Shown: in pieces, positions 1 to 45,826 of the stretch | Numbering within the stretch: the stretch's first letter is position 1 | How the letters are laid out: every line of letters begins with the position of its first letter | NCBI GenBank assembly: GCA_017443585.1 | Contig: JAFSYV010000269.1 | Location: 1 to 45,826, forward strand | DNA: 45,826 bases | Reading direction: 5' to 3' | Origin: Lentisphaeria bacterium | GTDB taxonomy: Bacteria; Verrucomicrobiota; Lentisphaeria; Victivallales; Victivallaceae | Position numbers and translations under genes: made by a program | The notes under the pieces: generated by a model | Database searches by the model: none | What the model was told of the DNA's origin: nothing | Seen by the model: the letters and a program-made list of their open reading frames with translations, nothing else

Positions 1-160
1 AGTATAGGTTGACCGACATTGCTTTCCTCCTATCGTTTTTTTTGGTCAATAAACAATAGGTGCAATGCCGGTCTTTTTCAAGCCCGTCTTTGACTTCTTT
101 CCGTTTTTCTGCCCGTTTCCGTCACAAACCGTCGAAGAACCCAAATTTCAGTTTCGGCTG

Positions 161-166
161 TATATT
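161..166 (+). promoter_or_regulatory. candidate -10 element (TATATT)
   Basis: TATATT lies about 35 bases before the start of the first gene and matches the -10 hexamer of the better promoters elsewhere in this window. I see no TTG-type -35 at 16-18 bases upstream, so this is weak support. Confidence 0.35.
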
Positions 167-200
167 AGAAGTAAACCCAACGAATGAATGGAGGATGACT

Positions 201-758
201 ATGAAAGTCCGGTGCATCGCAATCGCCACTCTGGGGTCCTGCGCACTTTTTGCCGCGACCACCACGACCACCACGACAACGACCACCTTGCCCGACGGCA
301 GCAAACGCACGACCACCACGGTTACCACTTCGGACGGAAAGAGACTTTCCCCCGAGCAGGGCGGCTATACCTATGTGAAATACGGCAGCACGAAGGTCCC
401 GTACTGGAAAGGTTATTACTACATCGACGGAGTATGGGTCTGGCGCGGTCCCGGAAAGCCCGTTTACGCGCCGCCGCAGTTCATGCCCGTGCTCTTGTCC
501 GACGGCAGCTATACCTATGTGGAATATGAAGGCTCGACTGTTCCGTACTGGAACGGCTACTACTATATCGGCGGGACTTGGGTATGGCGGCGTCCCGGCC
601 GGCCGCCTTTCCCGCCGCCGCACGTCCGTCCCGGTCCGCCGCCGCCCGGTCCCAGACCGCCCCATCCCGTGCCGCCCCATCCGGCTCCGCCCAGACCTGC
701 GCCGCCTCACCCGGCGCCACACTACAGCGCCCCGGCTCCCAGATCGTTCCACCGCTGA
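201..758 (+). CDS. secreted repeat protein with Thr tract and Pro/His-rich tail
   Basis: Start chosen at ATG 201 because GGAGG (190-194) sits six bases upstream. An upstream GTG at 60 would add a long, signal-less N-terminus. The 185-residue product begins with a signal peptide (MKVRCIAIATLGSCALFAA), followed by a run of ten Thr and a second Thr-rich stretch. Two copies of a roughly 45-residue unit follow, each with the pattern GxYTYVxY...VPYWxGYYYIxGxWVWRxPGxP, then a tail of Pro, His and Arg (PPHP-type repeats). It looks like an exported, probably surface-associated low-complexity protein. I do not recognise a family with a known function. The next gene starts 59 bases downstream, so the two may share a transcript. 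The coding call is good; function is unknown. Confidence 0.75.
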   Translation: MKVRCIAIATLGSCALFAATTTTTTTTTTLPDGSKRTTTTVTTSDGKRLSPEQGGYTYVKYGSTKVPYWKGYYYIDGVWVWRGPGKPVYAPPQFMPVLLSDGSYTYVEYEGSTVPYWNGYYYIGGTWVWRRPGRPPFPPPHVRPGPPPPGPRPPHPVPPHPAPPRPAPPHPAPHYSAPAPRSFHR

Positions 759-817
759 ACTTGGACGGCGCCCTCTCCGTTGTCCCTGCACCACGGGAGA
801 CGGACGCTGAAACCACG

Positions 818-2017
818 ATGGATAACTCGAGATTCAAAGCGAAATTCGAGGAGGCCCGCAGCCGGATCTCGAACAATTTCAGGGAACTGGGCCCCTCCCG
901 CAAACGCGTTCTGCTCTGCGGCGGGGGCTATCCGGGGATCTGGCTGGAACACAATCAGGACAACCTTTTCACGGCCGATTTCGCCCCGGAAGAGGCGTGG
1001 AATTCCATGGAGATCTTCATGGACTGCCAGCGCGAAGACGGACTCTTTCCTTTTGCGGTCTGGCTCATCAACACGCCGGATCCGTACGGCGAACCGCAGT
1101 ACTGGCACATCCAGAGCATCCTGCCCTTCGCCCGCTGCGCGATGGAAGTCGCCGACAAGGTCGGGAAGCCGGAATCATCCTATGTCCGCATCTACGACGC
1201 GGCCTGCCGCTTCGACAGGTGGCTCGAAACGTACCGGGACACCCGGAAGACCGGTCTCGTCGAAATGTTCTGCACCTGGGACACCGGGCACGACAACTCT
1301 CCCCGCGTACAGTGTCCCGAGATCCCCCTGGCCTGTCCGGGGGAAAATGCGTGCAATCCGAAGCAGACGGCCCTCGTGCCGATGCTTTCGGTGGACCTTT
1401 CCGCCATGCGTTACGGCGCGCTGGAGGCACTCGCCCGACTCGCCAGTCGGCTCGGCAAAGACCGCGAGGCGGAAGAATTCCTGGAAAAACGGGCCCTTCT
1501 CCGCGACAGGATTTTCAAGCACCTCTACGATCCCGAGGATGAATTCTTCTACGATGTCCGCCCGGACGGCAAATTCCACAAATTCCGCTCGGAGCACGTG
1601 ACAAGGCTCTTCCTCAACCGGGTGCTGACGCAAACCGAATTCGACCGGGTCTACGAGCGCTATTTCACGACGGAGGGCCGGGAATTCCGTCCGGCTTTTC
1701 CGATCCCCTCGATGTCGGTGGACGATCTTTCATTCGACCGCAGGCTGCCGCACAACTCCTGGGGCTGCAATTCCCAGGCGCTGACCATGCTCCGCGCGTT
1801 GCTGTGGATGAAGGAATATCACCGGGAAGAGGATCTGGAAACGTTCCACCGGAAATGGGTGGAGTCGACCGTCGATCGGGACACCGATTACCCGCAGGAA
1901 CTCGATCCCTTCACCGGAGCCCCGATCCTTTCGGCAAAATCGAAGCTGAAAGACTACACGCCGACCCTGCTGCTGGTGCTGGAATACGGGAAAAAACACC
2001 CCGAACTTCTCGCCTGA
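818..2017 (+). CDS. (alpha/alpha)6-barrel glycoside hydrolase-like protein (MGH1/GH63-like)
   Basis: 399 residues from ATG 818. The reading frame is open further upstream, but that part overlaps the preceding gene and is Ala/Pro/Arg-rich out-of-frame translation. No signal peptide, so probably cytoplasmic. The sequence has the feel of an alpha/alpha toroid glycosidase of the MGH1-like/GH63 type: W-L-E-H-N-Q-D followed by LFTADFAPEEAW, a DGLFPFAVW segment, a W-D-T-G-H-D-N-S motif around residues 150-157, and a late HNSWGCNSQA segment. In that superfamily, Asp/Glu in such loops act as acid and base and release glucose or mannose from short glycosides. The substrate cannot be told from the sequence. 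Recognition is by pattern from memory, so the family is moderately sure and the specificity unknown. Confidence 0.65.
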   Translation: MDNSRFKAKFEEARSRISNNFRELGPSRKRVLLCGGGYPGIWLEHNQDNLFTADFAPEEAWNSMEIFMDCQREDGLFPFAVWLINTPDPYGEPQYWHIQSILPFARCAMEVADKVGKPESSYVRIYDAACRFDRWLETYRDTRKTGLVEMFCTWDTGHDNSPRVQCPEIPLACPGENACNPKQTALVPMLSVDLSAMRYGALEALARLASRLGKDREAEEFLEKRALLRDRIFKHLYDPEDEFFYDVRPDGKFHKFRSEHVTRLFLNRVLTQTEFDRVYERYFTTEGREFRPAFPIPSMSVDDLSFDRRLPHNSWGCNSQALTMLRALLWMKEYHREEDLETFHRKWVESTVDRDTDYPQELDPFTGAPILSAKSKLKDYTPTLLLVLEYGKKHPELLA

Positions 2018-2018
2018 A

Positions 2019-2054
2019 CCGCAAAGTGCGGAAGCTCCGTCGGCTCAGGAGCCG
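2019..2054. terminator. hairpins between convergent genes
   Basis: Two small perfect hairpins sit between the convergent genes: CCGCA/TGCGG (2019-2031, loop AAG) and CGGCTC/GAGCCG (2041-2054, loop AG). The second overlaps the stop codon of the minus-strand gene. There is no T-run on either side, so termination is only a guess. Confidence 0.25.
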
Positions 2055-3223
2055 CGGAGGGCCTGACGGAGAAGTTCTGCGGCGGCGGCGAGCCGGGCGC
2101 GGAGGACCGACATCCCCGCCTCCATCTCCCGGCGGTTTTCTTCCGGGGAACGGTCCAGGAGCTCCAGGATCTGACGGCGCAGTTCGTCGAAGTCGCAGTT
2201 TTCCACGCTCCCCGAACTGTTCCGGCCGAAAGCCTTGAGAAAATTGGCGATCTTGCTGCCCCGCTCGATCCCCAGTCCGGGAACGCCCGCGTTGGCCGCG
2301 AGGATCAGCAGGTGCAGCCGGCTGCTGACCACCAGACGGCACTGCCCGGCACAGGCCTGCACTTCGGCGGGAAGGTCGCGCTCCAGACACTCCACCCGTT
2401 CGGGGCGGTCGATCCCGGAGGCGATCTCCAGCATCAGTTTCCGGTCCGTTTTCGGGTTCATGGGGATGAGGACCAGCCTCACGTCGGGCCGTTCCAGCAG
2501 GACGTTCCACAGCTTGCGGATCCCCCCCGGATCCCGGACCGCGTTCTGGGCCGAGATGCAGAAGCCGATGCGCTTCGACTCCGGCGCGGGGGCCAGAGGC
2601 GGCGGCGAGGATTCGAGGAGGATGGCCGTGTCCGCACCGGTCACCGCGGAATCAATCCCGCAGCGCCCGAGCTCGCGGACCGACTCCCCGTCCCGGAGCA
2701 CCACCAGCGCGCACTTTTCCAGAGTCCGGCGGATGTGTTCCCTGGTCCTGCGGCACAAGGCTTCCTCGTACACCTTGACCCAGTCCACCAGCTTCAGCGA
2801 ACACAGAGTGAGCAGCCGGAGCAGTTTCAGCCGCTTGCCGCCCGCCTTGTAAAAGGCCGGATTCAGCTGGGAATTCATCCCCACGCCCCAGACAATGGTC
2901 TTCACCCCCGCCCCCCGTGCGATGTCCAGCAGGCGCAGGGCGCTTTCCGGATAGTCCGAAAGCCCCGTGGCTCCGAACCAGAGGTAGACGTCATGGCGCC
3001 GGACTTCCCCGGCGAACGCCTCCCACGCAGGTTCCGGCGGAAATCCGTAGAGCGGCACGGTCCGGACATTCAGCAGACGGGCGGTCTTTTCCCCTTCCCG
3101 GGTGCTCACGGTCAGTTCCGCGTCGGGAACGATCTCCCGGAGCAGCTGCACCACGCAGGTGATGATGGCCTCGTCCCCCACGTTGTCGCAGCCGAGGGGG
3201 ACTCCCCCCAACAGAATCTTCAA
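2045..3223 (-). CDS. polysaccharide pyruvyl transferase family protein (CsaB/WcaK-like)
   Basis: 392 residues, starting at TTG (3223-3221, minus strand) with AAGAGGT a few bases upstream. Members move a pyruvyl group from PEP onto a sugar as a ketal, in cell-wall glycans or exopolysaccharide. The N-terminus has the Rossmann-like G-C-D-N-V-G-D-E-A-I motif. The C-terminal half carries the family signature S-S-R-L-H followed by LLILAANAGVPGLGIER and then K-I-A-N-F. Length is typical. It follows the ceramidase-like gene by 34 bases and is probably its operon partner. It reads away from the large EPS locus but is adjacent to it, so pyruvylation of that polymer is plausible. The family is well supported; the acceptor is inferred. 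Confidence 0.8.
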   Translation of the reverse strand: MKILLGGVPLGCDNVGDEAIITCVVQLLREIVPDAELTVSTREGEKTARLLNVRTVPLYGFPPEPAWEAFAGEVRRHDVYLWFGATGLSDYPESALRLLDIARGAGVKTIVWGVGMNSQLNPAFYKAGGKRLKLLRLLTLCSLKLVDWVKVYEEALCRRTREHIRRTLEKCALVVLRDGESVRELGRCGIDSAVTGADTAILLESSPPPLAPAPESKRIGFCISAQNAVRDPGGIRKLWNVLLERPDVRLVLIPMNPKTDRKLMLEIASGIDRPERVECLERDLPAEVQACAGQCRLVVSSRLHLLILAANAGVPGLGIERGSKIANFLKAFGRNSSGSVENCDFDELRRQILELLDRSPEENRREMEAGMSVLRARLAAAAELLRQALRGS

Positions 3224-3257
3224 AGCAGACCTCTTTTCACTTCTTGAGTCGAATGCC

Positions 3258-4583
3258 TCAAATGTTTTTGACGGCCGCGGCGATGATCGCTTCGGCGGCC
3301 TCGGGGGCCACGGTGTCGATGCCCGGCTGGACTTCGTAGCCGCCCCGTGCGAAACACTCCTTCATGGGCACGTAGCCGGAAGGCGACTGGGCCAGTTCCG
3401 CCACGAAGGTGTATTTGTAGGGGCTCGCCTTGCGGATCGCTTCGGAAATGCCGTTGAAGGGCTCGCCGGGGAGCGAAATGAAGGCCAGATCCTTCCCGAT
3501 CTCGATGGCCGTCAGGCGGCAGTCGTGGGAAGGGGTGCTCTTGGCCTTGCAGTCCAGGGCCCGTTTGGCGAAGTAGCGCAGGGCCGCGGGGACCTTGTTG
3601 GCCAGATCCTGACTTTCAAAATCCCCCTCCTTCTTGATGTCGGGCACCGTGTCCAGGATGTGCTGGGCCTCGGCCACTTCGGCATCGGTCAGCCGGCGGT
3701 GGGGAATGGTGACGGTCGAATTCCTGATCCGGAGCTCGTCGGCGGCGATGGGTTCCAGCGCCGGAAGGGCGTCCAGCACGATCCTCGCATAACCGCGGCC
3801 GACGCGGACCGCTTCGTGATAGCCGGTCTGATTTATCTCCTGCCGGAAATCGAAGTGGTTGATGTTGCCCGAAGCATCGTCCAGGACCAGCACCGGCAGA
3901 CTGCACTTGAGTTCGTGCTGGATCTCCTGAGTGAAACGGCCGTACCAGTCGGCGGAAACCAGATTTCCCCCGATGGTGTCGCCGTGATTGGCGATGTTGC
4001 AGATCAATGCGGCGATCCGGCCGCACTGTCTGACGGCGAGGATGTTGATGGTCCGGTCGTAGTCGCACTCCGGCTTGTCGATGCCGGGATTCCGCCAGCC
4101 GGGGTTGGTGACGATGTCCCCGCTGGTCATCCAGTATCTGCGGACGAAACCGTAGGGGTTGTTGAAGACCTTGGCCGCTTCGAGTTCCGCCGGCAGCAGA
4201 TTCATGAAGGCCCGCTTCAGTGCCCGGACGACGGAGTCCACCGTCATGTCGAAGGCGTACTGGGTGACCTCGTTTTCCTGTTGGGGCTTGTTGAGGTACT
4301 TGGGCCCGGTGTGAGTATGGGTGGCGCAGATGAGCAGATTTTCATAGAGTCCTTCGCCGAATTCCCCGTCGACACGGGCTTTGATGGCGTCGAACATCAC
4401 CTTGGTGATGCTGCAGAGTTCGAGCGTGACCAGCGCGGTGCGTTTGCCGTCGATTTCCAGCGCCACGACCTTCACCAGAAGATCGTCGTACATCCCGGTG
4501 TTGGGGCGTTCGTTGAAGTACCCGGCAAGTCCCACCCCCGTGGGGGGAGTGATAACTTCTTGTGCATAACCGGCTTTGAGCAT
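3258..4583 (-). CDS. neutral ceramidase N-terminal-domain-like hydrolase
   Basis: 441 residues from ATG at 4583, preceded on the minus strand by AGGAAAGGAG. The opening K-A-G-Y-A-Q-E-V-I-T-P-P-T-G with G-L-A-G-Y and the zinc-site-like C-A-T-H-T-H-T-G-P segment are typical of the neutral/alkaline non-lysosomal ceramidase N-terminal domain. A later N-H-G-D-T-I-G-G motif supplies another metal-ligand-like His. True ceramidases are near 700 residues and exported. This protein has only the catalytic-type domain and no signal peptide, so it more likely acts inside the cell on another amide or ester. Short relatives are common in PVC genomes as far as I recall. It is the first gene of a short minus-strand operon with its own promoter. 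Confidence 0.75.
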   Translation of the reverse strand: MLKAGYAQEVITPPTGVGLAGYFNERPNTGMYDDLLVKVVALEIDGKRTALVTLELCSITKVMFDAIKARVDGEFGEGLYENLLICATHTHTGPKYLNKPQQENEVTQYAFDMTVDSVVRALKRAFMNLLPAELEAAKVFNNPYGFVRRYWMTSGDIVTNPGWRNPGIDKPECDYDRTINILAVRQCGRIAALICNIANHGDTIGGNLVSADWYGRFTQEIQHELKCSLPVLVLDDASGNINHFDFRQEINQTGYHEAVRVGRGYARIVLDALPALEPIAADELRIRNSTVTIPHRRLTDAEVAEAQHILDTVPDIKKEGDFESQDLANKVPAALRYFAKRALDCKAKSTPSHDCRLTAIEIGKDLAFISLPGEPFNGISEAIRKASPYKYTFVAELAQSPSGYVPMKECFARGGYEVQPGIDTVAPEAAEAIIAAAVKNI

Positions 4584-4640
4584 TTTTCCAAGACTCCTTT
4601 CCTGTGATCGCGGCGGCCGCGCCGCGTGTGCTTCTCCCTT

Positions 4641-4669
4641 AATATATCTGTAATGGAGCGTTTTTGCAA
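4641..4669 (-). promoter_or_regulatory. sigma70-type promoter for the ceramidase-like operon
   Basis: On the minus strand TTGCAA (4669-4664) and TATATT (4646-4641) are separated by exactly 17 bases, and the -10 continues as TATATTAAG. The predicted start near 4633 gives a leader of about 50 bases with a good ribosome site. Confidence 0.7.
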
Positions 4670-4726
4670 GCGGTTTTCCCCGGAAGACGCACTTTTCTCC
4701 GGGACCTTCCTGTTCGGAAAAACCGC
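4670..4726. repeat. nested inverted repeats between divergent promoters
   Basis: Outer arms are GCGGTTTTCC (4670-4679) and GGAAAAACCGC (4716-4726, one extra A). Inner arms are CCCGGA (4679-4684) and TCCGGG (4698-4703). The block begins immediately upstream of the minus-strand -35 and ends about 30 bases before the plus-strand -35. That placement would suit an operator for a regulator of both directions. No protein is known to bind it. Confidence 0.45.
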
Positions 4727-4757
4727 ATTTATTTCCCGAAAAAGTTGCGAAACAAGC

Positions 4758-4786
4758 TTGACTTTTTGCAAAAGAAGGAGTATATT
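4758..4786 (+). promoter_or_regulatory. sigma70-type promoter of the polysaccharide locus
   Basis: TTGACT (4758-4763), a 17-base spacer, then TATATT (4781-4786). This is the best promoter match in the window. The predicted start is near 4793, about 160 bases before the NusG-paralog gene. Confidence 0.8.
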
Positions 4787-4792
4787 ACAGTT

Positions 4793-4951
4793 TTAACAGG
4801 TAGGGAAGCCACGTTTTTCAGTGCTTTCCGCCCTGTGTTCGTCATGTGAAAAGAGTCGTTTTTGTGAGCGGCTTTTTTCCTCGGGGTGTTGCAGTGCGTT
4901 TTTTACACTGCAATGCTTTAGGGTGGTCGGATTTTGCGGAGAAGCTGTTTT
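4793..4951 (+). promoter_or_regulatory. structured 5' leader with three hairpins
   Basis: Three consecutive hairpins lie between the predicted start and the NusG-paralog gene. Hairpin 1: arms 4803-4812/4821-4829, nine pairs with one bulged C, loop GTTTTTCA. Hairpin 2: arms 4848-4858/4869-4879, eleven pairs with two G-U, loop TTTTTGTGAG, its 3' arm ending in six T. Hairpin 3: arms TTGCAGTG 4889-4896 and CACTGCAA 4906-4913, eight perfect pairs, loop CGTTTTTTA. CGTTTTT recurs at 4812, 4857 and 4897, each time at the stem-loop junction or in the loop. The leader carries no convincing ORF. A role as recruitment, pausing or attenuation element for the NusG paralog is inferred from position. Confidence 0.6.
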
Positions 4952-5539
4952 ATGGACGATGGTTTTATCCATAAGATCGAAGGCGGCGTCTGGTCGCCGG
5001 TCTTCACGCTCCCCCGCAACGAAAAGAAGGTGTTTTCGCGTCTGACGCAGCAGGGGATCCCCGCATACCTGCCGCTGAAGAGGCATGTCAATGTTCAGTC
5101 GGTGGCCGGCAACGGGAAAAGCTACTCCTACAAGCGGGTGCTTCACGTGCCGATGTTCACCAACTATCTGTTCGTGAACGTGACGCCCGAGGTTCTTTCG
5201 GAGCTGAACTGGGATCGGTCCGTGGTCAGAGTCCTCAAGCCCACTGAGCAGCAGGAGTCGGTCCTTATCGAGGAGCTGAAGGTCATCCGTGAACTGGAGA
5301 GCTTCTCCGAAGACGAGGAGATCGACGTCACGTTCGGGTTGAAAATAGGGAAGAGAGTCGTCTTCACGGAAGGACTTTTCAGGGGCTGGTCGGGAGTGAT
5401 ATTGTCGGTGGAGCCGACGGGGATGGTGTACATAAACATCACCTCGGTGGCGGCCTCCGTCGAAGTGAAGTATCCCGCGGCCTGGTGTCTGGTCAGCGAC
5501 GGCCCGGCGTCCGTAGGCCGCGTTGAAACGGTTCGGTGA
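4952..5539 (+). CDS. specialised NusG-family transcription elongation factor (UpxY/RfaH/LoaP type)
   Basis: 195 residues from ATG 4952, with GGAGAAG seven bases before it; a TTG at 4934 is an alternative start. The N-terminal NGN domain (about residues 10-110) shows W-S-P-V-F-T-L-P-R-N-E-K-K-V, then QGIPAYLPLKR and the P-M-F-T-N-Y-L-F-V strand that contacts RNA polymerase in this family. The C-terminal KOW domain (about 130-170) has I-G-K-R-V-V-F-T-E-G-L-F-R-G-W-S-G-V-I. A NusG paralog as first gene of a capsule or EPS operon is a known arrangement (RfaH, UpxY, LoaP). Such factors bind elongation complexes at a leader element and suppress termination across long operons. Here it follows a structured leader and precedes about 30 kb of same-strand genes, so it probably regulates its own operon in cis. 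Confidence 0.88.
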   Translation: MDDGFIHKIEGGVWSPVFTLPRNEKKVFSRLTQQGIPAYLPLKRHVNVQSVAGNGKSYSYKRVLHVPMFTNYLFVNVTPEVLSELNWDRSVVRVLKPTEQQESVLIEELKVIRELESFSEDEEIDVTFGLKIGKRVVFTEGLFRGWSGVILSVEPTGMVYINITSVAASVEVKYPAAWCLVSDGPASVGRVETVR

Positions 5540-5592
5540 AAGATCGCGCAGCAAACGATATGGCATAAGACCAATAAATGAGGTGAAGAAAA

Positions 5593-6969
5593 ATGCAAAC
5601 AATGGATTTCTGGTTTTTCTGGGACATCTTTCGAAAGAAGTGGAAAATGATCCTCTTTTCCGCTTTCGCCGTGGCGACGATCTCCGGCGTGTGCAGCAAG
5701 CTCCTGATCCGCCCGGTGTACCGCTCCTCGGTTTCCCTTTACCTCGGCCGGGTGACTGAAGGCAGTTCCTTGGAGAAGGTGGCCGCCGTATCCCGCGGCG
5801 CAAATGAATTGACCAACACCGCCGCCGAGCTCGCCCTGGGAAGCAACCTGGGTACCGACTACAAGGAACTCATCAACTTTGAATTCCTGAAGGAAGGCGT
5901 CGAGGACCAGCTGGCCAAACAGGGCAAGTGGGACCGCAAAAAGTACGACGTTTCGACCGAAGGAAAGACCGCCTCCCGGATTCTCACGATCAATATCGAC
6001 AGCGACAACCCGGTCTACTCCCAGGAGGTCGCCACCATCTACGCCCGCGAGTTCATCAACAAGGTACAGCAGCTGGTGGGCATCCAGAATACCCAGATCG
6101 TCGAAGAGCCCGCATTGCAGATGAAGCCCATCTTCCCCAACATTCCCAAGAATGTGGGAGGCGGATTCATCGCCGGATTCCTTCTCTCCTTCATGGTCTT
6201 CGTCACCATCCGCATCCTGGACCGCAGAGTGAGGACATCGGAGGAGGTCGAAAGCTTCCTGCACGTCCCGGTGGTGGGGACCGTGCACAAGGACAAGCAA
6301 TATTCGCTGAGCAAGGACAACCCCTTCCTCTTCACAAGCAAGGAAGAATCACCCCAGGACCGCTCCCAGATCGCCGAAGATTTCCGGGTCTTCCGGGTGA
6401 ATCTGATCAACAAGAAGCCCGAAGGGCAGGAAGGCGGCTCCGTCATCGCCGTGACCAGTACCAGCGCCAAGGAAGGCAAGACCTTCTGTACTGCGAACCT
6501 GGGCGCCGCCCTCGCGGAAGCCGGCTACCGGGTGCTTCTGGTGGACTGCGACACGGGCGAACGGGGACTGCAGAGCTACTTCGGCAAGGCGGAGGAAAAG
6601 GGCCTGATGAACATCCTTTCGGGCGAGGCCAACTTCGAGGACACCGTCAAGCGCAATCTGAACAACCTCAACATGGACGTGCTTTTCTGCGGAGACAAGA
6701 ACCTCAACTCCGCCAACTTGATGGTCTCGCCGAAGTTCAAGGAGCTAATGGAAAAACTGAAGCAGGATTACGATTACGCTTTCCTCGATGTTTCCTGCCA
6801 CCTGGGGACCGCCGACATCGTCTCCGCCGGAAGTTCCGCCGACTCGGTGCTGCTGCTGGTCAGAGCGGGTGCTACGGAGGGCGAAGTCATCAAACAGACT
6901 GCTGACGCCCTCAAACGGGCCAACCTGAATATTTCGGGCGTCATTCTCAACGGTGTGGACGAGGAGTAA
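5593..6969 (+). CDS. Wzz-like chain-length determinant fused to BY-kinase-like ATPase
   Basis: 458 residues; GAGGTGA lies upstream of ATG 5593. The N-terminal half is a polysaccharide co-polymerase: a first membrane segment (about 18-38), a periplasmic region, and a second membrane segment (about 190-212, GGGFIAGFLLSFMVFVTI) preceded by a Pro-rich stretch. The C-terminal half is a CpsD/Wzc-type P-loop ATPase: Walker A SAKEGKT at about 291-297, Walker A' DCD at 318-320, and a Walker B-like LDVS at 398-401. Wzc proteins set polymer length and drive export through Wza. Unlike Wzc, the protein ends at VDEE with no C-terminal Tyr cluster, and the usual D-x-P-P after Walker B is D-V-S-C. Autokinase activity is therefore doubtful, though a nucleotide-driven assembly role remains likely. 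Confidence 0.82.
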   Translation: MQTMDFWFFWDIFRKKWKMILFSAFAVATISGVCSKLLIRPVYRSSVSLYLGRVTEGSSLEKVAAVSRGANELTNTAAELALGSNLGTDYKELINFEFLKEGVEDQLAKQGKWDRKKYDVSTEGKTASRILTINIDSDNPVYSQEVATIYAREFINKVQQLVGIQNTQIVEEPALQMKPIFPNIPKNVGGGFIAGFLLSFMVFVTIRILDRRVRTSEEVESFLHVPVVGTVHKDKQYSLSKDNPFLFTSKEESPQDRSQIAEDFRVFRVNLINKKPEGQEGGSVIAVTSTSAKEGKTFCTANLGAALAEAGYRVLLVDCDTGERGLQSYFGKAEEKGLMNILSGEANFEDTVKRNLNNLNMDVLFCGDKNLNSANLMVSPKFKELMEKLKQDYDYAFLDVSCHLGTADIVSAGSSADSVLLLVRAGATEGEVIKQTADALKRANLNISGVILNGVDEE

Positions 6970-6975
6970 GGTGTT

Positions 6976-8016
6976 ATGATCGACAAAAAGCGACAGTTCC
7001 GTCATTCCCTGCTCAACAAGATCATTTCCGCGTTCCTGCTGCTGCTGGTCATCATCGGAATGATCTACGCGGGATATCAGATCGCCGAAACCTACCGGGA
7101 AAAACCCGACTTCGGCGGTGTGGTCACCCTGAGGCAGGCCGATATGGACCTCGAGTTCGACGGCGAGACCGTCCATCTGAGCCGGGAAGAGATCATAGAG
7201 TACATCACCAGCCGCAAGGTGCTCGAACCCATCGCGAAAAAGTACAAATGGGACGTCCCCTTCGACAAGATGGTGGAGGCCACTGACGTCAAGGAGCGTC
7301 TTTCCTCGCAGCGCAGTTTTGTGATTCTGGTGAACACCATGAATGTGGAACGTTCCAATCAGGTCGCCCGCGCTTTGAGCTTCGCCTATCTGGAACACTA
7401 CCGGAAGGCCTGGACCCTCAAGAGCCGGGGGAATCTGGTCGCCTGCGACCGGAAAATCAAAGTGTTCAATCAGGAACTGGCGGAACTCCGGGCCGCCCGC
7501 AGGAACTTCCAGGAGCGGAAACAGCTGATCCCGGTCAACTCCGTCGATGAAATGCGCGCCGTCAACGACCAGCTGGTCGAAGCCCAGAAACAGTTTCTCG
7601 CGGCTTACGGCGCCTATATGATCAAGATGGAGGAAAAGCGTTCGGAGCTCCAGCTGCAGTACGACCTGGCCAGGCAGACCACCACGGACAACAACGCCGC
7701 GGTCAGAAGGATGAAGCTCCAGCTGCAGGAACTCGACCGGCAGTGCGCGGACCTGAGGATCAAACTGGCCAAACAGAAACCCAACCTCTACCGCCTGAGT
7801 CTGACCCCCCAGAAGCTCGAAGGGCTGCCCAACGACATCCTTTACTTCTATGACAACGTCCAGACCCTTCAGCAGCTCAAACTGGCACTGATGATGGACT
7901 CGATTATAGAGGAAAAACAGAGTATGCTTGATAAAGAAAAAAGGAAGAAGAACACCATCGAACGGCTGATCGCCACCCGTTCCTGCGATGTCTTCATCCG
8001 GGAGGTCGGAAGATGA
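6976..8016 (+). CDS. coiled-coil PCP-like membrane protein, single N-terminal TM
   Basis: 346 residues; AAGGTG precedes ATG 6976, six bases after the previous stop. One membrane helix near residues 14-34 (IISAFLLLLVIIGMIYAGY) is followed by a mixed domain and a long charged coiled coil (about 150-270) with RxxxxEL/QLQELDRQ patterns. This is the layout of a polysaccharide co-polymerase periplasmic domain, but the second C-terminal membrane helix of Wzz/Wzc proteins is absent. The chain ends in a charged stretch and IREVGR. It lies between the chain-length ATPase and the exporter and overlaps the exporter start by four bases, so it probably bridges or regulates those two. Family assignment is by layout, not by a decisive motif. 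Confidence 0.6.
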   Translation: MIDKKRQFRHSLLNKIISAFLLLLVIIGMIYAGYQIAETYREKPDFGGVVTLRQADMDLEFDGETVHLSREEIIEYITSRKVLEPIAKKYKWDVPFDKMVEATDVKERLSSQRSFVILVNTMNVERSNQVARALSFAYLEHYRKAWTLKSRGNLVACDRKIKVFNQELAELRAARRNFQERKQLIPVNSVDEMRAVNDQLVEAQKQFLAAYGAYMIKMEEKRSELQLQYDLARQTTTDNNAAVRRMKLQLQELDRQCADLRIKLAKQKPNLYRLSLTPQKLEGLPNDILYFYDNVQTLQQLKLALMMDSIIEEKQSMLDKEKRKKNTIERLIATRSCDVFIREVGR

Positions 8017-9074
8017 AACGCTTTTCACTCTCGGCAGGCCTCGTTTCCTGGGGATTGATCCTGCTCGCCGGATGCGCTTCTCCGCCCTTCGCCCCCGTGG
8101 CCGTCCCCAACAGCTCCACGGTCTTCGAAAGCCTGGAAGGGCCCAAGCCCGATCCGAAAAAGATCGAGGCTGAGCTCAGAAGCCTTCAGAAGGTCAACCC
8201 CGGCGATTACCGGCTCAAACCCGGTGACAGTTTCGCCATCATCATCGACGGCCAGCTCGAACAGAGCCGTCCGGTGGTCAAGGTCATGCCCAGCGGAGCG
8301 ATCAGCGTCGCCCCCATCGGCTATGTCAAGGTCGGCGGCCTGACCATTCCCGCCGCGACGAAGTTGCTGACCAGCAAGTACAAACGCTTCTTCCGCAACT
8401 GCGAGATCATCATCGAGCCCCAGGAGTTCAAGCCTGACGCCTTCACCATCAGCGGCAGCGTCAAAAGTCCGGGCATCTACCCCTTCGTTTTCGGATCGTT
8501 CAGACTTCTCGATGCCGTAGCGGCGGCCGGAGGACTGGCCACCGCCACGATCGGGTCGCGGGGTGACCGCTATGAACTGGCCGACCTTGAGAACGCCTAC
8601 ATCGTCCGGGACGGCCGGGTGCTCCCCGTCGACTTCGTCGAAGCCATTGTCAAGGGCAATCCTCTGCACAACATCCCGCTCATGAGCGGTGATGCCATAC
8701 AGATTCCCTCCCTCGACAACGGCAAGATCACGATCCTGGGCGAGGTCGGGGATCCCGACTGTATTCCATACCAGCCCGGCTTGACTCTTTTGCAGGCCAT
8801 CGGCTACGCGGGGGGCATGAAAGAGACCAATTCCTGGTACGTGAAAGTCATCCGCGGCGGGCTCAAGAGTCCAGTGGTTTTCACGCTTGACATCGTCGAT
8901 ATCCAGAAAGGCAGGTGCATGGATTTCGCCCTCAAACCCAGGGACATCGTCTTCGTTCCCCGGAGCTTCATCAGCGAATGGAATGTCATCGTCCGTCAGA
9001 TCCTGCCCACGATCCAGCTGCTGAACGGTTTGGCCGGCCCCTTCGGGAGTCCCTCGAATTTCCTGTACAGATAA
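8013..9074 (+). CDS. Wza-like polysaccharide export lipoprotein
   Basis: 353 residues, start overlapping the previous stop (ATGA). A lipoprotein signal peptide ends at L-L-A-G-C (Cys about 21). A Poly_export domain (about 65-140) starts Y-R-L-K-P-G-D-S-F with V-M-P-S-G-A-I-S-V-A-P-I-G. Two SLBB-type segments follow (FTISGSVKSPGIYPF and ITILGEVGDPDCIPY, each followed by a GGL/GGM turn). The C-terminus has a hydrophobic/amphipathic stretch (IVRQILPTIQLLNGLAG), as expected for the helix that builds the outer-membrane pore in Wza. It would form the export channel for the polymer and interact with the chain-length proteins encoded just upstream. Confidence 0.9.
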   Translation: MKRFSLSAGLVSWGLILLAGCASPPFAPVAVPNSSTVFESLEGPKPDPKKIEAELRSLQKVNPGDYRLKPGDSFAIIIDGQLEQSRPVVKVMPSGAISVAPIGYVKVGGLTIPAATKLLTSKYKRFFRNCEIIIEPQEFKPDAFTISGSVKSPGIYPFVFGSFRLLDAVAAAGGLATATIGSRGDRYELADLENAYIVRDGRVLPVDFVEAIVKGNPLHNIPLMSGDAIQIPSLDNGKITILGEVGDPDCIPYQPGLTLLQAIGYAGGMKETNSWYVKVIRGGLKSPVVFTLDIVDIQKGRCMDFALKPRDIVFVPRSFISEWNVIVRQILPTIQLLNGLAGPFGSPSNFLYR

Positions 9075-9105
9075 TACCGAATTCAACATAAAAGGAGACA
9101 ACACA

Positions 9106-9582
9106 ATGAAAAAGGTCTTTATTTTCGGGATCTCCGCGCTTGCGGTGCTGCTCTGCGGCTGCCGGACACAGATCGTGACGGTGAATGTGGTTCCGGCAGA
9201 CGCCACGGTCATCGCCAACGGTGTGGAATACAAAAACAAATCCCCCATGTTCATCGAAGCCAACACCGGAAGACAGCTGATGATCACCGCCTACAAGGAA
9301 GGGTACAGGGAAAAGATCCATGCCGTCGATTATTCGCTCAGTACGCTGGGCAAGATCGAGGCATGCACCAGCATCTTCATCCTTCCCGCCTTCGGGCTGC
9401 TCTTCGACAATGCCTGGGAACTCAAAGAGAACAACGTCGATCTCGTCCTCGAGCCGATTTCCGATGAAGCCAAGAAGGAAGCGGCAAAATCGGGGATCTA
9501 CGATCCCGCCAACAAGTATAAGTACAATCCCGTGGACACCACTACGGATCCCAAGGCGAAACAGGCGTTCTCCCAGTTGTGA
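9106..9582 (+). CDS. small lipoprotein with PEGA-like domain
   Basis: 158 residues with AGGAGA upstream of ATG 9106. The signal peptide ends at the lipobox L-L-C-G-C. The segment TVNVVPADATVIANGVEYK followed by KSPMFIEANTGRQLMITAYKEGY resembles a PEGA-type beta domain (short surface-glycan-associated modules with P-x-x-A-x-V-x-x-x-G). A hydrophobic stretch (SIFILPAFGLLFDNA) comes next, then a charged tail. It is the first of four small lipoproteins in a row behind the exporter gene, so an envelope role near the export machinery is likely. No enzymatic motif is visible. Confidence 0.7.
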   Translation: MKKVFIFGISALAVLLCGCRTQIVTVNVVPADATVIANGVEYKNKSPMFIEANTGRQLMITAYKEGYREKIHAVDYSLSTLGKIEACTSIFILPAFGLLFDNAWELKENNVDLVLEPISDEAKKEAAKSGIYDPANKYKYNPVDTTTDPKAKQAFSQL

Positions 9583-9656
9583 GTCCCCGTTTCGGAAGAT
9601 AAGAACCCCCAAGTCCCGCTTCGGGTAGAAGCGGAAAACCATTATAGGAGAAAAAA

Positions 9657-10148
9657 ATGAAACACTCTCAAAAGGTGCTGCTGCTGACGGCGGCAGTGAT
9701 CGGTGCCGGCTTGCTGGCAGGTTGCTCGACGAAACTTTCCCCTGAGCCCTTCGATTCGAACACGCGGCTCACCGCCGGTCAGGTCAGGAACACCGTTCAG
9801 GTGGGCAAGACCACCCGTCTCGAGATCTTCAAGTCTCTGGGCACCCCGAACGTGGTTTCCATGGAATCCGGGAAGGGCGAGGTCTGGACCTACGACCAGA
9901 TTAAGGTCCGCCGCACGGCTCAGGGTTATGACGCCGGCGCTTACTTCCTGACCGGGTTCGCTTTCGGCAGCGGATTCGATCCCCGCCGGAGCCACCTCAG
10001 TCCCGGACATGGCATCGGCGCGGCCGGCGTTTCCGCCAGCGGCAGCGTTGGTACCGATACCACCGCCGTCCAGACTGCAACGTTGGTCATCCGTTTCGAC
10101 GCCAACGACAAGGTTCAGTCCTACAAGATGCTGGTCACCTCCTTCTGA
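9657..10148 (+). CDS. small lipoprotein, BamE/SmpA-like (paralog 1)
   Basis: 163 residues; TAGGAG precedes ATG 9657. The lipobox is L-L-A-G-C. After the Cys the sequence carries V-Q-V-G-K-T-T-R-L-E-I-F-K-S-L-G-T-P-N, then V-W-T-Y. That is the G-x-T/S-x-x-E-V...L-G-x-P...W-x-Y pattern of the BamE/SmpA/OmlA fold. A Gly/Ser-rich insert (about 100-135) separates this from a final strand pair ending K-V-Q-S-Y-K-M-L-V-T-S-F. The gene at 10760 has the same architecture and the same kind of C-terminus, so the two are paralogs. Linkage to the exporter suggests help in outer-membrane assembly of the polysaccharide machine. Fold assignment is from short motifs. Confidence 0.68.
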   Translation: MKHSQKVLLLTAAVIGAGLLAGCSTKLSPEPFDSNTRLTAGQVRNTVQVGKTTRLEIFKSLGTPNVVSMESGKGEVWTYDQIKVRRTAQGYDAGAYFLTGFAFGSGFDPRRSHLSPGHGIGAAGVSASGSVGTDTTAVQTATLVIRFDANDKVQSYKMLVTSF

Positions 10149-10165
10149 TGACGGGAGATATTGTC

Positions 10166-10744
10166 ATGCGTAAAGTTTTTATTTCCATCTGTGCGCTCGG
10201 CGTGCTTCTGCTGGGCGCCGGCTGCATCTCCCCCCAGCCGCCCGCCGACACCTCGACGGGCCTGAACGGTCTGCAGCAGCGTTCCCTGACGATCCGCAAC
10301 ATCGGTGAAGATCTGGGCGCGTCCTACAACGATGTCTGGTTCAGCACCATTTCCACGCTTCAGCTCAACGGTTTCGTGCTGAAGCAGGCGGACAAAAACG
10401 CCGGATTCATCTACGGTGTCTGGCAGGATTCCTACGAAGCGCAAACCGAAACGACTCAGGGCGGATTGGTCCTGACCCAGCTGGGCGTGACCAACCCCTC
10501 CTGGTACGGCGGCGCTTTCTTCAGCCGGACCACGGTCTTCAAGCAGATCGAGGTTTCCGTGACTCTCGAGCCTCTGGCCAAGACCCAGACGCTGGTGCGT
10601 TTGTCCTCGCGTTTCGACAGCGAGGGAGTGCCGATGGCTCACGGCGTTTTCGCCAGCCGTTTCTTCGGCCTTCTGCGCAGAGAGATCTTCCTGCGCAAGA
10701 ACGGCGGTTCCATTTACCAGAAATTCAGTGTTGCAACCAAATAA
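10166..10744 (+). CDS. small lipoprotein of unknown function
   Basis: 192 residues from ATG 10166, chosen because GGGAGA lies seven bases upstream and the signal peptide then starts properly (MRKVFISICALGVLLLGAGC). An in-frame ATG at 10148 would overlap the preceding gene. After the lipobox Cys the protein has a mixed alpha/beta feel: Y-N-D-V-W-F-S-T-I-S-T-L-Q-L-N-G-F is reminiscent of lipoproteins in which a helix S-x-x-D-V-W-x-A-x-x-x-x-L precedes a strand on oxidising or aggregating substrates. No catalytic motif is evident. It sits between the two BamE-like lipoproteins and is very probably co-transcribed with them. Confidence 0.65.
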   Translation: MRKVFISICALGVLLLGAGCISPQPPADTSTGLNGLQQRSLTIRNIGEDLGASYNDVWFSTISTLQLNGFVLKQADKNAGFIYGVWQDSYEAQTETTQGGLVLTQLGVTNPSWYGGAFFSRTTVFKQIEVSVTLEPLAKTQTLVRLSSRFDSEGVPMAHGVFASRFFGLLRREIFLRKNGGSIYQKFSVATK

Positions 10745-10759
10745 TAAGGATCGAAAATA

Positions 10760-11224
10760 ATGAAAAAACTGTTTTTAACGGCTGTCGCGGCTCTTTCCGC
10801 CGCGCTGCTCATCACCGGATGCTCCGATATCAAGGAGCTGAACAAGGCTTTGGGTGAAGCCTCCTCTCTGGATGAAGTTTCCACCCTCGGTCTCCGCATC
10901 GTGCAGAACAAGACCACGCAGAACGACGTGCTCAAGTCCATCGGCGCCCCCAGCCTGACCTTCGACAACGGCGACGGATCCACCTGGATCTATACCAAGG
11001 TCGCGGTGCGCAACAATCAGAGCAATGCCAACGCCTCCATCGGGTTCGATGCTTTCTTCCCCTACAAGGCCAACTCCTTCAGCCGCGGCGGCGGTGTTGC
11101 CGGAGTTCACGGCGGTGCGGCGACGGCTTCTCAGCGGTCTTCCTACAAGACTGCCGCTCTGACGATCAACTTCAACGCGCAGGGCTGTGTCACCAACTAC
11201 GAATTTTCCGCCACCAGTTTCTGA
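10760..11224 (+). CDS. small lipoprotein, BamE/SmpA-like (paralog 2)
   Basis: 154 residues; AAGGA precedes ATG 10760. The lipobox is L-I-T-G-C. The central pattern is I-V-Q-N-K-T-T-Q-N-D-V-L-K-S-I-G-A-P-S followed by S-T-W-I-Y-T-K-V-A-V, then a Gly/Ala/Ser-rich insert and a final L-T-I-N-F-N-A-Q-G-C-V-T-N-Y-E-F-S-A-T-S-F. This matches the gene at 9657 segment by segment (same T-T motif, same W-x-Y, same TSF end), so a local duplication separated by one other lipoprotein gene is likely. A terminator follows 15 bases after the stop, closing this block of the operon. Confidence 0.68.
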   Translation: MKKLFLTAVAALSAALLITGCSDIKELNKALGEASSLDEVSTLGLRIVQNKTTQNDVLKSIGAPSLTFDNGDGSTWIYTKVAVRNNQSNANASIGFDAFFPYKANSFSRGGGVAGVHGGAATASQRSSYKTAALTINFNAQGCVTNYEFSATSF

Positions 11225-11238
11225 CGGAAATTATGGAG

Positions 11239-11274
11239 CGCTCCCGCTGGAATGTCCTTCCGCGGGAGCGTTTT
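11239..11274 (+). terminator. intrinsic terminator after the lipoprotein block
   Basis: CGCTCCCGC (11239-11247) pairs with GCGGGAGCG (11262-11270). An inner GGAA/TTCC extends the stem after one bulged T. TTTT follows, then GGGCTTTT. The stem is strong and the T-tract is interrupted, so read-through is possible, particularly with an antiterminator. Confidence 0.7.
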
Positions 11275-11319
11275 GGGCTTTTCTCGGGGCCGTTTTTCGT
11301 AAAGAGATCCGATGTTTCC

Positions 11320-11350
11320 GAGCCTGATCGGCTGAAAAAAGATCAGGCTC
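11320..11350. repeat. perfect 10-bp inverted repeat
   Basis: GAGCCTGATC (11320-11329) and GATCAGGCTC (11341-11350) pair perfectly around an 11-base loop that ends in six A. No T-run follows on the plus strand. On the minus strand the T-run lies in the loop. It could be an RNA element or a protein-binding site. Confidence 0.5.
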
Positions 11351-11556
11351 ACCTTTATCCTGTCGAATACGCGCCCCCGCACAAGGCGGAAGCTCCGCTC
11401 CCGGAGCTTGCCGCGTGAAATTTTCCGCCTGCAATGATGCCTGTGTCATTGAAGTCCGGGAAAAGTATTCAGATACCGTTAAATTCGACTCCGTGTCCGA
11501 AAAAGGCCGGGATTGTAAGCTGTTCCTGAAAGCCTCGTCGAAGAACTGTTTTTCGA

Positions 11557-14500
11557 ATGAGAAATCTGCTGCCGTCACCTCCGCTGCGCCATATCATCAG
11601 TGCTTTGCTGCTGGTCGTATTCGACATCATCGTCGTCACCGGCGTGTACTGGCTTGCCCTGTATATCTCCTACGAATGCGAGATCGGCAGCATCCCCGCC
11701 GATGCTCTTCAATCTTATATCAGATCCATCCCCATCTACCTGATCGCCAGCGTGGTGGCCTACCGGTTCGCCAAGATGTACGACAGCATCTGGCGGCTCG
11801 TGAGCTATTATGAACTTTGCGTCTTCGGCGCGGCGGTCGCGGTTTTGGCAGTCGGATACTTCGCGGTGATGCTTCTGCTGGGCAGTCCCCTGCCCTCACG
11901 CTATTTCGCCATCGGCGGCTGGCTCCAATTGTCCCTTCTGGTGCCGGCGCGTTTCGCATACAGGCTGCTGCCGCGGATGTGGACCTACTTCCGCGCGGTC
12001 CGCGGCAATGGCGGCGACTGCAAGCGGGTGCTGCTCATCGGGGCAGGCTCCGCCGGACAGGTCATCCTCCGCAATATCGCCGGCGCCGCCGATGCCAGTC
12101 TGCGGGTCTGCTGCATCATCGACGACAATCCGGCCAAGCACGGCTGCAGTTTGGAGGGGATCCCGGTCGTCGGCGGGAGAGACGATATCCTCGCCAACGT
12201 GAAAAAATACCGTATCGATGAGATTTTCCTGGCTATCCCGAGCATCGACGGAGAGAGCAAGAAGCGGATACTGGAAATCTGCAAGGAGAGCAACTGCAAG
12301 CTGCAGATCCTGCCCGGCGTCAGCCAGCTGGTGAACGGAGAAGTCACCCTCTCCAGAATGAATGGCGTCTCGGTCGAGGACCTGCTGGGACACGAGCCCG
12401 TCCCCGTGAATACGGATGAGATCTGGAACAATCTCAACGGCCGGATCATCCTCGTCACCGGCGGCGGCGGCTCCATCGGCAGCGAACTCTGCCGCCAGAT
12501 CGCAACGCTCAAGCCCAAGCAGCTCATCATCTTCGACATCTACGAAAACAACGCCTACGAGATCGAGCAGGAGCTGAAGCACGATTTCCCCGACCTGAAC
12601 CTGACCGTGCTCATCGGTTCCGTCCGGGACAGCCGGAGACTGGACGACATCTTCCGGGCCCTGCGTCCGGAGATCGTTTTCCATGCGGCTTCCCACAAAC
12701 ACGTGCCGCTGATGGAAAACAACCCCTGCGAGTCCATCAAGAACAACGTGATGGGGACCTACAAGGCGGCCTGCGCCGCCATCGAATACGGCTGCCGGAG
12801 ATTTTACTACCTGAGCACGGACAAGGCGGTCAACCCGACCAGCGTCCTCGGCGCCAGCAGCCGGATCTGCGAAATGCTCATGCAGACCATGGAGCACCTG
12901 GTCCGGACCGGCAAGACGGAAAAACTTTTTCCGCCTTCCGAGCACAAGGGCGCGCCCGTCTGTCCGAACGGCTGCCGGATCGAATTCGCCTCCATCCGTT
13001 TCGGCACGGCGATCGGCTCCGAAGGGTCGTTCTTTCATCTGTTCAAGAAGCAGATCGCCGAGGGCGGCCCGGTCAAGGTGACGCACAGGGATGTGACGCG
13101 CTTCTGCATGGACAGTCCCGAACTCGTCAAGCTGATCCTTCAGGCGGCGGCCTACGCACGGGACGGTGAGATCTTCGTGCTGGATATGGGGAACCCCTTC
13201 AAGATCGACACGCTGGCCCGCAACCTGATCCGGTTGAACGGCCTTGTTCCCGACAAGGACATCGCCATCGAATACATTGGGCTGCGGCCCGGAGAAAAGA
13301 TGTTCGAAGAACCGCTGATGTGGGAGGAAGGCATGAGGAAGACCCCCTGCCCCCGGATCTACGTGGCGAATCCGACCAGGATCGATATCGACCTCTTCCT
13401 GCGGAATTTGCAGGACTTCTTCCAAGCGGCGGTGGAGAACTCGCCCAAGATCAAGGAAATGTTCCGGACCGTGGTGAATTCCTACCGTTCAGCCGATGTT
13501 TCGACCGAGAAAGCGCAGACGGTCGCCGCGGATCTTCAGGAGCAGGAGTCCATCAACCATCTGGAGTGCGTCGCACTGGAATTCCGGATCAGAGGCAAGG
13601 TCGATGCGATCGTCCCGATGAACAAGGGCTACATCAACCGCACCTACCGGGTGGAAACGGTCGACGAGAAAGGGAACAACTTCCGCTACACGCTGCAGCG
13701 GATCAACACCGATGTCTTCACGGATCCCGGAAAGCTCATGGAAAACTTCGTGCTCGTCACGGAACATCTGGCGAAAAATCTGCATCTTCCGTGGAACCCG
13801 GAACTGCCGGCCAACCAGCAGGTAATCTTCACCCAGACGGGAAAGAGCTTCTATTCGGACTTTTCCGGCACTTGGCGCATGCTCTCCTATTTCGACCGTG
13901 CGCACTCCTACGACATCCCCAAGTCGGCCGAAGTGTTTCATGATTCGGGGATCGTCTTCGGTCTCTTCGTCAAGGCCATGGAGGGAGTCCCCGCCGATTC
14001 CGTCCACGAGGTCATTCCGGAGTTCCATCACACGTTCCGGCGGTATGAGCATCTGGAAAAGGCCATTCAGGCCGATCCGATGCATCGGGCGGGCAGCGTT
14101 CAGAAGGAGATCGAATTCATCCGGAGCCACCGGGCGACCTTCCGCCTGATCTCCGATGCGCTGCAGAGGGGGGAGATCCCGCTCCGTCTGGCGCACAACG
14201 ACTGCAATCTGAACAACGTCCTCTTCGATGACGCCACCGACAAGCCGGTCGCGGTCATCGACCTGGACACGGTGATGCCCTCCTCCATCCTCTATGACTT
14301 CGGCGACAGTTTGAGGATCGGCATCAACACCGCCCGCGATGACGAGAAGGACCTCAACAAGGTCAGCTGCGACCTGGCGCTCTTCGGATCCTACGCCCGC
14401 GGCTGGCTCGAAGCCTGCGGCAAGATCCTGACGCCCGAGGAAGTGGACCTGCTGCCCTACGCGCCCATCATCATCACTTTCGAGGACGGGATCCGCTTCC

Positions 14501-14706
14501 TGACCGATTATCTGAACGGAGATATCTATTACTACATCTATTACCTCGGGCAGAATCTCGACCGGGCGCGGACCCAGCTGAAACTGGCTGGGGACATGCT
14601 GGAAAAACTGCCGGAAATCCAAAAGATCCTGCGCAAGATCCTGTCGGATCTCAACATCGCAGTTCCGTCCGATCCGGCGGAAAATCAGAAAGAAACCATC
14701 GTATGA
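11557..14706 (+). CDS. fusion: membrane nucleotide-sugar 4,6-dehydratase-like (CapD/WbpM) + HexNAc 1-kinase-like
   Basis: 1049 residues. Part 1 (about 1-620) is CapD/WbpM/PglF-like: four membrane helices (about 12-150), a CoA-binding-like Rossmann domain with G-A-G-S-A-G at about 170, then an SDR domain with GGGGSIG at 302-308 and S-T-D-K-A at 420-424. In the family the SDR active site is S...M/Y-x-x-x-K; here the positions are Leu431 and Ser435, so both Met/Tyr and Lys are missing. Part 2 (about 665-1030) is an APH-fold kinase resembling N-acetylhexosamine 1-kinase (NahK): N-K-G-Y-I-N-R-T-Y near its start, the Brenner motif H-N-D-C-N-L-N-N with Asp882, and D-L-D at 902-904. WbpM proteins end near 600-660, so the kinase is an added domain. 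The next gene, a nucleotidyltransferase, overlaps the stop (ATGA). A HexNAc to HexNAc-1-P to UDP-HexNAc salvage route is inferred. The ribosome site is weak. Confidence 0.85.
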   Translation: MRNLLPSPPLRHIISALLLVVFDIIVVTGVYWLALYISYECEIGSIPADALQSYIRSIPIYLIASVVAYRFAKMYDSIWRLVSYYELCVFGAAVAVLAVGYFAVMLLLGSPLPSRYFAIGGWLQLSLLVPARFAYRLLPRMWTYFRAVRGNGGDCKRVLLIGAGSAGQVILRNIAGAADASLRVCCIIDDNPAKHGCSLEGIPVVGGRDDILANVKKYRIDEIFLAIPSIDGESKKRILEICKESNCKLQILPGVSQLVNGEVTLSRMNGVSVEDLLGHEPVPVNTDEIWNNLNGRIILVTGGGGSIGSELCRQIATLKPKQLIIFDIYENNAYEIEQELKHDFPDLNLTVLIGSVRDSRRLDDIFRALRPEIVFHAASHKHVPLMENNPCESIKNNVMGTYKAACAAIEYGCRRFYYLSTDKAVNPTSVLGASSRICEMLMQTMEHLVRTGKTEKLFPPSEHKGAPVCPNGCRIEFASIRFGTAIGSEGSFFHLFKKQIAEGGPVKVTHRDVTRFCMDSPELVKLILQAAAYARDGEIFVLDMGNPFKIDTLARNLIRLNGLVPDKDIAIEYIGLRPGEKMFEEPLMWEEGMRKTPCPRIYVANPTRIDIDLFLRNLQDFFQAAVENSPKIKEMFRTVVNSYRSADVSTEKAQTVAADLQEQESINHLECVALEFRIRGKVDAIVPMNKGYINRTYRVETVDEKGNNFRYTLQRINTDVFTDPGKLMENFVLVTEHLAKNLHLPWNPELPANQQVIFTQTGKSFYSDFSGTWRMLSYFDRAHSYDIPKSAEVFHDSGIVFGLFVKAMEGVPADSVHEVIPEFHHTFRRYEHLEKAIQADPMHRAGSVQKEIEFIRSHRATFRLISDALQRGEIPLRLAHNDCNLNNVLFDDATDKPVAVIDLDTVMPSSILYDFGDSLRIGINTARDDEKDLNKVSCDLALFGSYARGWLEACGKILTPEEVDLLPYAPIIITFEDGIRFLTDYLNGDIYYYIYYLGQNLDRARTQLKLAGDMLEKLPEIQKILRKILSDLNIAVPSDPAENQKETIV

Positions 14707-15443
14707 GAGTCATCATTCCCGCAGCCGGGAAAGGGTCGCGTCTTTCCACTTCGCCGGACGCCCCGCCCAAAGCCATGTACAGGGTCGGGGGCCGGCCTCT
14801 GCTGGAGATCGTCCTCGAACAGACCTCCTTCATCCCGCCGGAGGATACGTGGATCGTCGTCGGCTACAAGCAGGCGGAAATCCGTTCCTATTTCGGCAAT
14901 GCGTGGCACTACGCCGAGCAGCACGAACAATTGGGGACCGGCCATGCCGTCATGATGTGCGCCGAAGATTTCCGGGACTACGACGGGACGGTGATGGTGA
15001 CCTTCGGCGACATGCCCCTCTTCAGACGGGAGTCCATGAAGGCCATGTGTGCGTTTCACGAGTCGAATCACGCCGCCTGCACGGTGATGACCGCCCGTGA
15101 TTCCGAGCTTACCATGTGGGCGCGGGTCATCACCGACGAGCGGGGATACTGCCGGAAGATCGTGGAAGGCAAGGACTGCACGCCCGAGCAGGCGCGGATC
15201 AAGGAGCTCTGTGCGGGGGTCTTCGTCTTCGACAGCAAAAAGCTGTTCCACTATCTGCCGAAGCTGAGTTCCGCCAATGTGCAGCTCGAATACTATCTCA
15301 CGGAAGTGCCCGAACTGATGGCGGCGGACGACCTCCCGGTCCTGACTTTCCCCACGGACGACAAGAACGATTTGCGGGGCATCAACACCCCGGCCGACGT
15401 CGTCGTCTGCGAAAAGATCCTGAAAGAACGCGGTATCTTGTGA
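14703..15443 (+). CDS. sugar-1-phosphate nucleotidyltransferase (GlmU N-domain-like)
   Basis: 246 residues, start overlapping the previous stop. The N-terminal signature P-A-A-G-K-G-S-R-L with P-P-K-A-M, the Q-L-G-T-G-H-A-V segment and G-D-M-P-L are the nucleotide- and sugar-binding motifs of the NTP-transferase fold, closest to the uridylyltransferase domain of GlmU. It lacks the left-handed beta-helix acetyltransferase domain of full GlmU. It would join UTP (inferred) and a HexNAc-1-phosphate into a UDP-sugar and release pyrophosphate. Translational coupling to the kinase-containing fusion strongly suggests that it uses the kinase product. Confidence 0.85.
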   Translation: MRVIIPAAGKGSRLSTSPDAPPKAMYRVGGRPLLEIVLEQTSFIPPEDTWIVVGYKQAEIRSYFGNAWHYAEQHEQLGTGHAVMMCAEDFRDYDGTVMVTFGDMPLFRRESMKAMCAFHESNHAACTVMTARDSELTMWARVITDERGYCRKIVEGKDCTPEQARIKELCAGVFVFDSKKLFHYLPKLSSANVQLEYYLTEVPELMAADDLPVLTFPTDDKNDLRGINTPADVVVCEKILKERGIL

Positions 15444-15480
15444 GGCCGACCGAATTCCGCCCGCTCAAGGAGGCAAGATT

Positions 15481-16134
15481 TTGAAGCACATACCCCACGG
15501 TATTTATGAAGGACACATCAAGAGGCCGCTGGATCTTCTTTGTTCCCTGGCGGCGCTGATTTTTTTGTCGCCGGTGCTTCTTGTCGTCGCCCTTCTGGTC
15601 AGGATCAAACTGGGTTCGCCGGTGTTCTTTACCCAGGAGCGCCCGGGAGTCATTGATCCGGAAACGGACAGGGAAAAAATATTCCGTCTGGTCAAGTTCA
15701 GAACCATGACCGATGAGCGGGATGTGAACGGAGAACTGCTTCCCGATGAAAAAAGATTGACGTCCTTCGGGAAATTTTTGAGATCGACATCGCTGGATGA
15801 ACTTCCCGAGCTGTTGAATATCATCAAAGGCGACATGTCGATCGTGGGGCCGAGACCGCTTCTGGTCAAGTATTTGGAGCGTTATACACCGACCCAGCGG
15901 AGGAGACAGGAAGTCCGCCCGGGCCTGACGGGTCTCGCCATGTCGACCGTGAGGAACAGCCAGGGGTGGGACAAGAAATTCGAACTGGATGTCCAGTATG
16001 TCGACAACGTCACTTTTCTGCTGGATGTGAAGATCATTTTGTGGACCGTAAGGATCGTCTTGAAACGCGAAGGGATAAATGAGCCCGGCTGCGCGACCAA
16101 TGCTGAATTCATGGGGACTTTGAAGAAGAAATGA
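15481..16134 (+). CDS. initiating undecaprenyl-phosphate sugar-phosphate transferase (PglC/WcaJ C-domain type)
   Basis: 217 residues from TTG 15481; a perfect AAGGAGG seven bases upstream decides this start. One N-terminal hydrophobic helix (about 20-42) begins after K-R-P-L-D-L-L-C-S. The catalytic region has F-F-T-Q-E-R-P-G, V-K-F-R-T-M, D-E-L-P-E-L-L-N-I-I-K-G-D-M-S and V-G-P-R-P-L, all hallmarks of monotopic phosphoglycosyl transferases. The size is that of the minimal PglC form rather than the five-TM WcaJ form. It starts the repeat unit by moving a sugar-phosphate from a UDP-sugar to undecaprenyl phosphate on the cytoplasmic face. The following gene overlaps its stop by four bases. Confidence 0.92.
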   Translation: MKHIPHGIYEGHIKRPLDLLCSLAALIFLSPVLLVVALLVRIKLGSPVFFTQERPGVIDPETDREKIFRLVKFRTMTDERDVNGELLPDEKRLTSFGKFLRSTSLDELPELLNIIKGDMSIVGPRPLLVKYLERYTPTQRRRQEVRPGLTGLAMSTVRNSQGWDKKFELDVQYVDNVTFLLDVKIILWTVRIVLKREGINEPGCATNAEFMGTLKKK

Positions 16135-17030
16135 AAACTCTGCTCATCGGATCGGTAGGATCCTCGAAGGTCGTCTTGCAGGCAATGATAGAGACGAACT
16201 TTCCGATCACTCACGTTTTTTCGCTCGATGAAGTTGTCTCCGCAAATGTTTCGGGGTATTATCCGATCCACGAAATTGCGGAAAGCCGCGGGATTCCCTT
16301 CACCAAATTCAAAAAAATCAATGATGAAGAGAATGTGAGCATAATCAAGTCGATCGCCCCGGACTACATCTTCGTGGTCGGCCTCTCCCAGTTGGTCAGC
16401 AGGGAGATCATCAAGTGTGCGAAACTGGGGGTCATCGGATTCCATCCGACGCCGCTGCCGAAGATGCGCGGACGGGCCGCCAACGTGTGGCAAGTGCTTC
16501 TGGGCGTGCATGAGACCAAATGTTCCATGTTCTTCATCGACGACGGCATGGACAGCGGGGACATCCTCGGTCAGGAAGACTACGTGATCGAAGACTCGGA
16601 CTATGCGATGGACATATACCGGAAAATCGAAGAAGCGACCTACAGACTTTCGAAGCGGGTATTGCAGGAAATTGTCGACGGCACCCTGAATCCCGTGAAG
16701 CAGAACGAAGAGGAGGCGACGTATCTTCTGAAACGTTCTCCCGAAGACGGAGAAATCGACTGGAACGAACCGATCGCAACGATTCACAGGCTGATCAGAG
16801 CCGTATCCCGCCCTTTTCCCGGTGCGTTCGGAATGTATGACGGGAAGCATAAATTCATCATCTGGCGGGCCGATATCCGGGAAAACACGAAGTATATCGG
16901 AATGAACGGGCAGATCGCAAGGCTCGGAGCAGACGGCATCGACGTCGTCTGCCGGGACGGTCTGCTCCATGTGACTGAATACGAAAACGTCGACAGCGTG
17001 AAAATTTTTGCAGGTCATAAGTTAAGGTGA
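16131..17030 (+). CDS. formyltransferase-fold sugar N-formyltransferase-like protein
   Basis: 299 residues, ATGA overlap with the previous gene. The GART-type catalytic loop is present as G-F-H-P-T-P-L-P-K-M-R-G-R-A with His105, followed by M-F-F-I-D-D-G-M-D-S-G-D-I-L. This is the conserved hydrophobic/DxG-x-D-x-G-D-I signature of methionyl-tRNA and sugar formyltransferases. The Asn normally two residues before the His is Gly here. I recall a GFHPT..LP..RGRA subfamily in surface-glycan loci, but the exact chemistry of that subfamily is unsure. A C-terminal domain (about 205-299) resembles the small beta domain of Fmt. The context (deacetylase, acetyltransferase, initiator) supports formylation of an amino sugar using 10-formyl-THF. 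Its base composition looks more AT-leaning than that of the neighbours. Confidence 0.75.
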   Translation: MKTLLIGSVGSSKVVLQAMIETNFPITHVFSLDEVVSANVSGYYPIHEIAESRGIPFTKFKKINDEENVSIIKSIAPDYIFVVGLSQLVSREIIKCAKLGVIGFHPTPLPKMRGRAANVWQVLLGVHETKCSMFFIDDGMDSGDILGQEDYVIEDSDYAMDIYRKIEEATYRLSKRVLQEIVDGTLNPVKQNEEEATYLLKRSPEDGEIDWNEPIATIHRLIRAVSRPFPGAFGMYDGKHKFIIWRADIRENTKYIGMNGQIARLGADGIDVVCRDGLLHVTEYENVDSVKIFAGHKLR

Positions 17031-17031
17031 G

Positions 17032-17700
17032 ATGATGAATATTCTGGTGATCGCGCCTCATCCGGACGATGAGATCCTCGGTTGCGGAGGAACAATAGCC
17101 AAGCATGCGACAAAGGGTGACGATGTTTACGTTTCGATCGTCACGAGGGGAATGGCCCCCATGTTCCCGCAGGAGATCGTGGAACGGACACGTTCGGAAT
17201 GCCGTCGGGCGGATTCCTTTCTGGGGGTCAGGGAAACATCTTTCTTGGATTTTCCCGCGGTCAAATTGGAGGAGATCCCCAGAAGCGAGTTCAACGCAGC
17301 CTTCATGAAACTGATCCAGAGAATCAAGCCGCAGATCGTTTATCTGCCTCATTACGGGGATATGCAGTTGGACCACAGGATGACCGTCGATGCGGCGATG
17401 GTGGCGCTCCGTCCGAAGTATGAGCATGTCGTCAGCAGGGTATACGCCTATGAAACCGTCTCCGAGACGGGCTGGAACATTCCCAATACCGTCAACGAGT
17501 TCATCCCCAACTGCTACAACGACATCAGCGGATATCTGAAGAAAAAACTGGAGGCGCTGGCGATGTTCGAAACTCAGATCGCCGACTATCCGGACGCAAG
17601 ATCGCTGAAGGCGGTCGAAGCTTTGGCGCTGTACCGCGGAACGACCGTGGGCGTCGAAGCCGCCGAAGCCTTCGTACTTATCCGGGAAATCGCCAAATAA
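17032..17700 (+). CDS. PIG-L/LmbE-family zinc deacetylase
   Basis: 222 residues; AAGGTGAG lies just upstream. ATG 17035 is an equally good start, one codon later. The N-terminal A-P-H-P-D-D-E motif (His10, Asp12, Asp13) and the later L-D-H-R are the zinc and catalytic residues of the PIG-L family, which removes N-acetyl groups from GlcNAc-containing glycans or nucleotide sugars. No signal peptide, so it works in the cytoplasm. Lying directly after the formyltransferase (one base gap), it could free the amine that is then formylated or re-acylated. Confidence 0.88.
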   Translation: MMNILVIAPHPDDEILGCGGTIAKHATKGDDVYVSIVTRGMAPMFPQEIVERTRSECRRADSFLGVRETSFLDFPAVKLEEIPRSEFNAAFMKLIQRIKPQIVYLPHYGDMQLDHRMTVDAAMVALRPKYEHVVSRVYAYETVSETGWNIPNTVNEFIPNCYNDISGYLKKKLEALAMFETQIADYPDARSLKAVEALALYRGTTVGVEAAEAFVLIREIAK

Positions 17701-17719
17701 CTCGAAGGGCAGTTGTTTC

Positions 17720-18340
17720 ATGAATCGGCTTCTGATCCTCGGCGGCGGCGGCCACGGCCGCGTTGTTGCGGACATCGCCCGCCTGAACGGCTATGAGGAC
17801 ATCGGATTTCTCGATGACTCGGCCGACTGCGGCGACCTCCCCTTCCCCCGTCTGGGAAAGTGCGGTGATACGGTCCGTTACGTTGCAGACGGCGATTTCA
17901 TCGTGGCCATCGGCAACGCGGCGGTGCGGCGGAACTTTCAGGAGCGGATCGCCGCGGCAGGAGGAAATCTGGCCGTACTGATCCATCCGCGGGCCGTCGT
18001 CGCTTCATCCGCAGTCATCGGGCGCGGCAGCGTGGTGATGGCCGGAGCCGTTGTCAACCCGGACGCAAAAATCGGCGAGGGCGTCATCGTCAATACCGCC
18101 GGAACGGTGGACCACGATTGCGAAGTGGGAGATTTCGCCCATGTCTCGGTCGGGGCGCATTTATGCGGGACCGTGAAGATCGGCCACGGGACCTGGATCG
18201 GCGCCGGAGCGACGGTCATCAACAACATATCGATCTGCGGAAACTGCCTGATCGGAGCCGGCGCGGTGGTGGTGAAAGACATCCGTCAGGCCGGCACTTA
18301 CGTCGGCATTCCCGCAAAACTTTTGCATAAAACGTTATGA
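17720..18340 (+). CDS. PglD/NeuD-like sugar acetyltransferase
   Basis: 206 residues. The N-terminal Rossmann-like subdomain begins L-L-I-L-G-G-G-G-H-G-R-V-V-A-D, as in PglD. The C-terminal left-handed beta-helix is built from hexapeptide repeats with V-D-H-D-C-E-V-G-D-F-A-H-V-S-V-G-A-H-L-C-G, where the central His is the usual general base, and ends with I-G-A-G-A-V-V-V-K-D-I and Y-V-G-I-P-A-K. It would transfer acetyl from acetyl-CoA to a sugar amine (as PglD does on UDP-4-amino sugars) or hydroxyl. No DegT-type aminotransferase gene, the usual partner, is present in this window. Confidence 0.88.
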   Translation: MNRLLILGGGGHGRVVADIARLNGYEDIGFLDDSADCGDLPFPRLGKCGDTVRYVADGDFIVAIGNAAVRRNFQERIAAAGGNLAVLIHPRAVVASSAVIGRGSVVMAGAVVNPDAKIGEGVIVNTAGTVDHDCEVGDFAHVSVGAHLCGTVKIGHGTWIGAGATVINNISICGNCLIGAGAVVVKDIRQAGTYVGIPAKLLHKTL

Positions 18341-19428
18341 AAATTCTTATTCTCTGCAATAATGATCTCGGCCTGTACAAGTTCCGCAAAGAGCTTTTAC
18401 AGGAGTTCCGGAAAAGAAACTATGATGTGACCATCGTTCTGCCCGGCGGGCCCTTCGTTCCCCGCCTGAAGGAGATGGGGTGCCGCTGCATCGAGCTGAA
18501 CTTCGAGCGGCGCGGCAAAAACCCTTTCGCCGACTTTTCCCTTTTCTGCAAATACAGAAGGATCATCAAAGAGACCCGGCCGGATGCGGTCCTGACCTAC
18601 ACCATCAAACCCAACATCTACGGAGGAATGGCCTGCCGTCTCCTCAAGGTCCCGTATATCGTCAACATCACCGGGTTGGGAACGGCGCTCGAAAACCCGG
18701 GCTGGACGCAGAAAATCTGTCTGTTCCTGTACAAGATTGCCCTTTCCGGGGCCCGAAAGGTCTTTTTCCAGAACACCGAAAACCGGGATTTCATGCTCAA
18801 GCGCGGTGTTGTCCCCGGAGCTTATGAACTGTTGCCCGGTTCGGGAGTCAATTTGATGGAGTTCGCCCCCCTGCCCTACCCCGAGGGGGAAGCGGTAAAA
18901 TTCCTTTTCATCGGCCGCGTCATGCGCGACAAAGGCATCGACGAACTGCTCGCCGCGGCGAAAACCTTGAAACGCGAGAACTTGGATTTTTCGCTGGATG
19001 TGGTCGGCGGAATGGACGAAGATTACGGAACCAGATTGAAGGCCGCCGAGGACCAGGGGCTGATAAAATACCACGGCATTCAGGCAAATGTGGCGCCGTT
19101 CATCGCCGATGCGCACTGCATCGTGCTGCCTTCGTACCACGAGGGGATGGCCAATGTCCTGCTGGAAGCGGCGGCCAGCGCCCGCCCGGTGATCGCCACA
19201 CGGGTGCACGGGTGCATGGAAACCTACAATGAGGGCGAGTCCGGGTTGGGCTGCGAAGCGGCCGATGCGGAGTCCCTCGCCGACGCCATGCGGAACTTCA
19301 TCCGCCTCGGTTCCGAGGCGAAGCGGAATATGGGACTGGCCGGACGCCGCAAAGTGGAATCGGAATTCGACCGGCAGATCGTGGTTTCCGCCTATATCGC
19401 TCAAATCGAAGAACTGACAAAAAACTGA
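18337..19428 (+). CDS. GT4 family glycosyltransferase (PglA/Cap-like)
   Basis: 363 residues, ATGA overlap with the acetyltransferase gene. GT-B fold: the N-terminal M-K-I-L-I-L-C-N-N-D-L-G-L-Y-K-F-R-K-E-L-L and Y-T-I-K-P-N-I-Y-G-G segments match glycosyltransferases that add the second sugar to a diNAcBac- or FucNAc-type acceptor (PglA, WbpT-like). The C-terminal domain has F-I-G-R-V-M-R-D-K-G-I and the donor-binding L-P-S-Y-H-E-G-M-A-N-V-L-L-E-A-A motif with the E-x7-E spacing. Being directly coupled to PglD- and PglC-like genes, it probably adds the second residue of the repeat unit. Confidence 0.88.
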   Translation: MKILILCNNDLGLYKFRKELLQEFRKRNYDVTIVLPGGPFVPRLKEMGCRCIELNFERRGKNPFADFSLFCKYRRIIKETRPDAVLTYTIKPNIYGGMACRLLKVPYIVNITGLGTALENPGWTQKICLFLYKIALSGARKVFFQNTENRDFMLKRGVVPGAYELLPGSGVNLMEFAPLPYPEGEAVKFLFIGRVMRDKGIDELLAAAKTLKRENLDFSLDVVGGMDEDYGTRLKAAEDQGLIKYHGIQANVAPFIADAHCIVLPSYHEGMANVLLEAAASARPVIATRVHGCMETYNEGESGLGCEAADAESLADAMRNFIRLGSEAKRNMGLAGRRKVESEFDRQIVVSAYIAQIEELTKN

Positions 19429-19440
19429 ATTGCCTTTGCC

Positions 19441-20610
19441 ATGAGTGAGAAGAACTATCCGAAACGCTTTCTCTACGTCGGGACCTTCCAGCTGCCCGAC
19501 CGGAATGCCGCAGCCCAGCGGGTGACCGGCGTGGCGCTGCTGTTGCGTCAGCTCGGGTATGACGTCACCTTTCTGGATCTGAACAAATCCATCGACGCGC
19601 CCTGCACCACGGAGTGCGTCCGCCACGAGGGATTCGAGGTCTATTCGATCCGCTACCCCCGCGGCTTCGGGGACTGGCTGAGGCACGCCGCGATGCCGGA
19701 GCGGGTCGCGGAAACGCTGGCGCTCCATGACGACTGGCGCGGAGTGATCGCGTACAATTATCCCGGTCTGGCGCTCCTGCGCCTGAAGAAGCTCTGCAAA
19801 AGGCGGAATCTCGCACTTCTGGCTGACTGTACGGAGTGGTATGCGCCCTATTTTTCGCTGAATCCCCACAAGGTCGCCACCAATGTTGACTCTTTCATCC
19901 GCATGAGGATCGCCCAGAAAAAGTGCGACGGTGTCATCGCCATCAGTTCTTTTCTGGCCGGTTACTACGGGAAACATACAACCTGCATGATCCTGCCGCC
20001 CGTGATCGACCGGAGAAATGCGAAATGGAAGGCGGGCCCGGCGGAAAAGACGGGTCCGGGGCGGAAATTGTGCTACATCGGGTCGCCCGGCGCCAACATG
20101 GAAAAGGACCGTCTCGACGTGATCATCTCGGCGCTCTTCCAGAGCGGGCTCGACCGCCTCTCGCTGGATATCGCCGGCATCACGCGGGAAAACTACGACG
20201 AAATGTTCCCGGAACATCGCGAAATGATCGAAACGCTGACGGCCGCCGGACGCCTGCGTTTCCACGGCCGCCTTGCCCATCAGGCGGCTTTGGATCTGCT
20301 GAAATCATCGGATTTTTCCATCTTTTACCGCGAGGACAACCGGATGACCCGGGCGGGCTTCCCGACCAAATTCGTGGAAAGCATCTCCTGCGGGGTCCCG
20401 GTGATAACCACCCTCACCAGCGATCTCGGGAACTACCTCCGGGACGGAAAGAACGGTCTCGTGATCGAAGCTCCGGCCGGGCGCGAACAGCTGATGCGGG
20501 TGTTCACCCAGGCGGCGGGGATGCCCGTGCCTCCCCCGGTGGAGAATTCCGTTTTCGAAATAGAAAAATATCAGACTGCAATGTCCAATTTTTTGAGTGG
20601 AATCAAATGA
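19441..20610 (+). CDS. glycosyltransferase, GT4-like
   Basis: 389 residues from ATG 19441. The N-terminal Y-V-G-T-F-Q-L-P-D-R-N-A-A-A-Q-R-V pattern and the C-terminal L-C-Y-I-G-S-P, F-H-G-R-L...A-L-D-L-L and P-T-K-F-V-E-S-I-S-C-G-V-P-V-I-T-T segments fit a GT-B glycosyltransferase. The E in K-F-V-E-S is the usual donor-ribose contact. It is less typical than the preceding enzyme and the sugar is unknown. The polymerase gene overlaps its stop by four bases, so the two are translationally coupled. Confidence 0.8.
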   Translation: MSEKNYPKRFLYVGTFQLPDRNAAAQRVTGVALLLRQLGYDVTFLDLNKSIDAPCTTECVRHEGFEVYSIRYPRGFGDWLRHAAMPERVAETLALHDDWRGVIAYNYPGLALLRLKKLCKRRNLALLADCTEWYAPYFSLNPHKVATNVDSFIRMRIAQKKCDGVIAISSFLAGYYGKHTTCMILPPVIDRRNAKWKAGPAEKTGPGRKLCYIGSPGANMEKDRLDVIISALFQSGLDRLSLDIAGITRENYDEMFPEHREMIETLTAAGRLRFHGRLAHQAALDLLKSSDFSIFYREDNRMTRAGFPTKFVESISCGVPVITTLTSDLGNYLRDGKNGLVIEAPAGREQLMRVFTQAAGMPVPPPVENSVFEIEKYQTAMSNFLSGIK

Positions 20611-21878
20611 TGACGACGACTTCTGTTCCTGTGCTCCCGGATCCGGAATCGAGAACGCCGCACCTGGGCGTTTTGGATTTTCTCCTGTACACATTTCTGC
20701 TCTTGTGGTGTGTCTCGCCGCCCCTGAATTATTCCCTGTTCTGCCGACTTGGGGCCCTCGCCGCGATCGCTCTGCTGGCAATGCGGATCATGCTGAAAGC
20801 CGCCGCATCCAAGGGAAACCGGTGGCTGATCATCACGTTCCCTTTGCTCATTGCCATCGTGACCGGTTTGTCGCTGGTTTTCCATTTTTTCATTTATGTG
20901 ATCAACACTCTGATTTTTCTGAGTATGTCGGTTTGCGCTTGGAACACCTATTTCACCCCGCCGTCCCCGACTCAGCGCAGACTTTTTTTGACCATCACTT
21001 TCGCGGTCTGTCTATTCTGGATGTACCGCACCTATTCGGTCCTCGGTATCGACCCTCATGCGATGAGGGCGATGATTAGAGCCTCGGAAGAAAGTATGTA
21101 CTACGCGAGCCTTGGGGCGGGCGGATACGGCTTTCTCTACGCTCTGGTTTTGATGTTCCCTGCAGGACTCGGAGTGGTAACAAACAGAAAAGAACCCGCT
21201 TCGCTCCGGATCTTGGCGCTGGTCTTCTGTGTATTCACGGCCGTTCTGACCTCCAAGTCCGGGTATTTCCTGGCACTTCTTCTGCTTATCTTCAGCATTC
21301 TCTTCTTTATCATCAATCAATTTGCGAAGAACCGCGTGATCATTTTGGGATTCGTTCTCGTATTCGGCGTGATAGGGTTGGTCTTCGCGGATGATATTCT
21401 GGAGTTCCTCATAAGGGGCATCGACGTACCCGGCATCCGGCGAAAACTCCACGTCGTCCAGCAGATGTTGAACAACGATGTCGATGTGGAAGGCTCGGAG
21501 TTCGCGAACCGTTCCGAACGTTACACCCGAGACATCCAGCTGATCTTGTCCTCTCCGATTTGGGGGAAACTCAGTTTCGATGCCGTCGGCAAACACTCGC
21601 ACCTGCTGGATTTTGCGGCGATGTTCGGCTTGCCGATGGCGTTTTTCTACGTGCATTTCTGCTGGCGTACCCTCAAGAATTTCATAAATAGACACAACTC
21701 CGCCCTTTCGACTTGCATTCTGACGGCAATATTCCTGCTGTCGATGAACTCCCTCACCTATCAATTCGGCGGCGCTTTGTTCATCCTGCTCCCCATATTT
21801 GCCTCGGGGATCAAAGACACGGCCGAAGCAGACGGACAAGAGACCGGGAAAATCGAACAGGAGACAAAAGGAGCGTAA
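20607..21878 (+). CDS. Wzy-type O-antigen/EPS polymerase
   Basis: 423 residues from ATG 20607, which overlaps the upstream stop; the upstream extension of this frame runs through the preceding glycosyltransferase gene and is not real. About ten to eleven hydrophobic helices span the protein, with a large polar loop around residues 275-325 (G-I-D-V-P-G-I-R-R-K ... N-R-S-E-R-Y-T-R-D) between late helices. That is the typical long periplasmic loop with Arg residues in Wzy polymerases. A W-G-K-L-S-F-D...H-S-H-L-L-D segment resembles the O-antigen ligase/polymerase family G-x-G...H-N-x-x-L motif. It would polymerise repeat units in the periplasm. Confidence 0.82.
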   Translation: MMTTTSVPVLPDPESRTPHLGVLDFLLYTFLLLWCVSPPLNYSLFCRLGALAAIALLAMRIMLKAAASKGNRWLIITFPLLIAIVTGLSLVFHFFIYVINTLIFLSMSVCAWNTYFTPPSPTQRRLFLTITFAVCLFWMYRTYSVLGIDPHAMRAMIRASEESMYYASLGAGGYGFLYALVLMFPAGLGVVTNRKEPASLRILALVFCVFTAVLTSKSGYFLALLLLIFSILFFIINQFAKNRVIILGFVLVFGVIGLVFADDILEFLIRGIDVPGIRRKLHVVQQMLNNDVDVEGSEFANRSERYTRDIQLILSSPIWGKLSFDAVGKHSHLLDFAAMFGLPMAFFYVHFCWRTLKNFINRHNSALSTCILTAIFLLSMNSLTYQFGGALFILLPIFASGIKDTAEADGQETGKIEQETKGA

Positions 21879-21961
21879 GTCATGCCCGGACACTGCCGTC
21901 GTGAAAAGAAGAAACTGAAAAAAAGCTAAAATGAGCAAAAACTCATTCGGAGAGCTCAAAG

Positions 21962-23203
21962 ATGAAAGATCGGGACGACTGTCGCCAAGAAGCCATCGAT
22001 AAAGGTTCGCACATGCCGACCTTGCTTTTCATCCATCATTCGGGTTTGATCGGCGGCGCGGGCGTCAGTCTGCGCAACAATCTTCTTTTCCTGTCGGAAA
22101 GCGGTTTCCGCGTCCGGCTTTATGTCCCGTCGGATCCGCCGGCGTACATGGAAATGATCAAGCGGGATTGTCCCCAGGTCGGCCAGGAGACGTACGGGCG
22201 CCGGATCGGAGCCGTTACCTATTACAGCGGAGGAGATTCCGTATTCAGTCCCCGCTTCTGGTATCGTCTGCTGCTGATCGTGAAGCAGTGGCGTTACTGG
22301 AATCGCGTCATCAATGAGGAAGATCCCGACGTGGTGGTCGTTAACTCCACCATTCTGTGCTGGATGAGTCTGCTCGGCGCGGTGGAGCGGCGCAAATCGG
22401 TCTGTTTCATACGCGAAACCAAGCAGGGTTCTCCCCGCAGTCTGCTGAACCGCATCATACACCGGTGTCTGGAACGTTTTACGCATGTCGTGTTCATCTC
22501 CCGCTATGATCAGCAGAGGGAAAATCTGCAGAAGGCTAAAACTGCCGTCATCTGCAACTATGTGGATTCGAAATTGCTGGACAAAACGATCGGCCGTAAA
22601 GCCGCTGAAGACCGGCTGGGCCTTTCGCACGGCGTCTTCCGGGTTCTCTATGTGGGAGGTGTTTCCCCCTTGAAGGGTTTCGATGTGGCGGTGGATGCCG
22701 TTGCGAAGTGCAAACAGCCGGTGGAACTTCTGGTCGCCGGCATGGGGATCGAGGCGGCCAAGGCCGTGACCTCCAAAAGTCTGAGCCGGTATGCAGCCGA
22801 AATGGAGCGGAAACTTGCGGTAAGGCAGTACAAGGACCGGGTCGTCATGATCGGCACTCAGACGGATATGAGCGCGTGTTATGCGGCCTGTGACGTGCTG
22901 CTGTTCCCGATGCGTTCGCCGCACCAGGCACGGCCGGCCTTCGAAGCCGGATATTTCGGCAAACCCGCCATCATCACCAATTTCGACAACATACAGGAAT
23001 TCGTTCTGGACGGGGTGAACGGTCATCAGGTCCCGCCGGGAGATGCCGATGCCATCGCCGTGAGACTGGATGAACTTGCCGGAAATCCTGAAAAAACGCG
23101 GAAACTGGGTGAAGCCAACCGCCAGATCTGGATGAAGAACCATAACGAAAAAACGAATCAGGAGGCCGTCAGGTCGATCCTGGAGGAGCTGGTCCGGCAG
23201 TGA
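21962..23203 (+). CDS. GT4 family glycosyltransferase
   Basis: 413 residues from ATG 21962, with GGAGAG upstream; ATG 22013 (before P-T-L-L-F-I-H-H) is an alternative that would remove a 17-residue charged lead. The glycine-rich loop G-L-I-G-G-A-G-V-S-L-R is the classic GT4 acceptor-side motif. The C-terminal half has L-Y-V-G-G-V-S-P-L-K-G-F and P-M-R-S-P-H-Q-A-R-P-A-F-E-A-G, where the usual P-S-x-x-E-x-x-G-x-x-x-L-E-A is modified but the E-A-G-Y-F-G-K-P end is kept. Donor unknown. The next gene overlaps by four bases (GTGA). Confidence 0.85.
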   Translation: MKDRDDCRQEAIDKGSHMPTLLFIHHSGLIGGAGVSLRNNLLFLSESGFRVRLYVPSDPPAYMEMIKRDCPQVGQETYGRRIGAVTYYSGGDSVFSPRFWYRLLLIVKQWRYWNRVINEEDPDVVVVNSTILCWMSLLGAVERRKSVCFIRETKQGSPRSLLNRIIHRCLERFTHVVFISRYDQQRENLQKAKTAVICNYVDSKLLDKTIGRKAAEDRLGLSHGVFRVLYVGGVSPLKGFDVAVDAVAKCKQPVELLVAGMGIEAAKAVTSKSLSRYAAEMERKLAVRQYKDRVVMIGTQTDMSACYAACDVLLFPMRSPHQARPAFEAGYFGKPAIITNFDNIQEFVLDGVNGHQVPPGDADAIAVRLDELAGNPEKTRKLGEANRQIWMKNHNEKTNQEAVRSILEELVRQ

Positions 23204-24360
23204 AAATACTTAACATCTGTTTGAGCTCCCCCTTCACCGAAGGGTACTCCTATCAGGACAACCTGTTAAGCGAATATCAGGCGAAACTGGGCCACGAGGT
23301 GACGGTCCTGACCGTCACCCGCACACGGGATGCCGAAGGGAGGATAGTCGAGACTTCCCCCGGGGAGAAGGTGCTGGAAAACGGCGTGAAGCTCATCCGC
23401 ATAAAGACCCCGGGAAAACTTTTTTCCTTCCTCGGCATATTTCCGGGTATGAAGAAGGTCATTGAGGCGGTCGCGCCGGATTTCATCTTCATCCACGGGC
23501 TCGCCACCTTCGCGCCCCGGGCGGCTGTCGCCTACAAACGCAGACATCCGCAAGTACCCATCGTCGCGGACAATCATCAGGATGATTTCAACACCGCCCT
23601 CGGCCGCTTCCATGTCCGTCTGCAAATATCCCTTTTCCGGTCGATGTGGAAAAAATGGATCGGCGCGGTGAACAGGGTCTACGGAACGGCCAGCTGGCGG
23701 GTCGAGTTCGCCCGGCAGGTCTACGGGATCCCGGAAGAAAAAACGGATATTCTCGTTACCGGATGCACCGAAAAGTACACGGCGGAACTGTCTTCGAAAA
23801 CCCGTCGCGAAGTCCGCGGCGAACTGGACCTGAGCGATGACGCTTTCGTTTTCATCCACGGCGGAAAACTGAATTCGGGGAAGCGTACGCTGGAGGTGAT
23901 GAGGGCGTTCTCCGACTTGAAGGCCCCCGGCGCGAAGCTGGTGCTCTTCGGAAGCGTAGGCCGCGATATCGCCGACAGCTTTGAGAAGTTGCTGAAATCG
24001 AACTCCGACATCATCCATCTCGGGATGCTTCCCGGCAGCGAAGTTCACCGTTATCTTCTTGCCTCCGATTTCGGACTTTTTCCGGGAGGACACTCCACTT
24101 TGTGGGAGGAGTCGATCGGTTCCGGACTGCCCTGTCTCTTCCGGAATTACGGCGGGAAGATGCACCTCGACCGCTGCGGAAACGCCGTCATCGTCGACGA
24201 CCCCGGACAAAGTGAACTGGCCGAATGTATGAACAAAGTTCTGAATGACCGGGAATTTTATCGTACACTCCTTTCCGGCGCTCGCAAATTGGCGCCGGAA
24301 TTTTTTTACGGCAGCATCGCCGCCAAATCCCTCGAAACTGCGGGAGAAAGGATAAAATGA
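23200..24360 (+). CDS. GT4-like glycosyltransferase
   Basis: 386 residues starting at GTG 23200, overlapping the previous stop, with GGAGGAG upstream. N-terminal M-K-I-L-N-I-C-L-S-S-P-F-T-E-G-Y-S-Y-Q-D-N-L-L and H-G-L-A-T-F-A lead into a GT-B C-domain with F-I-H-G-G-K-L-N-S-G-K-R, L-F-G-S-V and F-P-G-G-H-S-T-L-W-E-E-S-I-G-S-G-L-P. The W-E-E-S-I motif replaces the usual E-G-F-P-x-x-x-L-E-A but keeps the second Glu. The sugar added is unknown. Confidence 0.82.
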   Translation: MKILNICLSSPFTEGYSYQDNLLSEYQAKLGHEVTVLTVTRTRDAEGRIVETSPGEKVLENGVKLIRIKTPGKLFSFLGIFPGMKKVIEAVAPDFIFIHGLATFAPRAAVAYKRRHPQVPIVADNHQDDFNTALGRFHVRLQISLFRSMWKKWIGAVNRVYGTASWRVEFARQVYGIPEEKTDILVTGCTEKYTAELSSKTRREVRGELDLSDDAFVFIHGGKLNSGKRTLEVMRAFSDLKAPGAKLVLFGSVGRDIADSFEKLLKSNSDIIHLGMLPGSEVHRYLLASDFGLFPGGHSTLWEESIGSGLPCLFRNYGGKMHLDRCGNAVIVDDPGQSELAECMNKVLNDREFYRTLLSGARKLAPEFFYGSIAAKSLETAGERIK

Positions 24361-25445
24361 GTTCCGGTCGGATCCAGTATCTGGACATCGCCAAAGGCAT
24401 CGGCATCATTCTGATGGTGATGGGTCACGCCTCCTTCGGCGAGGGGTTCAGCCATTACATCCACGGTTTTCACATGCCGCTCTTTTTCTTCGTTTCCGGG
24501 CTTTTGTTCACCTTCAAGGCGGACAAAAGCTGGGGCGAAGTTTTCATGGGCAAATGCCGCACCATCCTGATCCCCTACGCTTTCTTCGGGCTGCTGACCT
24601 ACGGCATTTGGGCGGCGACCCGAGGGGGGCGCGTTACCGGGGCGGATCTGCTGACGCCCCTGCAGCGTCTGTTCTGGAATAACTCCCACGGCCTGGCGAT
24701 CTCCGGGGAATTCTGGTTCCTGAGCGCCATGTTCTTCGCCTCATTGTTCTTCGACGGACTTTTCCGCTTCGTCGGCAAGCCGATTTTCCGGGCGGGTCTT
24801 CTGATCGCGCTGGCCTTATTCGGCTGTCTCTTCCGGTGGAAGTTCGACCTGGAGCTGCCTTGGAGCCTCCTCAGCGCCATGGTGGGAATGGGATTCATGG
24901 GCATCGGGTGTTTTCTGCGGCAAAATGCGGAAAGAGGAGGGTTTGCCCGGCGGCTGTTTCAGTTGCGCTGGTACGAGATCGCGATACTGGCGCTGATTTC
25001 CGGCGTCCTGATATTCGTCAACGGCCCGGTGAACATGCGGCGGAGCCTCTACTCCATCGTTCCGCTGTTCTGGTTCGATGCGGTCGTCATGTCACTGGTC
25101 ATCGTCGATCTGAGCATGAAAATCGAAAATCTGCCCCTGAACGGAGTTCTGGACCGGTGCCGGAACTGGCTGACCGGAGTCGGACGGGATTCCATCACCT
25201 ATTTGTGCCTCAACAGTCTGGTCCTGCACTTCGCCGGCGGGGCTTACCAGAAAATTTTCGGCAGGAGCCTGAGTCTTTGCCGTGCGGCCGTTATTTTCGC
25301 GGTTGCGATGGCGGTCATTTACTGGATCGACAAAGTCATGATGAATACGAATGCCAGAGTGCTCCTCGGCCGGAGACCTCTCAAATCCGGAACGGAACGG
25401 CCCCGAACCGATGCCGGCACGGAAAACCATCGCGGAAACAATTGA
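24357..25445 (+). CDS. acyltransferase 3 family membrane protein (O-acetyltransferase)
   Basis: 362 residues, ATGA overlap with the previous gene. It starts R-I-Q-Y-L-D-I-A-K-G-I-G-I-I-L-M-V-M-G-H-A-S, the first helix and conserved His of acyltransferase-3 proteins, then F-H-M-P-L-F-F-F-V-S-G-L-L-F. About ten membrane helices follow, including S-G-E-F-W-F-L-S-A-M-F. These proteins acetylate or otherwise acylate sugars in surface polysaccharides, using cytoplasmic acyl donors across the membrane. It is part of the coupled run of EPS genes and probably decorates the repeat unit. Confidence 0.9.
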   Translation: MSSGRIQYLDIAKGIGIILMVMGHASFGEGFSHYIHGFHMPLFFFVSGLLFTFKADKSWGEVFMGKCRTILIPYAFFGLLTYGIWAATRGGRVTGADLLTPLQRLFWNNSHGLAISGEFWFLSAMFFASLFFDGLFRFVGKPIFRAGLLIALALFGCLFRWKFDLELPWSLLSAMVGMGFMGIGCFLRQNAERGGFARRLFQLRWYEIAILALISGVLIFVNGPVNMRRSLYSIVPLFWFDAVVMSLVIVDLSMKIENLPLNGVLDRCRNWLTGVGRDSITYLCLNSLVLHFAGGAYQKIFGRSLSLCRAAVIFAVAMAVIYWIDKVMMNTNARVLLGRRPLKSGTERPRTDAGTENHRGNN

Positions 25446-25449
25446 TAAA

Positions 25450-26979
25450 ATGGCGATGAATCGAACCAAACGGGCCGCGCTCAACAGTCTGTGCGCCATG
25501 ATGAACATGCTGGTGAACATGCTGGTGTCGCTGATCGTCAGCATAAAGATCCTGGCGGTCTACGGTCCGGACTACCACGGTCTCAATTCCATCCTCTCCA
25601 GCGTCATGGTCTGGCTTCTGCTGCTGGAAGGAGGGCTGACCACGGTGTCCACGGTGGCCCTGTTCAAGCCTTTCATGGCTCATGACATCGACCGGTGCAA
25701 CTCGATCCTGACCGCCAGCCGGGTGCGGTATTTCCAGATCGGATGTCTGATTTTCGCCGCCGGGGGCATTCTGGCGATCGTATATCCGTTCTTCATCAAG
25801 ACGCCGATCCCCTATCTGGAAATTGCGATAATCTTTCTCATCATGACCTGCGCGAAGGCATTCGGGATCGGCTACACGCGGCGGTTCAGCGTCATGTTCG
25901 CCGTCAGCCAGCGGGAGTATGTGGGACAGTTGGTCAGAATGAGTTTCAACATCCTCGGCAACGCCGTGGTCTTCATTCTGGCGGTGAAGCATTGCAATTA
26001 TCTGTGGACCAGGACGGTCTATCTCGGCGTGGAGCTGTGCGACGGCTTCACGATGGCCTGGCTGATATCGCGGCAGTACAAGGAATTCGGTTACCGCCAT
26101 CCGAAACCGGATTTCGAAGCCGTAAAAGGCACCGGCCAGGTCGTCGTGCAAAGGCTCACCGCCATCGTCCGCGTTTCGGCGGTCCCCCTGTATATTTCCA
26201 TGCTGCTCGGCACCACTGCGGCCAGCATCTACGCGGTCAACCTCTACGGCTACAATCTGATCCGGGTGGTGACCCAGAATATCATGAACGCGACCCAGAG
26301 CGGGATCGGCCAGGTCGTCGCGGAAAAAAACAAGGAGGACATCTACAAAATCTTCCGGGTCTTCGAATTCATCGTCATCAACATAACGCTGCTGCTGATG
26401 TCCACGGCGATCGTAATGACCATCCCCTTCGTGAAGTACTACACCCGCGGGGTGCGCGGCGTGGAATACGTCAATCTCTTCTTGTGGCTGGTGATCCCGC
26501 TGAACATCGCCATCCAGCTCTTTCACGTTCCCAGCGGCATCATCATGAACATGCACGCCAGATTCCGCGAGGACAAGAACTTCCAGCTGCTCGGCATCGG
26601 CGTGATGCTGCCGGTCATGGTCGCCGGCGGATACTGGCTCGGTCTCAACGGCATCATGATCGGGGTCACCTGCGGCAGCGTGACGCTGGCGGTCTGCGAA
26701 CTGTGGTACGCCAGAAGCCGCATCTTTTCCGGCGGATACTTCGATTTCTTCCGTCCCCTGCTCGTCAATATCCCGCTTCTGGGGGTGGTGTCCTGGGGTG
26801 AGCTGCAAGTGGTTCCGCGCACCGTGACGCTGCCCCAGTTTTTCCTTTACGGTTTTGCCGTCTTCGCAATCCACGCCCTGGTCATGCTGACCGCCGATCT
26901 GCTTTTCGAACGCGAGCGCTGCCTGCTGGCCATGAACAGAGTCAGACAGATGTTCTTCAAATCCCCGAAAAAAGCGTGA
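25450..26979 (+). CDS. Wzx-type polysaccharide flippase (MOP superfamily)
   Basis: 509 residues from ATG 25450; ATG 25456 or 25411 are possible alternatives, and no strong ribosome site separates them. Twelve or so hydrophobic helices are visible. The N-terminal N-R-T-K-R-A-A-L-N-S-L...V-N-M-L-V-S-L-I-V-S-I-K-I-L-A-V-Y-G-P-D-Y-H-G-L-N opening is typical of Wzx/RfbX-like members. The later G-Q-V-V-A-E-K-N-K-E-D-I-Y-K segment corresponds to the P-x-x-x-x-x-x-x-x-x loop after helix 8. It would flip the undecaprenyl-linked repeat unit for the polymerase encoded at 20607. Confidence 0.87.
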   Translation: MAMNRTKRAALNSLCAMMNMLVNMLVSLIVSIKILAVYGPDYHGLNSILSSVMVWLLLLEGGLTTVSTVALFKPFMAHDIDRCNSILTASRVRYFQIGCLIFAAGGILAIVYPFFIKTPIPYLEIAIIFLIMTCAKAFGIGYTRRFSVMFAVSQREYVGQLVRMSFNILGNAVVFILAVKHCNYLWTRTVYLGVELCDGFTMAWLISRQYKEFGYRHPKPDFEAVKGTGQVVVQRLTAIVRVSAVPLYISMLLGTTAASIYAVNLYGYNLIRVVTQNIMNATQSGIGQVVAEKNKEDIYKIFRVFEFIVINITLLLMSTAIVMTIPFVKYYTRGVRGVEYVNLFLWLVIPLNIAIQLFHVPSGIIMNMHARFREDKNFQLLGIGVMLPVMVAGGYWLGLNGIMIGVTCGSVTLAVCELWYARSRIFSGGYFDFFRPLLVNIPLLGVVSWGELQVVPRTVTLPQFFLYGFAVFAIHALVMLTADLLFERERCLLAMNRVRQMFFKSPKKA

Positions 26980-27024
26980 GGAGCAAGTTATTTTCGATCC
27001 GTTCAAATACCCGGAGGTTTCCAA

Positions 27025-28158
27025 ATGAACAGAAAGATCCTTATTTATTACTCCCAACTGAACATGGGAGGAGCTGAAAAATCACTGATAAGACTCATGA
27101 ACCGCCTGGCGGCGGAGGGGTGTTCGGTCACTTATCTGGGGCGCTTCGCTCACGGCAGCTGCGAACCGCTGCTTTCTCCGGACATCAGAAAAATCTATCT
27201 GTCGGAGTGTCCTCCCCCCAAGGGGGCTTTCGTCAAACGGCTCTTCCGCTGGCTGCGGACGATGGTCCAGCGCTGGTGGTCGTATCTGAAGCTCTTCTTT
27301 TTCGGCGAGCACTACGATTTGGCGTTCGTCGGACTGCATGGCCTCGACCCATGGTGCGTGTGCAAACTGGTGAAAGCCCGTGTCCGCGCGGTCTTTATCA
27401 GGAACGATATCTCCAAATGTCAGACTCGGGAGCGGATCCGCAAGGCATTCCGCAAATATGCGGATTCCATCGACCATTTCGTTTGCGTGGCGGGAACGGT
27501 CAAGGAGTGTTTCGACCGGGAATTGCCGGAACTGGCGAACAAATCGCGAGTTATATACAACCTGCTGGACACGGACGGGATGAACCGCATGATGGCCGAG
27601 GCGGAAAATCCCTTCGAACCGGGAGACGACAGCTTCAAGATCGTCAGCGTGTGCAGGATCACCGACCACGCGAAAGGCGTGTTCCGCATGCTCAACGTCT
27701 GCGAGAGACTGGTCCGGGCCGGACTGCGTTTCAAGTGGTATCTGGTGGGCGACGGGCCCGATCTGCCGGCGCTGCGCGAAGAGATCCGCAAACGCGGCAT
27801 GGAAAAGGTCTTCCTGACGCCGGGGAAAAAGGACAATCCCTTCGCCTACTACCTTCACGCCGATCTGGTGGCGGTTCCCTCGTACTACGAGGGACTGTGC
27901 GGCATCGTCAACGAGGCGAAGGTCGCCGGAGCAGCCGTGGCGGCAACGGAATTTTCCGGCATACATGAGCAGATAACCCCCGGAGAGAACGGCGTCATCT
28001 TCGAAAATAACGAGGATGCCATATTCGAGGGGCTGCGGGAGCTCATCGGCGATCCCGAAAAGGTCCGCAAACTGAAAAATCATCTGTATCCCGAAGCGAT
28101 CCTCAACGACGATCTCAAGGTGCGGAAGATCTGCGATCTGGCGGACGTGCCCCGTTGA
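27025..28158 (+). CDS. GT4 family glycosyltransferase
   Basis: 377 residues from ATG 27025 with CGGAGGT upstream. The GT4 loop is N-M-G-G-A-E-K-S-L-I-R-L. The C-terminal domain shows I-V-S-V-C-R-I-T-D-H-A-K-G, Y-L-V-G-D-G-P-D and V-P-S-Y-Y-E-G-L-C-G-I-V-N-E-A-K-V-A-G, a clear E-x7-E donor-binding motif. It is the fifth glycosyltransferase of the locus. The 45-base gap before it contains no obvious terminator, so it probably continues the same transcript. Confidence 0.88.
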   Translation: MNRKILIYYSQLNMGGAEKSLIRLMNRLAAEGCSVTYLGRFAHGSCEPLLSPDIRKIYLSECPPPKGAFVKRLFRWLRTMVQRWWSYLKLFFFGEHYDLAFVGLHGLDPWCVCKLVKARVRAVFIRNDISKCQTRERIRKAFRKYADSIDHFVCVAGTVKECFDRELPELANKSRVIYNLLDTDGMNRMMAEAENPFEPGDDSFKIVSVCRITDHAKGVFRMLNVCERLVRAGLRFKWYLVGDGPDLPALREEIRKRGMEKVFLTPGKKDNPFAYYLHADLVAVPSYYEGLCGIVNEAKVAGAAVAATEFSGIHEQITPGENGVIFENNEDAIFEGLRELIGDPEKVRKLKNHLYPEAILNDDLKVRKICDLADVPR

Positions 28159-28191
28159 CGGATCTGCCGTTTACAGACAGGAGACGGGAAT

Positions 28192-28719
28192 ATGATCAAA
28201 AAATTTTTACGCGGCATCTTCCGGATTTTTACGCCTCACCGCAGCATGCCTCAGCTGATCGAGCACTACCGCAGACAGGGGATGAAGATAGGAGAAAACT
28301 GCTACATCGGCCAGAATGTCACCTTCGGCCGAGGCGGGCGGGATCCCATCGTCGTCGGCGACAACTGCATTTTGACCGGATGCACGATTCTCGGACACGA
28401 TGCCAGTCCGGCCCTGTTTTTGGAGGAGCTCCAGGGGACTTCCATCCATGACCGGAAATCGCTGAAGCTGGAAACCGTCATCGGCAACAACGTTTTCATC
28501 GGCGTCAACGCCGTTGTGCTTCCCGGCGTTCATATCGGAGACAACTGCATAATCGGAGCCGGAGCCGTGGTCACCAAAGACGTCCCCCCGGGAAGCGTCG
28601 CCGCGGGCAATCCGGCAAGGGTGATACAGTCCATCGAAAACTTCAAAGCGAAGTACGCAGCCTTGTATAAGGAGCATCCGGAGTATTTCTACTGCGGGCA
28701 AAAGCCCCAAAATCAATAA
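28192..28719 (+). CDS. hexapeptide-repeat acyltransferase
   Basis: 175 residues; GGAGACGGG lies upstream of ATG 28192. A short basic N-terminal region is followed by left-handed beta-helix repeats ([31 protein letters not shown]). An excursion loop (F-L-E-E-L-Q-G-T) is followed by the catalytic-type [13 protein letters not shown] and A-A-G-N-P-A-R-V-I end. It is of the WbbJ/LpxA-like family that O-acetylates surface sugars. The acceptor is unknown. It directly precedes the capE-like gene. Confidence 0.88.
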
Positions 28720-28734
28720 TCAGGAAGACGTGTT

Positions 28735-29763
28735 ATGTTCAAGGACAAAATTCTGCTCATCACCGGGGGGACCGGGAGTTTCGGGAACGCCGTGCTGCGG
28801 CGGTTCCTCGGCAGCGACGTGCGCGAGATCCGCATCTTCAGCCGCGACGAGAAAAAACAGGACGACATGCGGCACGAGCTGCAGGATCCCAAAGTCAAAT
28901 TCTACATCGGCAACATCAGGGACCGCCAGGCCGTGGATGGCGTGATGCGCGGCGTGGACTACGTTTTTTCCGCCGCCGCTCTGAAGCAGGTCCCGAGCTG
29001 CGAATTTTTCCCGCTGGAAGCCGTTCAGACCAATGTCATCGGCACCAACAACGTGCTGGAATCCGCCATCGCCCACGGCGTCAAGAACATCGTCGTGCTG
29101 TCGACGGACAAGGCCGCCTACCCCATCAACGCCATGGGCATTTCCAAGGCGATGATGGAAAAGGTCGCCATCGCCAAGGGCCGCGCCCTCGGACTGGGCG
29201 CGCCGACCACCATCTGCTGCACCCGGTACGGCAACGTGATGGGCTCCCGCGGCTCCGTGATCCCTTTGTGGGCGGAGCAGATCAAGGCCGGTAAACCAAT
29301 CACCATCACCAATCCGGAAATGACCCGGTTCATGATGACACTGGACGACGCCGTCGATCTGGTGATCTATGCCTGGCAGCACGGCGACAACGGCGACCTT
29401 TTCGTCCAGAAGGCGCCGGCGGCCACGCTGGTGACTCTCGCGCAGGCGCTGAAGGAACTCTACAACGCCGACAACGAGGTGAAGGTCATCGGCACGCGCC
29501 ACGGCGAGAAACTTTACGAAACGCTGGTCACGCAGGAGGAAATGGCCAAGGCCGAGGACATGGGCGATTATTTCCGGATCCCCTGCGACACGCGGGACCT
29601 CAACTACGATAAGTATTTCCGTGAAGGGTCGGAAAAGATCAATCAGGTCACGACCTATCATTCCCACAACACCCGCCGACTGGATGTAGCTGAGATGAAG
29701 GAACTGCTCAAGAAACTCAAACTCATCCGTGAAGATCTGGGGCTCGGTCATGGCGGCTGCTGA
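28735..29763 (+). CDS. capE: UDP-GlcNAc 4,6-dehydratase (5-inverting), CapE/FlaA1 type
   Basis: 342 residues; AGGAAG precedes ATG 28735. The nucleotide-binding T-G-G-T-G-S-F-G is near the N-terminus. The active site S-T-D-K-A-A-Y-P-I-N-A-M-G-I-S-K is intact (Ser123, Met134, Lys138), unlike the fused dehydratase at 11557. The R-Y-G-N-V-M-G-S-R-G-S-V-I-P and M-T-R-F-M-M-T-L segments match S. aureus CapE closely. It converts UDP-GlcNAc to a UDP-4-keto-6-deoxy-hexose with L-configuration, the first step to UDP-L-FucNAc. CapF- and CapG-like genes follow in order. Confidence 0.92.
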   Translation: MFKDKILLITGGTGSFGNAVLRRFLGSDVREIRIFSRDEKKQDDMRHELQDPKVKFYIGNIRDRQAVDGVMRGVDYVFSAAALKQVPSCEFFPLEAVQTNVIGTNNVLESAIAHGVKNIVVLSTDKAAYPINAMGISKAMMEKVAIAKGRALGLGAPTTICCTRYGNVMGSRGSVIPLWAEQIKAGKPITITNPEMTRFMMTLDDAVDLVIYAWQHGDNGDLFVQKAPAATLVTLAQALKELYNADNEVKVIGTRHGEKLYETLVTQEEMAKAEDMGDYFRIPCDTRDLNYDKYFREGSEKINQVTTYHSHNTRRLDVAEMKELLKKLKLIREDLGLGHGGC

Positions 29764-30193
29764 AATCATCCAGGGGGAGATCTTCCGCGACCAGCGCGGC
29801 AAGATCGCCAGTCTCAACAATTTCCGTTTCGACGGCGTCAAACGGGTCTACTTCATCACGCACCCCGACGTTACCGTCATCCGGGGCTGGCACGGGCACA
29901 AGCTGGAAGGGAAGTGGTTCTACTGCGTCCGCGGCGCTTTCAGGATCGGACTTGTGGAGATCGACGACTGGGAGCATCCTTCCAAGGACTTGAAACCCGA
30001 GATCGTCACCCTCACCGACGAGGAGAGCCGGATCGTCCGCGTCCCGGCGGGGTTCGCCAGCTGCATCAAGGCGGACATCCCCGATTCGACGCTGATGGTG
30101 CTGTCGGGCAAGACCCTCGCCGACGCCATGGCGGTGCCGGACAGCTACCGCTTCGACAAAGATTACTGGTTCAAATGGAGTGAATTGAAATGA
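29750..30193 (+). CDS. WxcM/FdtA-like sugar cupin
   Basis: 147 residues from ATG 29750, overlapping the capE-like gene by 14 bases; a GTG at 29729 is an alternative. Single cupin domain: D-Q-R-G-K-I-A-S-L-N-N, then V-I-R-G-W-H-G-H-K-L-E-G-K-W-F-Y-C-V-R-G and V-R-V-P-A-G-F-A-S-C-I. This is the pattern of dTDP-4-keto-sugar epimerases/isomerases and WxcM C-terminal domains. It is sandwiched between capE- and capF-like genes and coupled to both, so it probably isomerises or epimerises a 4-keto-UDP-sugar. CapF already has its own cupin, so its exact step is unclear. Confidence 0.78.
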   Translation: MAAAEIIQGEIFRDQRGKIASLNNFRFDGVKRVYFITHPDVTVIRGWHGHKLEGKWFYCVRGAFRIGLVEIDDWEHPSKDLKPEIVTLTDEESRIVRVPAGFASCIKADIPDSTLMVLSGKTLADAMAVPDSYRFDKDYWFKWSELK

Positions 30194-31308
30194 TCAAAGT
30201 CGGCATTACGGGACAGCCCGGATTCATGGGGACCCACCTCTTCAATCTGCTGGGAACCCAGAAGGATATCGAACGGATCCCCTTCAAGGATGAATTCTTC
30301 GCCGATGAGGCTCTGTTGCGGGACTTCGTCCGGCAGTGCGACGCCGTGGTGCATCTGGCCGCCATGAACCGCCATCCGGATCCGCAGGTGATCTACGACA
30401 CCAACGTCCGGTTGGTGAAGCAGCTGATTGCCGCCATGGAAGCGGAAAAGGTCACTCCCCACGTGCTCTTTTCCAGCTCCACCCAGGAGGAGCGGGACAA
30501 CCTCTACGGCGCCTCCAAGCGTGAAGGCCGCCGCCTTTTCGCCGAGTGGGCGAAGCGGAACAACGCAAAATTCACCGGCTGCGTCATCCCGAACGTCTTC
30601 GGGCCCCACGGCAGGCCGAACTACAATTCGGTGGTGGCGACCTTCTGCCACCGGCTCACCCACGGCGAGACGCCGGAGATCCAGGTGGACGGTTCGATCA
30701 AGCTCATCTACGTGGGCGACCTCTGCGAGGAGTTTCTCAGGATCATCCGCACCGGAGAAGCCGCGGACATGCACCCCATCGCCCCGAGCGGGGAGCGCCG
30801 AGTGTCTGAGCTGCTGGCCGAGTTCGAGAACTTCAAGACCAAATACTTCGAGCAGGGAGTCATCCCGGAACTCGCCACGCCTTTCGACCTCCGGCTGTTC
30901 AACACCTTCCGGGGCTACATCGATCAGGCGAGCTTCTTCCCCTTCAAGCTCAAGAAGAACAGCGACCCGCGGGGCGATTTCGTGGAGATCGCCCGGCTGG
31001 AATCCATGGGCGGTCAGGTTTCGTTTTCCACCACCCGGCCGGGGATCACCCGGGGAAATCACTACCACACGCGCAAGATAGAACGTTTCGCCGTCATCAA
31101 GGGGCAGGCCCGCATCGAAATGCGCCGCATCGGCACGGACGAGAAACTTTCCTTCGAACTGGACGGCGAAACGCCCGCTTTCGTGGACATGCCGATCTGG
31201 TATACCCACAACATCACCAACATCGGGAAAGAGGACCTGTACACGATCTTCTGGATCAACGAATTGTACGATCCCGCCGATCCGGACACATTCTTCGAGG
31301 AGGTGTGA
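30190..31308 (+). CDS. capF: CapF-type bifunctional reductase/epimerase
   Basis: 372 residues, ATGA overlap. The N-terminal SDR domain (about 1-245) starts I-T-G-Q-P-G-F-M-G-T-H-L and has an L-Y-G-A-S-K-R-E active site. The C-terminal cupin (about 255-372) has the metal-binding G-N-H-Y-H-T-R-K-I-E-R-F and ends in I-N-E-L-Y-D-P. This two-domain layout is that of S. aureus CapF. In CapF the cupin epimerises C3 and the SDR reduces C4 with NADPH to give UDP-6-deoxy-L-talosamine. Order and coupling with CapE- and CapG-like genes support the same pathway here. Confidence 0.92.
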   Translation: MIKVGITGQPGFMGTHLFNLLGTQKDIERIPFKDEFFADEALLRDFVRQCDAVVHLAAMNRHPDPQVIYDTNVRLVKQLIAAMEAEKVTPHVLFSSSTQEERDNLYGASKREGRRLFAEWAKRNNAKFTGCVIPNVFGPHGRPNYNSVVATFCHRLTHGETPEIQVDGSIKLIYVGDLCEEFLRIIRTGEAADMHPIAPSGERRVSELLAEFENFKTKYFEQGVIPELATPFDLRLFNTFRGYIDQASFFPFKLKKNSDPRGDFVEIARLESMGGQVSFSTTRPGITRGNHYHTRKIERFAVIKGQARIEMRRIGTDEKLSFELDGETPAFVDMPIWYTHNITNIGKEDLYTIFWINELYDPADPDTFFEEV

Positions 31309-31309
31309 C

Positions 31310-32470
31310 ATGTTCAAGAACAACGGCAAGCTGAAACTGCTCATCATCGTCGGCACGAGGCCCGAGATCATCCGCCTGGCGGAGGTGATCCGCAAGTGCC
31401 GGAAGTATTTCGACACGCTGCTGGTCCATACGGGGCAGAATTACGATTACAACCTCAACGGCATCTTCTTCCGCGACCTGGAGCTCGAGGATCCGGAGAT
31501 CTATCTCGACGCCGTCGGGGAGACCCTGGGCCAAACCATGGGCAACATCATCGCCAAGTCCTACGACGTCATGACCGAACTGCGGCCCGACGCCGTGCTG
31601 GTGCTGGGCGACACCAACAGCTGTCTGTCGGTCATCGGGGCCAAGCGGCTGCACATCCCCGTGTTCCACATGGAAGCGGGCAACCGCTGCAAGGACGAGT
31701 GTCTGCCCGAGGAGACCAACCGCCGGATCGTGGACATCATCTCGGACGTCAACATGGCCTATTCCGAACACGCGCGCCGCTATCTGGCCGAGTGCGGCCT
31801 GCCCCGGGAACGGACCTTCGTCACGGGTTCCCCCATGGCCGAAGTGCTGAACCGGAACCTCCCCAAATTCGAAGCAAGCCCCATCCTCTCCAAGCTGGGA
31901 CTGGCCCCCAAGCGCTACATCCTGCTCTCGGCCCACCGGGAGGAAAACATCGACACGGACGCCAATTTCAATTCCCTTTTCACCGCGGTGAACCGCATGG
32001 CGGAAAAGTACGATCTGCCCATACTCTACTCCTGCCATCCCCGTTCGAAAAAACGGCTGGAGGCCTCCAAATTCCAGCTCGACAAACGGGTCATCCGGCA
32101 CGAGCCGCTGGGCTTCCACGACTACAACTGTCTGCAGATGAATGCGTTCGCCGTCGTCTCCGACAGCGGGACTCTGCCCGAGGAAAGCAGTTATTTCACC
32201 TCTATCGGCAAGCCCTTCCCGGCGGTCTGCATCCGCACCTCCACCGAGCGCCCCGAAGCGATGGACAAGGGGTGCTTCGTCCTGGCCGGCATCACGGAAA
32301 CCGGGCTGCTCCAGGCGGTGGATACGGCGGTCGAAATGGTCCGCAACGAAGTCAACGGCGGCGCCGTTCCCGTGCCGGATTATATCGACACCAACGTCTC
32401 CGACAAGGTCGTGAAGATCATCCAGAGCTACGTCGGCGTGGTCAACAAAATGGTCTGGAGAAAATTCTGA
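31310..32470 (+). CDS. capG: UDP-HexNAc 2-epimerase (CapG/WecB-like)
   Basis: 386 residues; strong GAGGAGGTG upstream of ATG 31310. Family landmarks are G-T-R-P-E-I-I-R-L-A near the start, H-T-G-Q-N-Y-D-Y, H-M-E-A-G-N-R-C and L-P-E-E-T-N-R-R, G-S-P-M-A-E-V, S-A-H-R-E-E-N-I-D, and S-D-S-G-T-L-P-E-E-S. All are the usual substrate-contacting and acid/base segments of WecB-type epimerases. As CapG it would convert UDP-L-PneNAc to UDP-L-FucNAc, completing the set with the two genes upstream. Confidence 0.92.
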   Translation: MFKNNGKLKLLIIVGTRPEIIRLAEVIRKCRKYFDTLLVHTGQNYDYNLNGIFFRDLELEDPEIYLDAVGETLGQTMGNIIAKSYDVMTELRPDAVLVLGDTNSCLSVIGAKRLHIPVFHMEAGNRCKDECLPEETNRRIVDIISDVNMAYSEHARRYLAECGLPRERTFVTGSPMAEVLNRNLPKFEASPILSKLGLAPKRYILLSAHREENIDTDANFNSLFTAVNRMAEKYDLPILYSCHPRSKKRLEASKFQLDKRVIRHEPLGFHDYNCLQMNAFAVVSDSGTLPEESSYFTSIGKPFPAVCIRTSTERPEAMDKGCFVLAGITETGLLQAVDTAVEMVRNEVNGGAVPVPDYIDTNVSDKVVKIIQSYVGVVNKMVWRKF

Positions 32471-32517
32471 CCGGGATGTCTAACTGCAAGCTGCAAACTG
32501 TTTCCAAGGTGTTTCCC

Positions 32518-33537
32518 ATGCGTTTCGTCCGATATGCGATAAAGTTCCTCGCCGCCGGGGCGACGGCGCTTTTCATCCTGTCGGTTTTCACCTGCCTTTA
32601 CAATTACATACCCCTGCACATCCCCAACGGCGAGCAGACGACGGACTACGTCTGGCCGTCGAACTCGCCGTGGATATTGCTGACGGAGGGGTTCTCCTGG
32701 GGCAGGATGGACGAAAAAGGCTTCAACAACCCGCGCGCGATCCCGGATCCCGACATCCTGTTCATGGGCTCTTCGCATATGGAGGCCAAGAACGTCATGC
32801 GGAACGAGAACGCCTGCACCTTGCTCGGACAAGCTCTGAAAGGGCGGTATAAGGTGTACAACATCGGGATGTCCGGACATACTTTTTCCAAAGTTTGCCA
32901 TTATATCCCGGCAGTTTTGCGGAAGTATAAGGACAAACAGCCTGCTTTTCTGATGATCGAAACATCGTCCGTCGCGGTAACCGATAAGATGGTCGATGAT
33001 ATTTTGCGCGATAAATATCAATATCGCCCCAAGCCGCACGGGGTCGGGGTAAAACTCCTGCAGGTAATCCCCGCCGCAAGTTTTTTATATCGGCGGTGGG
33101 AAAACGGTTTGAAAAAGGTATTTATCCCGGCGAAGAAGGAAGCGGCGTCCTCCGGAGCCGTGCGGCAGAGTTCTCCGTCTTCGCAGAATTGCGGCCGACT
33201 GTTCAGTCATTTGGCCGCCGCCGCATCAAAAAACGGAGTCAAGATAGTCATATTCTATCATCCGAAGGAGATCTTCCTTGCCGATGGCTCCATCACATTC
33301 CTCGAGAAAGAATGGACCGGAGCATTTGCCGATGCCGCGAAACAGAACGGGATCATCTTTGTGGACATGAGCAAGTCCTTCGAAAAAATGTTTTACGAAG
33401 AGCATCATAGCGCACACGGTTTTATGAATGGCAAACTCGGCCGCGGCCACCTGAACAAGTACGGACATCGGGCCGTCGCGAAAGAATTGGAAAAGGTCAT
33501 TGCCGCGTCCGAAGGAAAGAAGTCCCCATGCCGCTGA
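32518..33537 (+). CDS. SGNH-like membrane-anchored protein, MBOAT partner
   Basis: 339 residues from ATG 32518 with AAGGTG six bases upstream; ATG 32476 is an alternative. One N-terminal membrane helix (about 6-30), then a periplasmic domain. The block I segment is I-L-F-M-G-S-S-H-M-E, with Ser85/Ser86 as nucleophile candidates, and block V is G-H-L-N-K-Y-G-H. The Asp normally three residues before the block V His is not there (G-R-G-H). It overlaps the MBOAT gene by ten bases. Pairs like this (AlgI/AlgJ-X, PatA/PatB, DltB/DltD) pass acyl groups onto polysaccharide in the periplasm. Fold by motif, role by context. Confidence 0.75.
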   Translation: MRFVRYAIKFLAAGATALFILSVFTCLYNYIPLHIPNGEQTTDYVWPSNSPWILLTEGFSWGRMDEKGFNNPRAIPDPDILFMGSSHMEAKNVMRNENACTLLGQALKGRYKVYNIGMSGHTFSKVCHYIPAVLRKYKDKQPAFLMIETSSVAVTDKMVDDILRDKYQYRPKPHGVGVKLLQVIPAASFLYRRWENGLKKVFIPAKKEAASSGAVRQSSPSSQNCGRLFSHLAAAASKNGVKIVIFYHPKEIFLADGSITFLEKEWTGAFADAAKQNGIIFVDMSKSFEKMFYEEHHSAHGFMNGKLGRGHLNKYGHRAVAKELEKVIAASEGKKSPCR

Positions 33538-34955
33538 TAAGTTTCGTCTATTTCGGCCTCACGGCCGTCGTTTTCTGCGCATTGTTCGCGGTGCGGAAGC
33601 TGATCGGAGACCCCGGCCGGAAGAAACTCCTCGAAAAGCTGGTTTTGCTGGCATCGAGCTATGTCTTCCTGGGATATGCCGACGTCCGCTTCCTGCTCCT
33701 GCTGATGCTGCTGACGTTTTCCAGTTTTGCCTCGGCGAAGAAGAAGAAGTACGGCCTCGGCATATTCGCCGCATTGGCCATGCTGTTCTTCTTCAAGTAC
33801 TACAACTTTTTCGTCGAGTCGTTTTCCCCGCTGATCGGAACCGATCTCGTATTGAAAAACATCCTTCTTCCGCTGGGGATATCTTTCTACACCTTCAGTG
33901 CGGTCAGCTATATCATGGACGTCAGGAACGGCAAGACCGCCTGCCGGTCGCTGCTGGACCTCGGCGTCTACCTGGCGTTTTTCCCGAAACTTACTTCCGG
34001 TCCGATCCAGAAGAGCCGCAGTTTTTTCGAACAGCTCGATTCCGACCGCAAATTGGGCTGGCTCTCCATATCGGAAGGGATCCAGATATTCGTCTTCGGG
34101 CTGTTCAAAAAGATCGTCATAGCCGACCGGCTCGCAGTGTTCGTCGACCAAGTCTATGCGACGCCCGCCGTCTTCGGCAGTTTTACCGTGCTGCTGGCGG
34201 CGGCTGCGTATTCTCTGCAGATTTATTTCGACTTTTCCGGATATTCGGACATGGCGATCGGATCGGCCCGGATAATCGGATTCAAGTTGCCGAGAAACTT
34301 CAACCTGCCCTATGTCTCGCACAACGTCACGGAATTCTGGAAACGCTGGCACATAACTCTTTCCAGCTGCCTGCAGGAATACCTTTATTTCCCCCTGGGC
34401 GGCAGCCGAAAGGGGACGGCGCGGGCCTATTTCAATCTCATGCTGACCATGCTGCTCTGCGGATTGTGGCACGGCGCGGATTGGACCTACATTTTCTGGG
34501 GCGGATTGAACGGATTGGCTCTGGTCGTCCACAAGTTATGGGTGTCGGTCACGAAAAGTCCGGAAAAGGCACACTCCAAGTTGTCCGCATTCCTCTCGAT
34601 CTCGGCGACGTTTGTATTCGTGACCTGTTCATGGATCTTTTTCAGGGCGGGATCGTTTTCTAAGGCTCAAGAGATAATTTCCAGAATTCTCTCTTTCAAG
34701 CCCGGTTTGGAGCAGCCCTATCTCTGGTTCTGGTTCGCCGCGGCGGTGTTGCTGGCCGGGACCATTGCGGCGTACCGCAGGACTCCGGAGCCCGCAGAGC
34801 CCGTGAAAAAGCATAATTTCAGCAGGATCGACGGCTTCTATCCCGTTCTGGATTTGAGACGGTTCTGGAATCTGGTCATATTTCTGGTTTTCTGCGGGTT
34901 GATCTTGTGTCTGGCCCAGACCGGAGGATCGCCGTTCATATACGGCAAGTATTGA
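33528..34955 (+). CDS. MBOAT-family acyltransferase (AlgI-like)
   Basis: 475 residues, start inside the end of the SGNH-like gene. About ten to twelve membrane helices. Core motifs are L-G-I-S-F-Y-T-F-S-A-V-S-Y, F-F-P-K-L-T-S-G-P-I, F-D-F-S-G-Y-S-D-M-A-I-G, F-W-K-R-W-H-I-T-L-S-S and the catalytic G-L-W-H-G-A-D-W-T-Y-I-F-W-G with His315. It would pass acyl groups (usually acetyl) across the membrane for transfer to the polymer by its partner. It is the last gene before a promoter, so the EPS transcript may end here. Confidence 0.92.
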   Translation: MPLISFVYFGLTAVVFCALFAVRKLIGDPGRKKLLEKLVLLASSYVFLGYADVRFLLLLMLLTFSSFASAKKKKYGLGIFAALAMLFFFKYYNFFVESFSPLIGTDLVLKNILLPLGISFYTFSAVSYIMDVRNGKTACRSLLDLGVYLAFFPKLTSGPIQKSRSFFEQLDSDRKLGWLSISEGIQIFVFGLFKKIVIADRLAVFVDQVYATPAVFGSFTVLLAAAAYSLQIYFDFSGYSDMAIGSARIIGFKLPRNFNLPYVSHNVTEFWKRWHITLSSCLQEYLYFPLGGSRKGTARAYFNLMLTMLLCGLWHGADWTYIFWGGLNGLALVVHKLWVSVTKSPEKAHSKLSAFLSISATFVFVTCSWIFFRAGSFSKAQEIISRILSFKPGLEQPYLWFWFAAAVLLAGTIAAYRRTPEPAEPVKKHNFSRIDGFYPVLDLRRFWNLVIFLVFCGLILCLAQTGGSPFIYGKY

Positions 34956-34966
34956 TTTTTCAGGAC

Positions 34967-34995
34967 TTGCAATCCAACGGGTCCGAATGTATATT
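34967..34995 (+). promoter_or_regulatory. sigma70-type promoter for the epimerase pair
   Basis: TTGCAA (34967-34972), 17-base spacer, TATATT (34990-34995) continuing AAG. It has the same -35 and -10 as the minus-strand promoter at 4641-4669. The leader to the next gene is about 95 bases. Confidence 0.72.
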
Positions 34996-35098
34996 AAGCA
35001 GGGGCATTTCGAGCCTTTTGTCTGATTGAGTAACAGTCCTGCCGTGAGGCCGGACGCATCATGAAGTCTGTTCACATTTCACATTGGGAGTTGATATT

Positions 35099-36088
35099 AT
35101 GGAGTTCATTCATGACGTCAAAGTGCTGGTGACCGGCGGGGCCGGATTCATCGGTTCCAATCTTACGGACGCCCTGCTGGCGCTGGGCAACGACGTGACG
35201 GTATTGGACAATTTTTCTACCGGCAAAAGGGAGAACCTGGCCCATCTGGCCGGGAATCCCGCCTTCACCCTGATCGAAGGCGACATCCGCGACATGGAAA
35301 CCTGCCGTCGGGCGGTCGCCGGAAAGGACTTCGTCTTCCACGAGGCCGCACTGGGGAGCGTCCCCCGCTCCATCAAGGACCCGATGACCAGCACCGCAGT
35401 GAACATCCTGGGCTTCGTGAACATGCTCTACGCCTCTCAGGAAGCGGGGATCAAGCGCTTCGTCTACGCCGCCAGCTCCTCCACTTACGGCGACAGCAAG
35501 GCGCTGCCCAAGGTCGAGGACCGTATCGGCAAGCCCCTTTCCCCCTACGCCATCACGAAGTACGTCAACGAGCTCTACGCCGGGAATTTCCACGATCTCT
35601 ACGGCATCGACACCATCGGTCTGCGCTACTTCAACGTCTTCGGCCGCCGTCAGGATCCCTTTGGCGCCTACGCGGCCGTAATCCCTAAATTCGTCATCGC
35701 TCTGCTGAAACACGAAGCCCCGGTCATCAACGGCGACGGTTCGTACAGCCGGGATTTCACTTACGTGGACAATGTCATCCAGGCCAATCTGAGGGCGATG
35801 AGCGTTCAGGATCCCGCGGCGCTGAATCAGGTCTACAACGTGGCCTTCGGCGAGCGGACCACCTTGAACGAACTCTACTCGGCGCTGCGGACCAATCTGG
35901 CGCAGTTCGATCCTGCCATCGCCGCCATCGAACCCAAGTACGGCCCCAACCGCGCGGGGGACATCCCCCACAGCCTGGCCAGCATCGACAAGGCGAAGAA
36001 TCTTCTCGGCTACGCCCCCGAATTCAGCGCGAGCGCCGGCTTGAAGCAGGCGGCCGAATGGTACTTCAAGAACCTCGGTGACAGGTGA
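35099..36088 (+). CDS. UDP-GlcNAc 4-epimerase-like SDR (WbpP/VipB type)
   Basis: 329 residues from ATG 35099 with GGGAG eight bases upstream; a TTG at 35084 overlaps that site and is less likely. Motifs: V-T-G-G-A-G-F-I-G-S-N, F-V-Y-A-A-S-S-S-T-Y-G and S-P-Y-A-I-T-K-Y-V-N-E (Tyr-x3-Lys), then R-Y-F-N-V-F-G-R-R-Q-D-P. The A-A-L-G-S-V-P-R-S segment is typical of WbpP/TviC epimerases acting on UDP-HexNAc or its uronate. It would interconvert UDP-GlcNAc and UDP-GalNAc to feed the EPS glycosyltransferases. Confidence 0.88.
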   Translation: MEFIHDVKVLVTGGAGFIGSNLTDALLALGNDVTVLDNFSTGKRENLAHLAGNPAFTLIEGDIRDMETCRRAVAGKDFVFHEAALGSVPRSIKDPMTSTAVNILGFVNMLYASQEAGIKRFVYAASSSTYGDSKALPKVEDRIGKPLSPYAITKYVNELYAGNFHDLYGIDTIGLRYFNVFGRRQDPFGAYAAVIPKFVIALLKHEAPVINGDGSYSRDFTYVDNVIQANLRAMSVQDPAALNQVYNVAFGERTTLNELYSALRTNLAQFDPAIAAIEPKYGPNRAGDIPHSLASIDKAKNLLGYAPEFSASAGLKQAAEWYFKNLGDR

Positions 36089-36168
36089 TCCAGGTCCTTT
36101 TCCGCACCCGACCGGCGCGGAGCCGGGACGTGCAGTAATTATTTTTTGAAACAGGAGTTTTTCGTTCC

Positions 36169-37227
36169 ATGCCCAAGGTTCTTTTGACCGGCAGCGCCGG
36201 ATTCATCGGTTATCATGTTTTCAAACGGCTTCAGAAGGAAGGGGTCGATGTCCTCGGCGTCGACAATCTCAACAACTACTACGACGTCAATCTGAAACTG
36301 GGCCGCCTGAAGGACTGCGGCTTCGATCTGGAAGGCATCGCCTACGGCCGCGTCGTGAACTCCCCGCAGGGCGGGCGCTTTCTGCAGCTGAACCTCGAGG
36401 AGAGAGCCGGCTCGGCGGCCCTCTTTCAGAAGGAGCCCTTCGATCTGGTCTGTCACCTCGCCGCCCAGCCGGGGGTCCGCTACAGTCTTGAAAATCCCCA
36501 TGCTTACATCGACAGCAACATCGTCGCCTTTCTGAACATCCTCGAAGGCTGCCGCCACAGCAAGGTGAGCCATCTGGTGTATGCTTCGAGTTCCAGCGTC
36601 TACGGTCTGAACTCCAAGATCCCCTTCACCGTCGAGGACTCGGTGGATCACCCGGTGAGCCTCTACGCCGCCACCAAGAAGAGCAACGAGCTGATGGCCC
36701 ACTGCTACAGCTACCTCTACGACCTGCCCGTCACGGGGCTGCGCTTCTTCACCGTCTACGGTCCCTGGGGACGTCCGGACATGGCGCTTTTCAAGTTCAC
36801 CAAGGCGATCCTCGCCAACAAGCCGCTCCCCGTCTTCAACCACGGCGAGCTGGAACGGGATTTTACCTACGTGGACGACATCGTGGAAGGGATCACGCGG
36901 ATCCTCTTCGGCCCCACGCCCCAGGGCGATCCCGACTGGCTGCAGAATCCCGCCACGGCGAGGTCGCTCAAGCCCTATCACATCTACAACATCGGCAACG
37001 GACACCCGGTCAAACTGCTGGACTTCATCAGCGCCATCGAAAAGGCCGTGGGGAAGAAGGCGGTCATCGACTCCATGCCCATGCAGCCGGGAGATGTCTA
37101 CCGGACCTGGGCCGACACCGCGGCGCTGCAGCGGGATTATCATTTCCACCCCCAGACGCCCATCGAGGAGGGCGTCAAGCGTTTCGTCGAATGGTACATC
37201 GACTATTACCGTCCGGAATCCGTTTGA
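36169..37227 (+). CDS. UDP-glucuronate 4-epimerase-like SDR
   Basis: 352 residues; AGGAG lies 11 bases before ATG 36169. Motifs: L-T-G-S-A-G-F-I-G-Y-H-V, D-N-L-N-N-Y-Y-D-V-N-L-K, L-A-A-Q-P-G-V-R-Y-S-L, Y-A-S-S-S-S-V-Y-G and S-L-Y-A-A-T-K-K (Tyr-x3-Lys), then Y-G-P-W-G-R-P-D-M-A. The N-N-Y-Y-D and Q-A-G/Q-P-G-V-R-Y signatures fit bacterial UDP-GlcA 4-epimerases, which make UDP-GalA. It follows the other epimerase by 80 bases with a weak GC hairpin between (36112-36126, no T-run), so both are probably transcribed together. Confidence 0.88.
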   Translation: MPKVLLTGSAGFIGYHVFKRLQKEGVDVLGVDNLNNYYDVNLKLGRLKDCGFDLEGIAYGRVVNSPQGGRFLQLNLEERAGSAALFQKEPFDLVCHLAAQPGVRYSLENPHAYIDSNIVAFLNILEGCRHSKVSHLVYASSSSVYGLNSKIPFTVEDSVDHPVSLYAATKKSNELMAHCYSYLYDLPVTGLRFFTVYGPWGRPDMALFKFTKAILANKPLPVFNHGELERDFTYVDDIVEGITRILFGPTPQGDPDWLQNPATARSLKPYHIYNIGNGHPVKLLDFISAIEKAVGKKAVIDSMPMQPGDVYRTWADTAALQRDYHFHPQTPIEEGVKRFVEWYIDYYRPESV

Positions 37228-37277
37228 AGCGGCGAAAGCTCCGGCAAGGAAACTCCAGTGAACGGAAAGGAAAAACC

Positions 37278-38504
37278 ATGAAAGCGATTTTTGCCGCCGC
37301 GCTTGCCGCGGTCCTTTTCGCCCCCGGTCTGCGGGCTGCGGAAGATCCCCTCTACGACCGGGATCCCCACGAATGCACCAGCTGGATCGTCATGCCCGAT
37401 CTGACGGGCGGCAAGTACATGTTCCTCCACAAGAACCGGGACACCAAAAGCCACAAGATCCAGCTTTACAAGGCCAAACCCGAGGGCAAGAACGCCTGGA
37501 TCTCCCTCAGCGACCGGGGCGGCGGCAACAACGCCTTCGCGGGGCTGAACGCCAGGGGACTGGCCGCCGCCATGAACAGCGGCGACAAGACCGATTTCTA
37601 CAGCCGCAACAAGGAGGGCTCCTTCACGCCGGAGATCTGCAAGTACACGCTGGAAAACTGCTCGACTGCCGAACAGGCGGTGGCTTTCATCCGGGACCAT
37701 GTGAAGCGGGGCGACTACCGCCACGCCAGGAGCGGCTCCATCTGGTTCGTCGCCGACGCGAAAAAGGCCTTCATCATCGAGCACGACGCGAAGCATTTCG
37801 CCGCCCACGAAGTCAGGGAACATTTCGCCATCCGGGCCAACGCCTGGCATTACCCCGAAATGCTCATCTACTCCCAGAAGGACCAGAAGGGGCTCATCGG
37901 CAATCACCGGCGGGAGTTCGCCGTGAGATCGCTCCTTTTCGCCGACGGCACCAAGTACGGCGAACCGGTGACGCAGGAAAAGATCGCCGCGGCCTCGCGG
38001 ATCAACGCCTACCCGGACGAACCCCAGTGCTATCCCCTCTGCGGCAGCCGCACCAACTCCGGGAGCACGCTCAGGATCGACTGCGAATTTCCCGAAGCGC
38101 TGAGCACCTTGTTCGCCGCCTGCGGCCCGCCGCGCCACACGGCTTATCTGCCCGTGCCCTTCCTGCTGGATGAGTTCCCGCAGGAGCTGGCCGAGGGCGC
38201 CTTCTGCGACACGGTGTTCGCCCGTGCCGAGGAAAAACGGGAACTGCTCCCGCCGGAAAAACTGGCGGAATTCGAACGCACCCTGCGCTGGCGGCACGAG
38301 GAGGCCGTCGAAAAGGGCCGGAAGATCCTGAAGGCGGGCGGGGCCGTCGCCGAAGTGAAGAAACTCCTCGCCGAGGCCTTCCGGCAAAACTGGGAAGAGC
38401 TCAGGAAACTTTCCGCCGAGTGCGACGCCAAGGCGGCCGCGGCCAAGCCCGCCGCCAAGCCCGCCGCGCCCGCTCCGGCTCCCGCCCCGGCGAAGACCAA
38501 GTAA
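37278..38504 (+). CDS. exported Ntn-hydrolase, C45/C69-like
   Basis: 408 residues from ATG 37278 (GGAAAGG upstream); the frame is open upstream but overlaps the epimerase gene. A signal peptide ends near A-A-E-D (about residue 21), leaving a short propeptide before E-C-T-S-W-I-V. Cys33 sits where Ntn-hydrolases place the self-processed nucleophile, and N-R-D-T follows about 20 residues later as in linear-amide C-N hydrolases and C69/C45 peptidases. N-A-R-G-L-A-A-A-M-N-S-G is the usual second motif. The C-terminal 90 residues are charged helix plus an Ala/Pro/Lys-rich tail. It likely cleaves a peptide or acyl amide in the periplasm or outside. The substrate is unknown. Confidence 0.72.
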   Translation: MKAIFAAALAAVLFAPGLRAAEDPLYDRDPHECTSWIVMPDLTGGKYMFLHKNRDTKSHKIQLYKAKPEGKNAWISLSDRGGGNNAFAGLNARGLAAAMNSGDKTDFYSRNKEGSFTPEICKYTLENCSTAEQAVAFIRDHVKRGDYRHARSGSIWFVADAKKAFIIEHDAKHFAAHEVREHFAIRANAWHYPEMLIYSQKDQKGLIGNHRREFAVRSLLFADGTKYGEPVTQEKIAAASRINAYPDEPQCYPLCGSRTNSGSTLRIDCEFPEALSTLFAACGPPRHTAYLPVPFLLDEFPQELAEGAFCDTVFARAEEKRELLPPEKLAEFERTLRWRHEEAVEKGRKILKAGGAVAEVKKLLAEAFRQNWEELRKLSAECDAKAAAAKPAAKPAAPAPAPAPAKTK

Positions 38505-38519
38505 GCGTCTCTTCCTCCC

Positions 38520-38547
38520 TTGAAAAATCCCGCTTCCGTGCTATATT
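38520..38547 (+). promoter_or_regulatory. sigma70-type promoter nested in a terminator
   Basis: TTGAAA (38520-38525), 16-base spacer, TATATT (38542-38547) followed by AAG. The -10 lies in the loop of the inverted repeat at 38523-38569. It would drive the small membrane protein and hydF. Confidence 0.65.
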
Positions 38548-38570
38548 AAGTGCCGGACGCGGGATTTTTT
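38523..38570 (+). terminator. intrinsic terminator after the Ntn-hydrolase gene
   Basis: AAAAATCCCGC (38523-38533) and GCGGGATTTTT (38559-38569) are perfect complements, 25 bases apart, with a final T-run to 38570. A transcript from upstream can form the hairpin. A transcript starting near 38554 lacks the 5' arm and escapes it. Confidence 0.65.
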
Positions 38571-38596
38571 GTGCGCGTGCCGCAAGGAGTTCGAAG

Positions 38597-39079
38597 TTGG
38601 ACGATTTCACAAAACAGTTCACCGCCTCGCAGGTCCGGGGGGCGGTCATCGGCTGCGCCGTGTGCGGCCCCCTCATCTCGCTCCTCACCAATTTGCGCTG
38701 CCGGGCGCTGCCGCTTGCCAACGCCATCGTCGACGGGGCCCTCACGGCCCTCTGCATCGCCGTCATCGTGGCGTGGGGCTCGGAGTTCGTCTTCCGGACC
38801 GGCTGCCGGAAAAATCCCTGGTTCAAGCTGGAAGATCATCCTCTGGGCGACGAGGGGAAGCTCCTCCCCTTCCTGCCCCGGCAGTCCGCGCTGCTGGGAG
38901 CGGTCTTCGGCGTCGCCGGAGCCGCGCTCTGGACCCTTCTCCTCTATTTCGTCTTCACCCTCCTCGCCCGCGAGCTCTTCCCCTTCTGGCTTTTTCTCCT
39001 GCTCAAGATCGTCTTCTGCGGGGCTCTCGGCGGGTGCACGGCCCGCTTCGCGGCCCTGAACAACTTCCGTTACCGCTGA
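38597..39079 (+). CDS. small four-helix membrane protein of unknown function
   Basis: 160 residues from TTG 38597; AAGGAG seven bases upstream decides this start. Hydrophobic stretches are at about residues 13-30, 42-60, 95-118 and 122-142. A Cys-containing polar loop lies between helices 2 and 3 (F-R-T-G-C-R-K-N-P-W-F), and the C-terminus is short and basic (N-N-F-R-Y-R). I recognise no family. It is 16 bases upstream of hydF and shares its promoter. A link to hydrogen metabolism is only suggested by that position. Confidence 0.65.
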   Translation: MDDFTKQFTASQVRGAVIGCAVCGPLISLLTNLRCRALPLANAIVDGALTALCIAVIVAWGSEFVFRTGCRKNPWFKLEDHPLGDEGKLLPFLPRQSALLGAVFGVAGAALWTLLLYFVFTLLARELFPFWLFLLLKIVFCGALGGCTARFAALNNFRYR

Positions 39080-39095
39080 AAAGGAATTTTTCATC

Positions 39096-40328
39096 ATGAA
39101 CGACACCACGCCCAAATCCATGCGGCTGCACATCGCCCTGGCAGGGAGAGTCAACTCCGGCAAATCCACCCTGCTCAACAAACTCGCCGGGCAGGATATT
39201 TCCATCACCTCCCCCCTCCCCGGCACCACCACCGACGTGGTGGAAAAGCCCATGGAACTGCGCCCCCTGGGGCCGGTGCTCTTTCTCGACACGGCGGGGC
39301 TGGCGGACGACTCCGAACTGGGCTCCGCCCGCATCGCCAGAAGCATCAAAGCGCTGGACCGGGCCGACGTGCTGCTCCTCATCCTTTCCGCCGATCTCTG
39401 GGGCGAAACGGAGGAAAAACTCCTCGCCCTCGCCCAAGAGCGCAAGCTCCCCGTCATCCCGGTGATGAACAAGTGCGACGAAGTCCCGCCCGAAGAGAAG
39501 TTCCTTGCATTTCTGAAAGAAAAATGCGGGGCGGAAGTCATAGCTTTCAGCGCGCTGCGCGACTCGCGGGAAGAACTCCTCGCCCGGCTCAAGCCCGCCC
39601 TCATCGCCGCCGTGCCCGAGGAGTTCGTTTCCCCGCCCCCCATGGCGGGGGATCTGGTCGAACCCGGACAGACGGTGATCCTGATCGTTCCCATCGACAT
39701 CCAGGCCCCCAAGGGGCGGCTGATCCTGCCGCAGGTCCAGACGCTCCGGGAGCTCCTCGACGCCGACTGCACCGTCGTCGTCTGCAAGACCTCCGACTAT
39801 TCCAACGCCCTGAAAAATCTGAAAGAGCCCCCCGCCCTCGTCATCTGCGACTCGCAGGCGGTGGACATCATGGTCCGGGAGACGCCGCCGGAGATCCCCT
39901 GCACCACCTTTTCCATCCTCCTTTCCCGGATCAAGGGAGACATGGAGCTTTTCATCCGGGGCACGGAGGCCATCGACACCCTCAAGCCGGGGGACAAGGT
40001 CCTCATCGCCGAGGCCTGCACCCACCACGCGAGCGACGACGACATCGGGCGGGTCAAGATCCCCCGGCTGCTGGAAAAGACCGTCGGCGGCCCCCTGGAG
40101 TTCCAGGTCTGCGCGGGCCACGACTTCCCCGCGAACTTGCGCAGTTTCAAACTCATGCTCCACTGCGGCGGCTGCATGCTCAACCGCCGGGAGGTCCTGC
40201 GGAGGCTCCAGCTGGCGGCGGCGGCGGGAGTCCCGGTGGTCAATTACGGCATGGCCATCAGCCGCTGCCGGGGAGTGCTGGGAAGAGTCCTCGCCCCCTT
40301 CAGGCGGGGAGAAAAGGGAAATCTCTGA
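39096..40328 (+). CDS. hydF: [FeFe]-hydrogenase H-cluster maturation GTPase HydF
   Basis: 410 residues; AAGGAA upstream of ATG 39096. The GTPase domain (about 1-180) has G1 G-R-V-N-S-G-K-S-T, G3 D-T-A-G-L and G4 N-K-C-D. A dimerisation region follows. The C-terminal cluster domain has the HydF ligand set C-x-H...H-C-x-x-C: Cys308, His310, His356, Cys357 and Cys360 (E-A-C-T-H-H ... L-H-C-G-G-C-M). HydF is the scaffold that receives the 2Fe subcluster made by HydE and HydG and hands it to the hydrogenase. No hydE, hydG or hydrogenase gene is in this window. Its presence implies anaerobic H2 metabolism. Confidence 0.93.
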   Translation: MNDTTPKSMRLHIALAGRVNSGKSTLLNKLAGQDISITSPLPGTTTDVVEKPMELRPLGPVLFLDTAGLADDSELGSARIARSIKALDRADVLLLILSADLWGETEEKLLALAQERKLPVIPVMNKCDEVPPEEKFLAFLKEKCGAEVIAFSALRDSREELLARLKPALIAAVPEEFVSPPPMAGDLVEPGQTVILIVPIDIQAPKGRLILPQVQTLRELLDADCTVVVCKTSDYSNALKNLKEPPALVICDSQAVDIMVRETPPEIPCTTFSILLSRIKGDMELFIRGTEAIDTLKPGDKVLIAEACTHHASDDDIGRVKIPRLLEKTVGGPLEFQVCAGHDFPANLRSFKLMLHCGGCMLNRREVLRRLQLAAAAGVPVVNYGMAISRCRGVLGRVLAPFRRGEKGNL

Positions 40329-40357
40329 AAAAAAAGGCGAAATCCGGACAAAATCCC

Positions 40358-40385
40358 TTGCAATTTGCCTGCACTGTGATACATT
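40358..40385 (+). promoter_or_regulatory. sigma70-type promoter for the Gfo/Idh/MocA gene
   Basis: TTGCAA (40358-40363), 16-base spacer, TACATT (40380-40385) continuing AAA. The -35 is the same as in two other promoters here and the -10 differs by one base. The leader is about 60 bases. Confidence 0.6.
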
Positions 40386-40451
40386 AAATCCCGGACATCA
40401 TTTCCGGCGCGGGAGTCCCGCCCGGGCAACTCAATCCAACAGGAGTATATT

Positions 40452-41516
40452 ATGAGCAAGAAAGTGAGGATCGGCATCATCGGCGTCGGCACCATCGGTT
40501 CCGTCCATGCCAACAACTACGCCAACGTGCCCAACGCGGAAGTGGTCGCACTGTGCGACATCCTGCCCGACCGGCTGGCGGAAAAGGCCAAGCTGCACAA
40601 TGTAGCCAAGACCTACACCGACTTCAACGACCTGCTGGCCGATCCCAAGATCGACGCCGTCAGCGTCTGCGTGCCCAACCACATGCACGCGCCCATCGCC
40701 ATCGCGGCCCTGAAGGCCGGGAAGCATGTCATGCTCGAAAAGCCCATGACCCTTTCCGCCAAGCTGGGCAAGCAGATCCTCGACGCCCGTGACAAATCCG
40801 GCAAACTGCTCCAGATGGGGATGGTCTGGCGTCAGCGCTCCTCCGCTCAGCTGGTGAAGGAGGTCATCGACAACGGCCGTCTGGGCAACATCTACCAGAT
40901 CCGCGTCAAACTGATCCGCCGCCGGGGCATTCCCGGTCTGGGCGGCTGGTTCACCACCAAGGCCATGTCCGGCGGCGGCGGACTCATCGACATCGCGGTC
41001 CATTTCCTCGACCTGGTGATGTGGCTTTCCGGCAAATGGAATCCCACCAAGGTCAGCGCCAAGACCTACTCCAAGTTCGGTTCTCCCATCAAGGATTACC
41101 ACTACGTGAGCATGTGGGCCGGCCCGCCGAAACCCAACGGCACCTTCGACGTGGACGACTACGCGGTGGGCATGGTCCGTTTCGGCAGTGAGACGACCCT
41201 TTCCTTCGAAGTGGCCTGGGCCTGCAATGCGCAGGACGAGTCCTACGTGGAACTGCTGGGCGACAAGGGCGGCATCAAGCTGGACGTGGATTCCGATCCC
41301 ATTCTGCGGACCGAGATCGACAACCGCATCGCCGACGTGACCTTGCAGTACGACAAGAAGGAAAACGGCTTCACCATCGAGCTGCAGAAGTTCTGCGACG
41401 CCATCCAGGGCAAGGGCAAGATCCCCGCGACCGGCGAACAGGGCGTGGTCGCCATGAAGCTGCTGGACGCCATCTACAAGTCCAGCGAACTCGACAAGGA
41501 AGTCGACATCAAGTAA
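40452..41516 (+). CDS. Gfo/Idh/MocA-family oxidoreductase
   Basis: 354 residues; AGGAG lies upstream of ATG 40452. The N-terminal NAD(P)-binding domain has I-G-V-G-T-I-G-S-V-H and, near residue 97, the family's E-K-P-M motif. The C-terminal domain has a G-G-L-I-D-I-A-V-H-F-L-D segment, the usual D-x-x-x-H of this family. These enzymes oxidise or reduce sugars, inositols or aminosugar nucleotides. It is monocistronic (own promoter and terminator) and not obviously tied to the EPS locus. The codon pattern is strongly biased, which may suggest high expression. The substrate cannot be predicted. Confidence 0.88.
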   Translation: MSKKVRIGIIGVGTIGSVHANNYANVPNAEVVALCDILPDRLAEKAKLHNVAKTYTDFNDLLADPKIDAVSVCVPNHMHAPIAIAALKAGKHVMLEKPMTLSAKLGKQILDARDKSGKLLQMGMVWRQRSSAQLVKEVIDNGRLGNIYQIRVKLIRRRGIPGLGGWFTTKAMSGGGGLIDIAVHFLDLVMWLSGKWNPTKVSAKTYSKFGSPIKDYHYVSMWAGPPKPNGTFDVDDYAVGMVRFGSETTLSFEVAWACNAQDESYVELLGDKGGIKLDVDSDPILRTEIDNRIADVTLQYDKKENGFTIELQKFCDAIQGKGKIPATGEQGVVAMKLLDAIYKSSELDKEVDIK

Positions 41517-41524
41517 CTTTCTTC

Positions 41525-41567
41525 AAAGGCCGTATCCCCCCTCTCTCGGGTTGGATACGGCCTTTTT
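41525..41567 (+). terminator. intrinsic terminator
   Basis: AAAGGCCGTATCC (41525-41537) and GGATACGGCCTTT (41553-41565) form a perfect 13-bp stem, with T continuing to 41567. It is the clearest terminator in the window. Confidence 0.9.
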
Positions 41568-41647
41568 ATGCCCTCCAAACAAGGCGGCTCAAGACTCCTG
41601 CCCCCGACAAATCAAACACCGTTGGGTAAAATTGAAAGGAACAAGTG

Positions 41648-42422
41648 ATGGACAACCCTGACTTTACTATGTTTTGGGTGGTTTTGGGACTGCTCTCGCT
41701 TGCTTTTTTTGTCCTCTGCATCGTTAATGCCCTAGCACGCAAAAAAGTAAGGACCAAGGATATAGTGCTTCCATAGCAAGGTACTCCGCAAACACCAGAT
41801 AATGAGTTGGCACGCAAAAAGAAAAGAGACGGAACGAGTGATGTACAGTTGATATATCCTTCCGTACTGGCAATAGGTATCTTCTTTTTCCCCTGCTTTT
41901 TATTTCATTTTGGCCCTGAAATTAATCCCGATCACCTTCGTTTTGTATTTCTGATACTCAGTCTTGGCTACCTTCTCATTTTTCTTTGCATGTTGCCTTC
42001 AAATCCCCAATTGTATTCTTTTTTCTGGTTTAATTTAATGGGTATTATTTTTAGTGGATTACTACAAAAATTCCCGACTGATTACGATTGGAGGCCTAAC
42101 GGCTTCGGGGAATACGTTGGGGGAGCTTATCGGCAGTTTTTTGGGGGCTTCCCTTGCTGTAGGTTGCGGATTTTGGCTTGCCTCTATCGTATGGCTGATT
42201 GTTTTCTCCGTGCGTAAGGGAAGACAGATTTCACGTAAAAGGAAAGAAAAAACTGAGAGACTCAGTCAACTGGGTGCAGCGGCCTTGGAAGAGATCGAAT
42301 CCGGAACTCCCGATAAGGCCCTGTGGGCCCAAGCGCTCGTCTCCGCCGACGGCGACGAAAACAGGGCCCGTGCAACATACATAAGACTCAGAATGAAAAA
42401 CTCGACTAAAGACGACAACTGA
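41648..42422 (+). pseudogene. disrupted multi-helix membrane protein gene
   Basis: ATG 41648 (AAGGA upstream) opens a frame with one membrane helix (F-W-V-V-L-G-L-L-S-L-A-F-F-V-L) that stops at TAG 41774-41776. The same frame continues to 42217 with three more helices. A second frame (about 42040-42422) carries what looks like the rest: a helix pair (G-S-F-L-G-A-S-L-A-V-G-C-G-F-W), a basic loop and a soluble tail with G-T-P-D-K-A-L-W-A-Q-A-L-V-S-A-D-G-D and Y-I-R-L-R-M, a tail pattern seen in other bacterial membrane proteins. One stop and one frameshift would explain it. The short peptide A-R-K-K is repeated 25 codons apart around the stop. The region is visibly more AT-rich than its surroundings. 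Alternatives: two or three small real genes, or sequencing error. Confidence 0.55.
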
Positions 42423-42583
42423 CAGCGTCTCAAATTGGGCAGATTCTGTTTTTCATCTCATCACTGCCGACAGCCCCTTCGACAATGGCTTCATCGCAAA
42501 ACAAGCTTGGGAGCATTAGTCCGACAGGTCGGACGGGTCAGACACTACTCCTCACATCTCTTCGCGAGCCGCGACTGGCGGGC

Positions 42584-42769
42584 TCACTTGGAATTGTAGT
42601 CCCGGAAAAGCAGGAAGAAAGCCGCGATCTGCCCGGGGACCCAGGCGAAGCAGGTGAGAATGATCATGAGAATGATCGTCCCCAGCCCGACGCCCTTCAG
42701 GCCGATGACGCTGAGGGGCGGAAGAAGCACTGCGAGAAGAACACGGATGATCAGTTCGGCAGGAGACAT
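42584..42769 (-). CDS. Pmp3/YqaE-like small membrane protein
   Basis: 61 residues from ATG at 42769 (minus strand), with AAGGAAA upstream; a GTG at 42775 is an alternative. Two membrane helices are visible: L-L-A-V-L-L-P-P-L-S-V-I-G-L-K-G-V-G-L-G and I-I-L-M-I-I-L-T-C-F-A-W-V-P-G-Q-I-A-A-F. The L-P-P-L-x-V and W-V-P-G-x-I-x-A-F motifs are those of the Pmp3/YqaE proteolipid family, linked to membrane potential and stress. It lies a few bases after uvrB and is probably cotranscribed. Confidence 0.8.
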   Translation of the reverse strand: MSPAELIIRVLLAVLLPPLSVIGLKGVGLGTIILMIILTCFAWVPGQIAAFFLLFRDYNSK

Positions 42770-42771
42770 TT

Positions 42772-44796
42772 TCACTTTCCTTTTTTGAGGGCCTTGATCT
42801 GATCGCGCAGATCCGCGGCCCGTTCGAATTCAAGGGCTTCGGCGGCGCGGAGCATCTCGGCGGTAAGTTCGTCGATGAGCTTCCGTCCCTCCGCCTCGGT
42901 AAGCCCGAGTTTTTCCAGATCCAATTCGCCGTCCGCGTTGAAGACGGCGTCGGCGATTTTCGCGGAGCTTCCGCCCCGTTTGCTCTTTTTCGATTTCCCG
43001 CCGATGATCTCGACGATGGACTTGCCCGGAGCCTTGACGATGGTCCGGGGAACGATGTGGTGAGTTTCGTTGTAGGCCAGCTGTTTGCGGCGGCGAATCC
43101 GGGTCCGTTCGATGAACTCCTCCATGGCGGGGGTCGTCTCGTCGGCGTAGAGGATCACCCGGCCGTTGGCGTTCCGCGCGGCGCGGCCCGCCGTCTGCTC
43201 GAGGGAGCGGGTGGAACGCAGGAATCCGGTCTTGTCCGCATCAAGGATGGCCACCAGGGCCACCTCGGGCAGGTCGATGCCCTCCCGCAGCAGATTGATG
43301 CCGATGACGCAGTCGCAGGCCCCCTCCCGGAGCTTCTTCAGCACCCGGACCCGTTCGAAGGCGTCCAGTTCGGAGTGGAGATAGGCGGCATTGATGCCCA
43401 GCTCCGAAAGATAATCCGAAAGACGTTCGGAACTCTTCTTCGTCAGCGTCGTCACCAGCACCCGTTCGTTCGCCGCGGTGCACTTGCGGATCTCCGAAAT
43501 CACATCGTCCAGCTGGCCTTCGAGAGGCCGGATCTCGATCTCCGGATCCGGCAGTCCCGTGGGCCGGACCACCAGCTCCACCGGAGCTCCGGAACGCTTC
43601 AGCTCGAAGTCCCCCGGTGTGGCAGAAACGTAGATCGTATCCCCCGTGAGGCTTTCGAACTCGTCGAAGCGCATGGGGCGGTTCTCCAGCGCCGAGGGCA
43701 GCCGGAAGCCGTGCTCCACCAGCACCTCCTTACGGCTCCGGTCGGCCTTGTACATGGCCTGGATCTGGGGCAGCGTCACGTGGGACTCGTCGATGACGGT
43801 GAGAAAATCGTCGGGGAAGAAGTCGAAGAGGCAGTAAGGCCGCATGCCGGGAGAGCGGCGGGAAAGGTGCATGGAGTAGTTCTCGATGCCGCTGCAGTAG
43901 CCGATCTCGTTCATCATCTCCAGGTCGCAGTTGACCCGTTCCCGGACCCGCTGGGCCTCGATGAGCAGATTCCGCTGCTCGAAGAACTTCACCTGCTGTT
44001 CCATTTCGGCCAGGATCGCCCCCGACGCCTCCCTGATCCGGTCGGGCGGCATGACGAAGTGCTTGCAGGGGAAGAGGGTCCCCAGCTCGACGCCGTTCTT
44101 CTTCTTCCCGGTCAGTGCGTCCCGGCGCTCGATGAACTCCACCTCGTCCCCGAAGAAGCCCACCCGCAGGAAGTCGTCGTTGTGGGGTTCGAAGATGTCC
44201 ACCGTGTCCCCCCGGACCCGGAATTCCCCCTTGGCGGGAGCCACGTCGTTCCGGGTGTACTGGACCGCGATGAGCCGTCTGAGCAGTTCGTCCCGGCCGA
44301 TGGTGTCCCCCACCGAAAGGCGGACGCACATTTCGTTGTACTCCTCGGGAGCCCCCAGGCTGTATATGCAGGAAACGCTGGCGACGATGATCACGTCGCG
44401 CCGTTCCACCAGACTGGCGGTGGCGGACAGCCGGAGCTTTTCGATCTCCTCGTTGATGGAGGAGTCCTTGGCGATATAGGTGTCGGTCTGAGGAATGTAG
44501 GACTCGGGCAGATAGTAGTCGTAATAGCTGATGAAGTACTCCACCGCGTTCTCGGGGAAGAAGCCCTTGAATTCGCTGTAGAGCTGGGCGGCCAGGGTCT
44601 TGTTGTGCGAAAGCACCAGCACAGGCCGGTCGAACTGCGCGATGACGTTCGCCAGCGTGAAGGTCTTGCCGGAGCCCGTCACCCCCAGAAGGGTCTGGTA
44701 ACGCTTGCCCGCCTCAAGTCCGGAAACCAGTGAAGCGATGGCTTCGGGCTGGTCTCCGGCGGGGGGGAAGGGCTGATGGAGCTTGAAGATCCCCAT
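42772..44796 (-). CDS. uvrB: UvrABC excision repair helicase-like subunit UvrB
   Basis: 674 residues from ATG at 44796, typical length. Motifs: P-A-G-D-Q-P-E-A-I, Walker A G-V-T-G-S-G-K-T, the damage-probing beta-hairpin region Y-Y-D-Y-Y-L-P-E-S-Y-I-P with A-S-V-S-C-I-Y-S-L-G, V-I-D-E-S-H-V-T-L-P-Q (DEAD-box-like motif II), helicase motifs L-R-E-G-I-D-L-P-E-V and Q-T-A-G-R-A-A-R-N, and the C-terminal UVR motif (E-A-L-E-F-E-R-A-A-D-L-R-D-Q). UvrB loads on DNA with UvrA, verifies damage and recruits UvrC. It lies 31 bases after the gspF-like gene and may share its transcript. Confidence 0.97.
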   Translation of the reverse strand: MGIFKLHQPFPPAGDQPEAIASLVSGLEAGKRYQTLLGVTGSGKTFTLANVIAQFDRPVLVLSHNKTLAAQLYSEFKGFFPENAVEYFISYYDYYLPESYIPQTDTYIAKDSSINEEIEKLRLSATASLVERRDVIIVASVSCIYSLGAPEEYNEMCVRLSVGDTIGRDELLRRLIAVQYTRNDVAPAKGEFRVRGDTVDIFEPHNDDFLRVGFFGDEVEFIERRDALTGKKKNGVELGTLFPCKHFVMPPDRIREASGAILAEMEQQVKFFEQRNLLIEAQRVRERVNCDLEMMNEIGYCSGIENYSMHLSRRSPGMRPYCLFDFFPDDFLTVIDESHVTLPQIQAMYKADRSRKEVLVEHGFRLPSALENRPMRFDEFESLTGDTIYVSATPGDFELKRSGAPVELVVRPTGLPDPEIEIRPLEGQLDDVISEIRKCTAANERVLVTTLTKKSSERLSDYLSELGINAAYLHSELDAFERVRVLKKLREGACDCVIGINLLREGIDLPEVALVAILDADKTGFLRSTRSLEQTAGRAARNANGRVILYADETTPAMEEFIERTRIRRRKQLAYNETHHIVPRTIVKAPGKSIVEIIGGKSKKSKRGGSSAKIADAVFNADGELDLEKLGLTEAEGRKLIDELTAEMLRAAEALEFERAADLRDQIKALKKGK

Positions 44797-44827
44797 GGAC
44801 TTTTGCGTCCTTCGCGAAAGGGGAAAA

Positions 44828-45826
44828 TCAGCTCATCTTTTCGATGATCTTGACCAGCGGGGCGAAGAGCGCCAGCACGATGGTACCGACGATGCCGGCC
44901 AGACCGACGATCATCAGAGGCTCGATCAGGGAGGTCAGAGCGCTGACGGAGTTGTCCACCTCTTCCTCGTAGGTGTCGGCGATCTTGGTGAGCATGTCGG
45001 GGAGTTTACCGGTTTCCTCGCCCACTTCGACCATTGACACCACCATTTCCTCGAAGACCTGCGTCTTGCTCAAAGGCGCGGCGATGCCTTCACCTTCCTT
45101 CACCGCGTCGTGGACCTTCTGGATGGCTCCGGCGACGACTTCGTTGCCGCTGGTTTCCTTGACGATGGCCAGCGCGTTCAGCACCGGCACACCGGAACTC
45201 ATCAGCGTACCCAGGGTGCGGGCGAAACGGGAAACGGCGGTCTTGGAAACGATGGGCCCGAAAAGAGGCATGTTGTATTTGACCCAGTCCATGGCCCACT
45301 TGCCCGCGGGGATCTTCACCAGGACGATGAAGAATATCACGATGCCGAATACGCCGCCGATGTAGTAATACCATCTGGTCATCATGGTCTCGCTGGTGGC
45401 GATCAGCAGTTCGGTGATGCCCGGCAGGGGTTCGGAAGGTCCCAGCAGGTCGCGGAAGATCTTGGAGAAGTTCGGCACGATGAAAATCATCAGACCGACC
45501 ACGGCCAGAAGGGAGATCGACAGGATCACGATAGGATAGATCATGGCCGATTTGACCTTGCCCGCGATGCGGGCGGCCTTTTCCATGAATCCGGCCAGAC
45601 GGTCGAGAATGATCTCCATGGCACCCGACGCCTCACCGGCGCGGACCATGTTCAGATAGAGCTTGTCGAAGGACTTCGGGTTTTGGGAAAGGGCTTCGGC
45701 GAAGGTGGCGCCCCCTTCCACGGTCTCGGCGGTGCGGCCCAGGACCACCCGAACGGCGGGATTGGAAGCCTGCTTTTCCAGAGTCCGCAGGGAGCGGATG
45801 AGGGGCAGCCCCGCCGAGAGCAGGAT
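44828..45826 (-). CDS. type II secretion/type IV pilus inner-membrane protein GspF/PilC (5' end outside window)
   Basis: About 332 C-terminal residues; the frame stays open to the window edge, so the N-terminus is missing. Two T2SSF domains are visible. The first includes L-L-S-A-G-L-P-L-I-R-S-L and K-L-Y-L-N-M-V-R-A-G-E-A-S-G, the second S-R-F-A-R-T-L-G-T-L-M-S-S-G-V-P and M-V-S-M-V-E-V-G-E-E-T-G-K-L-P. Each is followed by membrane helices (M-I-Y-P-I-V-I-L-S-I-S-L-L-A-V-V-G and I-E-P-L-M-I-V-G-L-A-G-I-V-G-T). GspF/PilC is the platform on which the assembly ATPase drives pseudopilin or pilin insertion. Whether it serves secretion or pili cannot be told without the neighbouring genes. Confidence 0.92.
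   Translation of the reverse strand: MLLSAGLPLIRSLRTLEKQASNPAVRVVLGRTAETVEGGATFAEALSQNPKSFDKLYLNMVRAGEASGAMEIILDRLAGFMEKAARIAGKVKSAMIYPIVILSISLLAVVGLMIFIVPNFSKIFRDLLGPSEPLPGITELLIATSETMMTRWYYYIGGVFGIVIFFIVLVKIPAGKWAMDWVKYNMPLFGPIVSKTAVSRFARTLGTLMSSGVPVLNALAIVKETSGNEVVAGAIQKVHDAVKEGEGIAAPLSKTQVFEEMVVSMVEVGEETGKLPDMLTKIADTYEEEVDNSVSALTSLIEPLMIVGLAGIVGTIVLALFAPLVKIIEKMS

Follow-up and report, generated by a model that had tools for sequence, protein, structure and literature searches.

A conserved leader hairpin, and candidate RNA recruitment element, preceding a UpxY-like NusG paralog gene and its polysaccharide gene cluster in Lentisphaeria

The stretch of DNA analyzed here (the window, 45,826 nucleotides from a gut-type Lentisphaeria bacterium) carries on its forward strand, at 4952..5539, a gene for a UpxY-like NusG paralog made of an NGN and a KOW domain, as assigned from Pfam, NCBIfam and a structure model. 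The protein scores 32.5 bits against Pfam NusG. Its top NCBIfam family is UpxY (NF033644), with 68.2 bits, which is below the cut-off of 100, and it passes neither the curated LoaP model (NF033641; 21.9 bits, cut-off 125) nor the curated RfaH model (TIGR01955; 35.1 bits, cut-off 144.5). Its predicted structure (pLDDT 76) shows an NGN domain and then a KOW barrel, and a long beta-hairpin (residues 42-67) bears a basic GKSYxYKR insertion that is typical of its clade. When a profile of this clade was compared with PDB sequences, the NusG-RNA complex 8f5g came first (E 7.8e-8), with RfaH behind.

Downstream of the paralog gene, polysaccharide genes extend on the same strand for about 32 kb (5593..37227); they were recognized by domain matches and are presumed to be the target operon. 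This co-oriented cluster encodes a Wzc-like kinase, a Wza-like export protein, a sugar transferase, glycosyltransferases, epimerases and acyltransferases. The paralog gene heads a capsule/exopolysaccharide operon, as in the UpxY family. The gene next to it (5593-6969) encodes the Wzc-like tyrosine kinase, and no upxZ inhibitor gene is adjacent. Within the cluster, a forward-strand site at 24273..24307, inside the glycosyltransferase coding sequence 23200-24360, closely resembles an intrinsic terminator (a 10-bp stem followed by T7), and it is the only site in the window, on either strand, that satisfies a strict terminator rule. The cluster also encodes, at 11557-14706, a 1049-aa protein in which a CapD-type polysaccharide dehydratase is joined to a phosphotransferase (APH) domain at the C terminus.

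Upstream of the paralog gene, a consensus scan alone places a sigma-70-like promoter (TTGACT-17-TATATT) at 4758..4786 of the forward strand, and the transcript probably starts near 4793, directly 3' of it. The leader so defined (4793-4951) folds into three stems with a minimum free energy (MFE) of -59 kcal/mol and a z-score of -3.9, a value matched by none of 200 shuffles; these are the stems that the earlier note on this DNA had drawn on paper, in nearly the same places. All three are on the forward strand: hairpin 1 spans 4797..4836 (core 4803-4829); hairpin 2, at 4848..4879, has an A-rich 5' arm and T6 on its 3' side; and hairpin 3, at 4886..4916, consists of an 11-bp stem (4886-4896 paired with 4906-4916) closing the loop CGUUUUUUA at 4897-4905. 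Hairpin 3 is followed by a 3' tail (4917..4940) that reads UUUAGGGUGGUC and then GGAUUUUGCGGA.

The sequence CGTTTTT is indeed found at 4812, 4857 and 4897, one copy for each hairpin. That it always lies at or in the loop, as had been claimed, holds in the MFE structure for hairpins 1 and 3, but not for hairpin 2, where the 7-mer is mostly in the stem. CGTTTTT itself reached three copies in none of 3000 dinucleotide shuffles of the leader. However, some non-homopolymer 7-mer was present at least three times in 160 of the 3000 shuffled leaders (about 5%), and some 7-mer was as frequent in 94 of 2284 leader-length pieces of the window. While the leader fold is significant, the triple repeat is only marginally so, because the 7-mer was picked after inspection, a choice for which its significance must allow, and because it is over-represented in the whole window (19 observed against 7.6 expected).

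Which of these structures are conserved could be judged from orthologous leaders. A search of the species genomes with the single protein gave zero ortholog matches, and the closest paralogs within the same genus were only about 30-37% identical. An alignment query succeeded instead, yielding named relatives from Lentisphaeria/Victivallales, with the orthologs L027 (genome G093, 53% identical protein) and L028 (genome G094, 57%), and a whole-genome search added those of G122 and G084. A DNA pattern derived from hairpin 3, TTTTNCACWGCAATGC, occupies the same pre-gene position in the window, G093, G094 and G122 and was found at no other fetched locus; inspection of the leaders added G084 and the more distant counterparts of G120 and G075. 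Hairpin 3 with its tail, denoted here as the type A element, is located directly 5' of the paralog gene in these seven genomes, and in all orthologs it lies about 12-45 nt 5' of the start codon, near the ribosome-binding site. It is absent from most genomes having a NusG paralog. Comparison of orthologous leaders, the check that the earlier note had proposed, gave a divided answer: hairpin 3 is conserved and displays compensatory changes, whereas hairpins 1 and 2 are absent from the relatives and are a species-specific leader structure. A multi-copy element, as had been envisaged, is not supported, and the best-conserved sequence of type A is the 3' tail (GGnUGCYYGGAUUU) rather than CGTTTTT.

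A covariance model (R1) was built from five training copies as an 11-bp stem, a loop and a 24-nt tail, with the loops N-padded to equal length; the window copy scores 57.1 bits with R1 and 59.6 bits with model R2. Among the copies that R1 had not seen, a second copy in G084 scored 55.3 bits (E 1.6e-10 per genome), those of G093 and G075 scored 36.5 and 34.6 bits, and one in G173 scored 28.9 bits (E 0.0014 per genome; across the 198 genomes searched, some 0.3 such matches would be expected). In the alignment of the nine type A copies (A7), which is fitted to the model and so favors structure, 88.9% of the stem cells are paired, and 7 of the 11 pairs show changes on both sides. Double-change cells number 20, against 6.0 +/- 2.0 in shuffled alignments (0 of 500 reached this figure), and partners taken from a slid register score far lower in every register. 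The slid controls, together with the held-out copies, argue against the type A structure being an artefact of the fitting of A7. The evidence base is small, nine copies in all, and the U-rich loops vary in length from 6 to 11 nt, none of them holding a UNCG tetraloop. The tail, with the consensus YUnnGGnUGCYY followed by GGAUUU, is invariant in the nine copies at U2, G6, U8, G14, U16 and U17, and the Y-G step at the junction of these two blocks falls exactly 12 nt 3' of the stem in eight of them, G093 being the copy without it.

Two further features bear on the level at which selection acts. G-U pairs occupy 8 of the 99 stem cells, and a stem-loop of 31 nt is longer than the strand that a single transcription bubble exposes. 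The use of G-U pairs and the length of the stem suggest that selection acts on the RNA and not on the non-template strand of the bubble. No match at the Rfam gathering score was obtained for the window and 13 element loci, and the best match of a permissive Rfam search was a chance miRNA (E 0.95). Comparison of the copies shows hairpin 3 and its tail (4886-4940) to be a cis-acting RNA element conserved in both sequence and structure.

The element is also found away from the paralog gene. The second copy in G084 lies about 20 kb from it, 131 nt 5' of a hexapeptide-transferase gene that opens a run of polysaccharide genes continuing with a pyruvyl transferase and glycosyltransferases. In G173, which belongs to another order of the class, the sole copy precedes a UDP-sugar dehydrogenase gene at the head of a polysaccharide cluster of about 15 kb; the NusG paralog of that genome is 2.6 Mb away and falls outside clade A. 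The G173 copy is weaker on its own, being weak by score, and its assignment would depend on its position.

Several other candidates were discarded. Weak covariance-model matches of about 20-29 bits (L025 at 2806-2849, L167, L169-L173, L176, L190-L192, L193 and L199, and likewise L228 in the case of type B) were set aside; where inspected, such matches lie within coding sequences, in GC-rich palindromes or where convergent genes end, and their numbers are within those expected by chance. A match in G169 (contig C109; R2 35.4 bits) was excluded: it adjoins recR on the opposite strand, and no target gene was seen. A possible divergent copy preceding the G125 paralog (GCAUUGCA..UUGCAAUGC) reached only 7.6 bits and was left out of the count.

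A different hairpin accompanies a second paralog of the same genome as the window. This type B element, a hairpin with the tail GCCCCRUAUGnGGGCnnCGCnnCCCnGA, lies on the minus strand of contig 280 of genome G000 (26707-26756), by the paralog L226, and recurs with the orthologs L224, L225 and L227 in G026, G077 and G089. Its cells are paired in 91.7% of cases, with both-side changes in 4 of 12 pairs; a class-wide search with the type B model returned those four copies and one chance match, and no type A element was found in the type B leaders. In the protein tree, the type B proteins form a single supported clade (100/99), while the type A proteins form two, one with the window, G084, G122, G093 and G094 (100/99) and another with G075 and G120 (100/99).

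That a second paralog has its own, different conserved hairpin suggests that hairpins in this class are paralog-specific. A broader proposal, to which we give slightly less than even weight, is that Lentisphaeria possess several NusG paralogs that each have a cognate leader RNA hairpin (types A and B at the least, and probably C and D), so that several antitermination circuits in one cell would be kept separate by RNA recognition. If true, RNA-guided NusG paralogs would have arisen in a second case independent of LoaP, and for the first time more than one specificity would be known within a single genome.

Some observations were made alongside. By eye, a third paralog clade (L106, L108, L110 and L111) carries just 5' of the ORF a hairpin, CUCUUUGAGAAA..UUUCUCAAGGAG, and then a CCGGAGG-like tail (type C), and in L141, L145, L146, L149, L151, L154 and L156, whose paralogs belong to another family, a hairpin followed by GGGGnTGCGnYAGCnTTG stands just 5' of the paralog ORFs (type D). 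In L036, a long AAGC tetranucleotide tract, possibly a phase-variation tract, is found about 320-400 nt 5' of the NusG-paralog match. Finally, an ops-like sequence at 4799 of the window (GGTAGGGA; AGGTAGGGA at 4798-4806) also occurs in the type B leader L005, in both cases shortly 3' of a TATATT-type -10 box. Two leaders would be expected to share a 9-mer by chance in a few per cent of cases. The ops-like candidate, common only to that leader and missing in the orthologs, was dropped.

These observations can be integrated in a model that we consider reasonably probable: that type A is a LoaP-like RNA recruitment element, perhaps also a pausing element, of a UpxY-like antiterminator acting on the polysaccharide operon of about 32 kb. 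Hairpin 3 would probably be the landing site at which the NusG-like protein boards RNA polymerase. During transcription of the tail, the newly made hairpin would recruit the paralog, perhaps aided by a pause at the Y-G step; with this step lying 12 nt past the stem in eight of the nine copies, the signal could include a hairpin-stabilized pause. Once on board, the paralog would stay on the polymerase and suppress termination across the operon, including at internal terminators such as that at 24273. The circuit would also be self-activating, since the gene of the paralog itself lies behind the element. Hairpin 2, the only terminator-like hairpin of the leader, lies upstream of the type A element, and this position makes it unlikely to be a terminator read through by a protein recruited at hairpin 3; the terminator scan detected no terminator-like site at hairpin 2. 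The site at 24273-24307 is possibly a better candidate for a read-through target.

The recruitment model has to be weighed against other explanations, of which the one that survives best, although we regard it as unlikely, is an ops-like action, in which the tail is a polymerase pause, the paralog reads the non-template DNA by the RfaH mechanism, and the hairpin chiefly stabilizes the pause, as in a his-type hairpin pause. This would account for the tail being the most conserved part of the element, with T, GG, TG and GGATTT nearly invariant, and for the fixed spacing of the Y-G step, and there is a precedent in that paused polymerase recruits RfaH via non-template DNA (PMC7593976). However, the ops core GGTAG, present at 4799 of the window, occurs in none of the orthologous type A leaders and is common only to one type B leader, the usual G-10 is missing from the tail in five of nine copies, and G093 is without the Y-G step, while the G-U pairs and compensatory changes of the stem indicate RNA.

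The closeness of the element to the start codon and ribosome-binding site in all orthologs would also suit a translational or mRNA-level autoregulatory hairpin, for instance one at which the bound paralog controls translation of its own message, much as happens in the leaders of ribosomal-protein genes. We hold this to be improbable. A purely translational feedback hairpin is disfavored by the copies in trans, both the strong G084 copy, which precedes a different gene in another operon, and that of G173, which precedes a sugar dehydrogenase gene; furthermore, hairpin 3 leaves the ribosome-binding site unsequestered in the MFE structure of the window.

A shade less probable is that the paralog makes no use of this leader RNA, which would travel with polysaccharide operons and, for example, bind a different protein or stabilize the RNA through its hairpin: the G173 copy does coexist with a paralog of another clade, but the distribution of elements A and B follows the clades of the paralogs, as would not be expected of a generic stability hairpin. 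Very improbable, lastly, is that the three tandem CGTTTTT hairpins act jointly as a multi-copy recruitment or pausing array, since, although three hairpins with U-rich loops share an identical 7-mer and the whole leader out-folds its shuffles, the array is seen in no ortholog (those compared have at most 57% protein identity), the 7-mer reads CGTTTT, GGTTTT or TTTTTG in the conserved copies, and the repeat is significant only at about 5% once its choice is allowed for.

Turning back to the recruitment model, the earlier note's suggestion that the recruitment element is an undescribed one is supported, to the extent that sequence can do so, by a conserved hairpin with neither an Rfam match nor a description in the literature searched; an RNA recruitment element of a NusG paralog would be new for this lineage, none having been found in that literature. 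A covariation-supported element tied to a UpxY-like clade makes directly testable the question of how UpxY-type factors reach their operons. The same reading would likewise account for the way in which these bacteria select the surface-polysaccharide cluster that they express.

Three known systems invite comparison. In RfaH/ops of Gammaproteobacteria, as would be the case here, a short element in polysaccharide-operon leaders, found in cis and in trans, recruits a NusG paralog. However, RfaH relies on a pause and a non-template DNA hairpin (PMC7593976), ops combining the pause with a tiny hairpin of this kind, whereas type A has an 11-bp stem with G-U pairs and a tail. The UpxY antiterminators of Bacteroides capsule operons share with the present paralog their place at the head of a capsule-type operon, and provide its best NCBIfam match. 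UpxY is encoded by the leading gene, acts via its own 5' leader (PMC7819879, PMC7593976) and stops premature termination there (PMC7819879). It differs in belonging to Bacteroidota rather than Lentisphaeria, the type A paralog being under the UpxY cut-off and having no UpxZ-like next gene, although two uncharacterised UpxYs of B. fragilis are likewise without upxZ (PMC7593976). In the literature searched, no description of a conserved UpxY leader hairpin was found. LoaP of Bacillus velezensis, in turn, depends on an RNA hairpin in the leader for its recruitment and allows terminators, including intragenic ones, to be read through; according to a 2025 paper, no other bacterial NusG-like protein is known to bind a specific RNA element (PMC12691694). 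LoaP with the dfn leader hairpin resembles the present case in pairing a NusG paralog and long biosynthetic operons with a leader RNA hairpin as the recruitment determinant (PMC12691694), and here too the leader of a long operon, as judged from covariation and the gene cluster, contains a structured RNA hairpin. The LoaP hairpin has a UNCG tetraloop, whereas type A combines a U-rich loop with a conserved, long tail, and occurs in a different phylum. By analogy, among the LoaP, UpxY and RfaH mechanisms, a LoaP-like recruitment hairpin would be the one that fits type A best.
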